Made by a program: the position numbers and the translations under genes. This document shows, one piece after another, positions 1-33,093 of a stretch of 33,093 nucleotides of DNA (the stretch's first letter is position 1; each line of letters begins with the position of its first letter). The notes beneath the pieces were generated by a model that did no database searches, was not told the DNA's origin, and saw nothing but the letters and a program-made list of their open reading frames with translations. Origin of the DNA: a virus; the IMG/VR virus record IMGVR_UViG_3300042559_000792, positions 1-33,093 of that record; one strand, written 5' to 3'.

Positions 1-19
1 ACAACAACAAGGAACTGCA

Positions 20-2197
20 ATGAAAGAAGCAAACATATTTGAAGCCTGGGCCGAAAACCTATTAGAAGGCACATGGGCCACACCCAACACCCCAGAGCAA
101 CAGCAAGAACTCATTGCGCTGTTGTCACAAGAGTTGCCAGTTGGTGCAGATGCAACCAATGCAACCGAACAACTATACAGTTTGGTCGGTGACGACATCC
201 TGTTCGATCAACTGCAAGATCTGGCCGAACAAGATGCCAATGCTGATTGCCGTAATTTGGTTATTGCACGTATCAAAGACATGTCCAACAAAGGATTTGA
301 AGATTTTGAGCCAGTGCTAGACGCACTCAGATCAGAACAGTTGGCTCCTGCTACAGTGGCTCCAGAAGCACCAGTAGCCGCTGCACCAGCACCAGCAGAA
401 GTGCCACCCCCTCCTGTGGCCGAACAAGATGATGAAGAATATTCAGTTGATGGCGGAATGAACAATGAACTATTGCAAGATGGCATGCTTGGAGCAGTCC
501 TTGGAGGTGCCGCCGGTGCCGCACTAACAAAGAGCCCAGGTGGTGCAATGACAGGTGCCAAACTAGGCAGTGCCGCACAAGATGCATTTGGTGAAGAAGA
601 AACAGACGGATCATGCAACTACACGGCTGAAGGCGAACACTGCCCAGAACACGGCTTGATGGAGTGCGGCAGCATGTACGAAGATGAACAAGATACAATC
701 GGCCGTTTGCGTGAACTATCTGGAATGAATATGTCACAGCAGGTTGTGGACGAAGAGACTAAACAAAGAGATAAATTCTATTATCAACGCAACGATATCT
801 GGAGAGTCATGGACGGTGACGAAGTAGTTGACGAATACAAGCCAGCACGTTATGAAGTTGTTGGCGCCAAAAAGTTATTGGCTCAATATGATGACGACAA
901 TATTGATGTTACGCACGTTATAAGCCCAATGGGAGTTGTTACATACTTGTATGGCAAGCCAGAAGATGACATGGATGAAAGTATGACAGAAGGTATGACA
1001 GAAGGTATGGAAGACAGTCCGGTGGCCGGTGCTATTACACGTAGAATTTTAATGCAACGTGCAGACTTACTAAGCAAATATGGTCCTGAAAAAGTAACAG
1101 CCGCCATTGATGAAGTTGCAGACTTTGTGGGCGACGTTGAAGAAATTGGCAGCAGTGATGTCAGTGGCTGGATCAAGCAGGTTGAACAATCATTGGGCAA
1201 CATGGCAGAAGAGGTTGCAGTGACAACCGGTAACCCGCCTCTGGAAGAAACATTCCAAGACGAACTAAATGATCTTAAAAGATTACTAGGCGAAGGGTGG
1301 AAAAGCGAACTTGCCGGCGGAACATTAGGCGGTGTTGGCGGAACAGTTGCTGGATCTGCATTGGGTGCATTAGCAACCGGGAGTCCAATTGGCGCAGCGA
1401 TAGGTGGCGTGGTAGGTGGTGCCGCAGGCGGTACCGGTGGTGCCATGTTAGGTCGCGAAATGTCCAAAGAAGAACAACTAAATGAAATTGCTCCATTGTT
1501 GGCAGCAGGCGCAAGAGCTGTTATACCCTTGTTGGCCAAAGTTGGTCCTAAACTGGGTCAGATGGCATCAGGTGCAGGCAAAGCCGGAGCCCAAGTTGCT
1601 GGAAAAACAGCCGCTGGCATTGGCCGCGGCACAGCGGATGTCGCCAAATCTGCCGCACAGTCTGCGGCACAGAATGCAGGTCAAATCGGTCTAGGAGTTG
1701 GTGCATACCAAGCAATCACCGATGTAGCAGATAAGATGGTTGGCGGGGTTGGCGAAGTATATCGAGACGCTGGGCAAGCCGCCAGTGCGATTGCTCAAGC
1801 AGTAGGTGGTGCAATCGACGGAAAAACTATTGCCGAACTGGCAGGAGCCGCAGTTAAATACGCAATTCCAGTTGGTATATTGTTGGCTGTGCTGTACGGT
1901 GGCAAAAAACTCATTGACCAAGTAATGGCTGAAGGATTAGCCGGCGCAGCAATAGGAGGAGCCATTGCTGGTGCATCGGGCGGACTGGGAATGGCTCCGC
2001 TTGGAGCCCTTGCGGGACACGCTATTGGTGATACCCTAGGATCCACTACATCCAACAAAGGATCTCCCGCTCAAGTTAAAGAAACCACATCATTACAAGG
2101 CCAATATGGTCACTCCGGTAAACTGCAAAAGTTTGATGAGACAGAACAAGATGTGCTACACCGGTTGCGAGAACTGTCCGGAATGATTAGATCATAA
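20..2197 (+). CDS. Large glycine-zipper protein, probably virion-associated
   Basis: A 725-residue protein of unknown function; the start follows an AAGGAA ribosome site. It is modular. An acidic N-terminal region is followed by an Ala/Pro linker (about 108-135). A first glycine-zipper stretch spans about 155-185. A possible metal site has C199, C208, H211 and C216 (CPEHGLMEC). A compact domain spans about 244-312 and a helical region about 335-400. A second Gly/Ala-rich zipper spans about 430-478, an Ala-rich region about 495-600, one hydrophobic segment about 613-630 and a third zipper about 638-675. The motif EQD-x3-RLRELSGM occurs twice, at about 224-236 and at the extreme C-terminus (about 709-722). 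Glycine zippers suggest membrane contact or oligomerisation. A structural, scaffold or ejected virion protein is plausible but inferred. A hairpin terminator follows. Confidence 0.55.
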   Translation: MKEANIFEAWAENLLEGTWATPNTPEQQQELIALLSQELPVGADATNATEQLYSLVGDDILFDQLQDLAEQDANADCRNLVIARIKDMSNKGFEDFEPVLDALRSEQLAPATVAPEAPVAAAPAPAEVPPPPVAEQDDEEYSVDGGMNNELLQDGMLGAVLGGAAGAALTKSPGGAMTGAKLGSAAQDAFGEEETDGSCNYTAEGEHCPEHGLMECGSMYEDEQDTIGRLRELSGMNMSQQVVDEETKQRDKFYYQRNDIWRVMDGDEVVDEYKPARYEVVGAKKLLAQYDDDNIDVTHVISPMGVVTYLYGKPEDDMDESMTEGMTEGMEDSPVAGAITRRILMQRADLLSKYGPEKVTAAIDEVADFVGDVEEIGSSDVSGWIKQVEQSLGNMAEEVAVTTGNPPLEETFQDELNDLKRLLGEGWKSELAGGTLGGVGGTVAGSALGALATGSPIGAAIGGVVGGAAGGTGGAMLGREMSKEEQLNEIAPLLAAGARAVIPLLAKVGPKLGQMASGAGKAGAQVAGKTAAGIGRGTADVAKSAAQSAAQNAGQIGLGVGAYQAITDVADKMVGGVGEVYRDAGQAASAIAQAVGGAIDGKTIAELAGAAVKYAIPVGILLAVLYGGKKLIDQVMAEGLAGAAIGGAIAGASGGLGMAPLGALAGHAIGDTLGSTTSNKGSPAQVKETTSLQGQYGHSGKLQKFDETEQDVLHRLRELSGMIRS

Positions 2198-2220
2198 AAT
2201 AGTCATTAGAGCAAATGCGT

Positions 2221-2228
2221 CATAAATA
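2221..2228 (+). promoter_or_regulatory. Possible T4-type late promoter box
   Basis: CATAAATA, followed by TCATT, matches the T4 late consensus TATAAATA in seven of eight positions. It lies between the stop of the first gene and a terminator, so its product would be short unless the terminator is read through. It may be fortuitous. Confidence 0.3.
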
Positions 2229-2231
2229 TCA

Positions 2232-2260
2232 TTGACGCTGACACTAAAAGCGTGTACACT
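2232..2260 (+). promoter_or_regulatory. Possible sigma70 promoter for gene 32
   Basis: TTGACG and TACACT are separated by 17 bases. The predicted start (about 2267) falls in the loop of the upstream terminator, so the transcript would carry only its 3' arm and escape termination. The -10 matches the consensus in four of six positions, so this is tentative. Confidence 0.35.
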
Positions 2261-2280
2261 ACTTGTGTGACACGCTTTTT
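2246..2280 (+). terminator. Rho-independent terminator
   Basis: AAAAGCGTGT at 2246-2255 pairs with ACACGCTTTT at 2270-2279, and the stem runs into a T tract. It ends transcription of the large upstream gene and isolates gene 32. Confidence 0.85.
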
Positions 2281-2292
2281 CATTAGCATCAC

Positions 2293-2335
2293 AGGCAACT
2301 TAGAAAACATTTTATAACACTAGAAAGGCAACTTA
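2293..2335 (+). repeat. Direct repeat in the gene 32 leader
   Basis: AGGCAACTTA occurs at 2293-2302 and again at 2326-2335, immediately before the gene 32 start. The second copy carries the AAAGG ribosome site. T4 gp32 represses its own translation by binding its leader, so a duplicated element here could be part of such control; that is inference. Confidence 0.5.
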
Positions 2336-2337
2336 AA

Positions 2338-3348
2338 ATGGCATCATTAGCAGACATCCGAGCACGTCTCGCAGCCTCAGAAGGCAACAACAAAGGTGGA
2401 GCATCCACTGGTGGCGATAACGCAATTTACGCACACTGGAACATGGAAGAAGGCGCATCCACTACACTACGATTCCTCCCAGACGGCAACACAAAAAACA
2501 CATTCTTTTGGCAAGAACGAGCAATGATTCGTTTGCCATTCAATGGCGTCAAAGGCGAGATGGAATCAAAACAGGTTTACGTACAAGTTCCTTGTATGGA
2601 AATGTGGCAAGAAACCTGCCCAATCCTGACAGAAGTACGCACATGGTTCAAAGACAAAAGTCTTGAAGACATGGGTCGTAAATACTGGAAAAAACGCAGT
2701 TACATTTTTCAGGGCTTTGTTCGTGAGAACCCCCTGGCCGATGACAAAACTCCAGACAATCCCATTCGTAGATTCATCATTGGTCCTCAGTTGTTCACCA
2801 TTATCAAAGGTGCGCTGATGGATCCGGAACTGGAAGAAACTCCAACAGACACCTTGCGTGGCCTGGACTTCCGTATCACAAAAACGCAAAAAGGCGGCTT
2901 TGCCGACTACAACACTTCAAAGTGGGCACGTAAAGAGTCTGCACTGTCAGAAGTGGAACAGGCAGCAGTGGATGCACACGGCCTGTTTGACTTGAGCACA
3001 TTCTTGCCCAAGAAGCCTGACGAAGCGGCTGTGAAAGTCATGAAAGAAATGTTTGAAGCATCGGTGGATGGTCAAGCATATGACACAGAGCGTTGGGGTG
3101 CTTACTTCCGTCCAGCAGGTGTATCTGCACCAGCAGGCGGCAACAGTGGTGTAACTGAAGACGACGTTGTGGCTGCAACAGCTCCTGTAGCAAAGGCTGC
3201 CCCAGCACCTGCTCCAGTGGCAAGTGCATCACCATTTGATGACGAGGAAGACGCACCAGTGGCATCCGCACCCGTTGCTAAACCAGCGGCTACAGGTCAA
3301 AATGCACAAGACATTTTGGCTATGATTCGTAGTCGTCAGAAGCAGTGA
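2338..3348 (+). CDS. 32: Single-stranded DNA-binding protein gp32
   Basis: A 336-residue T4 gp32 homologue (T4 gp32 is 301). It coats single-stranded DNA during replication and recombination and recruits UvsX/UvsY and the helicase loader. The N-terminus (MASLADIRARLA) is the basic cooperativity segment. The OB-fold core spans about 30-250, with recognisable stretches around NTFFWQERAMIRLPF and GRKYWKKRSYIFQGFV. C86 and C94 lie where T4 has its zinc ligands, but the full T4 His-Cys3 pattern is not evident, so zinc binding is uncertain. An Ala/Pro linker with an acidic patch (FDDEEDA, about 295) precedes a conserved-looking tail (DILAMIRSRQKQ). The start follows AAAGG. Terminators flank the gene on both sides, so it is its own unit. 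Confidence 0.95.
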   Translation: MASLADIRARLAASEGNNKGGASTGGDNAIYAHWNMEEGASTTLRFLPDGNTKNTFFWQERAMIRLPFNGVKGEMESKQVYVQVPCMEMWQETCPILTEVRTWFKDKSLEDMGRKYWKKRSYIFQGFVRENPLADDKTPDNPIRRFIIGPQLFTIIKGALMDPELEETPTDTLRGLDFRITKTQKGGFADYNTSKWARKESALSEVEQAAVDAHGLFDLSTFLPKKPDEAAVKVMKEMFEASVDGQAYDTERWGAYFRPAGVSAPAGGNSGVTEDDVVAATAPVAKAAPAPAPVASASPFDDEEDAPVASAPVAKPAATGQNAQDILAMIRSRQKQ

Positions 3349-3354
3349 TAATTT

Positions 3355-3377
3355 AAAAGGCTCCCTGTGGGCCTTTT
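3355..3377 (+). terminator. Rho-independent terminator after gene 32
   Basis: AAAAGGC at 3355-3361 pairs with GCCTTTT at 3371-3377. A GTG inside the hairpin at 3367 is in frame with the next gene but is an unlikely start for this reason. Confidence 0.75.
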
Positions 3378-3384
3378 AACAATT

Positions 3385-4281
3385 ATGAATTACAAATTAG
3401 TATTTGATTGCACAGGGGACGAAATTCCATTTGAGCCATTGAATCAAGTATTGTTGGATTTTTACATTGACCGACTAAACAGTCAAGGACTGAATAGTTT
3501 TCATTGTAAAAATCCACAACACGGATCAAGAATTCTAGACAGAATACAAAAACTCAAAAAATGTGCATCGGAAATAAATCAATGGTTGTACGACTTAGCT
3601 GAACTACAGCTAGAAGATTGTGACCATGAACAATACCTTGATCAACGATTGCTTAACAAAATGCATGCTGATTGGGTAAGTTCTCAAAATTTGATTTACG
3701 ATATACAGAAAAGACGAAGGGAAACAAACTTTTCTGACTTGTCAGAAAAGATACACGACATGTTTCCGGATGATATACAGACTCCTCCGTTGGGAGTAGT
3801 GATATCCAAGCTGGGGTTTGAAGAATTGTACAGTTCACTGAATGAACCACATATTCATAGTTTAGAACTCATGTTCAAAAACATTGAATTTGCTGTAAGC
3901 GATACCTGGACAAAAATTGCTGATAACCCGTTTGATAAAACACTGTTGACCAACCATCACGCCAATTTGAGCATATCGTTTAATCATCTCGGAAGAACGT
4001 TGTACAACAAATTTATTTTTTTCGACCACGGTTTAGAATTTGACGATGAAAATTCATTTGATGAATTGCTAGGATATGTAACACTGAGCTTGCAACCTTC
4101 GCAGACAATTCCGCTGAGTGCTGAATACGTTGCTTGGTGCAAAAAACATAGCAAACAGCCATCTGGGGATAATTTAAACATTGGAAATATTCCAGATCTC
4201 TACGATAATTTAACAAAATATCGTATAATTGTTTTTAGAAATTTGCTGTCTAATAACAAATTTTCAATACAAAGAGGATAA
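3385..4281 (+). CDS. Hypothetical protein between gp32 and UvsX
   Basis: A 298-residue protein that I do not recognise. The ATG at 3385 is preferred over an in-frame GTG at 3367, because the GTG lies inside the gene 32 terminator. No strong ribosome site precedes it. The sequence is soluble-looking and rich in Asn, Asp, Leu and His (for example LTNHHANLSISFNHLGRTLYNKF). It has no signal peptide, membrane segment or obvious catalytic motif. It is more AT-rich than gene 32 and uvsX. It lies three bases before uvsX, whose ribosome site (AGAGGATAACAC) overlaps its end, so the two are probably cotranscribed. Confidence 0.7.
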   Translation: MNYKLVFDCTGDEIPFEPLNQVLLDFYIDRLNSQGLNSFHCKNPQHGSRILDRIQKLKKCASEINQWLYDLAELQLEDCDHEQYLDQRLLNKMHADWVSSQNLIYDIQKRRRETNFSDLSEKIHDMFPDDIQTPPLGVVISKLGFEELYSSLNEPHIHSLELMFKNIEFAVSDTWTKIADNPFDKTLLTNHHANLSISFNHLGRTLYNKFIFFDHGLEFDDENSFDELLGYVTLSLQPSQTIPLSAEYVAWCKKHSKQPSGDNLNIGNIPDLYDNLTKYRIIVFRNLLSNNKFSIQRG

Positions 4282-4284
4282 CAC

Positions 4285-5352
4285 ATGGGAAAACCATTCG
4301 ACATTTCAAAGTTCCGCAAGGACATTACTAAAAGCATTCAAGGCTTGAGCATTGGATTTAACGATCCAACTGACTGGATTGGCACAGGCAACTATGCACT
4401 AAACTATCTTATCTCTGGAGACTTTAACAAAGGTATTCCGTTAGGTAAGGTCACGGTATTTGCTGGTGAATCTGGCGCAGGCAAAAGTTATATCTGCAGT
4501 GGTAACATTGTTAAAAACGCACAAGAACAAGGTATCTTTGTTATTCTTGTGGACACAGAAAATGCACTGGACGAATCGTGGCTACATGCACTGGGTGTTG
4601 ACACTGATCCAGCAAAGTTGCTTAAACTCAACATGAGCATGATTGACGATGTGGCCAAAGCAATTTCCACATTCATGATTGATTACAAAGCACTTCCTGA
4701 TGAAGAACGCATGAAGGTTCTGTGGGTAATTGATTCGTTGGGCATGTTGTTGACTCCCACAGACGTTAACCAGTTTGAAGCAGGTGACATGAAAGGTGAC
4801 ATGGGTCGCAAGCCCAAAGCACTGACAGCACTGGTTCGTAACTGTGTTAATATGTTTGGTAGTCACAATGTTGGATTGGTTGCTACTAATCATACATACG
4901 CAAGCCAAGACATGTTCGATCCCGATGACAAGATCAGTGGTGGACAGGGATTCATCTATGCATCAAGCATTGTTGTTGCCATGAAGAAAATGAAGTTGAA
5001 AGAAGATGAAGATGGTAACAAAGTAAGTGAAGTTAACGGTATTCGTGCCGGCTGTAAAGTAATGAAAACACGCTATGCTAAACCGTTTGAAGGTATGCAA
5101 GTTAAGATTCCTTACTCAACTGGTATGAGTCCACATTCTGGATTGGTTGACCTGGCAGAGAAGAAAAACATTCTCAAGAAAGAAGGCAACAGTTTGGTAT
5201 TTGTCACAAGTGATGGTGAAGTGATCAAACAGTTCCGTAAAAAATGGGAAGCAAATGAAAACGGCTGTTTAGACAAACTTATGGCAGATTTTGCCAACCA
5301 GAAAGATATCAGAGTAGTAGACGAAATTATCGACGAAAGCATCAACGAATAA
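4285..5352 (+). CDS. uvsX: UvsX, RecA-like recombinase
   Basis: A 355-residue homologue of T4 UvsX (about 390), the strand-exchange protein of phage recombination-dependent replication. The Walker A motif is GESGAGKS at 61-68. A hydrophobic strand ending VLWVIDSLGML is the Walker B region, and SGGQGFIYASSIVV resembles the RecA L2/ATPase region. The N-terminus (ITKSIQGLSIGFNDPTDWIGTGNYALN) is typical of phage UvsX. It starts after AGAGGAT. It ends with TAATG, so the next gene starts one base inside its stop. gp32 lies upstream and UvsY downstream, which fits a presynaptic-filament block. Confidence 0.95.
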   Translation: MGKPFDISKFRKDITKSIQGLSIGFNDPTDWIGTGNYALNYLISGDFNKGIPLGKVTVFAGESGAGKSYICSGNIVKNAQEQGIFVILVDTENALDESWLHALGVDTDPAKLLKLNMSMIDDVAKAISTFMIDYKALPDEERMKVLWVIDSLGMLLTPTDVNQFEAGDMKGDMGRKPKALTALVRNCVNMFGSHNVGLVATNHTYASQDMFDPDDKISGGQGFIYASSIVVAMKKMKLKEDEDGNKVSEVNGIRAGCKVMKTRYAKPFEGMQVKIPYSTGMSPHSGLVDLAEKKNILKKEGNSLVFVTSDGEVIKQFRKKWEANENGCLDKLMADFANQKDIRVVDEIIDESINE

Positions 5353-6002
5353 TGCAATCGATTGTAGTAACTGACAGTAATCCTATTGTTCGGATACGCG
5401 AGTATGCACCGGGTATTACAATCCATTGGCTAGTTGGAACAAGGTGTAATTTTGATTGTAGTTATTGTCCAGATCAATGGCATGATAAAACATCTAAAGA
5501 TTATTCATTAGAGAAATTGCAAGCGGCGTGGATTCGAATTATGTCAGCTAGCCCTAAAAAAAATATCAAATATAATTTGTCATTTTTAGGAGGCGAACCT
5601 ACTTTAAATAAAAATTTTCTTCCTTTTTTAAAATGGTTACATGAGTGTTTTGCCCAGCATCTAGGGAATGTTGGGGTTATTACCAATGGCACAGCTAGTC
5701 TAGAATATTATAAGGAAATGATAAATTATTGTGATTGGATTACATTTTCTACACATAGTGAATTTATGAAAGAAAAAAAGTTTTTCAATCTAGTAGTAAA
5801 TCTACACCAGATTGCACAAAGTCATAAATGTCTAGTATCAGTTAATATCATGGATGAGTCTTGGCATCAATCTCGTAACAAACAATACAAAACATTTTTA
5901 GAGAAACACGGAATTGTTAGCTACACTCATCCAATCAAAGATTTCGGACAAGGAAAGAAACAGTTCCCGATAAAAGTTACTAACCAAATGGAATTTTTAT
6001 GA
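5352..6002 (+). CDS. Radical SAM core domain protein
   Basis: A 216-residue protein with the radical SAM signature C32-x3-C36-x2-C39 (CNFDCSYC), which binds a [4Fe-4S] cluster. It also has GGEP at 80-83, which contacts S-adenosylmethionine, and a TNGT strand at 111-114. It stops where a C-terminal accessory domain would begin, and that domain is the next, overlapping frame (ATGA). The last codons run through GAATTTTTATGA; one extra T would fuse the two into one protein of about 322 residues, a normal size for radical SAM/SPASM enzymes. It is distinctly AT-rich beside uvsX, suggesting separate acquisition. The substrate is unknown; peptide, sugar or nucleic-acid modification are all possible. 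Confidence 0.85.
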   Translation: MQSIVVTDSNPIVRIREYAPGITIHWLVGTRCNFDCSYCPDQWHDKTSKDYSLEKLQAAWIRIMSASPKKNIKYNLSFLGGEPTLNKNFLPFLKWLHECFAQHLGNVGVITNGTASLEYYKEMINYCDWITFSTHSEFMKEKKFFNLVVNLHQIAQSHKCLVSVNIMDESWHQSRNKQYKTFLEKHGIVSYTHPIKDFGQGKKQFPIKVTNQMEFL

Positions 6003-6319
6003 ATGCTGTACTAACTGAGGATATTCATTGTAATGCCATAGTAGAATTACAAGATGGTAGTGAGATTAAAATATCTGCTAATCAATTGTATGATAACAAT
6101 TTGCATCATTGGAAAGGTTGGCATTGTAACGCTGGAGTTACAAGTATCTATATAGATGTTGATTTTTCAGTCTACTCAGGCACATGCAAAAACGACGAAT
6201 TGGGAAATCTGTTTGATGAAAATTTTAGTTTTTTAAACGATTATACAATATGCAAAAAAGAAAGATGTACTGCGTGTGCCTCAGATCTTTATGCGGGAAA
6301 ATTAGATAAAAGGAAATAA
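5999..6319 (+). CDS. SPASM/twitch-like auxiliary cluster domain, split from the radical SAM protein
   Basis: A 106-residue protein with cysteines at 11, 43, 63, 85, 90 and 93. The order GWHC-x19-C, then C-x4-C-x2-C-x-SD, resembles SPASM or twitch domains. These bind extra iron-sulfur clusters and normally sit at the C-terminus of radical SAM maturases. It begins at the ATG of the ATGA overlap with the radical SAM gene. The two may act as a heterodimer by translational coupling, or may be one gene broken by a one-base deletion in a five-T run. The T run is close to, but not exactly, a standard -1 slippery heptamer (A-TTT-TTA). Confidence 0.7.
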   Translation: MNAVLTEDIHCNAIVELQDGSEIKISANQLYDNNLHHWKGWHCNAGVTSIYIDVDFSVYSGTCKNDELGNLFDENFSFLNDYTICKKERCTACASDLYAGKLDKRK

Positions 6320-6320
6320 A

Positions 6321-6593
6321 ATGACCATTGATGTAAAATTACCCAAAGAAATTTGGGGAGAACTTAAACGCTACATAAACACAGTAGATCGTGCCGAAGC
6401 GGCAGAAACTCTAGTACAAATTTTAATGGACAATGACAGTGATGCAGAGGATATTCGAGATGCCTTTACAGGAGATCGCGATGTTAAGGCAGCTTTAACT
6501 GCATATCTTGACAATGATAAAGATTATGCCGAAGACGAAGAACCTGAGGAAGAAGAAGAAGACCACGACCAAGACGATGACTGGGAAAACTAA
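6321..6593 (+). CDS. Small acidic protein upstream of UvsY
   Basis: A 90-residue protein preceded by AAAGGAAA. The first 65 residues look helical (LPKEIWGELKRYINTVD). The last 25 are extremely acidic (DEEPEEEEEDHDQDDD). I cannot assign a family. Acidic tails in phage replication proteins often mimic DNA or bind partner proteins, as in gp32, so a regulatory role in the UvsX/UvsY system is possible. As the small gene next to a radical SAM/SPASM pair it could also be that enzyme's substrate. Both ideas are inference. It shares TAATG with uvsY. Confidence 0.75.
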   Translation: MTIDVKLPKEIWGELKRYINTVDRAEAAETLVQILMDNDSDAEDIRDAFTGDRDVKAALTAYLDNDKDYAEDEEPEEEEEDHDQDDDWEN

Positions 6594-7045
6594 TGTGGTA
6601 TAACCGCGTTGTTGCTGATCTCGGCGCCATTCCAGACTTTATTGCTCATTACGAAAATGAACTTGTTTCTGCACGACGTGACTGTGCCATTGGCGGAATA
6701 GTTGAACGAAATATCACAGCACTTCCGGGTATCACTGAGCATCGCTTTAATCAACTACAGGAGATTGAAGCAGTGCTGAACTTCCTTAACATACAACTGC
6801 GTAAGATTCGTCGACGACATTTTCAAAAGTATCTAGAAGGGTATGCTCGCGCATTGACCAGTCGAGATGCTGAAAAGTATGTGGATGGCGAGGATGAAGT
6901 AATTGATTTTGAAACCATTATCAATGAAGTTGCGCTACTACGCAATCGATTTTTGGGCATTATGAAAGCAATGGAAAGTAAAAACTTCATGTTGGGACAT
7001 GTGGTTAGACTGCGAGCAGCCGGCATGGAAGATATACAGTTATGA
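6593..7045 (+). CDS. uvsY: UvsY, recombination mediator
   Basis: A 150-residue protein matching T4 UvsY (137) in size and pattern. UvsY binds single-stranded DNA with gp32 and loads UvsX. The central basic helix (RKIRRRHFQKYLEGYA) and the C-terminal region (LLRNRFLGIMKAMESKNF, then HVVRLRAAGMEDIQL) are the parts I recognise from phage UvsY proteins. Its location two genes after uvsX and the radical SAM pair supports this. It starts inside the TAATG shared with the acidic gene and overlaps the downstream methyltransferase by ATGA. Confidence 0.8.
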   Translation: MWYNRVVADLGAIPDFIAHYENELVSARRDCAIGGIVERNITALPGITEHRFNQLQEIEAVLNFLNIQLRKIRRRHFQKYLEGYARALTSRDAEKYVDGEDEVIDFETIINEVALLRNRFLGIMKAMESKNFMLGHVVRLRAAGMEDIQL

Positions 7046-7800
7046 CATTTAGAAACGATGACGACAGTCATGCACACAGTTTACAAACACTCAACACACT
7101 GTTTGAGTACGATGACTTTATGGAAAGCATTGGCACACTGGTTGACTTAGGATGTGGTGCAGGACAAGATCTAGAATGGTGGGCAACTAGAACAACTCGA
7201 GACGATGCCCCGATACCCCTGAATATTCGTTGCACAGGAATAGACATCGGTACTACACCTACTGTGGTTAAAAAGCATTCTAACATTGTGTATCAAAAAA
7301 TAGATTTTGAAAATACAGAAAATCTACCCAGCAAATCAAAGTTTGATGTGCTATGGTGTCATGATGCATTTCAATACTGTATCAATCCACTGGCAACATT
7401 GGCAAAATGGAACACCATTGCCGAAGATGGCGGCATGTTGATCATGGCAGTTCCGCAAACTACCAACATGGATATACGTCAACTGGCATTTGTGCAACCA
7501 ACTGGATGTTATTATCATCACACTGTGGTTAGTTTGATGCACATGCTGGCCGTCAATGGCTGGGATTGTAATTCAGGGTTCTTTTTGAAACACCCAGACG
7601 ATGAGTTTATACATGTGATTGCTTATAAGAGCAATCATGCTCCAATGGATCCAAAGACCACTACATGGTATGAGTTGGCAGATAAAAACTTACTGCCGGA
7701 AACTGCGGTAAGAAGTATAAATCGCTACGGGCATGTGAGACAACAAGATCTTGTACTGGCTTGGATTGACAAGAGTTTGTCTTGGTTAGGTCAACAATAA
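7042..7800 (+). CDS. Class I SAM-dependent methyltransferase
   Basis: A 252-residue Rossmann-fold methyltransferase. Motif I is LVDLGCGAGQD at about 33-43, and an acidic residue follows in the next strand (CTGIDIG). FDVLWCHDAFQYCINP matches motif IV, and the segment after it resembles small-molecule methyltransferases. The substrate cannot be read from sequence. It overlaps uvsY by ATGA and ends 15 bases inside the convergent glycan gene on the other strand. It could belong to either the recombination block or the glycan island; coupling to uvsY says the former, the fold says the latter. Confidence 0.85.
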   Translation: MTFRNDDDSHAHSLQTLNTLFEYDDFMESIGTLVDLGCGAGQDLEWWATRTTRDDAPIPLNIRCTGIDIGTTPTVVKKHSNIVYQKIDFENTENLPSKSKFDVLWCHDAFQYCINPLATLAKWNTIAEDGGMLIMAVPQTTNMDIRQLAFVQPTGCYYHHTVVSLMHMLAVNGWDCNSGFFLKHPDDEFIHVIAYKSNHAPMDPKTTTWYELADKNLLPETAVRSINRYGHVRQQDLVLAWIDKSLSWLGQQ

Positions 7801-8619
7801 TCGTCGAAGCGGCAATCCTGAGGCAATTTCCTCTGTGTACCATTCTGTGTGTGCCAGTCGCTCTAGCCATGCAGTTCGGTCTGGCTTTGCCGGATTGTTG
7901 ATTGCGGATAAATCTGTATTGCCAACAGGTGCTGCCAAACTACTAGCGTGTACAAATGCTGGAACTCCGTTTAATACAGCCAGTGATCCTGGGCCACTGT
8001 TGTGATTGACCACAGCCCATGCTGTTGACAAGCATCGATCATAATCAAAACTATCATATGTTCCTTGTATAGGCCGTGGCATCTCAATAACACACCCAGG
8101 AATATCACTGATACGCTGTCTAGGATGTGGCCGTATAACAATAGGTCTGTCTGTGTATTTTCTAATGGTGTTAGCAGTTTCGGTTAACCAAGCTACGGTA
8201 GGTGGCTGTCCTGCCCACTGTTCACTGTCTGATCGTTGTGCGGCAATCACAATGTTGTATCCAGAGTTGGTCCAGGGTTTTGCTGCCAGTCTCAACTGCG
8301 CTGCTCGGCCTGGAATCAACTCGTCACCATAGTATGCATTGTTACCAGTTCCGTTGACACCTAATTTCCAAGTGCTGCCGCGACGTAGCATGCCTACTTC
8401 GACTACTACGACAGGACGATTGCTGTTGCGGAATGTTTGCCATACGCCTTGATTGTGCTTCATCCTACCGTGCCATAGCTGGCTCCAAATAACAGCAACA
8501 TCCGCTGAACTGTCCATGTTGTTGTGTTTGATGCCAAGACTGTCAAGCCCTGCACGTACGGCCTCAAAAACTGGCGGACTATTAAGCGCACCATACTGAT
8601 CAAAAATACTTACTCTCAT
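7786..8619 (-). CDS. Capsule-synthesis-type glycosyltransferase-like protein (paralogue 1)
   Basis: A 277-residue protein resembling the KpsC/LipB-type capsule polysaccharide fold. RPIVIRPHPR lies at about 158-167 and AVVNHNSGPG at about 202-211, followed by LNGVPAF. It shares a C-terminal signature (NTDLSxIxNPxxPDRxxW) with the two minus-strand genes at 15-17 kb, so the three are paralogues. The family makes Kdo-type or related linkages; the sugar here is unknown. Its start codon lies five bases from a degenerate late box, and its 3' end overlaps the plus-strand methyltransferase tail to tail. Confidence 0.65.
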   Translation of the reverse strand: MRVSIFDQYGALNSPPVFEAVRAGLDSLGIKHNNMDSSADVAVIWSQLWHGRMKHNQGVWQTFRNSNRPVVVVEVGMLRRGSTWKLGVNGTGNNAYYGDELIPGRAAQLRLAAKPWTNSGYNIVIAAQRSDSEQWAGQPPTVAWLTETANTIRKYTDRPIVIRPHPRQRISDIPGCVIEMPRPIQGTYDSFDYDRCLSTAWAVVNHNSGPGSLAVLNGVPAFVHASSLAAPVGNTDLSAINNPAKPDRTAWLERLAHTEWYTEEIASGLPLRRLLLT

Positions 8620-8624
8620 AGTAT

Positions 8625-8632
8625 TAGTTATA
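8625..8632 (-). promoter_or_regulatory. Degenerate late promoter box, minus strand
   Basis: TATAACTA on the minus strand (one mismatch to TATAAATA), five bases before the ATG at 8619. In T4 geometry transcription would start at that ATG. It is divergent from the box at 8649. Confidence 0.45.
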
Positions 8633-8648
8633 GGCTGTGTTTACCCTC

Positions 8649-8656
8649 ACTAAATA
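8649..8656 (+). promoter_or_regulatory. Late promoter box of the plus-strand glycan operon
   Basis: ACTAAATA followed by TC, seven bases before the ATG at 8664. The same TAAATA-N7-ATG spacing occurs at 18493 and 29112. It sets the start of the first glycan gene and leaves almost no leader. Confidence 0.55.
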
Positions 8657-8663
8657 TCTGACT

Positions 8664-9452
8664 ATGATATTGCCCCAACTTAACGGAACGTTAAATCAAA
8701 ATAAATTCTTTATCTATGCTGCCGCAGACTCAGTGTATTTTGACCTGCATGCCCGGCCGTTGATCAACAGTATACTGGCCAATACTCCAGAATACGGAGT
8801 ACACATACACATATACAATCCTAGACCCGATCAGATTGATTTTTGTCAAAGCCGCATAGGCGTAACTTGCACTTATGAACAGCCCAGTGAGGGCGAGTTT
8901 CAGCATGCAACTGACTACTGGATGACTAGAACCCAATTTGAAAACGATCGTCAGAGACAAATGTTTAAAAAAGGACAAACACGTGGCCGACAAGACCTAT
9001 CAATACTGATTCGTCAGACTTATTATGCCTGTACTAGATTTGTCAGACTGGCCGAATTACTACAACCAGGACAACGATGCTTGAGCATCGATGTCGACGG
9101 ATTGGTTCGTGGTCAATTCAATGATCAATTAGGCACTAAGGATTTTTATCTTTACGAAAAACCCAAAGATGGCACCCATTTGGCTGGTGCTGTGTTGCTC
9201 AATGGCACTGCTGGTGCACATGAATTTTTACAAGAGTACGCAAACAGTTTACGTGCCAGTATCGGTAAACACGATCTATATTGGTTTTTAGATCAAGTTT
9301 TGCTAGATCAACTGGTGCCAAAATACCACAAAGGTCTGTTGCCCATGAGTTATATTGATTGGGCCATGCGGACTGAAAGTGCTATTTGGTCTGCCAAAGG
9401 CAAACGCAAAGAACTTGATGTATTCAAACAAGAACAAGGAAAATACCAATGA
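8664..9452 (+). CDS. GT-A type glycosyltransferase
   Basis: A 262-residue protein with a GT-A glycosyltransferase layout. The N-terminal strand is KFFIYAAADSVYFDLHARPLINSI. A DxD-type metal/nucleotide-sugar motif lies in CLSIDVDGLVRG, and AGAVLLNGT and FLDQVLLDQL match the acceptor side of GT8-like enzymes. An in-frame GTG at 8637 would give nine more residues but lies upstream of the late box, so the ATG at 8664 is chosen. It is the first gene of a tightly coupled plus-strand operon and overlaps the next gene by ATGA. Confidence 0.7.
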   Translation: MILPQLNGTLNQNKFFIYAAADSVYFDLHARPLINSILANTPEYGVHIHIYNPRPDQIDFCQSRIGVTCTYEQPSEGEFQHATDYWMTRTQFENDRQRQMFKKGQTRGRQDLSILIRQTYYACTRFVRLAELLQPGQRCLSIDVDGLVRGQFNDQLGTKDFYLYEKPKDGTHLAGAVLLNGTAGAHEFLQEYANSLRASIGKHDLYWFLDQVLLDQLVPKYHKGLLPMSYIDWAMRTESAIWSAKGKRKELDVFKQEQGKYQ

Positions 9453-10216
9453 TATCAATTGTGATGAGTTATTTTAACCGCTTGACCCAGTTAAGATACA
9501 CTCTTAAAACCATTGGTCAAAGTCAAATTAAAGATGTAGAAATTGTCATTGCCGAGGACTTTTGTGACCCAGGCGAACAATTGCACAATATACAGAAAGA
9601 ATTTCCACACCTGGCGATCAAAGTCATACGCATGTCAGACGGTCAAGATCACAAGGACTATTGCAATCCATGTGTGCCATATAACACTGCATTTCGTGCC
9701 TGTCGTGGCGATACAATCATTATTCAAAATCCTGAATGTTGCCACATGGGCGATGTACTGCAATACACCAAAGATAATTTAACCAACGAAAATTATCTTA
9801 CATTCCACTGCTACGCTGCCACCAAGGCTGAGACCAGAGTCATGCAGTCAGGTGAGCCATTGCCTATGTTTACTGAGAAAAAATCTCGTTGGTACAATCA
9901 CGTGGTCGAACGTCCATATGCTTATCATTTTACCACAGCCATCACTAGAGAAAATTTAATCAAGTTAAATGGGTTTGATGAAAGATTTGCGCAAGGACAA
10001 GATATGGATGATGTAGAACTAATCTATCGCATCAAGGCACTGGGGCTAGAACTAAAATTTGTAGAGGATCCTTGGGTAGTGCATCAGTATCATAGAAAGA
10101 CCTATAATAATCCGCATAATCCTCCTGTGGCTGTGGACAATAGAGAACTGTGGGCAAGTATCAAAGATAACCTTCAAGTCCGAGCAAATAACAAAATTGA
10201 TATATGTGGCATTTAA
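9449..10216 (+). CDS. GT2 family glycosyltransferase
   Basis: A 255-residue GT2-like enzyme that would transfer a sugar from a nucleotide-sugar donor. It opens with the typical strand ISIVMSYFNR and continues with VEIVIAEDFCDPGEQL. It contains NTAFRACRGDTIIIQNPE, where family members carry the DxD region, and the acceptor/base motif GQDMDDVELIYRIKALG, like the ED of GT2. No membrane segments are visible, so it is probably cytoplasmic. ATGA overlap upstream and a 13-base overlap downstream place it firmly in the operon. Confidence 0.85.
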   Translation: MISIVMSYFNRLTQLRYTLKTIGQSQIKDVEIVIAEDFCDPGEQLHNIQKEFPHLAIKVIRMSDGQDHKDYCNPCVPYNTAFRACRGDTIIIQNPECCHMGDVLQYTKDNLTNENYLTFHCYAATKAETRVMQSGEPLPMFTEKKSRWYNHVVERPYAYHFTTAITRENLIKLNGFDERFAQGQDMDDVELIYRIKALGLELKFVEDPWVVHQYHRKTYNNPHNPPVAVDNRELWASIKDNLQVRANNKIDICGI

Positions 10217-11040
10217 CTAAAATTCCTAAAATAGCACATTTTTATTGGGGCGGCGGAGCTCTTTCGTATCTTAGATTTTTGTCTGTGGCCAGTTTCAAAA
10301 AACAAAATCCAGACTGGCAAGTACAAGTTCATGTTCCAAGTGTTGACAGTGTTGCTCCGGCTGATTGGGATAACAACATCTCTCAAGATTTCCGTACACA
10401 GTTAGTTGAGTTAGATGTTGATGTTGTTGCTCATGACTTTGACAGTTATGGGTTTACTAACCAAGCACACGAAGTACACAAGTCTGATTTTCTAAGATGG
10501 CGGTTATTGGCCACTCAAGGCGGGCTATGGTCTGACATTGACATCTTGTATATTCGATCTATGAATAATCTTGCAGAAAATTCAGCAGAAAATTCAACAG
10601 TTGATACTGCACTGTGTCCATTGATGCCGCCAAACAAACACACAGTGGGATTTATACTGGGATCAGCAAACAATGCCTTTTACAAGCACACAAGCGAACT
10701 ATCATTGAAGAACTACAATCCCACAGTTTATCAATGCATGGGCAGTGATTTAATCAATGGACGCTTTGAAAGTTTTGAAAGTTTTGGGCAACAGTTCCCC
10801 CAACATTGTTTTATATTTTTAAACAAAAAAGGTGTGTACTCAATTACCAGCAAAACCATTGATCAATTTTATCAACCCATCACTGTTGATACGCAAAAGA
10901 AATTGATTAACTCTCGAATAATTGGCTATCATTGGTTTGGCGGACATCCTCAATCCCAACAATTTGAAAATAATTTACAGCCAGAAACACTAACTGATTA
11001 CACACATTTCTTGGCCCGGACAATACAGGAAAAATTATGA
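10204..11040 (+). CDS. Glycosyltransferase with DXD motif (GT32-like)
   Basis: A 278-residue enzyme recognisable from IPKIAHFYWGGG at the N-terminus and from HKSDFLRWRLLATQGGLW (about 92-109) followed by the catalytic D111-I-D113. This is the sugar-binding DXD region (Pfam Gly_transf_sug). It would move a hexose or HexNAc onto a growing glycan. Two short in-frame tandem repeats (AENSAENS; FESFESF) mark low-complexity spots. It overlaps its upstream neighbour by 13 bases and its downstream neighbour by ATGA. Confidence 0.85.
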   Translation: MWHLTKIPKIAHFYWGGGALSYLRFLSVASFKKQNPDWQVQVHVPSVDSVAPADWDNNISQDFRTQLVELDVDVVAHDFDSYGFTNQAHEVHKSDFLRWRLLATQGGLWSDIDILYIRSMNNLAENSAENSTVDTALCPLMPPNKHTVGFILGSANNAFYKHTSELSLKNYNPTVYQCMGSDLINGRFESFESFGQQFPQHCFIFLNKKGVYSITSKTIDQFYQPITVDTQKKLINSRIIGYHWFGGHPQSQQFENNLQPETLTDYTHFLARTIQEKL

Positions 11041-11564
11041 AACACAAAGTAAAAGGAAAACGAGCATTCAGCAATGACAATTTAGTCGCATATCTCCAAG
11101 CAGAAGTTGCTACAGGGTCAAGTTTGTTAGACTTAGGATGCGGGCCAAAAATGTACAGTAATCCACTGCAAGAACAATGCAGTCGCATACTCACAGTTGA
11201 TGCCTGGGCCTGGGTTGAACCAGACATTGTGGCCAATTTGGAAACCACTCCACTTCGAGACATTACTCCGGATCGGTGGGATTATGTTCTTATGCTAGAC
11301 TTTATTGAGCACCTGGACAAGCCGGCCGGCTTGAGTCTGATTGAACAAGTTAAACAAATAACCAACCGGCGTGTGTTTTTACTCACCCCAATGGAAAAAA
11401 TTTGGACAGAAAATCATGAGAATGTGAACAATCCAGAACTGTGGTGTCACGGCAATGAATATGATCTACACAAGAGTCTGTGGACACCAGAAGATTTTGC
11501 AGGGTTTAATCGTGTTAACATTCCAGGATTTGACAATTACTACATAGGATATTATGAAGCGTAA
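11037..11564 (+). CDS. Small class I SAM methyltransferase
   Basis: A 175-residue methyltransferase with motif I SLLDLGCGPKM at about 29-39, the acidic strand-2 residue in ILTVDAWAW, and WDYVLMLDFIEHLDKP for motif IV. The FIEHLxxP pattern is common in glycan or small-molecule methyltransferases. It sits between a glycosyltransferase and an epimerase, suggesting a cap or sugar O-methylation; that role is inferred from context. It is coupled by ATGA upstream and an 11-base overlap downstream. Confidence 0.8.
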   Translation: MKHKVKGKRAFSNDNLVAYLQAEVATGSSLLDLGCGPKMYSNPLQEQCSRILTVDAWAWVEPDIVANLETTPLRDITPDRWDYVLMLDFIEHLDKPAGLSLIEQVKQITNRRVFLLTPMEKIWTENHENVNNPELWCHGNEYDLHKSLWTPEDFAGFNRVNIPGFDNYYIGYYEA

Positions 11565-12615
11565 AGTGTTGACAATCCTGGGTACTAGACCAGAGATAAT
11601 TAGACTCAGTCGAGTAATACCCAAGCTAGATCAATCAGCTGATCATCGTGTGTTGCACACAGGACAAAACTATGATCCCACACTCAATGACATCTTCTTT
11701 GAAGAATTAGAACTACGTAGACCAGATGTGGTGCTATCTAGTCGCGGAACCATTGGCGAACAACTGGCCGCAACATTTGTGGGTGTAGAAAAGTATTGCC
11801 AAGAATTTCAGCCAGATGCAGTTCTGGTGCTGGGCGACACCAACTCTGGACTAGCGGCTGTTGTGTGTGAACGCATGGGCATTCCTGTATATCACATGGA
11901 AGCAGGTAATCGCTGTTATGATTTAACGGTACCGGAAGAAAAAAATCGCCGAGTAATCGATCACATTTCATCTATCAACTTGCCCTACACTGGCTACAGT
12001 AGAGAAAACTTGCTACGTGAAGGCTTGCCAAACAACAAAATCTTTGTCACAGGAAATCCCATCAAAGAAGTATTAGACTACTACAGTGACAGAATACAGC
12101 ACAGCACAATGCTTGAACGACTAGAACTTGTTCCAGGTCAATACATTGTGGCCACTGCTCACCGAGCCGAAAATGTGGACAATCCTGCTCGCCTAACAAA
12201 CATACTAGAAGCATTTGAAACAATCAGTCAAGACTTGCCTATTGTGTTTAGTTGTCATCCCAAGACCGAACAACGTATGACTAGAAAATTAAACAGCCGT
12301 ATTATTGTGTCTAAACCAATGGGCTTTTTTGATTGGGCAAATTTGGAACGCAACAGCAGATTAGCCATCAGCGATTCTGGAACAGTACAAGAGGAAATGT
12401 GTCTGTTCCAAAAACCCACAATAACTATAAGAGCAACCACTGAACGGCCGGAAACTGTCATGTGCGGATCAAATATTGTTACTGGGCTTGAGACAGATCG
12501 TATAGTATCAGGTTATCGGCAAGCACTAACACTAGGTTCATGGACTGTGCCAGAAGAGTATACTAGAATCAATGTCAGTGATGTAGTTGTGAATATCATA
12601 ATGGGAAAGATGTAG
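11554..12615 (+). CDS. wecB: UDP-N-acetylglucosamine 2-epimerase family, FnlC/CapG-like
   Basis: A 353-residue GT-B-fold epimerase. It has GTRPE at 10-14, GDTNS at 94-98 (D95), HMEAGNRC at 114-121, PEEKNRRVIDH at about 127-137, VTGNP, and TAHRAENVDN with the family histidine. HMEAGNR, in place of the HVEAGLR of WecB, is as I recall it in FnlC/CapG. Those enzymes epimerise UDP-2-acetamido-2,6-dideoxy-L-hexoses at C2. The neighbouring dehydratase and reductase support that reading over plain UDP-ManNAc synthesis. The product is probably an activated L-amino sugar such as L-FucNAc or L-QuiNAc. Confidence 0.9.
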   Translation: MKRKVLTILGTRPEIIRLSRVIPKLDQSADHRVLHTGQNYDPTLNDIFFEELELRRPDVVLSSRGTIGEQLAATFVGVEKYCQEFQPDAVLVLGDTNSGLAAVVCERMGIPVYHMEAGNRCYDLTVPEEKNRRVIDHISSINLPYTGYSRENLLREGLPNNKIFVTGNPIKEVLDYYSDRIQHSTMLERLELVPGQYIVATAHRAENVDNPARLTNILEAFETISQDLPIVFSCHPKTEQRMTRKLNSRIIVSKPMGFFDWANLERNSRLAISDSGTVQEEMCLFQKPTITIRATTERPETVMCGSNIVTGLETDRIVSGYRQALTLGSWTVPEEYTRINVSDVVVNIIMGKM

Positions 12616-13233
12616 ATGGATCATAATCGAGAATTTTGGGAATACCAACACGCACAAGATAACGTACGAACCTTGTCGGGTTGTGCGTTTGATGACACTG
12701 TAGACTTTTTAAATGTCCGAGACCTACTAGTTCCAGATATGCACGTACTAGAAATTGGGTGTGGATTGGGTTATGTAACCGAAGGATTTTCTAAGATAGC
12801 TAACATCAGTGTATTAGACATTAGCAAAACTGCATTGGAGCGGGTGCAATCGTTTTGTGAAGCAGTTTATCATATAGATAATGTTGAATCATTGCCCATT
12901 GATTATTTTGATTTGATTGTTTGTCATAATGTTGTACAACATGTGCCTACAGAATCATTGACGATTGAACTTAAACATGCAATTCGTAGTTTGGCAACTA
13001 CAGGTACTTTTGCTATGGAATATGTCTGGGCCAATGGAATTGATGATGATGGTGTTAAATTTGAACCAAGTTGGGCCACGGCAGGGCATCTTTGTCGCAG
13101 TGATAAATTTATGATGGATTTAGTTAACAAACTAGGAGGTACTTGTAAAATATCTCGCACTAACCCTGTGGCCGCCCATAGAAAAATACACGGGTTAACT
13201 GTGTTACACATACAGAAAGATCAAAATGTTTAA
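12616..13233 (+). CDS. SAM-dependent methyltransferase (UbiE/Methyltransf_11-like)
   Basis: A 205-residue methyltransferase with motif I HVLEIGCGLGYVT at about 43-55, the acidic strand-2 residue in ISVLDIS, and FDLIVCHNVVQHVP for motif IV. It starts immediately after the stop of the epimerase and overlaps the dehydratase by eight bases. This is the second methyltransferase in the operon and the two are not close copies, so two different positions or sugars may be methylated. The substrate is not identifiable. Confidence 0.8.
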   Translation: MDHNREFWEYQHAQDNVRTLSGCAFDDTVDFLNVRDLLVPDMHVLEIGCGLGYVTEGFSKIANISVLDISKTALERVQSFCEAVYHIDNVESLPIDYFDLIVCHNVVQHVPTESLTIELKHAIRSLATTGTFAMEYVWANGIDDDGVKFEPSWATAGHLCRSDKFMMDLVNKLGGTCKISRTNPVAAHRKIHGLTVLHIQKDQNV

Positions 13234-14206
13234 TAATAAAAGAATATTCATTTCAGGTGCCACCGGCTCTTGGGGGCAAACACTGGTTGCCATGTTACTC
13301 AAACACTATGATCCAAAAGAAATTATTTGTTTCAGTCGAGGCGAACTTCAACAGGTGTTAATGCAACGAAAGTTTCATGATCCAAGACTAAAGTTTATAA
13401 TTGGTGATGTGCGCGATTATGAAAGCGTTCGTTTTGCAACCAAGGGTGTTGATGTTATATTTCACTTGGCCGCACTTAAACATGTGCCCATCTGCGAAGA
13501 TCATCCACAGGAAGCCATCAAAACAAACATCACGGGAACTACCAATATTGTCAACGCCGCTGTAGAAAATCATGTCGGCAAAGTAATTGATGTCAGCACA
13601 GACAAAGCAGTAGAGCCGTTAAATCTGTATGGCATGACCAAAAGCGTGGGCGAAAAGTTAATCATACAAGGCAATGATCTAAGCACACACACAAAGTTTG
13701 TTTGTATTCGTGGTGGTAATGTCATGGGTTCCAACGGCAGCGTGATTCCGTACTTTATTGAGCAGATCAAAGCAGGTGGTCCTGTTACCATCACTGATTT
13801 GCAAATGACTCGGTTCTTCTTGACGCTAGAGGAAGCCATCATGTTGTTGTTCAAAGCCGCAGAAACCAGCATCGGCGGTGAAACATTTGTTATGAACATG
13901 CCGGCTTGTTACATTCGAGATGTGGCCCGTGTACTCATGGACAAGTATGGTACTGTGGACATAAAAGAAATTGGCAGCAAGCCAGGCGAGAAACTAGACG
14001 AAATGTTGATCAGCAAACACGAAGCTGTGCTGAGTCGTTGCTTTGATGAAAATTACTATGTAATACTTCCTACTAAATGTTCTGCAGAACTTGAGAACAA
14101 ATACAGAGAGTTACCAGCATTTCCCTACTCAGAGTTCAGTTCTCAAACAGTATTAATGAACGATGATCAAATCAAAGACATGTTGGTCAAGGGAGGATTC
14201 TTGTGA
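13226..14206 (+). CDS. UDP-GlcNAc 4,6-dehydratase (inverting), PseB/FnlA-like
   Basis: A 326-residue extended short-chain dehydrogenase. The NAD site is SGATGSWG near the N-terminus. LKFIIGDVRDYESV, HLAALKHVPICE, the STDKA strand, YGMTKSVGEK (the catalytic YxxxK) and GNVMGSNGSVIPYF are all hallmarks of the short soluble inverting dehydratases. They turn UDP-GlcNAc into a 4-keto-6-deoxy-L sugar. The intact Tyr is more like PseB, since CapE/FnlA carry Met there. No PseC aminotransferase follows; a reductase and a 2-epimerase flank it instead. Confidence 0.88.
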   Translation: MFNNKRIFISGATGSWGQTLVAMLLKHYDPKEIICFSRGELQQVLMQRKFHDPRLKFIIGDVRDYESVRFATKGVDVIFHLAALKHVPICEDHPQEAIKTNITGTTNIVNAAVENHVGKVIDVSTDKAVEPLNLYGMTKSVGEKLIIQGNDLSTHTKFVCIRGGNVMGSNGSVIPYFIEQIKAGGPVTITDLQMTRFFLTLEEAIMLLFKAAETSIGGETFVMNMPACYIRDVARVLMDKYGTVDIKEIGSKPGEKLDEMLISKHEAVLSRCFDENYYVILPTKCSAELENKYRELPAFPYSEFSSQTVLMNDDQIKDMLVKGGFL

Positions 14207-15033
14207 AAATCACAGTACTAGGTTCCAACGGCATGGCTGGACATGTTGTGGTCAGTTATCTTCGTCAGCAAGGGCACGAGGTTGATGCAGTGGACCGAGC
14301 CCGATTAGATGTTGAAAATACTCTTTCAGTTGCAGAATTTTTTGATCAACTCAATACTGATTTTGTTGTTAATTGCATTGGCCTACTGGTACAGCCATGT
14401 TTGCAACGGTCCGACCGCGCCAGCATGATCAATTCCTGGTTGCCACACTACATTGAATATCGATTGAAAGACACTCACACTCGCTTGATCCATCTAAGTA
14501 CTGATTGCGTGTTTGACGGTACTACAGGTTATTATAAAGAAAAAGATACGCACACTGAAATGAATGCGTACGGCCGTAGTAAAAGTCTAGGCGAAGTTGA
14601 CAACAGCAAAGACATTACATTTCGTATGAGCATTATCGGACCTGAACTCAAAACTGGCACTGGGCTACTTGATTGGGTTAGAAAAAATCCTGCCACTGCA
14701 ATACCTGGATGGGACAATGCCAGGTGGAATGGTATCACCACATTGCAGTTGGCCAAATGTATTGATCGATATGTACGCAACCCCAGTGTTGCTGGCATAT
14801 ATCATGTGGTCAACAACTCAGTAAACATTAACAAATATGAGTTATTGTGCTTGATCAACGAAGTTTACAATCTAGGGAAGACTGTGATTAGAACCAGTGG
14901 CCCCAAGGATCTAAACAAGATCCTAGTAGACACCAGACATGAATTTGATTTTGCCATTCCTGATTATCGCACACAGTTAAATGAATTACGAGACTTTGAC
15001 CCAGTTGCGCATGTGACTCCAACAACGTCCTGA
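14203..15033 (+). CDS. RmlD-like 4-keto-sugar reductase
   Basis: A 276-residue SDR-type reductase that would reduce the 4-keto group of the dehydratase product. The NAD(P) site is VLGSNGMAGHVV. LSTDCVFDG is the typical RmlD strand, and AYGRSKSLGE holds the YxxxK pair. It starts at GTG in a GTGA overlap, with a strong GGAGG ribosome site. RmlD-type (rather than CapF-type) reductase beside FnlC- and PseB/FnlA-like enzymes recalls bacterial UDP-L-RhaNAc/L-QuiNAc routes (WbvB/WbvR/WbvD). It overlaps the minus-strand gene tail to tail by 48 bases. Confidence 0.85.
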   Translation: MKITVLGSNGMAGHVVVSYLRQQGHEVDAVDRARLDVENTLSVAEFFDQLNTDFVVNCIGLLVQPCLQRSDRASMINSWLPHYIEYRLKDTHTRLIHLSTDCVFDGTTGYYKEKDTHTEMNAYGRSKSLGEVDNSKDITFRMSIIGPELKTGTGLLDWVRKNPATAIPGWDNARWNGITTLQLAKCIDRYVRNPSVAGIYHVVNNSVNINKYELLCLINEVYNLGKTVIRTSGPKDLNKILVDTRHEFDFAIPDYRTQLNELRDFDPVAHVTPTTS

Positions 15034-15942
15034 TCTAACATCTTCAAAACTCCAGTGACATTGTGCTAGTTTTCTGATCCATTGCTCACGGTCAGGCATG
15101 TGAGGATTTTCTATCTGACTCAGGTCAGTGTTGGCAATATCGCCGCCCTGGCTGTATGCAGGATCATCTGTGATAAATGCCGGGATTCCTTCAATTGGTG
15201 CAACTGCACTGGGAGTTGAATTATGACATACTACCGCCCAGCAATTGACCAAGTCTTCGGTTATGTGCCGGTTTTGTGGGCTCACAGTAACGCCAAACTT
15301 AACTAGCGTGGATTTATAATTGGGAAATGCCTTCCAGTCACCTGGATGCCATCTTATTAAGATTGGACGGTCACTGTTTTCTCTAATCTTGCCTAATGTT
15401 CTCTTAAGCCACTTCATTAAATCCGCGCCACGCATACTCCACCCCAGCGGTCGTTGCAAGCAGATCAATATGTGATTGCCACTGGCCCGCCAAGGTTTTA
15501 GATCCATATTATAGTCACGTCGCATGTTGTTCCAGTTTTCTGCGCCAGGCGTTTCATTACAGTATATGCCTGTGGCAGGAAACACACCATTGAAACTGTA
15601 GCGTAGATACTTGTGTGGATTGGCAGCATCTTTGTAAATGAATACGTTGCTGTCTATGCTTAACCAGTAACGATGAAGACTGTGTTGTGTATCCATTACC
15701 ATTTTGCGAACTTGATAATGCGGCAGTCTGACCTTGCTGGGATTTGCATCAAACGCATTGCCAATAATGGCACCAACATCACATGTTTCGTATGTTTGTG
15801 AGTTGGTGACTGATGCTGAATCGCCACACTTGGCTGCACCCTCTGCAAAATAAGTCAACGCATCAATCTTTTCGTTGCCGTTGATATGTCTGGGCAAACT
15901 TCTTAGATAACTTTTAACAATCAAGGGTTGAGCGTAGTTCAT
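14986..15942 (-). CDS. Capsule-synthesis-type glycosyltransferase-like protein (paralogue 2)
   Basis: A 318-residue protein with the same core as the gene at 7786-8619. LKPWRASGNHILICLQRP lies at about 147-164, DRPILIRWHPGDW at about 191-203, and CWAVVCHNSTPSAVAPIEGIPAF at about 234-255. The shared tail signature (NTDLSQIENPHMPDREQW) starts at about 271. KpsC/LipB-like enzymes use the HP and HNS motifs for the nucleotide-sugar phosphate. It is the last gene of the minus-strand operon, starting 29 bases inside its upstream neighbour and ending 48 bases inside the convergent reductase. Confidence 0.65.
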   Translation of the reverse strand: MNYAQPLIVKSYLRSLPRHINGNEKIDALTYFAEGAAKCGDSASVTNSQTYETCDVGAIIGNAFDANPSKVRLPHYQVRKMVMDTQHSLHRYWLSIDSNVFIYKDAANPHKYLRYSFNGVFPATGIYCNETPGAENWNNMRRDYNMDLKPWRASGNHILICLQRPLGWSMRGADLMKWLKRTLGKIRENSDRPILIRWHPGDWKAFPNYKSTLVKFGVTVSPQNRHITEDLVNCWAVVCHNSTPSAVAPIEGIPAFITDDPAYSQGGDIANTDLSQIENPHMPDREQWIRKLAQCHWSFEDVRSGRCWSHMRNWVKVS

Positions 15943-17017
15943 TTTCTAATACCATTTCCCAGGCCTTGCCTGTTAAAATCTCATCCAGACTGAATTGACT
16001 GTAAGCAATTGAGCATAACCATCTGTAAACAACTTCTTCATTGGGCATACAAGGATTTTCAATTTGTGAAAGATCATTACTGCATACCGGATCTGCCGCA
16101 GTGGGTGCCAGTCCAAAGGCTGGAATTCCGTACTGTATTGCTTCCACAGTTGCAATACTGTTGTAAGTGACCAGGGCATAGATGTCATCATCCAAGGCAT
16201 CGTATATGGTGGCATTTGTACGTTCCCCACGACTGGCCTTTTCACGCCAGACAATCTCTCTGTCACTGTGTTTTTTAATAGTGCGTTCAACTTTTTCAAT
16301 CCATTTCTCACGATTGTGTCCATAATATTGAAATGGTTTATTAGTGGGCAACACCACTAGAATTTTTGATCCAGTGCGCTTCCAGCCTTTGTATTCCAAG
16401 TTTGGATTGAATTTTACCAGTTGTTGCCATCGGTCATCTGGCACATCCATGATAGTTGAATGTTGCATGGAATTTTTTACAATGCGATGATACACTTTTC
16501 TGCCGGTTTGATTGTTGTCACATCGATAATTGCCAAGATATCCTGTTTCGATAAAGTAATAGTCTTGATCATGTTCTCTCACAATCTTGGCTATTTTACC
16601 AGAACTAATGCCGCGTATCAGCACAGGATCTTTGATAATCTCTTCCATTTCGGTGCGGAATCTATTTTTATCAATAAATTTACTGCTGGGATATGCAGCC
16701 ATGACCATTGCTGGATAGTCTGTAAATTTTAAACAACGATCAAATTGGGCATCTTTATTTACAACATAATCAATAAGCCTTTGATGCGTTGAGTCGCCGC
16801 CATTCCTCTTGATAAATCCTTTAATATCTTTAGTTATCAATTCTTCGGGAATAGGACTTAGTCCCCATTCGTGTTCGAGTTGTTTTAACATTTCAACTTC
16901 AGCACGAAGGTTCAATAGATCTGCAACACTGTGTTTGAGTGCGGATTCAATTGTTGCGTGTTGTATTTTATACTCGTCACTGGGCCAACGGTCCACCAGG
17001 GCCACTGGTAAAATCAT
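15914..17017 (-). CDS. Capsule-synthesis-type glycosyltransferase-like protein (paralogue 3)
   Basis: A 367-residue, divergent member of the same paralogous trio. GWKRTGSKILVVLPT lies at about 211-225, SDREIVWRE at about 251-259 (no HP pair here), and ALVTYNSIATVEAIQYGIPAFG at about 281-302. NDLSQIENPCMP lies at about 314-325. HNS is replaced by YNS and the PHP-type motif is lost, so its activity may differ or be absent. The N-terminal 150 residues have no counterpart in paralogue 1. It shares ATGA with the upstream gene. Confidence 0.55.
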   Translation of the reverse strand: MILPVALVDRWPSDEYKIQHATIESALKHSVADLLNLRAEVEMLKQLEHEWGLSPIPEELITKDIKGFIKRNGGDSTHQRLIDYVVNKDAQFDRCLKFTDYPAMVMAAYPSSKFIDKNRFRTEMEEIIKDPVLIRGISSGKIAKIVREHDQDYYFIETGYLGNYRCDNNQTGRKVYHRIVKNSMQHSTIMDVPDDRWQQLVKFNPNLEYKGWKRTGSKILVVLPTNKPFQYYGHNREKWIEKVERTIKKHSDREIVWREKASRGERTNATIYDALDDDIYALVTYNSIATVEAIQYGIPAFGLAPTAADPVCSNDLSQIENPCMPNEEVVYRWLCSIAYSQFSLDEILTGKAWEMVLENELRSTLDC

Positions 17018-17700
17018 AGCATGTTCCTTTGTAAGCAGTATTCAGTTAGAATACGTTCTCTATGCCATTCATCACCTTGTGGTGTGTCGGCAAACTCCTG
17101 GAAGCAAGGTGTGCCCAGAGTGTAGTGTAGCAGTTTGGCATCCTTATTAATGCCGTACTCATCAGGCAGCCAGTTCCACTCAGGGGGTAATTCTCCAATA
17201 CGTTCATCATCTATCCACGAGAAGCGGTGGAGCTCACTGCCTGTGGATTTTTGGATGAACTCGGGAGTAAGTTTCCGGTTAGGAAAACTATTACAATTCC
17301 ACAGAATAACACTTGACCAATTTTTTCGAGGATAGTCTTCATTTCGTGCTCCTAGATATTTTACAGGCATCTTTGTTTTGTAGTCATGTTTGACTACTTG
17401 TACATCCATGTAGGGATTTCGTAACTCCCAAAGTTCAGAAATGTCTCCTCGCACAATCATGTCGCCGTCAATGAAGATGGCCCAGCCTGTGTATTCTTGC
17501 AGGTGTGGCACAAGAAATCGTGTGTAGATAAAGTGATTGCTGCCGTCTGTGTGCGTTTCTTCGTAGTCTCGAAACAAGTTTAAGGCCACAGGAATAATAG
17601 CCACAGGCTTTGATGCATGCCGTATGATTGAGTTGGCACAGGTGTGAAAAGCAATGGCTTCTCTTGGATCGTATCCAACATAAACTGGTATGGCTTTCAT
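17014..17700 (-). CDS. GT8-like glycosyltransferase
   Basis: A 228-residue GT-A enzyme. It begins with IPVYVGYDPREAIAFHTCANS, a typical start of small phage and bacterial GT8-like proteins. The metal/nucleotide-sugar motif is FIDGDMIVRGD (DGD at 78-80), followed by KNWSSVILWNC (about 126-136) and a C-terminal LLHYTLGTPCF with the metal-binding histidine. No membrane or signal sequence is seen. It is coupled by ATGA on both sides in the minus-strand operon. Confidence 0.8.
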   Translation of the reverse strand: MKAIPVYVGYDPREAIAFHTCANSIIRHASKPVAIIPVALNLFRDYEETHTDGSNHFIYTRFLVPHLQEYTGWAIFIDGDMIVRGDISELWELRNPYMDVQVVKHDYKTKMPVKYLGARNEDYPRKNWSSVILWNCNSFPNRKLTPEFIQKSTGSELHRFSWIDDERIGELPPEWNWLPDEYGINKDAKLLHYTLGTPCFQEFADTPQGDEWHRERILTEYCLQRNML

Positions 17701-18452
17701 CGGCGTTCTATGTCCTCTTCTACACAGTCGTCGCCAAACTGAATTTCGATTAATTTCAGTGGTTGATCAGTTTCATTACACAACATGTGCCATTGATTTT
17801 TCTTGATCCAAATATAGTCATGCACTCCGTAATGTCCTACTAGGTCGTGGTCGCTAGAATTGTCCAGGGTATACACTGCGGCTTCGCCTTCGGCTACAAA
17901 CCAAAACTCCGCACGTCGATCATGTCGTTGCATGCTAAGACAAGTTTTGGCAGCCACTGTGAGTTCTTTGAGTTTGGTGTTAGATCCTACTTCATGTAGC
18001 ACACGATAATAGCCCCATGCACGGGTAGTCTTGGGCTTCTTCCACTCTTCTAATATCCACGAACTGGAGTTCATTTTATTTTCGCCACCTACTCCAAACA
18101 CAAACTCCACGTCATCAAAGATCATTTCTGGGATGTTGTCTTGTGTACGGTCACCACCATTTGCAAATACAATGTTGGCAGCAGGGTAGCGTTGTTTGAC
18201 CAGTTGAATTGCATCACAACTACTGTTGTCATCATCATTGTAAACTACAACTTCGTCTACTATGCTTAAGGCACTGATCAATGCAAATCTCTCACTCATG
18301 GGCATAAACGGTCGTCCCTTTTTACGAGTGAGCCACTCGTCTGAGTTAAGACCAACGACCAGTCGATCGCCTAGTTTTTTTGCTGATTGGAAGTAAGCAA
18401 GGTGCCCAGAATGGCAGGGATCAAACCCGCCGGTTACAAGTACAATTTTCAT
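17697..18452 (-). CDS. Nucleotidyltransferase fused to a cupin (sugar isomerase-like) domain
   Basis: A 251-residue two-domain protein. Residues 1 to about 125 form a cytidylyltransferase-like domain with GGFDPCHSGH (HxGH at 14-17) and LVVGLNSDEW, as in glycerol-3-phosphate or heptose-1-phosphate nucleotidyltransferases. Residues about 143-245 form a cupin like the C-terminal domain of type II mannose-6-phosphate isomerases: RAWGYYRVL, LSMQRHDRRAEFWFVAEGEA, then IKKNQWHML. It may make a nucleotide-activated sugar or polyol for the adjacent transferases. It is the first gene of the minus-strand operon, with its start five bases from a late box. Confidence 0.8.
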   Translation of the reverse strand: MKIVLVTGGFDPCHSGHLAYFQSAKKLGDRLVVGLNSDEWLTRKKGRPFMPMSERFALISALSIVDEVVVYNDDDNSSCDAIQLVKQRYPAANIVFANGGDRTQDNIPEMIFDDVEFVFGVGGENKMNSSSWILEEWKKPKTTRAWGYYRVLHEVGSNTKLKELTVAAKTCLSMQRHDRRAEFWFVAEGEAAVYTLDNSSDHDLVGHYGVHDYIWIKKNQWHMLCNETDQPLKLIEIQFGDDCVEEDIERR

Positions 18453-18457
18453 AAAGA

Positions 18458-18465
18458 TATTTATG
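18458..18465 (-). promoter_or_regulatory. Late promoter box of the minus-strand glycan operon
   Basis: CATAAATA followed by TC on the minus strand, five bases before the ATG at 18452. In T4 geometry the start of transcription is the A of that ATG. It is divergent from the box at 18478. Confidence 0.6.
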
Positions 18466-18477
18466 TGTGTATATAAC

Positions 18478-18485
18478 GGTAAATA
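18478..18485 (+). promoter_or_regulatory. Late promoter box
   Basis: GGTAAATA followed by TC, seven bases before the ATG at 18493. It favours that ATG over upstream in-frame ATGs at 18463 and 18490, which would not be on the transcript. Confidence 0.5.
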
Positions 18486-18492
18486 TCAAATG

Positions 18493-19212
18493 ATGCCTAC
18501 TACTGAACCCTTAGACTGTGCTTGCGTAATACACGGCGATGGATACACATGGGACTATGTTGAACGACTGTACAGTATGCTGTGTAGGAATCTAAGTCGT
18601 CCAGTAAGATTACACGTTTACACAGAAGCAGACAGAACAGTTCCAGACCATATGATCAAACATGCTTTGATTGATTGGGGGTTTGCAGGACCTAAAAAAT
18701 CCTGGTGGTATAAACTACAGTTGTTCAATACAGAACATCATTCGGGCCCGCTATTGTACTTTGATTTGGACATGGTAATTACAAAAAATATTGATTGGAT
18801 TTGGCAATTACCACAGCGACATTTCTGGGCAGTGAGAGATTTTAGGTATCTATGGAAAAATACTTGCACAGTGTCAAACACCAGTGTGATGTGGTGGAAT
18901 ACTGAACATTACCAGCATGTGTGGAAAGAAGTAATTGGCCAAGACATTGGCCAATTTACCAGCAAATATCGAGGCGATCAAGACTTGATTTCGGCAATAA
19001 TACCTGTGGGAAATCGTAGATTTTTTAACACTGATTGGGTTAAAAGTTGGCGATGGCAGTGCCTGGATGGCGGGTTTAATTTTTCAAAACGCAAGTACTT
19101 GGCTCCCAACACTGGAACTGTGGTAGATGATGCCACCAGTATTTTGGTGTTTCACGGCAGTCCAAAACCACATGAAATCTCAGACCCAGCGGTGCAAACT
19201 TATTGGCAATGA
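18493..19212 (+). CDS. GT-A type glycosyltransferase
   Basis: A 239-residue protein opening with CACVIHGDGYTWDYVERLYSM. It carries PLLYFDLDMVITKNIDW (the DxD-type motif), NTSVMWWNTEHY, YRGDQDLIS, and a C-terminal VFHGSPKP that supplies a metal-binding His. All of these fit a cytoplasmic retaining GT-A enzyme of the GT8-like kind. It diverges from the minus-strand glycan operon and has its own late box, so it is probably made with the same timing. A start at 18490 or 18463 would add 1 or 10 residues. Confidence 0.75.
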   Translation: MPTTEPLDCACVIHGDGYTWDYVERLYSMLCRNLSRPVRLHVYTEADRTVPDHMIKHALIDWGFAGPKKSWWYKLQLFNTEHHSGPLLYFDLDMVITKNIDWIWQLPQRHFWAVRDFRYLWKNTCTVSNTSVMWWNTEHYQHVWKEVIGQDIGQFTSKYRGDQDLISAIIPVGNRRFFNTDWVKSWRWQCLDGGFNFSKRKYLAPNTGTVVDDATSILVFHGSPKPHEISDPAVQTYWQ

Positions 19213-19218
19213 TAAATA
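19211..19218 (+). promoter_or_regulatory. Late promoter box with conventional leader
   Basis: GATAAATA overlaps the stop of the upstream gene, 22 bases before the ATG at 19241. AGGAG at 19227-19231 is a good ribosome site, so here the late transcript has a normal short leader. Confidence 0.6.
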
Positions 19219-19240
19219 AAACTAACAGGAGAGACATCAA

Positions 19241-19795
19241 ATGACTCAAAGATTATTTAAATTAAAAGGCAACCTTAGCGTTCTACCGTCGACAGGGACA
19301 GTGACAGTAAATGGCACCGAAGTGTTTAATGGAACATTTAGTCAGGGTGCCATTGGCGAGCCCGATGGTTTTTTGTGCGAATTTGCATACACATTTGATG
19401 ATTCGGCCGGCACAGATGTTCAATTTCCAGTGGTGGTAACATGTACTTCCGGAGTGGCACATGTTGGCATGTTCAAATACAATTATGCAGTGATTCCTAA
19501 TCCTGCATTAACGCCAGAAGAGCTTGCGTATGTTACTGCAGGTACCTGGTCAACGGCTCCAGCCGAAATACAAGCAGATGTACAATCCAAAGGTGGTTGG
19601 TATATTCGTGACGAGACTGCATTTGCATACGGATTGACACCAGCTCTGGCATACGATAACCGAACAGCAGAAGTGCTAAATGGAGTTCTGCTTCCAGAAG
19701 AAGAGGGACACTTATATCTCTACATGAGTGCTGGATCAGTGCTTACATTCACAACAATTGTGTTTTCAAGTGTTAACCCGCCAGCACCTGTGTAA
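19241..19795 (+). CDS. Hypothetical late protein, possibly virion decoration or fibre
   Basis: A 184-residue protein with its own late box, strong ribosome site and terminator, so it is probably made in quantity late in infection. The composition is beta-rich with many Thr, Val and Gly (TGTVTVNGTEVFNGTF; YLYMSAGSVLTFTTIVFSS). It has no signal peptide or membrane segment. The look is that of a small decoration, fibre-associated or Ig-like virion protein, but I recognise no family. It separates the glycan island from the early gene block. Confidence 0.7.
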   Translation: MTQRLFKLKGNLSVLPSTGTVTVNGTEVFNGTFSQGAIGEPDGFLCEFAYTFDDSAGTDVQFPVVVTCTSGVAHVGMFKYNYAVIPNPALTPEELAYVTAGTWSTAPAEIQADVQSKGGWYIRDETAFAYGLTPALAYDNRTAEVLNGVLLPEEEGHLYLYMSAGSVLTFTTIVFSSVNPPAPV

Positions 19796-19816
19796 TTTAT
19801 AACGTATTTTCACAAT

Positions 19817-19843
19817 AAACCCTGCATTATGTAGGGTTTTTTT
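19817..19843 (+). terminator. Rho-independent terminator
   Basis: AAACCCT at 19817-19823 pairs with AGGGTTT at 19833-19839, and a seven-T tract runs to 19843. It ends the late gene and insulates the early promoter that follows at once. Confidence 0.9.
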
Positions 19844-19847
19844 ATGG

Positions 19848-19876
19848 TTGACCGAATATTCCCAATTTGCTATAAT
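19848..19876 (+). promoter_or_regulatory. Early sigma70 promoter with extended -10 (module 1)
   Basis: TTGACC and TATAAT are separated by exactly 17 bases, with TGC before the -10 (extended -10). Module length from -35 to ATG is 59 bases, ending in AAAAAGGAGC. This is almost the same layout as at 20153 and 20380. Host RNA polymerase should use it. Confidence 0.88.
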
Positions 19877-19906
19877 AATGGCATAGTAAGTAAAAAGGAG
19901 CACAAG

Positions 19907-20116
19907 ATGGGTTACAAGGTTGTTGACACTACAGATCAGATGCGTCAAAAGTACGGTCCCCGTAAAGGCCTAGAAGGTCCTTTTAACTTCTCTGGACAGG
20001 TGTTGTATTATTGCAACAAAGAAGGCGCCTACTACGATCCCACTACAGATTTTTATGTAGAGCAGGCAGAGATGGATATAATCAACAACAGACTGTACGA
20101 ATTGCTTAAAAAATAA
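19907..20116 (+). CDS. Small early protein
   Basis: A 69-residue protein (MGYKVVDTTDQMRQKYGPRK...) with no family I can name. The ATG at 19907 follows AAAGGAGCACAAG; a longer frame from 19844 would run through the promoter and is rejected. The centre (GQVLYYCNKEGAYYDPTTDFYV) looks like a small beta fold, and the C-terminus is helical. With its own strong early promoter it is a candidate for a host-takeover function, though nothing in the sequence proves this. Confidence 0.75.
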   Translation: MGYKVVDTTDQMRQKYGPRKGLEGPFNFSGQVLYYCNKEGAYYDPTTDFYVEQAEMDIINNRLYELLKK

Positions 20117-20152
20117 GCAGATTTTGTTGTAAAAAAGCCACAATTCAAGTGG

Positions 20153-20181
20153 TTGACCAATAAACCCCCTTTTGCTATAAT
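20153..20181 (+). promoter_or_regulatory. Early sigma70 promoter with extended -10 (module 2)
   Basis: TTGACC-N17-TATAAT with TGC before the -10. GCATAG after the -10 and AAAAAGGAGCC before the ATG repeat module 1. The distance from -35 to ATG is 58 bases. Confidence 0.88.
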
Positions 20182-20210
20182 ATAGCATAGAGTAACAAAA
20201 AGGAGCCACA

Positions 20211-20390
20211 ATGCAAATAGCTACAGCAATCAAAGTTATACAAAAAGATGCAGAATTTTTGGGTATGGGATTTTTGGAAATGATGCAGTTTATCCAAAAG
20301 AGCCCGCTTGCTCAAACACAAAAAACCATGGAAGCATATCGTGCAGTGATGGAATCGGGTAGCAAGATGTTTGCCCCGGTTGACGCTTAA
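20211..20390 (+). CDS. Small early protein, 59 residues
   Basis: The frame runs from the ATG at 20211 to a TAA at 20388-20390 and encodes a 59-residue, Met-rich, mostly helical peptide (MQIATAIKVIQKDAEFLGM, then SGSKMFAPVDA at the end). Support is the perfect early promoter and AAAAAGGAGCC ribosome site just ahead. No family is recognised. Its last codons (GTT GAC GCT) contain the -35 of the next promoter, so the two units are packed to the limit. Confidence 0.7.
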   Translation: MQIATAIKVIQKDAEFLGMGFLEMMQFIQKSPLAQTQKTMEAYRAVMESGSKMFAPVDA

Positions 20391-20408
20391 TTCTACATCT
20401 GCTATAAT
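20380..20408 (+). promoter_or_regulatory. Early sigma70 promoter with extended -10 (module 3)
   Basis: TTGACG-N17-TATAAT with TGC before the -10; the -35 lies inside the end of the previous gene. AAAAAGGAGCC precedes the ATG at 20439, 59 bases from the -35. It drives the AAA+ gene. Confidence 0.88.
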
Positions 20409-20438
20409 ACAATTTTAACGCACAAAAAGGAGCCAACT

Positions 20439-21470
20439 ATGAGTGCCATTCGTATTGTTAACGGCGAGTATCGCAAGAACCCTGTCCGTAACACTGCCTT
20501 TACTCTTGTGTCAGGTTTTACATCTGGCGCCAAGGGCAATTATGTAACCGTAAAAAACAACGGTGCCTTTCCCGATTGCCCCGATACAATCCGTATCCGG
20601 GTAAATTCCATCCGAGACTTTGAATATGTAAATGGAGATTCCGTGAGTACCACACCTACAGCCGAGATTGAAAACCCCGTCCCAGTAGTTAACGAAACCG
20701 ATGACGAAGCTATGGATCGTATCCGTGAGCGTTTTGACATCCTGCACGAGATGACAAAGGCCACTGTGACCGGTGACATTCGTGCTATGATTGTGAGTGG
20801 CCCTCCAGGTGTGGGCAAGAGCTTTGGTGTAGAACAAGAAATTGACAAGGCCTGCTTGTTTGATAAACTTGCAGGCAAGCGACTCCGTGCAGAAGTAGTC
20901 AAAGGCAGTGCCACTCCAATTGGACTGTACCAAACCCTGTACAAATACAGTGACGCCAACAGTGTCATTGTGTTTGATGACTGTGACAGCATCTTGTTAG
21001 ATGACGTTGCACTTAACTTGCTCAAGGGTGCCCTGGACTCCGGCAAGAAGCGTGTGATCTCCTGGTTGTCAGAATCCAGTGCTTTGCGCAGAGAAGGTAT
21101 CCCAGAACGCTTTGAGTTCAAAGGCAGTGTTATCTTTATCACTAACTTAAAGTTTGACAAGATGAAGAGTCAGAAGTTGCGGGACCACTTGGATGCATTG
21201 CAGAGTCGTTGTCACTATCTGGACTTGACCTTGGACACCATGCGTGACAAGTTGTTGCGTATCAAACAGATTGCCAAAGATGGCGTGTTGTTTGCAGACT
21301 ACGACTTTGACGAGTATGCGTCGGATGACATTATTGACTTTATGCATGTTAACAAAGAACGTTTGCGTGAGGTATCCTTGCGTATGGCGCTGAAGATTGC
21401 AGACCTGCGCAAGAGCTTTCCTGGCAACTGGAAACGCATGTCAGAGACAACTTGTATGAAGAGTGCCTAA
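20439..21470 (+). CDS. AAA+ ATPase, early
   Basis: A 343-residue protein. Residues 1-75 form a basic, beta-rich domain (SGFTSGAKGNYVTVKNN). An AAA+ module follows, with Walker A GPPGVGKS at 121-128 and Walker B VIVFDDCDS at about 176-184. A sensor-1-like strand GSVIFITNLKF and an SRCHYLDLTL segment come after, and the end is helical. Its role is not clear. It is not an obvious gp44 clamp-loader ATPase, because the Walker B has DDCD rather than DEAD and it lacks the gp44 layout. It could remodel a host or phage complex early. Two very small genes follow directly. Confidence 0.8.
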   Translation: MSAIRIVNGEYRKNPVRNTAFTLVSGFTSGAKGNYVTVKNNGAFPDCPDTIRIRVNSIRDFEYVNGDSVSTTPTAEIENPVPVVNETDDEAMDRIRERFDILHEMTKATVTGDIRAMIVSGPPGVGKSFGVEQEIDKACLFDKLAGKRLRAEVVKGSATPIGLYQTLYKYSDANSVIVFDDCDSILLDDVALNLLKGALDSGKKRVISWLSESSALRREGIPERFEFKGSVIFITNLKFDKMKSQKLRDHLDALQSRCHYLDLTLDTMRDKLLRIKQIAKDGVLFADYDFDEYASDDIIDFMHVNKERLREVSLRMALKIADLRKSFPGNWKRMSETTCMKSA

Positions 21471-21471
21471 T

Positions 21472-21564
21472 ATGGCTTGGATAGGTGTCTTAATGTTGCT
21501 AATGTTGGGACACCTTGGGTGGTCTTTGCTTTATGCATTTATTATTTTAGCGTTTGGAGATTGA
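21472..21564 (+). CDS. Micro-protein with one membrane segment
   Basis: A 30-residue frame, one base after the AAA+ stop: MAWIGVLMLLMLGHLGW, then SLLYAFIILAFGD. It is almost wholly hydrophobic, so it would be a single-pass inner-membrane peptide. Support is position only: it fills the gap between two genes and its end holds the ribosome site (GGAG) of the next. Translation is uncertain. Confidence 0.45.
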   Translation: MAWIGVLMLLMLGHLGWSLLYAFIILAFGD

Positions 21565-21565
21565 T

Positions 21566-21739
21566 ATGGGTGGAAAAGCCAAGTCGGTTCATTTGACAGT
21601 GATGCCCAAGGGCCAGTTTACATCAGTGTTCCGCAAAACATTTTTTGATGCCAAGGCATACAACGACTATGTCAAGTCAGAAGAGTTTCGAGCCAAATGG
21701 CCTGCAGAACAATACGATTTTGTAAAAGAAACTTATTAA
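21566..21739 (+). CDS. Small early protein, 57 residues
   Basis: The ATG at 21566 follows GGAGATTGAT; an in-frame TTG at 21554 is less likely. The basic protein (MGGKAKSVHLTVMPKGQF, then FRKTFFDAKAYNDYV) has no recognised family. It overlaps nothing and sits one base after the micro-protein stop, so it belongs to the AAA+ transcript. Confidence 0.65.
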   Translation: MGGKAKSVHLTVMPKGQFTSVFRKTFFDAKAYNDYVKSEEFRAKWPAEQYDFVKETY

Positions 21740-21751
21740 TAGGAGTGCCAA

Positions 21752-21853
21752 ATGTACAAGATTTATGATGGTGAGTTGTTTTTGTTTGCTGTGGATACCA
21801 AATATGAAGCAGACGAACAGCGTGAGCAGGGTTTTCGAGTGGTAATTGGTTAG
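21752..21853 (+). CDS. Small early protein, 33 residues
   Basis: ATG at 21752 after TAGGAGT, TAG at 21851-21853. The product starts MYKIYDGELFLFAVDTK and ends GFRVVIG; it looks like a single helix-strand unit (DTKYEADEQREQGFRVV). The good ribosome site and position before two terminators support it as the last gene of the early unit. The function is unknown. Confidence 0.55.
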   Translation: MYKIYDGELFLFAVDTKYEADEQREQGFRVVIG

Positions 21854-21872
21854 TTTATTTTTTCTCCTTTTT

Positions 21873-21904
21873 CCCGGGAGTAGGTTGGCTCCGGCCCGGG
21901 TTTT
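21873..21904 (+). terminator. GC-rich hairpin terminator
   Basis: CCCGGG at 21873-21878 can pair with CCCGGG at 21895-21900, with inner GAG/CTC pairing, followed by TTTT. It is the first of two terminators after the early micro-genes. Confidence 0.7.
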
Positions 21905-21906
21905 AT

Positions 21907-21940
21907 GACAGGCACCCTTAAAAAAGGTGTCTGTCTTTTT
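21907..21940 (+). terminator. Second Rho-independent terminator, before uvsW
   Basis: GACAGGCACC at 21907-21916 pairs with GGTGTCTGTC at 21926-21935 (one G-U), then TTTTT. The last two T's are the first two bases of the uvsW -35 element. Confidence 0.88.
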
Positions 21941-21967
21941 GACTTCTTGAGATAATAAGTATATAAT
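21939..21967 (+). promoter_or_regulatory. Early sigma70 promoter of uvsW, leaderless geometry
   Basis: TTGACT and TATAAT with a 17-base spacer. Only six bases separate the -10 from the ATG at 21974, so transcription should begin at the start codon. No ribosome site can fit. Confidence 0.82.
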
Positions 21968-21973
21968 ATTAAT

Positions 21974-23434
21974 ATGAAAAGATGCACAATACAAATTAAA
22001 GATGAAGTAAACATCAAAGTTGAAGGACTAGAACTGGATGCTCGTCGTGCGTTAGTAAACACATTTAAATATGATGTGCCAGGCGCACGGTACTTGCCTG
22101 CTGTGAGACTAGGACGATGGGATGGCAAGGTCAGTTACTTTCAATTGGGCGGCAGCACTTATGTAAACTTGTTGCCTGAGATTATTCCCATATTAGAAAA
22201 GTTCAACTACGACATTGAACTAGATGACCAACGCGAATATTCTACTGTGTTTGACTTTACACAGATCCGAGAAGATTCGTTTGCACACAAGGTGTGGCCC
22301 AAGACACACCCAATGGCAGGTCAACCTGTGGTGTTACGTGACTATCAGGTTGAGATTATCAACAACTTCCTGGGCAATCCGCAATGCATACAAGAAGTGG
22401 CCACTGGTGCAGGCAAGACGCTGATCACTGCCGCATTAAGTTTAAGCATAGAACCCTACGGTCGAAGTATTGTTATTGTGCCCAACAAAAGTTTAGTAAC
22501 ACAGACAGAAGCAGACTACAAGAACCTGGGCCTAGATGTTGGTGTTTACTTTGGTGACCGCAAAGAACATGGCCGGACACACACTATATGCACATGGCAA
22601 AGTTTAAATGTGTTAATGAAGAACACAAAGAATGGTGTAGCAGATGTCACCATACAAGACTTCATCGAGGACGTGGTATGTGTGATGGTAGACGAAGTAC
22701 ACATGGCCAAGGCAGACGCACTTAAATCCTTGTTGACCGGCATCATGGCTAGAGTGCCAATTCGATGGGGATTGACCGGAACTGTGCCCAAAGAGCCGTT
22801 TGAATTTCAAGCACTAAAGTGCAGTCTTGGTCCTGTGATTAACCAACTCTCAGCAAGCGAACTACAGGATCGTGGTGTGCTGGCACAGTGTCATGTGAAC
22901 ATTGTGCAGTTGGTGGACCACGCAGAGTTCTCAAATTATCAAAGTGAGTTGAAGTTCTTGTTGGAAGAGCCAGACAGACTCACTGCCATTGCCAACTTGG
23001 TGTCGCATGTTAACGACACAGGCAATACACTTGTATTGGTGGACCGTGTAGCAGCCGGTCATGCTTTGATTGAACGCCTGGGCGATCGAGCAGTGTTTGT
23101 ATCAGGTGCAACAAAAGCAGGAGCAAGACAAGATGAATATGACGAAGTGGCCACCAGCACTGGCAAGATTATTGTGGCGACTTACGGTGTGGCCGCTGTG
23201 GGTATTAATATTCCAAGGATTTTTAATCTGGTTCTTCTTGAACCCGGAAAGAGCTTTGTCCGTGTTATACAGTCAATTGGGCGCGGCATTAGAAAAGCGG
23301 AAGACAAAGACCATGTAGAGATCTGGGATATAACCAGTACCTGTAAGTTTGCCAAACGACATCTAACTAAACGTAAAGTATTTTATCGAGATGCAAACTA
23401 TCCGTTCTCTCAGGAAAAACTAGAGTGGAAGTGA
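21974..23434 (+). CDS. uvsW: UvsW, recombination and branch-migration helicase
   Basis: A 486-residue superfamily 2 helicase, the T4 UvsW homologue (T4: 587 with the UvsW.1 extension). It unwinds R-loops and branched DNA and helps the switch from origin- to recombination-dependent replication. An N-terminal DNA-binding domain (about 1-100, with LPAVRLGRWDGKVSYF) is followed by motif I ATGAGKT at 143-149, motif II DEVH at 240-243, LTGT near 267-270, and motif VI QSIGRGIRK at about 443-451. The start codon sits at the predicted transcription start. Its stop overlaps the next gene by GTGA. Confidence 0.95.
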   Translation: MKRCTIQIKDEVNIKVEGLELDARRALVNTFKYDVPGARYLPAVRLGRWDGKVSYFQLGGSTYVNLLPEIIPILEKFNYDIELDDQREYSTVFDFTQIREDSFAHKVWPKTHPMAGQPVVLRDYQVEIINNFLGNPQCIQEVATGAGKTLITAALSLSIEPYGRSIVIVPNKSLVTQTEADYKNLGLDVGVYFGDRKEHGRTHTICTWQSLNVLMKNTKNGVADVTIQDFIEDVVCVMVDEVHMAKADALKSLLTGIMARVPIRWGLTGTVPKEPFEFQALKCSLGPVINQLSASELQDRGVLAQCHVNIVQLVDHAEFSNYQSELKFLLEEPDRLTAIANLVSHVNDTGNTLVLVDRVAAGHALIERLGDRAVFVSGATKAGARQDEYDEVATSTGKIIVATYGVAAVGINIPRIFNLVLLEPGKSFVRVIQSIGRGIRKAEDKDHVEIWDITSTCKFAKRHLTKRKVFYRDANYPFSQEKLEWK

Positions 23435-24075
23435 CTAGGCCCAAATTGTTAATAGTCGGAGACAGCTTTTTTTCTATAGATGCTAAGTTTCCAGGCCAAC
23501 ATTGGTCAGAAATGCTGCCTGACTATGAAGTAATAAATTATGCATACCCGGGAAATTCCATTGGCATAATACTACATGATCTAATTAACGGCCTAAAGCA
23601 CAGTCCCGACGCTGTGGTCATTGGGTTCACTGGCCCAGGCAGGATTGAATTTGAAAACACACATGTCGCGGTTAATCGACAGTGGATAACCAATCAACAC
23701 CAGCATCTGCTAAATCAGGACCAGAAATTGTTAATGACCTTGCGTCAGTCGTTAACAAACCCAGTTTGGGAAAACTTTGGTGCATTTTGGCAAATTGTTG
23801 GCGCTTTGTCTGTATTAAAGAATCAGAATATTCCTTTTGTGTACTCGATGGGTATATATCAACAGTTAATGGCAGTCACTGAACTGTTGACACGGAACAG
23901 TGACATAGTAAACACCCAATTCTCTAGATTTGAATCGCATGCATTAAATTTGAATTTAGCAACATACCCGCTAGAGCTACAAACAAAATCGCCGCTGTTT
24001 CATGTTCCCGACGGTGCCTGGCAAAGTCAATTTGCAGCCGAAGTAAAAGAAAAACTAAAAACACTTGACATTTGA
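23431..24075 (+). CDS. SGNH/GDSL hydrolase-like protein
   Basis: A 214-residue protein. The start is taken as the GTG in the GTGA overlap with uvsW; a GTG six bases earlier is possible. KLLIVGDSFFS (GDS at 10-12) is the block I nucleophile motif of SGNH hydrolases. YPGNS and VIGFTGPGRIEF lie where later blocks are expected. The C-terminus has FHVPDGAW rather than a clear DxxH, so the catalytic dyad is not secure. Such enzymes act on esters, often acetyl groups of glycans. Whether it works with the glycan island is unknown. Confidence 0.6.
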   Translation: MTRPKLLIVGDSFFSIDAKFPGQHWSEMLPDYEVINYAYPGNSIGIILHDLINGLKHSPDAVVIGFTGPGRIEFENTHVAVNRQWITNQHQHLLNQDQKLLMTLRQSLTNPVWENFGAFWQIVGALSVLKNQNIPFVYSMGIYQQLMAVTELLTRNSDIVNTQFSRFESHALNLNLATYPLELQTKSPLFHVPDGAWQSQFAAEVKEKLKTLDI

Positions 24076-24093
24076 CCGCATATACTATATTAT
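24065..24093 (+). promoter_or_regulatory. Early sigma70 promoter, leaderless geometry
   Basis: TTGACA and TATTAT with a 17-base spacer; the -35 overlaps the end of the previous gene. Exactly six bases separate the -10 from the ATG at 24100, as at uvsW. It heads the operon 24100-28691. Confidence 0.75.
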
Positions 24094-24099
24094 ACTTAC

Positions 24100-24600
24100 A
24101 TGAGAATACTAACACTAGATAACACAGCATTTGACCTTGACCATCTTCCAGAAGAAGTTGAAGACATGAGATTTGCTATATTTGACAACAGTGATCCCAA
24201 GGATCCAGACTATCATTACATTCCGCTTATCTTTTTAGAAAGTTTTAATGCTCCTGCGCTGGTGTTACAAATTGGTGAACACAAAATACGCATGCCCATG
24301 GACTGGCAGATACTAATTGGCGAACCTGAAGTAGGCGACCTTGAAGTGCTTCCATTGACCAGTATCAACGACCGTGGCTTTAAGGTATTTCAGTTTAATC
24401 CATTAAGCAGTTTTCGACCGAGTTTTCCAACTGTTGAAATTATAGACGTGTATCATGAAGTGGCCTGGTATGCTCCTAAGTTAAAAAATGGACAGATGTT
24501 GTGTATTCCGCTGAGTGATGATCCCAAGCCGGACTGTGTGTATTTTGTCAAAGATATCAGTCGTAACTGTGAGATTGTAGACTATCAAAAGGCCTGGTGA
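24100..24600 (+). CDS. Hypothetical protein heading the early operon
   Basis: A 166-residue protein beginning MRILTLDNTAFDLDHLPEEV. It is acidic, beta-rich and soluble, with two Trp-containing segments (MPMDWQILIGEPEVGDLEVL; EVAWYAPKLKNG). I can assign no family or catalytic motif. The ATG lies at the predicted transcription start. It overlaps the gp62-like gene by ATGA and so is probably part of the replication module; a structural adaptor role is conceivable but unproven. Confidence 0.7.
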   Translation: MRILTLDNTAFDLDHLPEEVEDMRFAIFDNSDPKDPDYHYIPLIFLESFNAPALVLQIGEHKIRMPMDWQILIGEPEVGDLEVLPLTSINDRGFKVFQFNPLSSFRPSFPTVEIIDVYHEVAWYAPKLKNGQMLCIPLSDDPKPDCVYFVKDISRNCEIVDYQKAW

Positions 24601-25049
24601 TGAGTGATAAACTAAACATTGCCAACGAGATGCGACAGTTTGATCGCAAGGATCGTAATTTTTATAAAGATTTAACAGACGAAGAACGTAAAAAATTCTC
24701 AAACTATCTTATGATACGGTGGGGCAGTTCAGTTGAAGGATCAAGAGAACTGCAAGAGTTTTATCTTATTGCTACTAATGAACGCTTCAACAAACATTTC
24801 TTTGCACTGAGCCGGCATCCGGAACTGCAATGGCTGTGTGCCACTACTGTTAGTCCTGACATGGGCACACCCAGACACACCTGGATTGCTCCTAAGAAAA
24901 AAGAACCCGGTGCTAGTAGTATACGCAAACAGTTGGCAGAACTGTATCCACATTTAAAAGATGATGACATTGCGGTGCTGGCGTCGATTACTACTAAAAA
25001 AGAAATCGACGAGCACTTGAAGTTATCGGGGCAAGAAACTAAAAAATGA
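24597..25049 (+). CDS. 62: Probable clamp-loader small subunit (gp62-like)
   Basis: A 150-residue protein that fits the phage clamp-loader subunit A (T4 gp62) in outline. FSNYLMIRWGS opens the core, then YLIATNERFNKHFF. The basic stretch TVSPDMGTPRHTWIAPKKK corresponds to the RFGKW.K region of family members. The end is helical (LAELYPHLKDDDIAVLASI, then TTKKEIDEHLKLSG), like the helices before the usual C-terminal Gly. The match is by eye and identity is low. The partner ATPase gp44 and clamp gp45 are not in the window. ATGA overlaps link it to both neighbours. Confidence 0.5.
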   Translation: MMSDKLNIANEMRQFDRKDRNFYKDLTDEERKKFSNYLMIRWGSSVEGSRELQEFYLIATNERFNKHFFALSRHPELQWLCATTVSPDMGTPRHTWIAPKKKEPGASSIRKQLAELYPHLKDDDIAVLASITTKKEIDEHLKLSGQETKK

Positions 25050-25720
25050 GTTACACCTGTCAGTATTGTCGGAAAGACTTTGTCAAGGAAACAAGCCTGA
25101 CTGTGCATAGTTGCGAGCCTCGCAGACGTAGACAAGAACGCTCAGAGCGTGGAGTAGAATTAGGCTTCCAGGCCTATATTAAGTTTTACGAAATGACACA
25201 GGGCAGTGCCAAGTTAAAAACCTATGATGACTTTTGTGACTCACCATACTACAAAGCATTTGTAAAGTTTGGTCGGTACTGTGTAGACATCCGTGCCATT
25301 AACCCTGCACGTTTTATGGAATGGGTTCTTAAACAAAATAAAAAGATTGATCATTGGTGTCGTGACGCAGTGTATACAGAGTATTTGCTATTCTATTTGC
25401 AAGTGGAAAACATCAACGACGCCCTGGCTCGTGCAATAGAGTACGGTATTGATTGGTCAGAGAAAACAGGTAATCCTGCACAAGATTGTTTGCGTTATGG
25501 CGGAACCAATGCCACAGTGTACGCAGTCACAACAGGACGCATCAGTCCATGGGTAATTTACAATTCAGAGTCTGGGCAACGGTTTTTGAGTACTTTAGAT
25601 GCTGGTCAAATTGCCATGGTCTGGCCCTATATTGACAGCGACATATGGCAAAAGAAGTTTGCGGATTACTCAGCAGATCAAGAGTATGCCAAAGAAATAC
25701 TAACAAAAGCAGGATGGTGA
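25046..25720 (+). CDS. Zinc-finger protein of unknown function
   Basis: A 224-residue protein with an N-terminal C2H2/C2HC-like finger: CQYCRKDF (C5, C8) and HSC about residues 21-23, followed by basic PRRRRQERSER. It then has a long helical domain with AINPARFMEWVLKQNKK, YLLFYLQVENINDALARAI and a Trp-rich end (IAMVWPYIDSDIWQKKF). The finger plus the basic patch suggests nucleic-acid binding. Its position behind a gp62-like gene in an early operon suggests a replication or transcription role, but no function is established. Confidence 0.7.
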   Translation: MSYTCQYCRKDFVKETSLTVHSCEPRRRRQERSERGVELGFQAYIKFYEMTQGSAKLKTYDDFCDSPYYKAFVKFGRYCVDIRAINPARFMEWVLKQNKKIDHWCRDAVYTEYLLFYLQVENINDALARAIEYGIDWSEKTGNPAQDCLRYGGTNATVYAVTTGRISPWVIYNSESGQRFLSTLDAGQIAMVWPYIDSDIWQKKFADYSADQEYAKEILTKAGW

Positions 25721-25721
25721 C

Positions 25722-26072
25722 ATGATCAAAGGAATAATACCCGGTGCGGGACTAACAACCAGTAGCAGCAGTTCTATGCAGCCGTACATAAGCCCCGGCT
25801 CCCAGAGCGCCGGGATGCTACGTTATAATTCAAATTCGAGCAACGTAGAAGTATACGATGGCGTCAATTGGTTGATATTGTCCAGCGGCCCGACTCAGAT
25901 AAGTCTTGACGGTCCAACACAAGAAGCTGTTCAATGGGTTCGTCGTCAAATGGAAGAAGAAAAACGCCTAGAGGAGTTGGCCAAACGGCACCCTGCTGTG
26001 GCCGATGCACTGGCAGCAGTGGCTCATGCGCAAGAACAGTTAGACATTGTCACAACCTTGGTACAACGATGA
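25722..26072 (+). CDS. Small protein with fibre-like motif and C-terminal helix
   Basis: A 116-residue protein. The Ser/Gly-rich N-terminus leads into SAGMLRYNSNSSNVEVYDG, a motif often seen in tail-fibre and other virion proteins (QLRYN...LEVYDG.W). The second half is a charged helix (VRRQMEEEKRLEELAKRHP, then ADALAAVAHAQEQLDIVTTL) that could form a coiled coil. A virion component would be unexpected inside an early operon, so a dual-timed transcript or another use of the fold is possible. It overlaps the next gene by ATGA. Confidence 0.6.
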   Translation: MIKGIIPGAGLTTSSSSSMQPYISPGSQSAGMLRYNSNSSNVEVYDGVNWLILSSGPTQISLDGPTQEAVQWVRRQMEEEKRLEELAKRHPAVADALAAVAHAQEQLDIVTTLVQR

Positions 26073-26980
26073 TACACATTGACTTTCAAGGCGGAGCACA
26101 CGGGAACTTCTTGGAATTTGTGTGCAACGTCATGGCCGGCGTTGAAACTGTTGGCGATCCGTTTAATGCAGCCGGAGCATCGCACAACAAACAATATCTG
26201 TCGCCGCGAGTATTTTATGCAGGGCATTATTCTTTTTATTCTATTCCATTGCAATATAATCGCGTGATTACAGTGAAAATTGAAGTGGATGATTTATTGC
26301 CATTGAGCCAGATTAGTTTGTTACGAGCCGGAGACTACGGTTATGACAACGATGAGTTAGAAATCAATACCTACACCAAACTCAACAATAAAAATTATCA
26401 ATGGGTACTAGATAATATTTTAAATTCATTCTTTACTGATCAAATAAAAAATAGCTATGATAGAGTAAAAGATCCCGGGTGGCCCGATGTCAACTGCTTA
26501 GAGGATTTTCAACACCTGCCCGAACACATACGTCGAGAATGCATGGAAGTTCATAACTTAGAATTATTAGAACTTGGCCCTGTTACTCCCGATTGTCCAA
26601 GGCATATTCTTAGAGAGTTTTTTCAGATAGGATTTGAAAATCCTGCCAACGCAGGGTTTATAACACAACAACAACTGATTCGTTACGACGAATGGGTTGA
26701 TGTGTATGAGTTTCCGTTTAGTGCCTTTTACAACAAACAGCGATTCTTGGATCAGCTCACTCAGATTGCAATGTGGGCAGGAATACAGTATACTACACAA
26801 CAGCAAGCGGAACAGTTGCATACACTGTTTTTAGAAAAACAACCGTACAAGGATTCAAAAAATAAATGTGATGATCTTGTGTTGAGAATACAAAACAATG
26901 CACTGACGCACATTCCGGTAGTAGATCTACTAGAAGAAGCATACATCAATGCCAAATTGGAACAAAATTATTTTTTATGA
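26069..26980 (+). CDS. Conserved-looking unknown protein, partner of the amidinotransferase
   Basis: A 303-residue protein starting in the ATGA overlap at 26069; a frame reaching back to 25934 gives a Cys/Arg-rich extension that is only the upstream gene in another frame. The N-terminal MIHIDFQGGAHGNFLEFVCN has a P-loop-like turn as in sulfotransferase-type folds. A late segment (FPFSAFYNKQRFLDQLTQIA, then MWAGI) resembles the C-terminal part of such enzymes. No PAPS site can be proved. ATGA coupling to the amidinotransferase, and the shared lower GC, suggest the two act together. Confidence 0.65.
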   Translation: MIHIDFQGGAHGNFLEFVCNVMAGVETVGDPFNAAGASHNKQYLSPRVFYAGHYSFYSIPLQYNRVITVKIEVDDLLPLSQISLLRAGDYGYDNDELEINTYTKLNNKNYQWVLDNILNSFFTDQIKNSYDRVKDPGWPDVNCLEDFQHLPEHIRRECMEVHNLELLELGPVTPDCPRHILREFFQIGFENPANAGFITQQQLIRYDEWVDVYEFPFSAFYNKQRFLDQLTQIAMWAGIQYTTQQQAEQLHTLFLEKQPYKDSKNKCDDLVLRIQNNALTHIPVVDLLEEAYINAKLEQNYFL

Positions 26981-28116
26981 ACAATAAATTTTCAGTATAT
27001 CAACACTGGGATCCACTAAAAGTATGTGTGGTTGGGCACAGTTATCCCCCTGAGTTTTATTCATGGATCACAGTACCGCATGTAAGATCGCTTTTTGAAA
27101 AAATTGCAATCGAAACTGAGGAAGACTATCAAAAAATAATACAAAAACTCCAGGAGTTTGGTGTTGAGGTTTTGCGCCCTACGTTACCAACCAACACTTT
27201 CATTGGTGGCAAGCACTATCCGCCTCCTATGACTCCCAGAGATCACATGATAATGATTGGTGAAACATTTTACACAGGCTATAGATTAAATTTTAAAGAA
27301 TTCTACAAAGCTGTTAGGGATGAATCATGGCCGCAATGCGATTCGTTTGATGAATTTTTAACATTGCCGACTTGGATACAAAACGAATGCAATGAGCAGC
27401 ATCAGTTGACTGAGTTACGTAGTTTTTATTCAAGCTATAATAATATCTTTGATAGGATTACACGCCAAGGTAATGTTATTAAAGAAACAAATATTTCTCA
27501 AGCGCCTGGCGCATTTATTACACGGGTTGGAAAAGATTTATATTTTGGTACAAGTTCTTACAACCAAGATCAATCCGCATATTTTAAAAAAATCCAAACT
27601 GAATTTGCCCACACACGCAATCACATTGTGAATACCGGAGGGCACAGTGACGGAACCTACTGCCCAGTTGCTCCAGGATTAATTATAAGTCTTTATGATG
27701 TACCCACTTATGCAAACACTTTTCCAGACTGGGAAGTGGTTTATCTTCCAGGACAAAGTTGGAACAAAGTTAGTCCGTTTTTAAAATTAAAACAACAAAA
27801 CAAAGGCAAATGGTGGATTCCTGGATTCGAGCAAGACCAAGCAGTTATCAGTGTAGTAGAACAATGGCTAGGTCATTGGACTGGTTATGTAGAAGAAACT
27901 GTGTTTGATGTTAACATGTTGATGATCGACCCTAAAAATGTCATGGTGTTCAACTACAACAAACAGGTGTTTGACGCACTAGAACGCTATGGCATTACTC
28001 CGCACATTGTACCATTCCGTCATAGATATTTCTGGGATGGTGGCATACATTGCATTACAACAGATCTGCACCGACAAGGTACAATGCAAGATTATTTTTT
28101 AGACAAAAACACATGA
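26977..28116 (+). CDS. Amidinotransferase (glycine amidinotransferase-like)
   Basis: A 379-residue member of the guanidino-modifying (amidinotransferase/deiminase) superfamily, which moves an amidino group from arginine to an amine. TPRDHMIMIGETFYTG lies at about 86-101. GGHSDGTYCPVAPGLIIS holds the active-site His (H223) and aligns with HIDATF...GPGIVLS of animal glycine amidinotransferase. FDVNMLMIDPKNVMV precedes DGGIHCITTDLHRQGTMQDY with the nucleophile C359. By my manual alignment the catalytic Asp of the family (ADF) is replaced (GAF, about 178-180), which needs checking. The acceptor is unknown. Such a gene in a phage replication operon is unusual. Confidence 0.82.
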   Translation: MNNKFSVYQHWDPLKVCVVGHSYPPEFYSWITVPHVRSLFEKIAIETEEDYQKIIQKLQEFGVEVLRPTLPTNTFIGGKHYPPPMTPRDHMIMIGETFYTGYRLNFKEFYKAVRDESWPQCDSFDEFLTLPTWIQNECNEQHQLTELRSFYSSYNNIFDRITRQGNVIKETNISQAPGAFITRVGKDLYFGTSSYNQDQSAYFKKIQTEFAHTRNHIVNTGGHSDGTYCPVAPGLIISLYDVPTYANTFPDWEVVYLPGQSWNKVSPFLKLKQQNKGKWWIPGFEQDQAVISVVEQWLGHWTGYVEETVFDVNMLMIDPKNVMVFNYNKQVFDALERYGITPHIVPFRHRYFWDGGIHCITTDLHRQGTMQDYFLDKNT

Positions 28117-28691
28117 GTGCAGACATTGATTTAGATTTTGCCAACAGAGAAGCAGTACTGAAATTGATTCAGCACACTCCTGCACGTCAAACAGTGCAAG
28201 GACAAGTGCGTCGGCACAACTCCGGGGTGTATGTCACAGACATCCCCTTGGATCCTGTCAATCACTGTGCAGCCATAGACTACGAAGCAGCAGAGCAACT
28301 GGGCTATTTTAAAATTGATCTGTTAAACATGAGTGTTTATCAGCTGATCACCAGTCCCGAACACTATGCTACAGCAGTGGCTACAGAACCAGAATGGACA
28401 AGATTATGGCAAGAACCTGCGTGGGCCCAACAGCTAGCCCATGTGGGCAACTATACAGACCTGCTGAACGCAATGCGCCCAGATAGTATCCCAAGAATGG
28501 CAGCGTTCATTAGTATTATTCGTCCGGGCAAAGCACACTTGCAACGACAACCCTGGGACGTAGTGTTTGAAAGTGTGTGGGATGGTGACGAAAGTCGAGG
28601 CTACACATTTAAACATGCTCACGCAATTAGTTACGCAGCCTTGGTGGCATTACACATGAACTTGCTCAGTCCATCCGTCGCACAAGTGTAA
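28113..28691 (+). CDS. Miniature DnaE-like (C-family DNA polymerase) core protein
   Basis: A 192-residue protein starting in the ATGA at 28113. It carries, in order, the hallmarks of bacterial polymerase III alpha. ADIDLDF (D6, D8) matches the palm PDFDVDF. VRRHNSGVYVTDIPL matches GKHAGGVVIAP. LGYFKIDLLNMSVYQLI (D69) matches LVKFDFLGLRTLTII. MRPDSIPRMAAFISIIRPG (121-139) matches QPDCFEDMIALVALFRPG. FKHAHAISYAALVAL (166-180) matches FNKSHSAAYALVSY. All three catalytic aspartates are present, yet PHP, thumb and most of the fingers are absent (about 1,160 residues in E. coli DnaE). Whether it polymerises, regulates or mimics DnaE is unknown. Confidence 0.75.
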   Translation: MSADIDLDFANREAVLKLIQHTPARQTVQGQVRRHNSGVYVTDIPLDPVNHCAAIDYEAAEQLGYFKIDLLNMSVYQLITSPEHYATAVATEPEWTRLWQEPAWAQQLAHVGNYTDLLNAMRPDSIPRMAAFISIIRPGKAHLQRQPWDVVFESVWDGDESRGYTFKHAHAISYAALVALHMNLLSPSVAQV

Positions 28692-29043
28692 TACTTTTAC
28701 GCTTGCCTTTTTTCAATGCAATATCAGCAAGGCTGCAAATAGGCCCGTGTAAGATTTCCAAGTCTTTGTTGGCAAATGTGCGGAGACAGGGTCGGAATAC
28801 GTCCCAGTCCTTTTTAAGGAAGATGTTGATGGGAATACTTCTATTACTTTCCCACCACCAAGCATTGGCCAACTCTAGGAACCGTTGCTTTAGTACAGGG
28901 TCGTGTATACTGCCAAAGTCGTATATGGTAGTAACAGTGGCGTCTTGATTCTGCACAATGCCCACATACTCCGTAGAAGCATATACACACAGTGTAATAA
29001 AGGGATATTGTTCGCTGAGTTTAGTAAAGATATCATTGGCCAT
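28666..29043 (-). CDS. Hypothetical late protein
   Basis: A 125-residue minus-strand protein with a perfect late box six bases ahead of its ATG. It begins MANDIFTKLSEQYPFITLCVY, has a Trp-rich centre (ANAWWWESNRSIPINIFLKK) and a basic tail (KKGKRKSITLVRRMD). I do not recognise a function. It has no signal, membrane or catalytic motif. Its 3' end overlaps the mini-DnaE gene tail to tail by 26 bases, so late transcription here would run antisense to the early operon. Confidence 0.75.
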   Translation of the reverse strand: MANDIFTKLSEQYPFITLCVYASTEYVGIVQNQDATVTTIYDFGSIHDPVLKQRFLELANAWWWESNRSIPINIFLKKDWDVFRPCLRTFANKDLEILHGPICSLADIALKKGKRKSITLVRRMD

Positions 29044-29049
29044 CGGTGG

Positions 29050-29057
29050 TATTTATA
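29050..29057 (-). promoter_or_regulatory. Consensus T4 late promoter, minus strand
   Basis: A perfect TATAAATA on the minus strand, six bases before the ATG at 29043. It is the best late box in the window and anchors the reading of the others. Confidence 0.8.
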
Positions 29058-29096
29058 CCGTGCATTTTTGGCTAAATTTAAAGGTTATCTTTTGTC

Positions 29097-29104
29097 GCTA
29101 AATA
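29097..29104 (+). promoter_or_regulatory. Late promoter box of the tail-like gene
   Basis: GCTAAATA followed by C, seven bases before the ATG at 29112. It is divergent from the minus-strand box at 29050. Confidence 0.55.
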
Positions 29105-29111
29105 CAGTCAT

Positions 29112-30221
29112 ATGTATTCAACCACTGCTTACCTTTACCAACAAGTAACTCGAGTTATTGTAGTCGACACCAGTGGTGCTTATTTCAATCTGAGGTACAA
29201 TCCTGTGTATGCTAAAAAACTAACAATTAACAAAGGTGTTGACAACGTGATCTTGTTTGAGTTCATCAATCAAGACGAAAAACCCGTGAATATCACAGGC
29301 AGCACACTGACATTTAGAATGGTTAGCCAAAATGGCGATGCATTGTTGGTACAAAAAGAAATGGTTGTTATCAATGCACAGTATGGTCGTGCCAAAGTAA
29401 CACTGACCACAGCAGAACTTGACACAGTGTTAGCACAACCCGCTGCCTACAGCATCATGCGAGCCAGTGGCAATCTAATAGAAGCAGTGTACACAGATGC
29501 ACAATCGGGTGCTCGTGCTCCGCTTGATGTGGTAGACAGTGTGTATCCGCAATATGTTCCCAGTGCCAACTTGACAATTCCCACCACAGAAATCACAGCT
29601 CAGGTCAGTTATGGTGGGTCCAGCAGTAGTGTATACCCAGATTGGGCATTAAATGCCGGCAGCTCAATCAACAACTACAGTCCTTACCAACCAACTGAAT
29701 TTTACAGCAGTTTCATAGAACCAGTTGGCGCAGTAACCACAATACAAATGGACCTGCTTGGCTATACAGGTACCATCAAGGCCCAGGCCGCAGAAAACTA
29801 TCAGAGTATCTGGTACAATGTTACAGAATCTACTCAGTACCTAAACAGAACCGAAACCATTTTCATGAACGTGATTGGATGGCATCCGTTGTTGCGTTTG
29901 TGTTTCAACAACAGCATATACACCACTGGTACAAATGGTCAAGCAATGGGCAATCCCGGTCAAGCCACTGCCACAGTGGCCAACGGCATTGTCACAGGAG
30001 TCACTGTTTCTAACCCAGGTTTTGGTTATTTGGCTCCGCCCCTGATTGAGTTTGTGGGTGAAGGCGCAGGTGCTGTGGCCACTGCCAGTATATCGGGCAG
30101 TTCAATCAGTGGCATTACACTGATATCCGGTGGTTCTGGATATCGCCCAGTTCCTCCTACCATGCAGTCAGTGCAGGTACTTGTTTCCACAGGACGTGTG
30201 GTAAACTTGAAGTACCGTTAA
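29112..30221 (+). CDS. Probable tail or baseplate structural protein
   Basis: A 369-residue late protein. An N-terminal beta domain (about 20-130, with VNITGSTLTFRMVSQNGDAL and KVTLTTAELDTVLAQP) resembles the BppU-like N-terminal domains of baseplate and fibre proteins. The C-terminus has two copies of a short beta repeat: QATATVANGIVTGVTVSNPG then GFGYLAPP, and AVATASISGSSISGITLISG then GSGYRPVPP (about 282-350). Such repeats are common in marine phage fibre proteins. The late box and lack of membrane segments fit a virion role; the exact structural position is unknown. Confidence 0.7.
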   Translation: MYSTTAYLYQQVTRVIVVDTSGAYFNLRYNPVYAKKLTINKGVDNVILFEFINQDEKPVNITGSTLTFRMVSQNGDALLVQKEMVVINAQYGRAKVTLTTAELDTVLAQPAAYSIMRASGNLIEAVYTDAQSGARAPLDVVDSVYPQYVPSANLTIPTTEITAQVSYGGSSSSVYPDWALNAGSSINNYSPYQPTEFYSSFIEPVGAVTTIQMDLLGYTGTIKAQAAENYQSIWYNVTESTQYLNRTETIFMNVIGWHPLLRLCFNNSIYTTGTNGQAMGNPGQATATVANGIVTGVTVSNPGFGYLAPPLIEFVGEGAGAVATASISGSSISGITLISGGSGYRPVPPTMQSVQVLVSTGRVVNLKYR

Positions 30222-30240
30222 TTTGTTTTAACTGTTATTT

Positions 30241-30248
30241 GATAAATA
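30241..30248 (+). promoter_or_regulatory. Late promoter box ahead of the homing endonuclease
   Basis: GATAAATA, five bases before the ATG at 30254. Homing endonuclease genes in T4 often carry their own late promoters, so this fits a mobile gene bringing its own promoter. Confidence 0.55.
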
Positions 30249-30253
30249 GGTGT

Positions 30254-30901
30254 ATGAAATACATCTATATTATTACATCACCATCCGGCAAACAATACGT
30301 TGGCAAAAGCACTATTGGCCCAACTCAAAAGTCTATACTTTATCAATCAGCCGCAAAATATTTTCCAAGCATAAAGCGTCCTATCCTCGAAGCCATTCGA
30401 AAATATGGGTGGGTAAACATGAAATTTAAGATTATAGAACAAAATATTAACTGGTCTTCGGATGAGTTAAACGAAAGAGAAAAATACTGGATACAAAAAT
30501 ATGAAACGTTACAAACTGGTTATAATGTAACCGCCGGCGGCGACGGCCATGATTCGGACTCTGCAAAACTATTTTGGCAAAATGTATCAACTGAGTGGAA
30601 AGAAAAACGGGCATTAAATTGCAGTACTGGTCAAAAACGCAGATATAATAATTCTAAAGACTCTGCCGAAACAAAAAAACGTAAAAGCGATTCGCATAAA
30701 GGAACTTATAAAATAACGTCACCAGATGGCAAAGAATGGACAACTAATTTAGGACTCAAAGAATTTGCCGAACTACATAAAGATGAACTAAAAATAACGT
30801 ATTGGGGCTTGTTCTCGGCGTATAGAAAGTGTTATAATAATGCACAACCGTTAGTTAAAAGAAAAAATGAAAATTTGTGGAAAGTAATACGCATTGATTG
30901 A
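30254..30901 (+). CDS. GIY-YIG homing endonuclease (Seg-like)
   Basis: A 215-residue free-standing homing endonuclease. The catalytic module opens YIYIITSPSGKQYVGKS (the GIY and YIG elements at about 3-5 and 15-17), with an Arg in ILEAIRKYGW, a Glu in LNEREKYWIQKYE, and TGYNVTAGGDG. The C-terminal KITSPDGKEWTTNLGLKEFA resembles the NUMOD-type DNA-binding repeat of such enzymes. The start at 30254 follows the late box; a frame from 30239 would begin upstream of it. It is clearly more AT-rich than the genes on both sides, and it overlaps the primase by eight bases, as expected for a mobile gene inserted by the primase locus. Confidence 0.88.
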   Translation: MKYIYIITSPSGKQYVGKSTIGPTQKSILYQSAAKYFPSIKRPILEAIRKYGWVNMKFKIIEQNINWSSDELNEREKYWIQKYETLQTGYNVTAGGDGHDSDSAKLFWQNVSTEWKEKRALNCSTGQKRRYNNSKDSAETKKRKSDSHKGTYKITSPDGKEWTTNLGLKEFAELHKDELKITYWGLFSAYRKCYNNAQPLVKRKNENLWKVIRID

Positions 30902-31868
30902 CATCCTCTCATATTGGAAAACAGGAAGAAAAACTAAACTAAGCCCATCGGGTTGGATTTCTGGCAATGCGCCGTGTTGTATTCATAATGGCAATACACC
31001 AGACCGCAGAGGGCGTGGTGGTATTAAATTGTCTGATCAAGGGTGGAGTTATTCGTGTTTTAACTGTGGCTATACTGCAAGTTTTATTTTAGGCCGCAAT
31101 ATCGGATTCAAAGCACGACGCCTGCTGGAATGGATTGGTGTTCCTGAGAACGATATCAATCAAATCAATCTTGAAAGCATGCGCCATCGTAGCATGGAAG
31201 GCATGATTGAAGACCGTCAGCGTGTGTGGAACAACACAGCACCCATTGAGTTTACGGAAACAGATTTGCCTGAATTTACAGATTTTGTAACACCAGCAAC
31301 ACCCGATCATTGGGCATATTTGCGTAGCAGGCATGTGCCGGAAGACTATCCCATCATGGTATCTGCCACAACACGAGCAGGTGTAATTGTTCCGTTTACG
31401 TACAACAATCAAGTGGTAGGCAGCACCGTACGTTTCTTGGATGATCGTAATCCACGTTACATCAATGACATGCAGAAAGGCTACGTGTTTGGTATAGACC
31501 TACAGCAAGCAGGTTGGCAAAATGTGATTGTGACAGAAGGTATCTTTGATGCGCTCTGTATCAGTGGTGTGGCTGTGATGCACAACGAAGTAAGTGATGA
31601 CCAAGCAAGACTAATACGTAGCTTAGGACGCAATGTTGTTGTGGTGCCAGACCAAGATGCCGCAGGCGTGGCATTAATCGATCGTGCTGTGGAACTGGGA
31701 TGGGCAGTAAGCATTCCGGACTGGCCAGCGGGTGTCAAAGATATCAACGATGCTGTGAAACTCTGGGGCAAGTTAGCAACACTGCTAACTATAATGCAAT
31801 CGAGTGAGAGCAGTCGAATTAAAATAGAACTAAGGAAGAAACAACTTGTTAAAAGATTACGGACTTGA
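30894..31868 (+). CDS. 61: DNA primase gp61
   Basis: A 324-residue T4 gp61-type primase that makes RNA primers with the gp41 helicase. The N-terminal zinc ribbon has C28/C29, H31 and C55-x2-C58 (SCFNC). The Toprim catalytic elements are VIVTEGIFDAL (E215) and VVVVPDQDAAG (D253, D255). The only start that keeps the N-terminus is TTG at 30894, eight bases inside the endonuclease gene; TGGAAAG upstream can serve as ribosome site. The original ATG may have been lost when the endonuclease inserted. Confidence 0.92.
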   Translation: MIDILSYWKTGRKTKLSPSGWISGNAPCCIHNGNTPDRRGRGGIKLSDQGWSYSCFNCGYTASFILGRNIGFKARRLLEWIGVPENDINQINLESMRHRSMEGMIEDRQRVWNNTAPIEFTETDLPEFTDFVTPATPDHWAYLRSRHVPEDYPIMVSATTRAGVIVPFTYNNQVVGSTVRFLDDRNPRYINDMQKGYVFGIDLQQAGWQNVIVTEGIFDALCISGVAVMHNEVSDDQARLIRSLGRNVVVVPDQDAAGVALIDRAVELGWAVSIPDWPAGVKDINDAVKLWGKLATLLTIMQSSESSRIKIELRKKQLVKRLRT

Positions 31869-33093
31869 AGTCCAACGATTATTCTTAGAAATGATGTTAG
31901 AAGACGCCGGCAGTTATGTGCGTGTTCAAAACATCTACAACCCACAAAACTTTGACCGGAGTCTGCGTCCTGCGGCTGAGTTTATTAAAGAGCACAGTGA
32001 CAAACACAAGACCATGCCTGACAAGGTGCAGATTAGTGCGACCACCGGCATCAAACTGCAACCAGTGCCGGACTTGAACGAAGGACACTTTGACTGGTTC
32101 ATGACCGAGTTTGAGGGATTTACCAAGCGTCAAGAACTTGAACGTGCTATTCTTAAAAGTGCAGACCTGTTAGAAAAAGGCGAGTTTGAACCAGTTGAAA
32201 AACTTATTAAAGATGCTGTACAAATATCACTCACCAAAGACATGGGCACAGATTACTTTGCTGATCCTGCGGCTCGCATTAACCGATACTTCAACTCGGG
32301 TGGGCAGGTTTCTACAGGCTGGCCACAATTGGACCGGTTATTGTATGGTGGATTCAGTCGTGGTGAACTAAACATTTTTGCAGGCGGATCTGGTTCCGGC
32401 AAGAGCTTGGTTATGATGAACATTGCACTTAACTGGTTACAACAAGGACTGAGTGGTGTGTACATTACACTAGAACTTAGTGAGGAACTTACTAGTTTGC
32501 GTACAGATGCAATGCTGACCAACATGTCAACAAAAGACATACGTAAGGACATTGATACAACAGAACTCAAAGTTAAACTGGTTGCTAAAAAATCTGGACA
32601 GTATCGTGTTAAAGCATTGCCAGCGCAAAGCAACATCAATGACATCCGCAGTTATATCAAAGAAGTACAAATACAAACAGGGATTAAAGTAGACTTCCTG
32701 ATGATTGACTACCTGGACTTGTTAATGCCAGTGAGTGCTAAGGTCAGCCCCAACGACTTGTTTGTCAAGGACAAGTATGTGAGTGAAGAACTGCGTAATT
32801 TGGCCAAAGAACTTGGAGTGCTGATGGTTACAGCAAGCCAGTTGAATCGTAGTGCTGTGGAAGAAATTGAATTTGACCACAGCCATATTTCAGGTGGTAT
32901 CAGTAAAATTAACACAGCAGACAATGTGTTTGGTATCTTTACTTCACGTGCTATGAAAGAACGTGGCAAGTATCAGATACAGTGTATGAAATCTCGAAGC
33001 TCGACCGGCGTTGGTCAAAAAATTGATTTGGAGTATAACATTGAAACTATGCGCATTACTGATGAAGGCGGGGACGAAGGAACAGGGTACAAC
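31846..33093 (+). CDS. 41: Replicative helicase gp41 (DnaB-like), 3' end beyond the window
   Basis: The frame is open to the right edge (416 codons). It starts at TTG 31846 after AAGGAAG, overlapping the primase end by 23 bases. A DnaB/gp41-type N-terminal domain (LKDYGLEVQRLFLEMMLED) is followed by the RecA-like core with Walker A GGSGSGKS at about 180-187, YITLELSEE, and Walker B FLMIDYLDLLMP at about 284-295. TASQLNRSAVE and KSRSSTGVGQKI come next, all typical of the 5'-3' hexameric helicase. Two neighbouring core genes with TTG starts is notable. Length versus the family (about 475) shows only the C-terminus is missing. Confidence 0.93.
   Translation, partial: MLKDYGLEVQRLFLEMMLEDAGSYVRVQNIYNPQNFDRSLRPAAEFIKEHSDKHKTMPDKVQISATTGIKLQPVPDLNEGHFDWFMTEFEGFTKRQELERAILKSADLLEKGEFEPVEKLIKDAVQISLTKDMGTDYFADPAARINRYFNSGGQVSTGWPQLDRLLYGGFSRGELNIFAGGSGSGKSLVMMNIALNWLQQGLSGVYITLELSEELTSLRTDAMLTNMSTKDIRKDIDTTELKVKLVAKKSGQYRVKALPAQSNINDIRSYIKEVQIQTGIKVDFLMIDYLDLLMPVSAKVSPNDLFVKDKYVSEELRNLAKELGVLMVTASQLNRSAVEEIEFDHSHISGGISKINTADNVFGIFTSRAMKERGKYQIQCMKSRSSTGVGQKIDLEYNIETMRITDEGGDEGTGYN

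What the first reader, a model, noticed from the sequence alone, without database searches (positions are those of the whole stretch)
5352..6319. Radical SAM enzyme split from its SPASM-like domain at a T5 run, between uvsX and uvsY
Seen: CNFDCSYC and GGEP in the first frame, six cysteines in the second, and an ATGA overlap. GAATTTTTATGA lies at the junction, and one added T would fuse both into about 322 residues. Options: a genuine two-subunit enzyme, a -1 frameshift at A-TTT-TTA, a recent deletion, or a homopolymer sequencing error. A peptide-maturase-like enzyme inside the recombination block of a phage is unusual in itself.
Basis: partly seen in the sequence, partly recalled or inferred. 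Interest (0 to 1): 0.72.

Follow-up and report, generated by a model that had tools for sequence, protein, structure and literature searches.

The report
Two-gene radical SAM enzyme in phages
A radical SAM enzyme that bacteria make as one protein is encoded in this phage, and in a large family of related phages, as two overlapping genes, one for the catalytic core and one for its extra iron-sulphur domain, and the split is old and conserved rather than a sequencing error.

Summary
In detail: ORF1 (5352-6002, 216 aa, radical SAM core) and ORF2 (5999-6319, 106 aa, Cys-rich) overlap at ATGA. Three contigs repeat the junction exactly. A 90%-identical lineage keeps the split although the T5 run is broken (TTTTC). 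Among 75 non-redundant loci with both domains, 66 are split. All 66 have an ATG or TTG start for ORF2 within about 25 nt of the ORF1 stop. Start codon, overlap length and frame offset vary, and in two loci the start lies after the stop, so neither a homopolymer error nor a programmed frameshift fits. Both halves evolve under purifying selection. All 27 bacterial-genome homologues in which both domains were detected are single chains. In a confident model of a phage single-chain relative, the disordered linker lies at the split point. ORF2 has four near-invariant cysteines: twitch-like rather than full SPASM. The pair is an accessory cassette in the uvsX-uvsY block; most relatives of that block lack it. 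Radical SAM genes in T4-like phages are known; a conserved core/auxiliary-domain split is, as far as I could find, not described. Substrate unknown; heterodimer inferred.

The parts
5352..6002 (+). ORF1: radical SAM catalytic core (216 aa); its ATG overlaps the uvsX stop (TAATG)
   Evidence: homologues
5445..5468 (+). [quoted passage not shown]
   Evidence: C32, C36 and C39 invariant
5589..5600 (+). GGEP motif (SAM-binding GGE); the P is not conserved in relatives
5994..5998 (+). T5 run, not conserved (TTTTC in the 90% lineage)
5999..6002 (+). ATGA: ORF2 start overlapping ORF1 stop
5999..6319 (+). ORF2: twitch-like auxiliary-cluster subunit (106 aa); cysteines C43 (6125), C63 (6185), C85 (6251), C90 (6266), less conserved C93 (6275)
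4285..5352 (+). uvsX recombinase, upstream neighbour
6321..6593 (+). acidic 90-aa protein of the uvsX-uvsY block, present also in phages without the radical SAM pair
6593..7045 (+). uvsY

Best explanation
The two ORFs are the two subunits of one radical SAM enzyme made by ancient gene fission. ORF1 is the (partial TIM-barrel) core that holds the SAM-cleaving [4Fe-4S] cluster. ORF2 is the domain that single-chain relatives carry at the C terminus; it has four near-invariant cysteines that fit one auxiliary [4Fe-4S] cluster. ORF2 is translated from its own start codon inside or next to the ORF1 stop, which would couple its synthesis to ORF1. Steps shown here (by sequence comparison): separate frames conserved across the family, own start codons, selection on both halves, collinearity with single-chain homologues. 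Steps inferred: docking of ORF2 onto the ORF1 barrel as in the single-chain model, cluster binding, catalysis, translational coupling. The substrate is unknown.
For: Same junction in three further contigs at 100% and in six at 90/84% aa identity with the T run broken. 66 of 75 non-redundant loci split. In all 66 an ATG (27) or TTG (39) lies within -26..+25 nt of the ORF1 stop; TTG is replaced by ATG at the same site in L188, L196, L201 and L286, and lost with an ATG gained at the next codon in L266 and L294; the start lies after the ORF1 stop in L197 (+4) and L246 (+19); at least 6 TTG/ATG changes on the tree. Shine-Dalgarno-like 4-mers upstream of the start in 47 of 66 against 5.6% at control places, 37 of 38 for TTG and 10 of 27 for ATG, so weak start codons go with strong ribosome sites. 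dN/dS 0.21 and 0.23 for ORF1 and ORF2 against L028; 0.05-0.30 in further close pairs. 27 of 27 bacterial-genome loci in which both domains were detected are one chain; Photobacterium and Vibrio plasmid homologues align end to end with ORF1 followed by ORF2. AlphaFold2: ORF2 alone pLDDT 91.6; L277 single chain pLDDT 91.6, pTM 0.88, very low confidence only at the linker, residues 194-206. Its PDB matches include BlsE, MoaA, SpeY (twitch), SuiB and EpeE. BFVD holds a 206-aa and a 100-aa viral protein as separate entries matching the two halves.
Against: No protein-level data. No two-chain prediction could be run. Foldseek of ORF2 alone found nothing in the PDB. The alignment behind the L277 model placed some ORF2-only rows wrongly, although confidence was high. 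AAAGG also encodes a conserved Lys-Gly of ORF1, so the ribosome-site signal is partly confounded. Nine of 75 rows are single chains, four of them nested in the split clade. L233 and L236 have an ORF1-like gene without a detected ORF2.
Confidence: 0.8

Rival explanations
1. Programmed frameshifting makes a fused enzyme: -1 at A-TTT-TTA in the window, +1 at AAT-CTT-G in the majority of relatives.
For: A shift of the right sign would fuse the frames; AAT(C/T)TTG is strongly conserved in the TTG lineages.
Against: A-TTT-TTA is absent in the 90% lineage and in L171/L173. The required sign differs between lineages. In the relatives the conserved TTG changes to ATG at the same site or the start moves by one codon. 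In L197 and L246 ORF1 stops before ORF2 starts, so no shift at the overlap could fuse them. The AAAGG spacing suits initiation at TTG (inference).
Confidence: 0.05
2. ORF2 is a separate iron-sulphur protein or electron carrier that works in trans with ORF1 or other radical SAM enzymes rather than as a fixed subunit.
For: ORF2 is predicted to fold alone. In L232 and L234 an ORF2-like domain is fused to the N terminus of the next radical SAM gene, so the domain is portable.
Against: Close adjacency or overlap in 66 loci, nested refusions, and collinearity with single-chain enzymes favour a dedicated partner.
Confidence: 0.12
3. Sequencing or assembly homopolymer error, or a recent frameshift in a decaying gene.
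For: A T5 run lies at the junction; one extra T would fuse the frames in the window.
Against: Repeated in separate assemblies, conserved in a lineage without the run and throughout a deeply diverged family, with purifying selection on both halves.
Confidence: 0.02

Closest known systems
STM4011 family radical SAM protein (NCBIfam NF038073)
   Same: The one family model that matches both halves, in order; 44 of 66 ORF2 members match it
   Different: Single chain of about 278 residues; scores are far below its cut-off (26.5 against 200 bits for ORF2), so this is kinship, not membership
SPASM/twitch radical SAM enzymes (BlsE, SpeY, EpeE, SuiB, MoaA)
   Same: Core plus C-terminal auxiliary-cluster domain; both domains of the L277 model align to BlsE, EpeE and SuiB
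   Different: Known members carry the auxiliary cluster in a C-terminal extension of the same polypeptide (PMC10470005); here it is a separate gene product with only four near-invariant cysteines
Vibrionaceae single-chain radical SAM next to HlyD and C39 peptidase-transporter (L018, L019, L088, L089, L115)
   Same: Homologous over both domains
   Different: One chain; exporter, and mostly a Gly-rich small peptide gene, next to it; the window pair has neither beside it
Split phage genes that work as assembled enzymes (Aeh1 nrdA, phage 25 gene 43, T4 topoisomerase; PMC2988022)
   Same: A single-chain enzyme is made from two phage genes
   Different: Those splits are described as arising with a homing endonuclease or untranslated spacer in single phages; this one is a conserved overlap across a whole family
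Radical SAM genes of Campylobacter phages CP220/CPt10 (PMC2853527) and a T4-like TARA phage with 12 radical SAM genes (PMC5332604)
   Same: Radical SAM genes in T4-related phages; fold matches to CP21, CP220 and CPt10 proteins
   Different: The passages read do not describe a split core and auxiliary domain

Membership tests
Radical SAM superfamily (PF04055) | CX3CX2C and GGE motifs in the core domain | tested here: met
   PF04055 E 9e-10 above cut-off; motif residues invariant in 14 homologues
SPASM subfamily (PF13186) | C-terminal domain with the SPASM cysteine set for two auxiliary clusters | tested here: not met
   1 of 66 ORF2 members matches, E 0.024; four near-invariant cysteines
Twitch-type radical SAM | C-terminal domain with one auxiliary cluster | tested here: inconclusive
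   Cysteine count fits; fold match to SpeY covers about 180 columns only; cluster binding not testable here
STM4011 family (NF038073) | Score above the curated cut-off of 200 bits | tested here: not met
   24.7 and 26.5 bits for the two halves
Viperin (NF038283) | Score above the curated cut-off of 180 bits over the whole protein | tested here: not met
   54.9 bits over the core only
Programmed frameshift gene | Conserved slippery site and constant frame relation | tested here: not met
   Site not conserved, both offsets occur, starts after stops in two loci
Two-subunit enzyme | The two products form a complex | not testable with these tools
   No complex prediction or experiment available

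The most novel reading that the evidence does not exclude
The auxiliary-cluster domain is a detachable, exchangeable subunit: phages carry a mobile two-gene radical SAM cassette whose auxiliary subunit can serve, or be re-fused to, different catalytic cores (ORF2-type domain at the N terminus of the next radical SAM gene in L232/L234), possibly acting on a protein of the recombination block into which it inserts.
Probability: 0.12. Interest if true: 0.8.

Novelty: new variant of a known kind. Interest (0 to 1): 0.57.

Why it matters
In known SPASM/twitch enzymes the auxiliary cluster sits on the same chain as the SAM cluster, and its role is described as largely enigmatic (PMC10470005). A natural two-protein version would let one leave out, mutate or swap the auxiliary subunit without breaking the core, and so test directly what the auxiliary cluster does. 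It also warns that annotation leaves the small subunit as an 'uncharacterized protein'.

Tried and rejected
Homopolymer error, recent deletion, -1 frameshift (window) and +1 frameshift (majority of relatives): rejected by comparison. The acidic 90-aa neighbour as a dedicated substrate: rejected, since it is present in the same block without a radical SAM gene in 69 of 75 loci that hold uvsX and uvsY. Phage isolates: no match above 43% coverage in INPHARED for ORF1, none for ORF2 or for a relative's ORF1. Foldseek of ORF2 alone against the PDB: nothing. Literature searches for a split or two-polypeptide SPASM/twitch enzyme: no such report in the held library. All split rows as one clade was rejected by the AU test (p 1e-5), so single chains nested in the clade are read as refusions (inference).

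Full report
OBSERVATION. ORF1 (5352-6002) and ORF2 (5999-6319) are as described. ORF1 is a radical SAM core. The STM4011 single-chain family matches ORF1 in its N-terminal part and ORF2 in its C-terminal part. Neighbours are uvsX and uvsY. The ORF1 start overlaps the uvsX stop (TAATG) and one base separates ORF2 from the next gene, so the cassette consists of exactly two genes.

NOT AN ERROR. In IMG/VR three further contigs carry the identical junction and six carry a lineage at 90% (ORF1) and 84% (ORF2) amino-acid identity. In that lineage the run reads CTTTTC instead of TTTTT and the ATGA overlap is intact. Between the two lineages dN/dS is 0.21 for ORF1 and 0.23 for ORF2; further close pairs give 0.05 to 0.30.

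AN OLD SPLIT. With wider searches I scored every locus with profiles of ORF1 and ORF2. After removing near-copies (under 90% identity) 75 rows with both domains remained, two of them Photobacterium and Vibrio plasmid proteins added as outgroup: 66 split, 9 single chain. The maximum-likelihood tree puts 64 split rows and four single chains in one clade (bootstrap/SH-aLRT 99/98); holding the split rows together without those single chains is rejected (AU p 1e-5). I read L277 and L228/L230/L231 as refusions (inference; recurrent fission is the alternative). All 27 bacterial-genome loci in which both domains were detected are one chain.

HOW ORF2 IS MADE. All 66 split loci have an ATG (27) or TTG (39) in frame with ORF2 within -26..+25 nt of the ORF1 stop; random stretches of that size in the same phase hold a start codon 78% of the time, so presence alone is modest evidence. 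Stronger: the start codon turns over at the same site (TTG to ATG in L188, L196, L201, L286), shifts one codon (L266, L294), or lies after the stop (L197, L246); the overlap ranges from 26 nt to none; the frame offset is +1 in 61 and +2 in 5 rows. TTG starts nearly always have a Shine-Dalgarno-like 4-mer (37 of 38 as counted by the script), ATG starts in 10 of 27; control 5.6%. The rule in that script mis-picked L047 (a downstream GTG instead of its TTG). The 4-mer overlaps a conserved Lys-Gly of ORF1, so this is partly confounded, and rows are not phylogenetically independent. These facts fit initiation coupled to ORF1 termination and do not fit a slippery site.

WHAT THE PARTS ARE. ORF2 has four near-invariant cysteines (C43, C63, C85, C90) and a fifth in 59 of 66, the number expected for one auxiliary cluster. 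AlphaFold2 folds ORF2 alone with mean pLDDT 91.6. A phage single-chain relative (L277) gives pLDDT 91.6 and pTM 0.88, with the only very-low-confidence stretch at residues 194-206, between the domains, where the split lies. The alignment used for L277 had some ORF2-only rows misplaced (seen). Its best PDB matches are BlsE, MoaA, SpeY, viperin-like enzymes, SuiB and EpeE. BFVD holds a 206-aa protein (41% identity) and a 100-aa 'uncharacterized protein' (45%) as separate entries.

CONTEXT. uvsX lies in the retrieved stretch in 37 of 66 split loci and uvsY in 34 (many stretches are short). The pair sits after uvsX, after the acidic gene or after uvsY; elsewhere it sits beside an SbcC-like gene (L193), other radical SAM genes (L191, L210, L226, L232, L234) or unrelated genes. 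Of 75 loci with uvsX, the acidic gene and uvsY, 69 lack it. It is therefore accessory cargo, not part of the recombination machinery, and the acidic neighbour is not a dedicated substrate. Vibrionaceae single-chain homologues lie next to HlyD and a C39 peptidase-transporter, and mostly a small Gly-rich peptide gene, which suggests peptide modification there; carrying that over to the phage enzyme is a guess.

KNOWN AND NEW. Radical SAM genes in T4-related phages are known (PMC2853527, PMC5332604, PMC7029224) and split phage enzymes that work are known (PMC2988022). The held library gave no report of a radical SAM enzyme whose auxiliary-cluster domain is a separate conserved gene; subscription papers are not covered.

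Noticed in passing
L232:2966-3907 and L234:3039-4004: An ORF2-type domain lies at the N terminus of a radical SAM protein, upstream of a further split pair in an array of radical SAM genes: a permuted arrangement of the same two domains.
   Followed up: partly
window 26977-28116: 379-aa protein whose C-terminal part matches amidinotransferases (HsvA, SxtG, arginine:glycine amidinotransferase; E 1e-11); a putative glycine amidinotransferase is also reported in the radical SAM clusters of phages CP220/CPt10 (PMC2853527).
   Followed up: partly
window 6321-6593: Acidic 90-aa protein of unknown function next to uvsX and uvsY; 562 candidate stretches in IMG/VR encode relatives, and it remains when the radical SAM pair is absent.
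   Followed up: partly
L207 (and L208, L209, L238): A lineage (contigs up to 329 kb) in which ORF1 ends early at an in-frame stop while ORF2 stays open: apparent decay of the catalytic half. Intact copies exist in relatives.
   Followed up: no
window 28050-28691 and 30239-30901: A 213-aa DNA-polymerase-like piece (phrog_11778, E 6e-51) and a homing-endonuclease-like gene upstream of a primase-like gene: possibly a split polymerase gene in the same phage.
   Followed up: no
L233:3884-4630 and L236:3884-4630: ORF1-like gene with no ORF2 detected, followed by an ORF that looks like a PP-loop ATPase by eye.
   Followed up: no
L191 and L291: The frame relation changed to a 4-nt TTGA overlap with a longer ORF1 tail, inside a clade that otherwise has the +1 offset.
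   Followed up: no

Follow-up and report, generated by a model that had tools for sequence, protein, structure and literature searches.

Jumbo phages of group 2.2 have been described to carry a phage-specific minimal DNA polymerase III alpha (Pol III alpha) that is split into two proteins encoded by distant genes (Iyer et al. 2021, PMC7824862). In that account, the N-terminal protein (hereafter N-half) binds NTP, the C-terminal protein (C-half) binds Mg2+ and template, and both occur beside a family B polymerase; its authors suggest that the split enzyme may help with one strand or with repair, and propose that it may be like an early form of the enzyme (PMC7824862). Going by the paper's description, the proteins meant would be those of PHROG families 11778 and 11127. 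Earlier genome papers on two phages had each named a single Pol III alpha homologue: Pectobacterium phage CBB has CBB_328 (172 aa), a truncated Pol III alpha (PMC5259590), and Atu_ph07 has gp316 (PMC6102473); in the passages that name them, a second half is not mentioned. We found that gp316, at 240847-241380, is the N-half, and CBB_328 is most likely the N-half as well, since the N-half match in CBB bears the annotation 'DNA polymerase III alpha'. The C-half match in the CBB record (KU574722) is annotated as 'putative membrane protein'. In a marine survey, as far as its text goes, one jumbo-phage cluster had a single gene that was both exclusive to it and carried by half or more of its members, namely PF07733 (PMC9123017); PF07733 is the domain of the N-half. 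In the open-licence literature, PMC7824862 was the only account of a split DNA polymerase III in phage that we found, and a search of the same literature for a bench test of the split enzyme returned none.

The split enzyme was already described from sequence in 2021, and the 33-kb stretch analysed here adds one member. It encodes the same C-terminal half as a stand-alone protein, with no difference in kind from the group 2.2 enzyme as that study presents it, and its source is an uncultured lineage. Beyond the relevant text of PMC7824862, we locate the break point exactly, identify which segments are missing, show that the active site is invariant and describe the two gene neighbourhoods.

Bacterial chromosomes are copied by C-family polymerases, which otherwise are large enzymes and for the most part single chains. 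A version divided within its active site and lacking the thumb and the accessory domains would show the minimum that a catalytic core requires, and it raises the question of why jumbo phages retain a bacterial-type polymerase beside a T4-type one. With bacterial DnaE (E. coli; 2HNH, 4JOM) the phage protein shares the order of the palm and fingers motifs and the catalytic aspartates, whereas DnaE is one chain of 1,160 aa (5fku) with PHP, thumb, HhH, clamp-binding and C-terminal domains, which the phage protein does not have. The halves of cyanobacterial split-intein DnaE bear intein pieces and are spliced together. That DnaE resembles the phage enzyme in coming from two genes (PMC3919608), but the phage N-half, as seen in relatives, has no intein sequence at the break. 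A reduced thumb has C-family precedents in PolC and in Thermotogae DnaE3, as described in PMC3919608; these, in contrast, are single chains that retain most of the enzyme, and PolC has an Asn where the phage proteins keep an Asp.

A 192-residue C-family protein

The window, that is the whole stretch of 33,093 nucleotides (IMG/VR record IMGVR_UViG_3300042559_000792), contains the C-half gene and its motifs at the following positions:

28113..28691, plus strand: C-terminal (Mg2+- and template-binding) half of a split minimal DNA polymerase III alpha, 192 aa (PHROG 11778, hhalign, 2hnh match)
28122..28136, plus strand: D4-I-D6-L-D8 motif; D4 and D6 correspond to E. coli D401 and D403, D8 to D405; invariant in 104/104
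28311..28319, plus strand: K67-I-D69, with D69 the counterpart of catalytic D555; K67 and D69 invariant in 104/104; inside the hhalign match
28521..28529, plus strand: R137-P138-G139, RPG block of the fingers; R137 and P138 in 104/104; aligns with E. coli RPG 639-641
28611..28634, plus strand: KHAHAISY block, counterpart of KSHSAAY; K167 in 102/104, H170 in 104/104, Y174 in 101/104; aligns within E. coli 741-767

PHROG 11778 ('DNA polymerase') matches the 192-aa ORF over nearly its full length at E=1.1e-50, and a weak second match was obtained to phrog_405, a polymerase family of 1190 positions (E=7.8e-06); single-sequence searches of Pfam, NCBIfam and the PDB with the ORF gave no match. A profile of seven full-length C-family polymerases was run against all open stretches of at least 25 aa in the six frames of the window, and the 192-aa ORF came out on top at E=0.001 in four collinear segments, followed by a runner-up stretch at E=1.1. 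With the full-length DnaE profile, nothing else than this ORF in the 33-kb fragment scored below E=1. For the structure alignment, 64 of 96 C-half loci were considered, three were left out owing to a stop inside the match, and the 51 members below 95% identity were kept, with L001 swapped for the identical sequence from the window. A profile of 51 members of the family matched full-length DnaE in hhalign at E=4.8e-08, spanning HxxGV...KxD...RPG, and a second comparison gave E=1.4e-06. Against the PDB its best match reached E=0.023, and all seven matches were Pol III alpha chains with collinear segments; a more diverse 12-sequence profile (A1) reached E=0.068, with Pol III alpha in seven of eight matches and 5kak as the sole non-polymerase. 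The sequence-only reading of this DNA had recognised the DnaE blocks in their bacterial order and had proposed a profile search against DnaE as a check; the hhalign match supplies that evidence, and the blocks do match DnaE in order.

The catalytic residues of E. coli DnaE are D401, D403 and D555, while D405 is a further Asp that the three DnaE groups share and in whose place PolC has Asn. In our alignment the E. coli sequence reads F402 D403 V404 D405. Because D4-I-D6-x-D8 of the phage protein aligns with D401-x-D403-x-D405, the predicted catalytic set is D4, D6 and D69; of the set D6, D8 and D69 that had been read from the sequence, D6 and D69 stand, and D8, the counterpart of D405, gives way to D4, a shift by one Asp. 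Among 104 C-half sequences (84 distinct; the partial match L127 excluded), D4, D6, D8, H35, G38, K67, D69, P123, R137, P138, K140 and H170 are invariant. All three catalytic aspartates and the D405 counterpart of a DnaE-type enzyme are among them, and the invariant catalytic residues persist across C-half sequences as low as 25% identical.

The predicted structure of the C-half (mean pLDDT 80.0) aligns with residues 402-781 of 2hnh with Z 7.9 and rmsd 3.4 over 115 residues. Fifteen entries at Z of at least 5 are Pol III alpha or PolC, three of them (9qrn, 9qrl and 9qpc) titled only 'DNA polymerase', and the next row has Z 2.4, the VIA-align lists being ones that do not exclude unlisted folds. 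A Z of about 8 counts as middling by the alignment tool's own note. In Foldseek, a further check proposed in the sequence-only reading, the top seven C-half rows and the top 12 N-half rows were Pol III alpha entries, with no E below 0.001 for either half. The assignment of the fold is based on these Foldseek top rows together with the second-look alignments and the sequence profiles. As judged from alignment and model, the C-half comprises the later part of the palm, where the three metal-binding aspartates lie, and shortened fingers with the RPG and KxH blocks. A complete palm is not present in this single chain, whose 2hnh match starts at 402, and the 192-aa protein lacks the nucleotide-binding palm segment with GxGRGS. 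By its sequence, the ORF encodes a C-family catalytic core of drastically reduced size and belongs to a T4-like phage; it is the metal-binding half of a split polymerase and not a complete minimal polymerase. The earlier proposal of a reduced core holds as far as the reduction is concerned; 192 residues are not the whole core, as the GxGRGS half is a second, distant gene in relatives.

The partner and the break point

A search of the window, which is a fragment, did not find the N-half (best E 0.26). Using PF07733, we detected the N-half, which contains the GxGRGS part of the palm, in three of five related contigs (G001, G004 and G005; over the cut-off in two), where its open frames are 177-181 aa long, the N-half being generally about 170 aa. 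G001, whose C-half is 86% identical to the 192-aa ORF, is one of these carriers. The N-half matches PHROG 11127 ('DNA polymerase') with E down to 8e-41 and full-length DnaE in hhalign at E=1.5e-17, and its profile matches E. coli DnaE in the PDB (4jom, 286-393, E=3.6e-09). Its model (mean pLDDT 88.2) aligns with 2hnh 278-393 at Z 10.4 and rmsd 2.4 over 96 residues, and the best structural row is 5lew (Z 12.8, rmsd 2.0, 93 aligned). On 2hnh the ranges covered by the two halves adjoin and do not overlap; on 5fkv the alignment of the C-half starts at 392, a two-residue overlap with the range of the N-half.

A stop follows one to three residues after E-F-[L/I/F] in 89 of the 91 N-half matches, among which some sequences are identical. 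The two exceptions are L087, where the contig ends, and L184, an unsplit outgroup polymerase. The N-half ends just beyond the counterpart of E. coli L392 and the C-half picks up at the catalytic DxD; in five of seven full-length enzymes, a motif search found F-x-R-F followed by nine residues and then the D of DxD, uninterrupted. Sequences and models together place the break in the middle of the active site, immediately ahead of the catalytic DxD and between the equivalents of E. coli 393 and 401. Since the N-half stops one to three residues past the motif in the relatives, there is no room for an intein at the break, and we rejected intein-mediated splicing of the halves. L184 was considered as a natural fusion of the two halves and rejected as well; it is an unsplit phage DnaE and was used as the outgroup.

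By tblastn the C-half was found in 63 phage records, each match covering at least 80% of the query, in phages of the kind of RaK2, PA5oct, Atu_ph07, SCTP-2 and XacN1, and in at least 595 IMG/VR stretches. Among the 60 of these 63 records that were listed, 57 are 284-490 kb in size and three are shorter (86-110 kb). Among the matches listed, the C-half of the window is at most 43% identical to those of phage records. Comparing the 60 listed of 63 C-half records with the 60 listed of 77 N-half records, we found 59 in common, and among the matches listed a 109-kb record had the C-half only and one record the N-half only.

We then turned to 19 related records that had been picked for one half already known and that test for the partner, not for prevalence; the C-half was present in 18, the N-half in 18 and a family B polymerase in 17. 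One record of 235 kb (G011) has the N-half without a detectable C-half, and one of 145 kb (G003) the reverse; the records without a family B polymerase are 145 and 149 kb in size. All three genes occur together in 14 of 14 tested records over 280 kb. PHP and HHH_6 domains were searched for in the 19 records and each was found in 0/19. For the fingers domain PF17657, eight of nine rows at E<=1 in the related records fall inside the C-half, two of them over the cut-off, and the ninth is in a stretch interrupted by two stops. The half genes are separated by about 104 kb (G007), 105 kb (G006), 236 kb (G001) and about 15 kb (XacN1 and CM1). Distances among N-half and C-half sequences correlate across 17 genomes (r=0.906, with 0/2000 label shuffles as high), a value calculated with no control gene, expected from vertical descent alone, and including rows shorter than the gene for W06 and W07 (N-half) and W04 (C-half). 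At the level of sequence, the correlation shows co-inheritance of the halves, not binding. A fixed epsilon-type exonuclease partner was considered and rejected: RNase_T is over the cut-off in 9 of 19 records, with no match in the closer relatives of the window (G001, G004, G005, G006, G007 and G012) in a Pfam search, which a divergent exonuclease could escape.

Missing segments, gene neighbourhoods and a possible role beside gp43

Invariant columns of the full-length alignment include, in the numbering of its first sequence, D379, D381, D383, H489, G492, K530, D532, R612 and H726, and their phage counterparts are D4, D6, D8, H35, G38, K67, D69, R137 and H170. Two intervals between them are strongly shortened. 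The 106 residues from D383 to H489 in full-length DnaE (L202) become 27 from D8 to H35, and the 114 residues from R612 to H726 become 33 from R137 to H170, while the other motif intervals shrink less (41 to 32 and 80 to 68). The second shortened interval is part of the fingers. The first is the place of the thumb. The Thermus thumb, given as residues 513-552 in PMC3919608, lies inside this interval on 2hpi numbering. Thumb, PHP and HhH domains are missing from the phage proteins: the thumb interval has shrunk, and PHP and HHH_6 are absent from all 19 related records. The HhH, clamp-binding and C-terminal domains are absent from the C-half because its chain ends 22 residues after H170. In DnaE, the tau-binding part lies farther on, past the clamp-binding region. 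Both the HhH and the clamp-binding regions come after the polymerase core, as described in PMC3919608.

The C-half gene is located in a replication region with a gp32-like SSB, UvsX, UvsY, UvsW, primase and helicase. Its neighbours in the window include:

26977..28116, plus strand: upstream gene, weakly arginine deiminase/amidinotransferase-like (PF02274 E=0.0028, below the cut-off; phrog_25854)
28113..28116, plus strand: ATGA overlap of the C-half start with the upstream stop (ORF ends, sequence)
28666..29043, minus strand: convergent small gene, phrog_11637 (unknown), E=2e-31, sharing 26 nt with the 3' end of the C-half gene
30894..31868, plus strand: DnaG-type primase (T4 gp61-like), phrog_47 E=2.7e-28; Toprim
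31846..33093, plus strand: DnaB-type helicase (T4 gp41-like), phrog_19 E=1.5e-70, cut by the end of the window

The ATGA overlap suggests read-through from the upstream gene, and translational coupling is likely. An early promoter near the gene had been proposed from the sequence, together with gp62-like, zinc-finger and amidinotransferase neighbours that were taken to point to a DNA function. We found three sigma-70-like sites in 27700-29150 against a shuffle mean of 3.3, which is chance level, and rejected a promoter of this type belonging to the C-half gene itself. The supposed gp62-like gene at 24597-25049 matches only a PHROG of unknown function, and the supposed zinc-finger gene gave no Pfam match; the amidinotransferase survives as a weak likeness to arginine deiminase that stays below the cut-off. 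Six other phages likewise have a small convergent gene in the corresponding position.

Eight phages were compared, of which one, CM1, is unannotated, and the neighbourhood counts use the other seven. Primase and/or helicase lie within about 3 kb downstream of the C-half in six of the seven, the exception being XacN1 in the stretch fetched. Within about 3 kb downstream of the N-half, a clamp loader (in five) or an AAA ATPase (in one) was present in six of the seven, the exception, again within the stretch fetched, being Vibrio phage 2.275.O.

Based on the sequences and models, the C-half is probably one subunit of a two-subunit, thumb-less C-family DNA polymerase that acts as a helper to gp43. 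According to this model, the source phage would carry an N-half gene too, and N-half and C-half would bind each other, bringing GRGS loop and DxD strand together in a single active site like that of intact DnaE. The complex would then make short DNA stretches in support of the phage's own family B, gp43-like replicase, at the fork or in repair. The two neighbourhoods, primase-helicase for the C-half and gp44 clamp loader for the N-half, suggest work at the fork, where primer extension, gap filling and handover to gp43 are candidate tasks. Processive synthesis by such a complex is doubtful because the DNA-gripping thumb of other C-family enzymes is missing. We put forward, tentatively and with some doubt, that the pair might be the smallest known template-directed C-family polymerase, with about 365 residues in two chains, no thumb and an active site formed in trans, and that it might act between primase and gp43 like eukaryotic Pol alpha. 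If true, a bacterial-type and an archaeo-eukaryotic-type polymerase would work in one phage replisome.

Other readings of the pair and of the C-half

The halves might also assemble into something other than a polymerase, either a nucleotidyltransferase that is not a polymerase or a subunit of the gp43 replisome with a structural or regulatory role. Such a product would suit the loss of the thumb and the shortened fingers, which make ordinary templated synthesis uncertain, as well as the position of the N-half genes shortly upstream of the clamp loader. Yet conservation extends beyond the metal ligands to the fingers residues R137 and H170, which are invariant too, and we regard this reading as unlikely.

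Less likely still is a minimal polymerase or nucleotidyltransferase that consists of the 192-aa protein alone. All three metal-binding aspartates are present in this protein, as are the RPG and KxH blocks, with D4, D6, D69, R137 and H170 in 104/104 sequences, but the nucleotide-binding GxGRGS part is missing from it and is kept as a separate gene in 18 of 19 related records, and its N-terminal segment is poorly modelled alone: residues 1-10, which hold the DxD motif, have pLDDT 56 when modelled without the partner. As the GRGS half was found in a distant gene, we rejected a stand-alone enzyme as the main reading. The sequence-only reading had offered 'minimal polymerase' as one option; the term fits the pair of N-half and C-half only, because relatives encode the NTP-binding part of the palm in a separate gene far away.

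The decoy or regulator that it had also offered, taken here as a protein without catalysis that would attach to the host clamp or tau and disturb the replicase of the host, is improbable to a further degree. The small size of the protein and the family B polymerase that related phages own (17/19 records) would be compatible with it; the metal ligands, in contrast, are strictly invariant in 104/104 sequences, the match ends at E. coli 781, before the HhH and clamp-binding regions, HHH_6 and PHP occur in 0/19 related records, and the GRGS half, which a decoy would not need, is nevertheless retained.

The two-subunit polymerase is also favoured by the selection acting on the gene. In 87 of 105 pairs of 15 close relatives (dS 0.1-1.5), the omega of the C-half has a median of 0.11 and ranges from 0.06 to 0.18. 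By this measure, the C-half gene is conserved and under purifying selection, and low omega together with invariant metal ligands argues for a working, catalytic protein. That the gene is a decaying fragment of a once full-length DnaE, as its being far shorter than the cellular enzyme (1,160 residues, 5fku) might suggest, is hardly credible and is contradicted by this selection result, by catalytic residues that stay invariant down to 25% identity, and by its presence in so many phage records and IMG/VR stretches. The C-half family is common and occurs in phages of laboratory hosts like P. aeruginosa PAO1, so that a direct test is possible.

Gene arrangement at the 3' end of the polymerase half

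The polymerase half, the metal-binding C-half of a split minimal Pol III alpha, overlaps tail-to-tail with a small convergent gene, and a terminator-like site lies at its end:

28666-29043, minus strand, small convergent gene matching phrog_11637, a family with no assigned function
28683-28705, terminator-like stem with a T run

Four terminator-like sites were found between positions 27700 and 29150, compared with a mean of 1.0 after shuffling. A small convergent gene also occupies the equivalent position in RaK2, Paride, Phosso, Atu_ph07, SCTP-2 and one Vibrio phage. The gene in the window may be a functional partner.

Related phages and other forms of the polymerase

A protein 100% identical to the polymerase half is encoded on three IMG/VR contigs from other assemblies (L001, L002 and L003), so this phage, or a very close relative of it, has been sampled more than once. 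In the related record G011 (235,561 bases), which was reached through locus L175, we found the N-half, which carries the nucleotide-binding part of the palm, and a family B polymerase, while a search of these 235,561 bases for the C-half detected none. G011 represents either a fragment or a lineage whose C-half has diverged.

Locus L184 (positions 1-3417) comes from a phage with the DnaE core in one piece, of at least 639 aa, the ORF being cut by the locus end. This core is preceded by ORFs that, judged by eye, look like separate PHP-type and DnaQ-type genes, and L184 looks like a different route to fragmenting Pol III alpha.

Other genes of the replication region

Two further features were recorded in the replication region of the window:

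7042-19212, ORFs of glycosyltransferase, methyltransferase and nucleotide-sugar type, forming one block (ORF list judged by eye)
30239-30898, gene resembling GIY-YIG homing endonucleases (match to phrog_314, E=3.4e-17)

The block sits in the middle of the region, with UvsY on one side and the AAA/UvsW genes on the other, and the homing endonuclease-like gene lies directly upstream of the primase.
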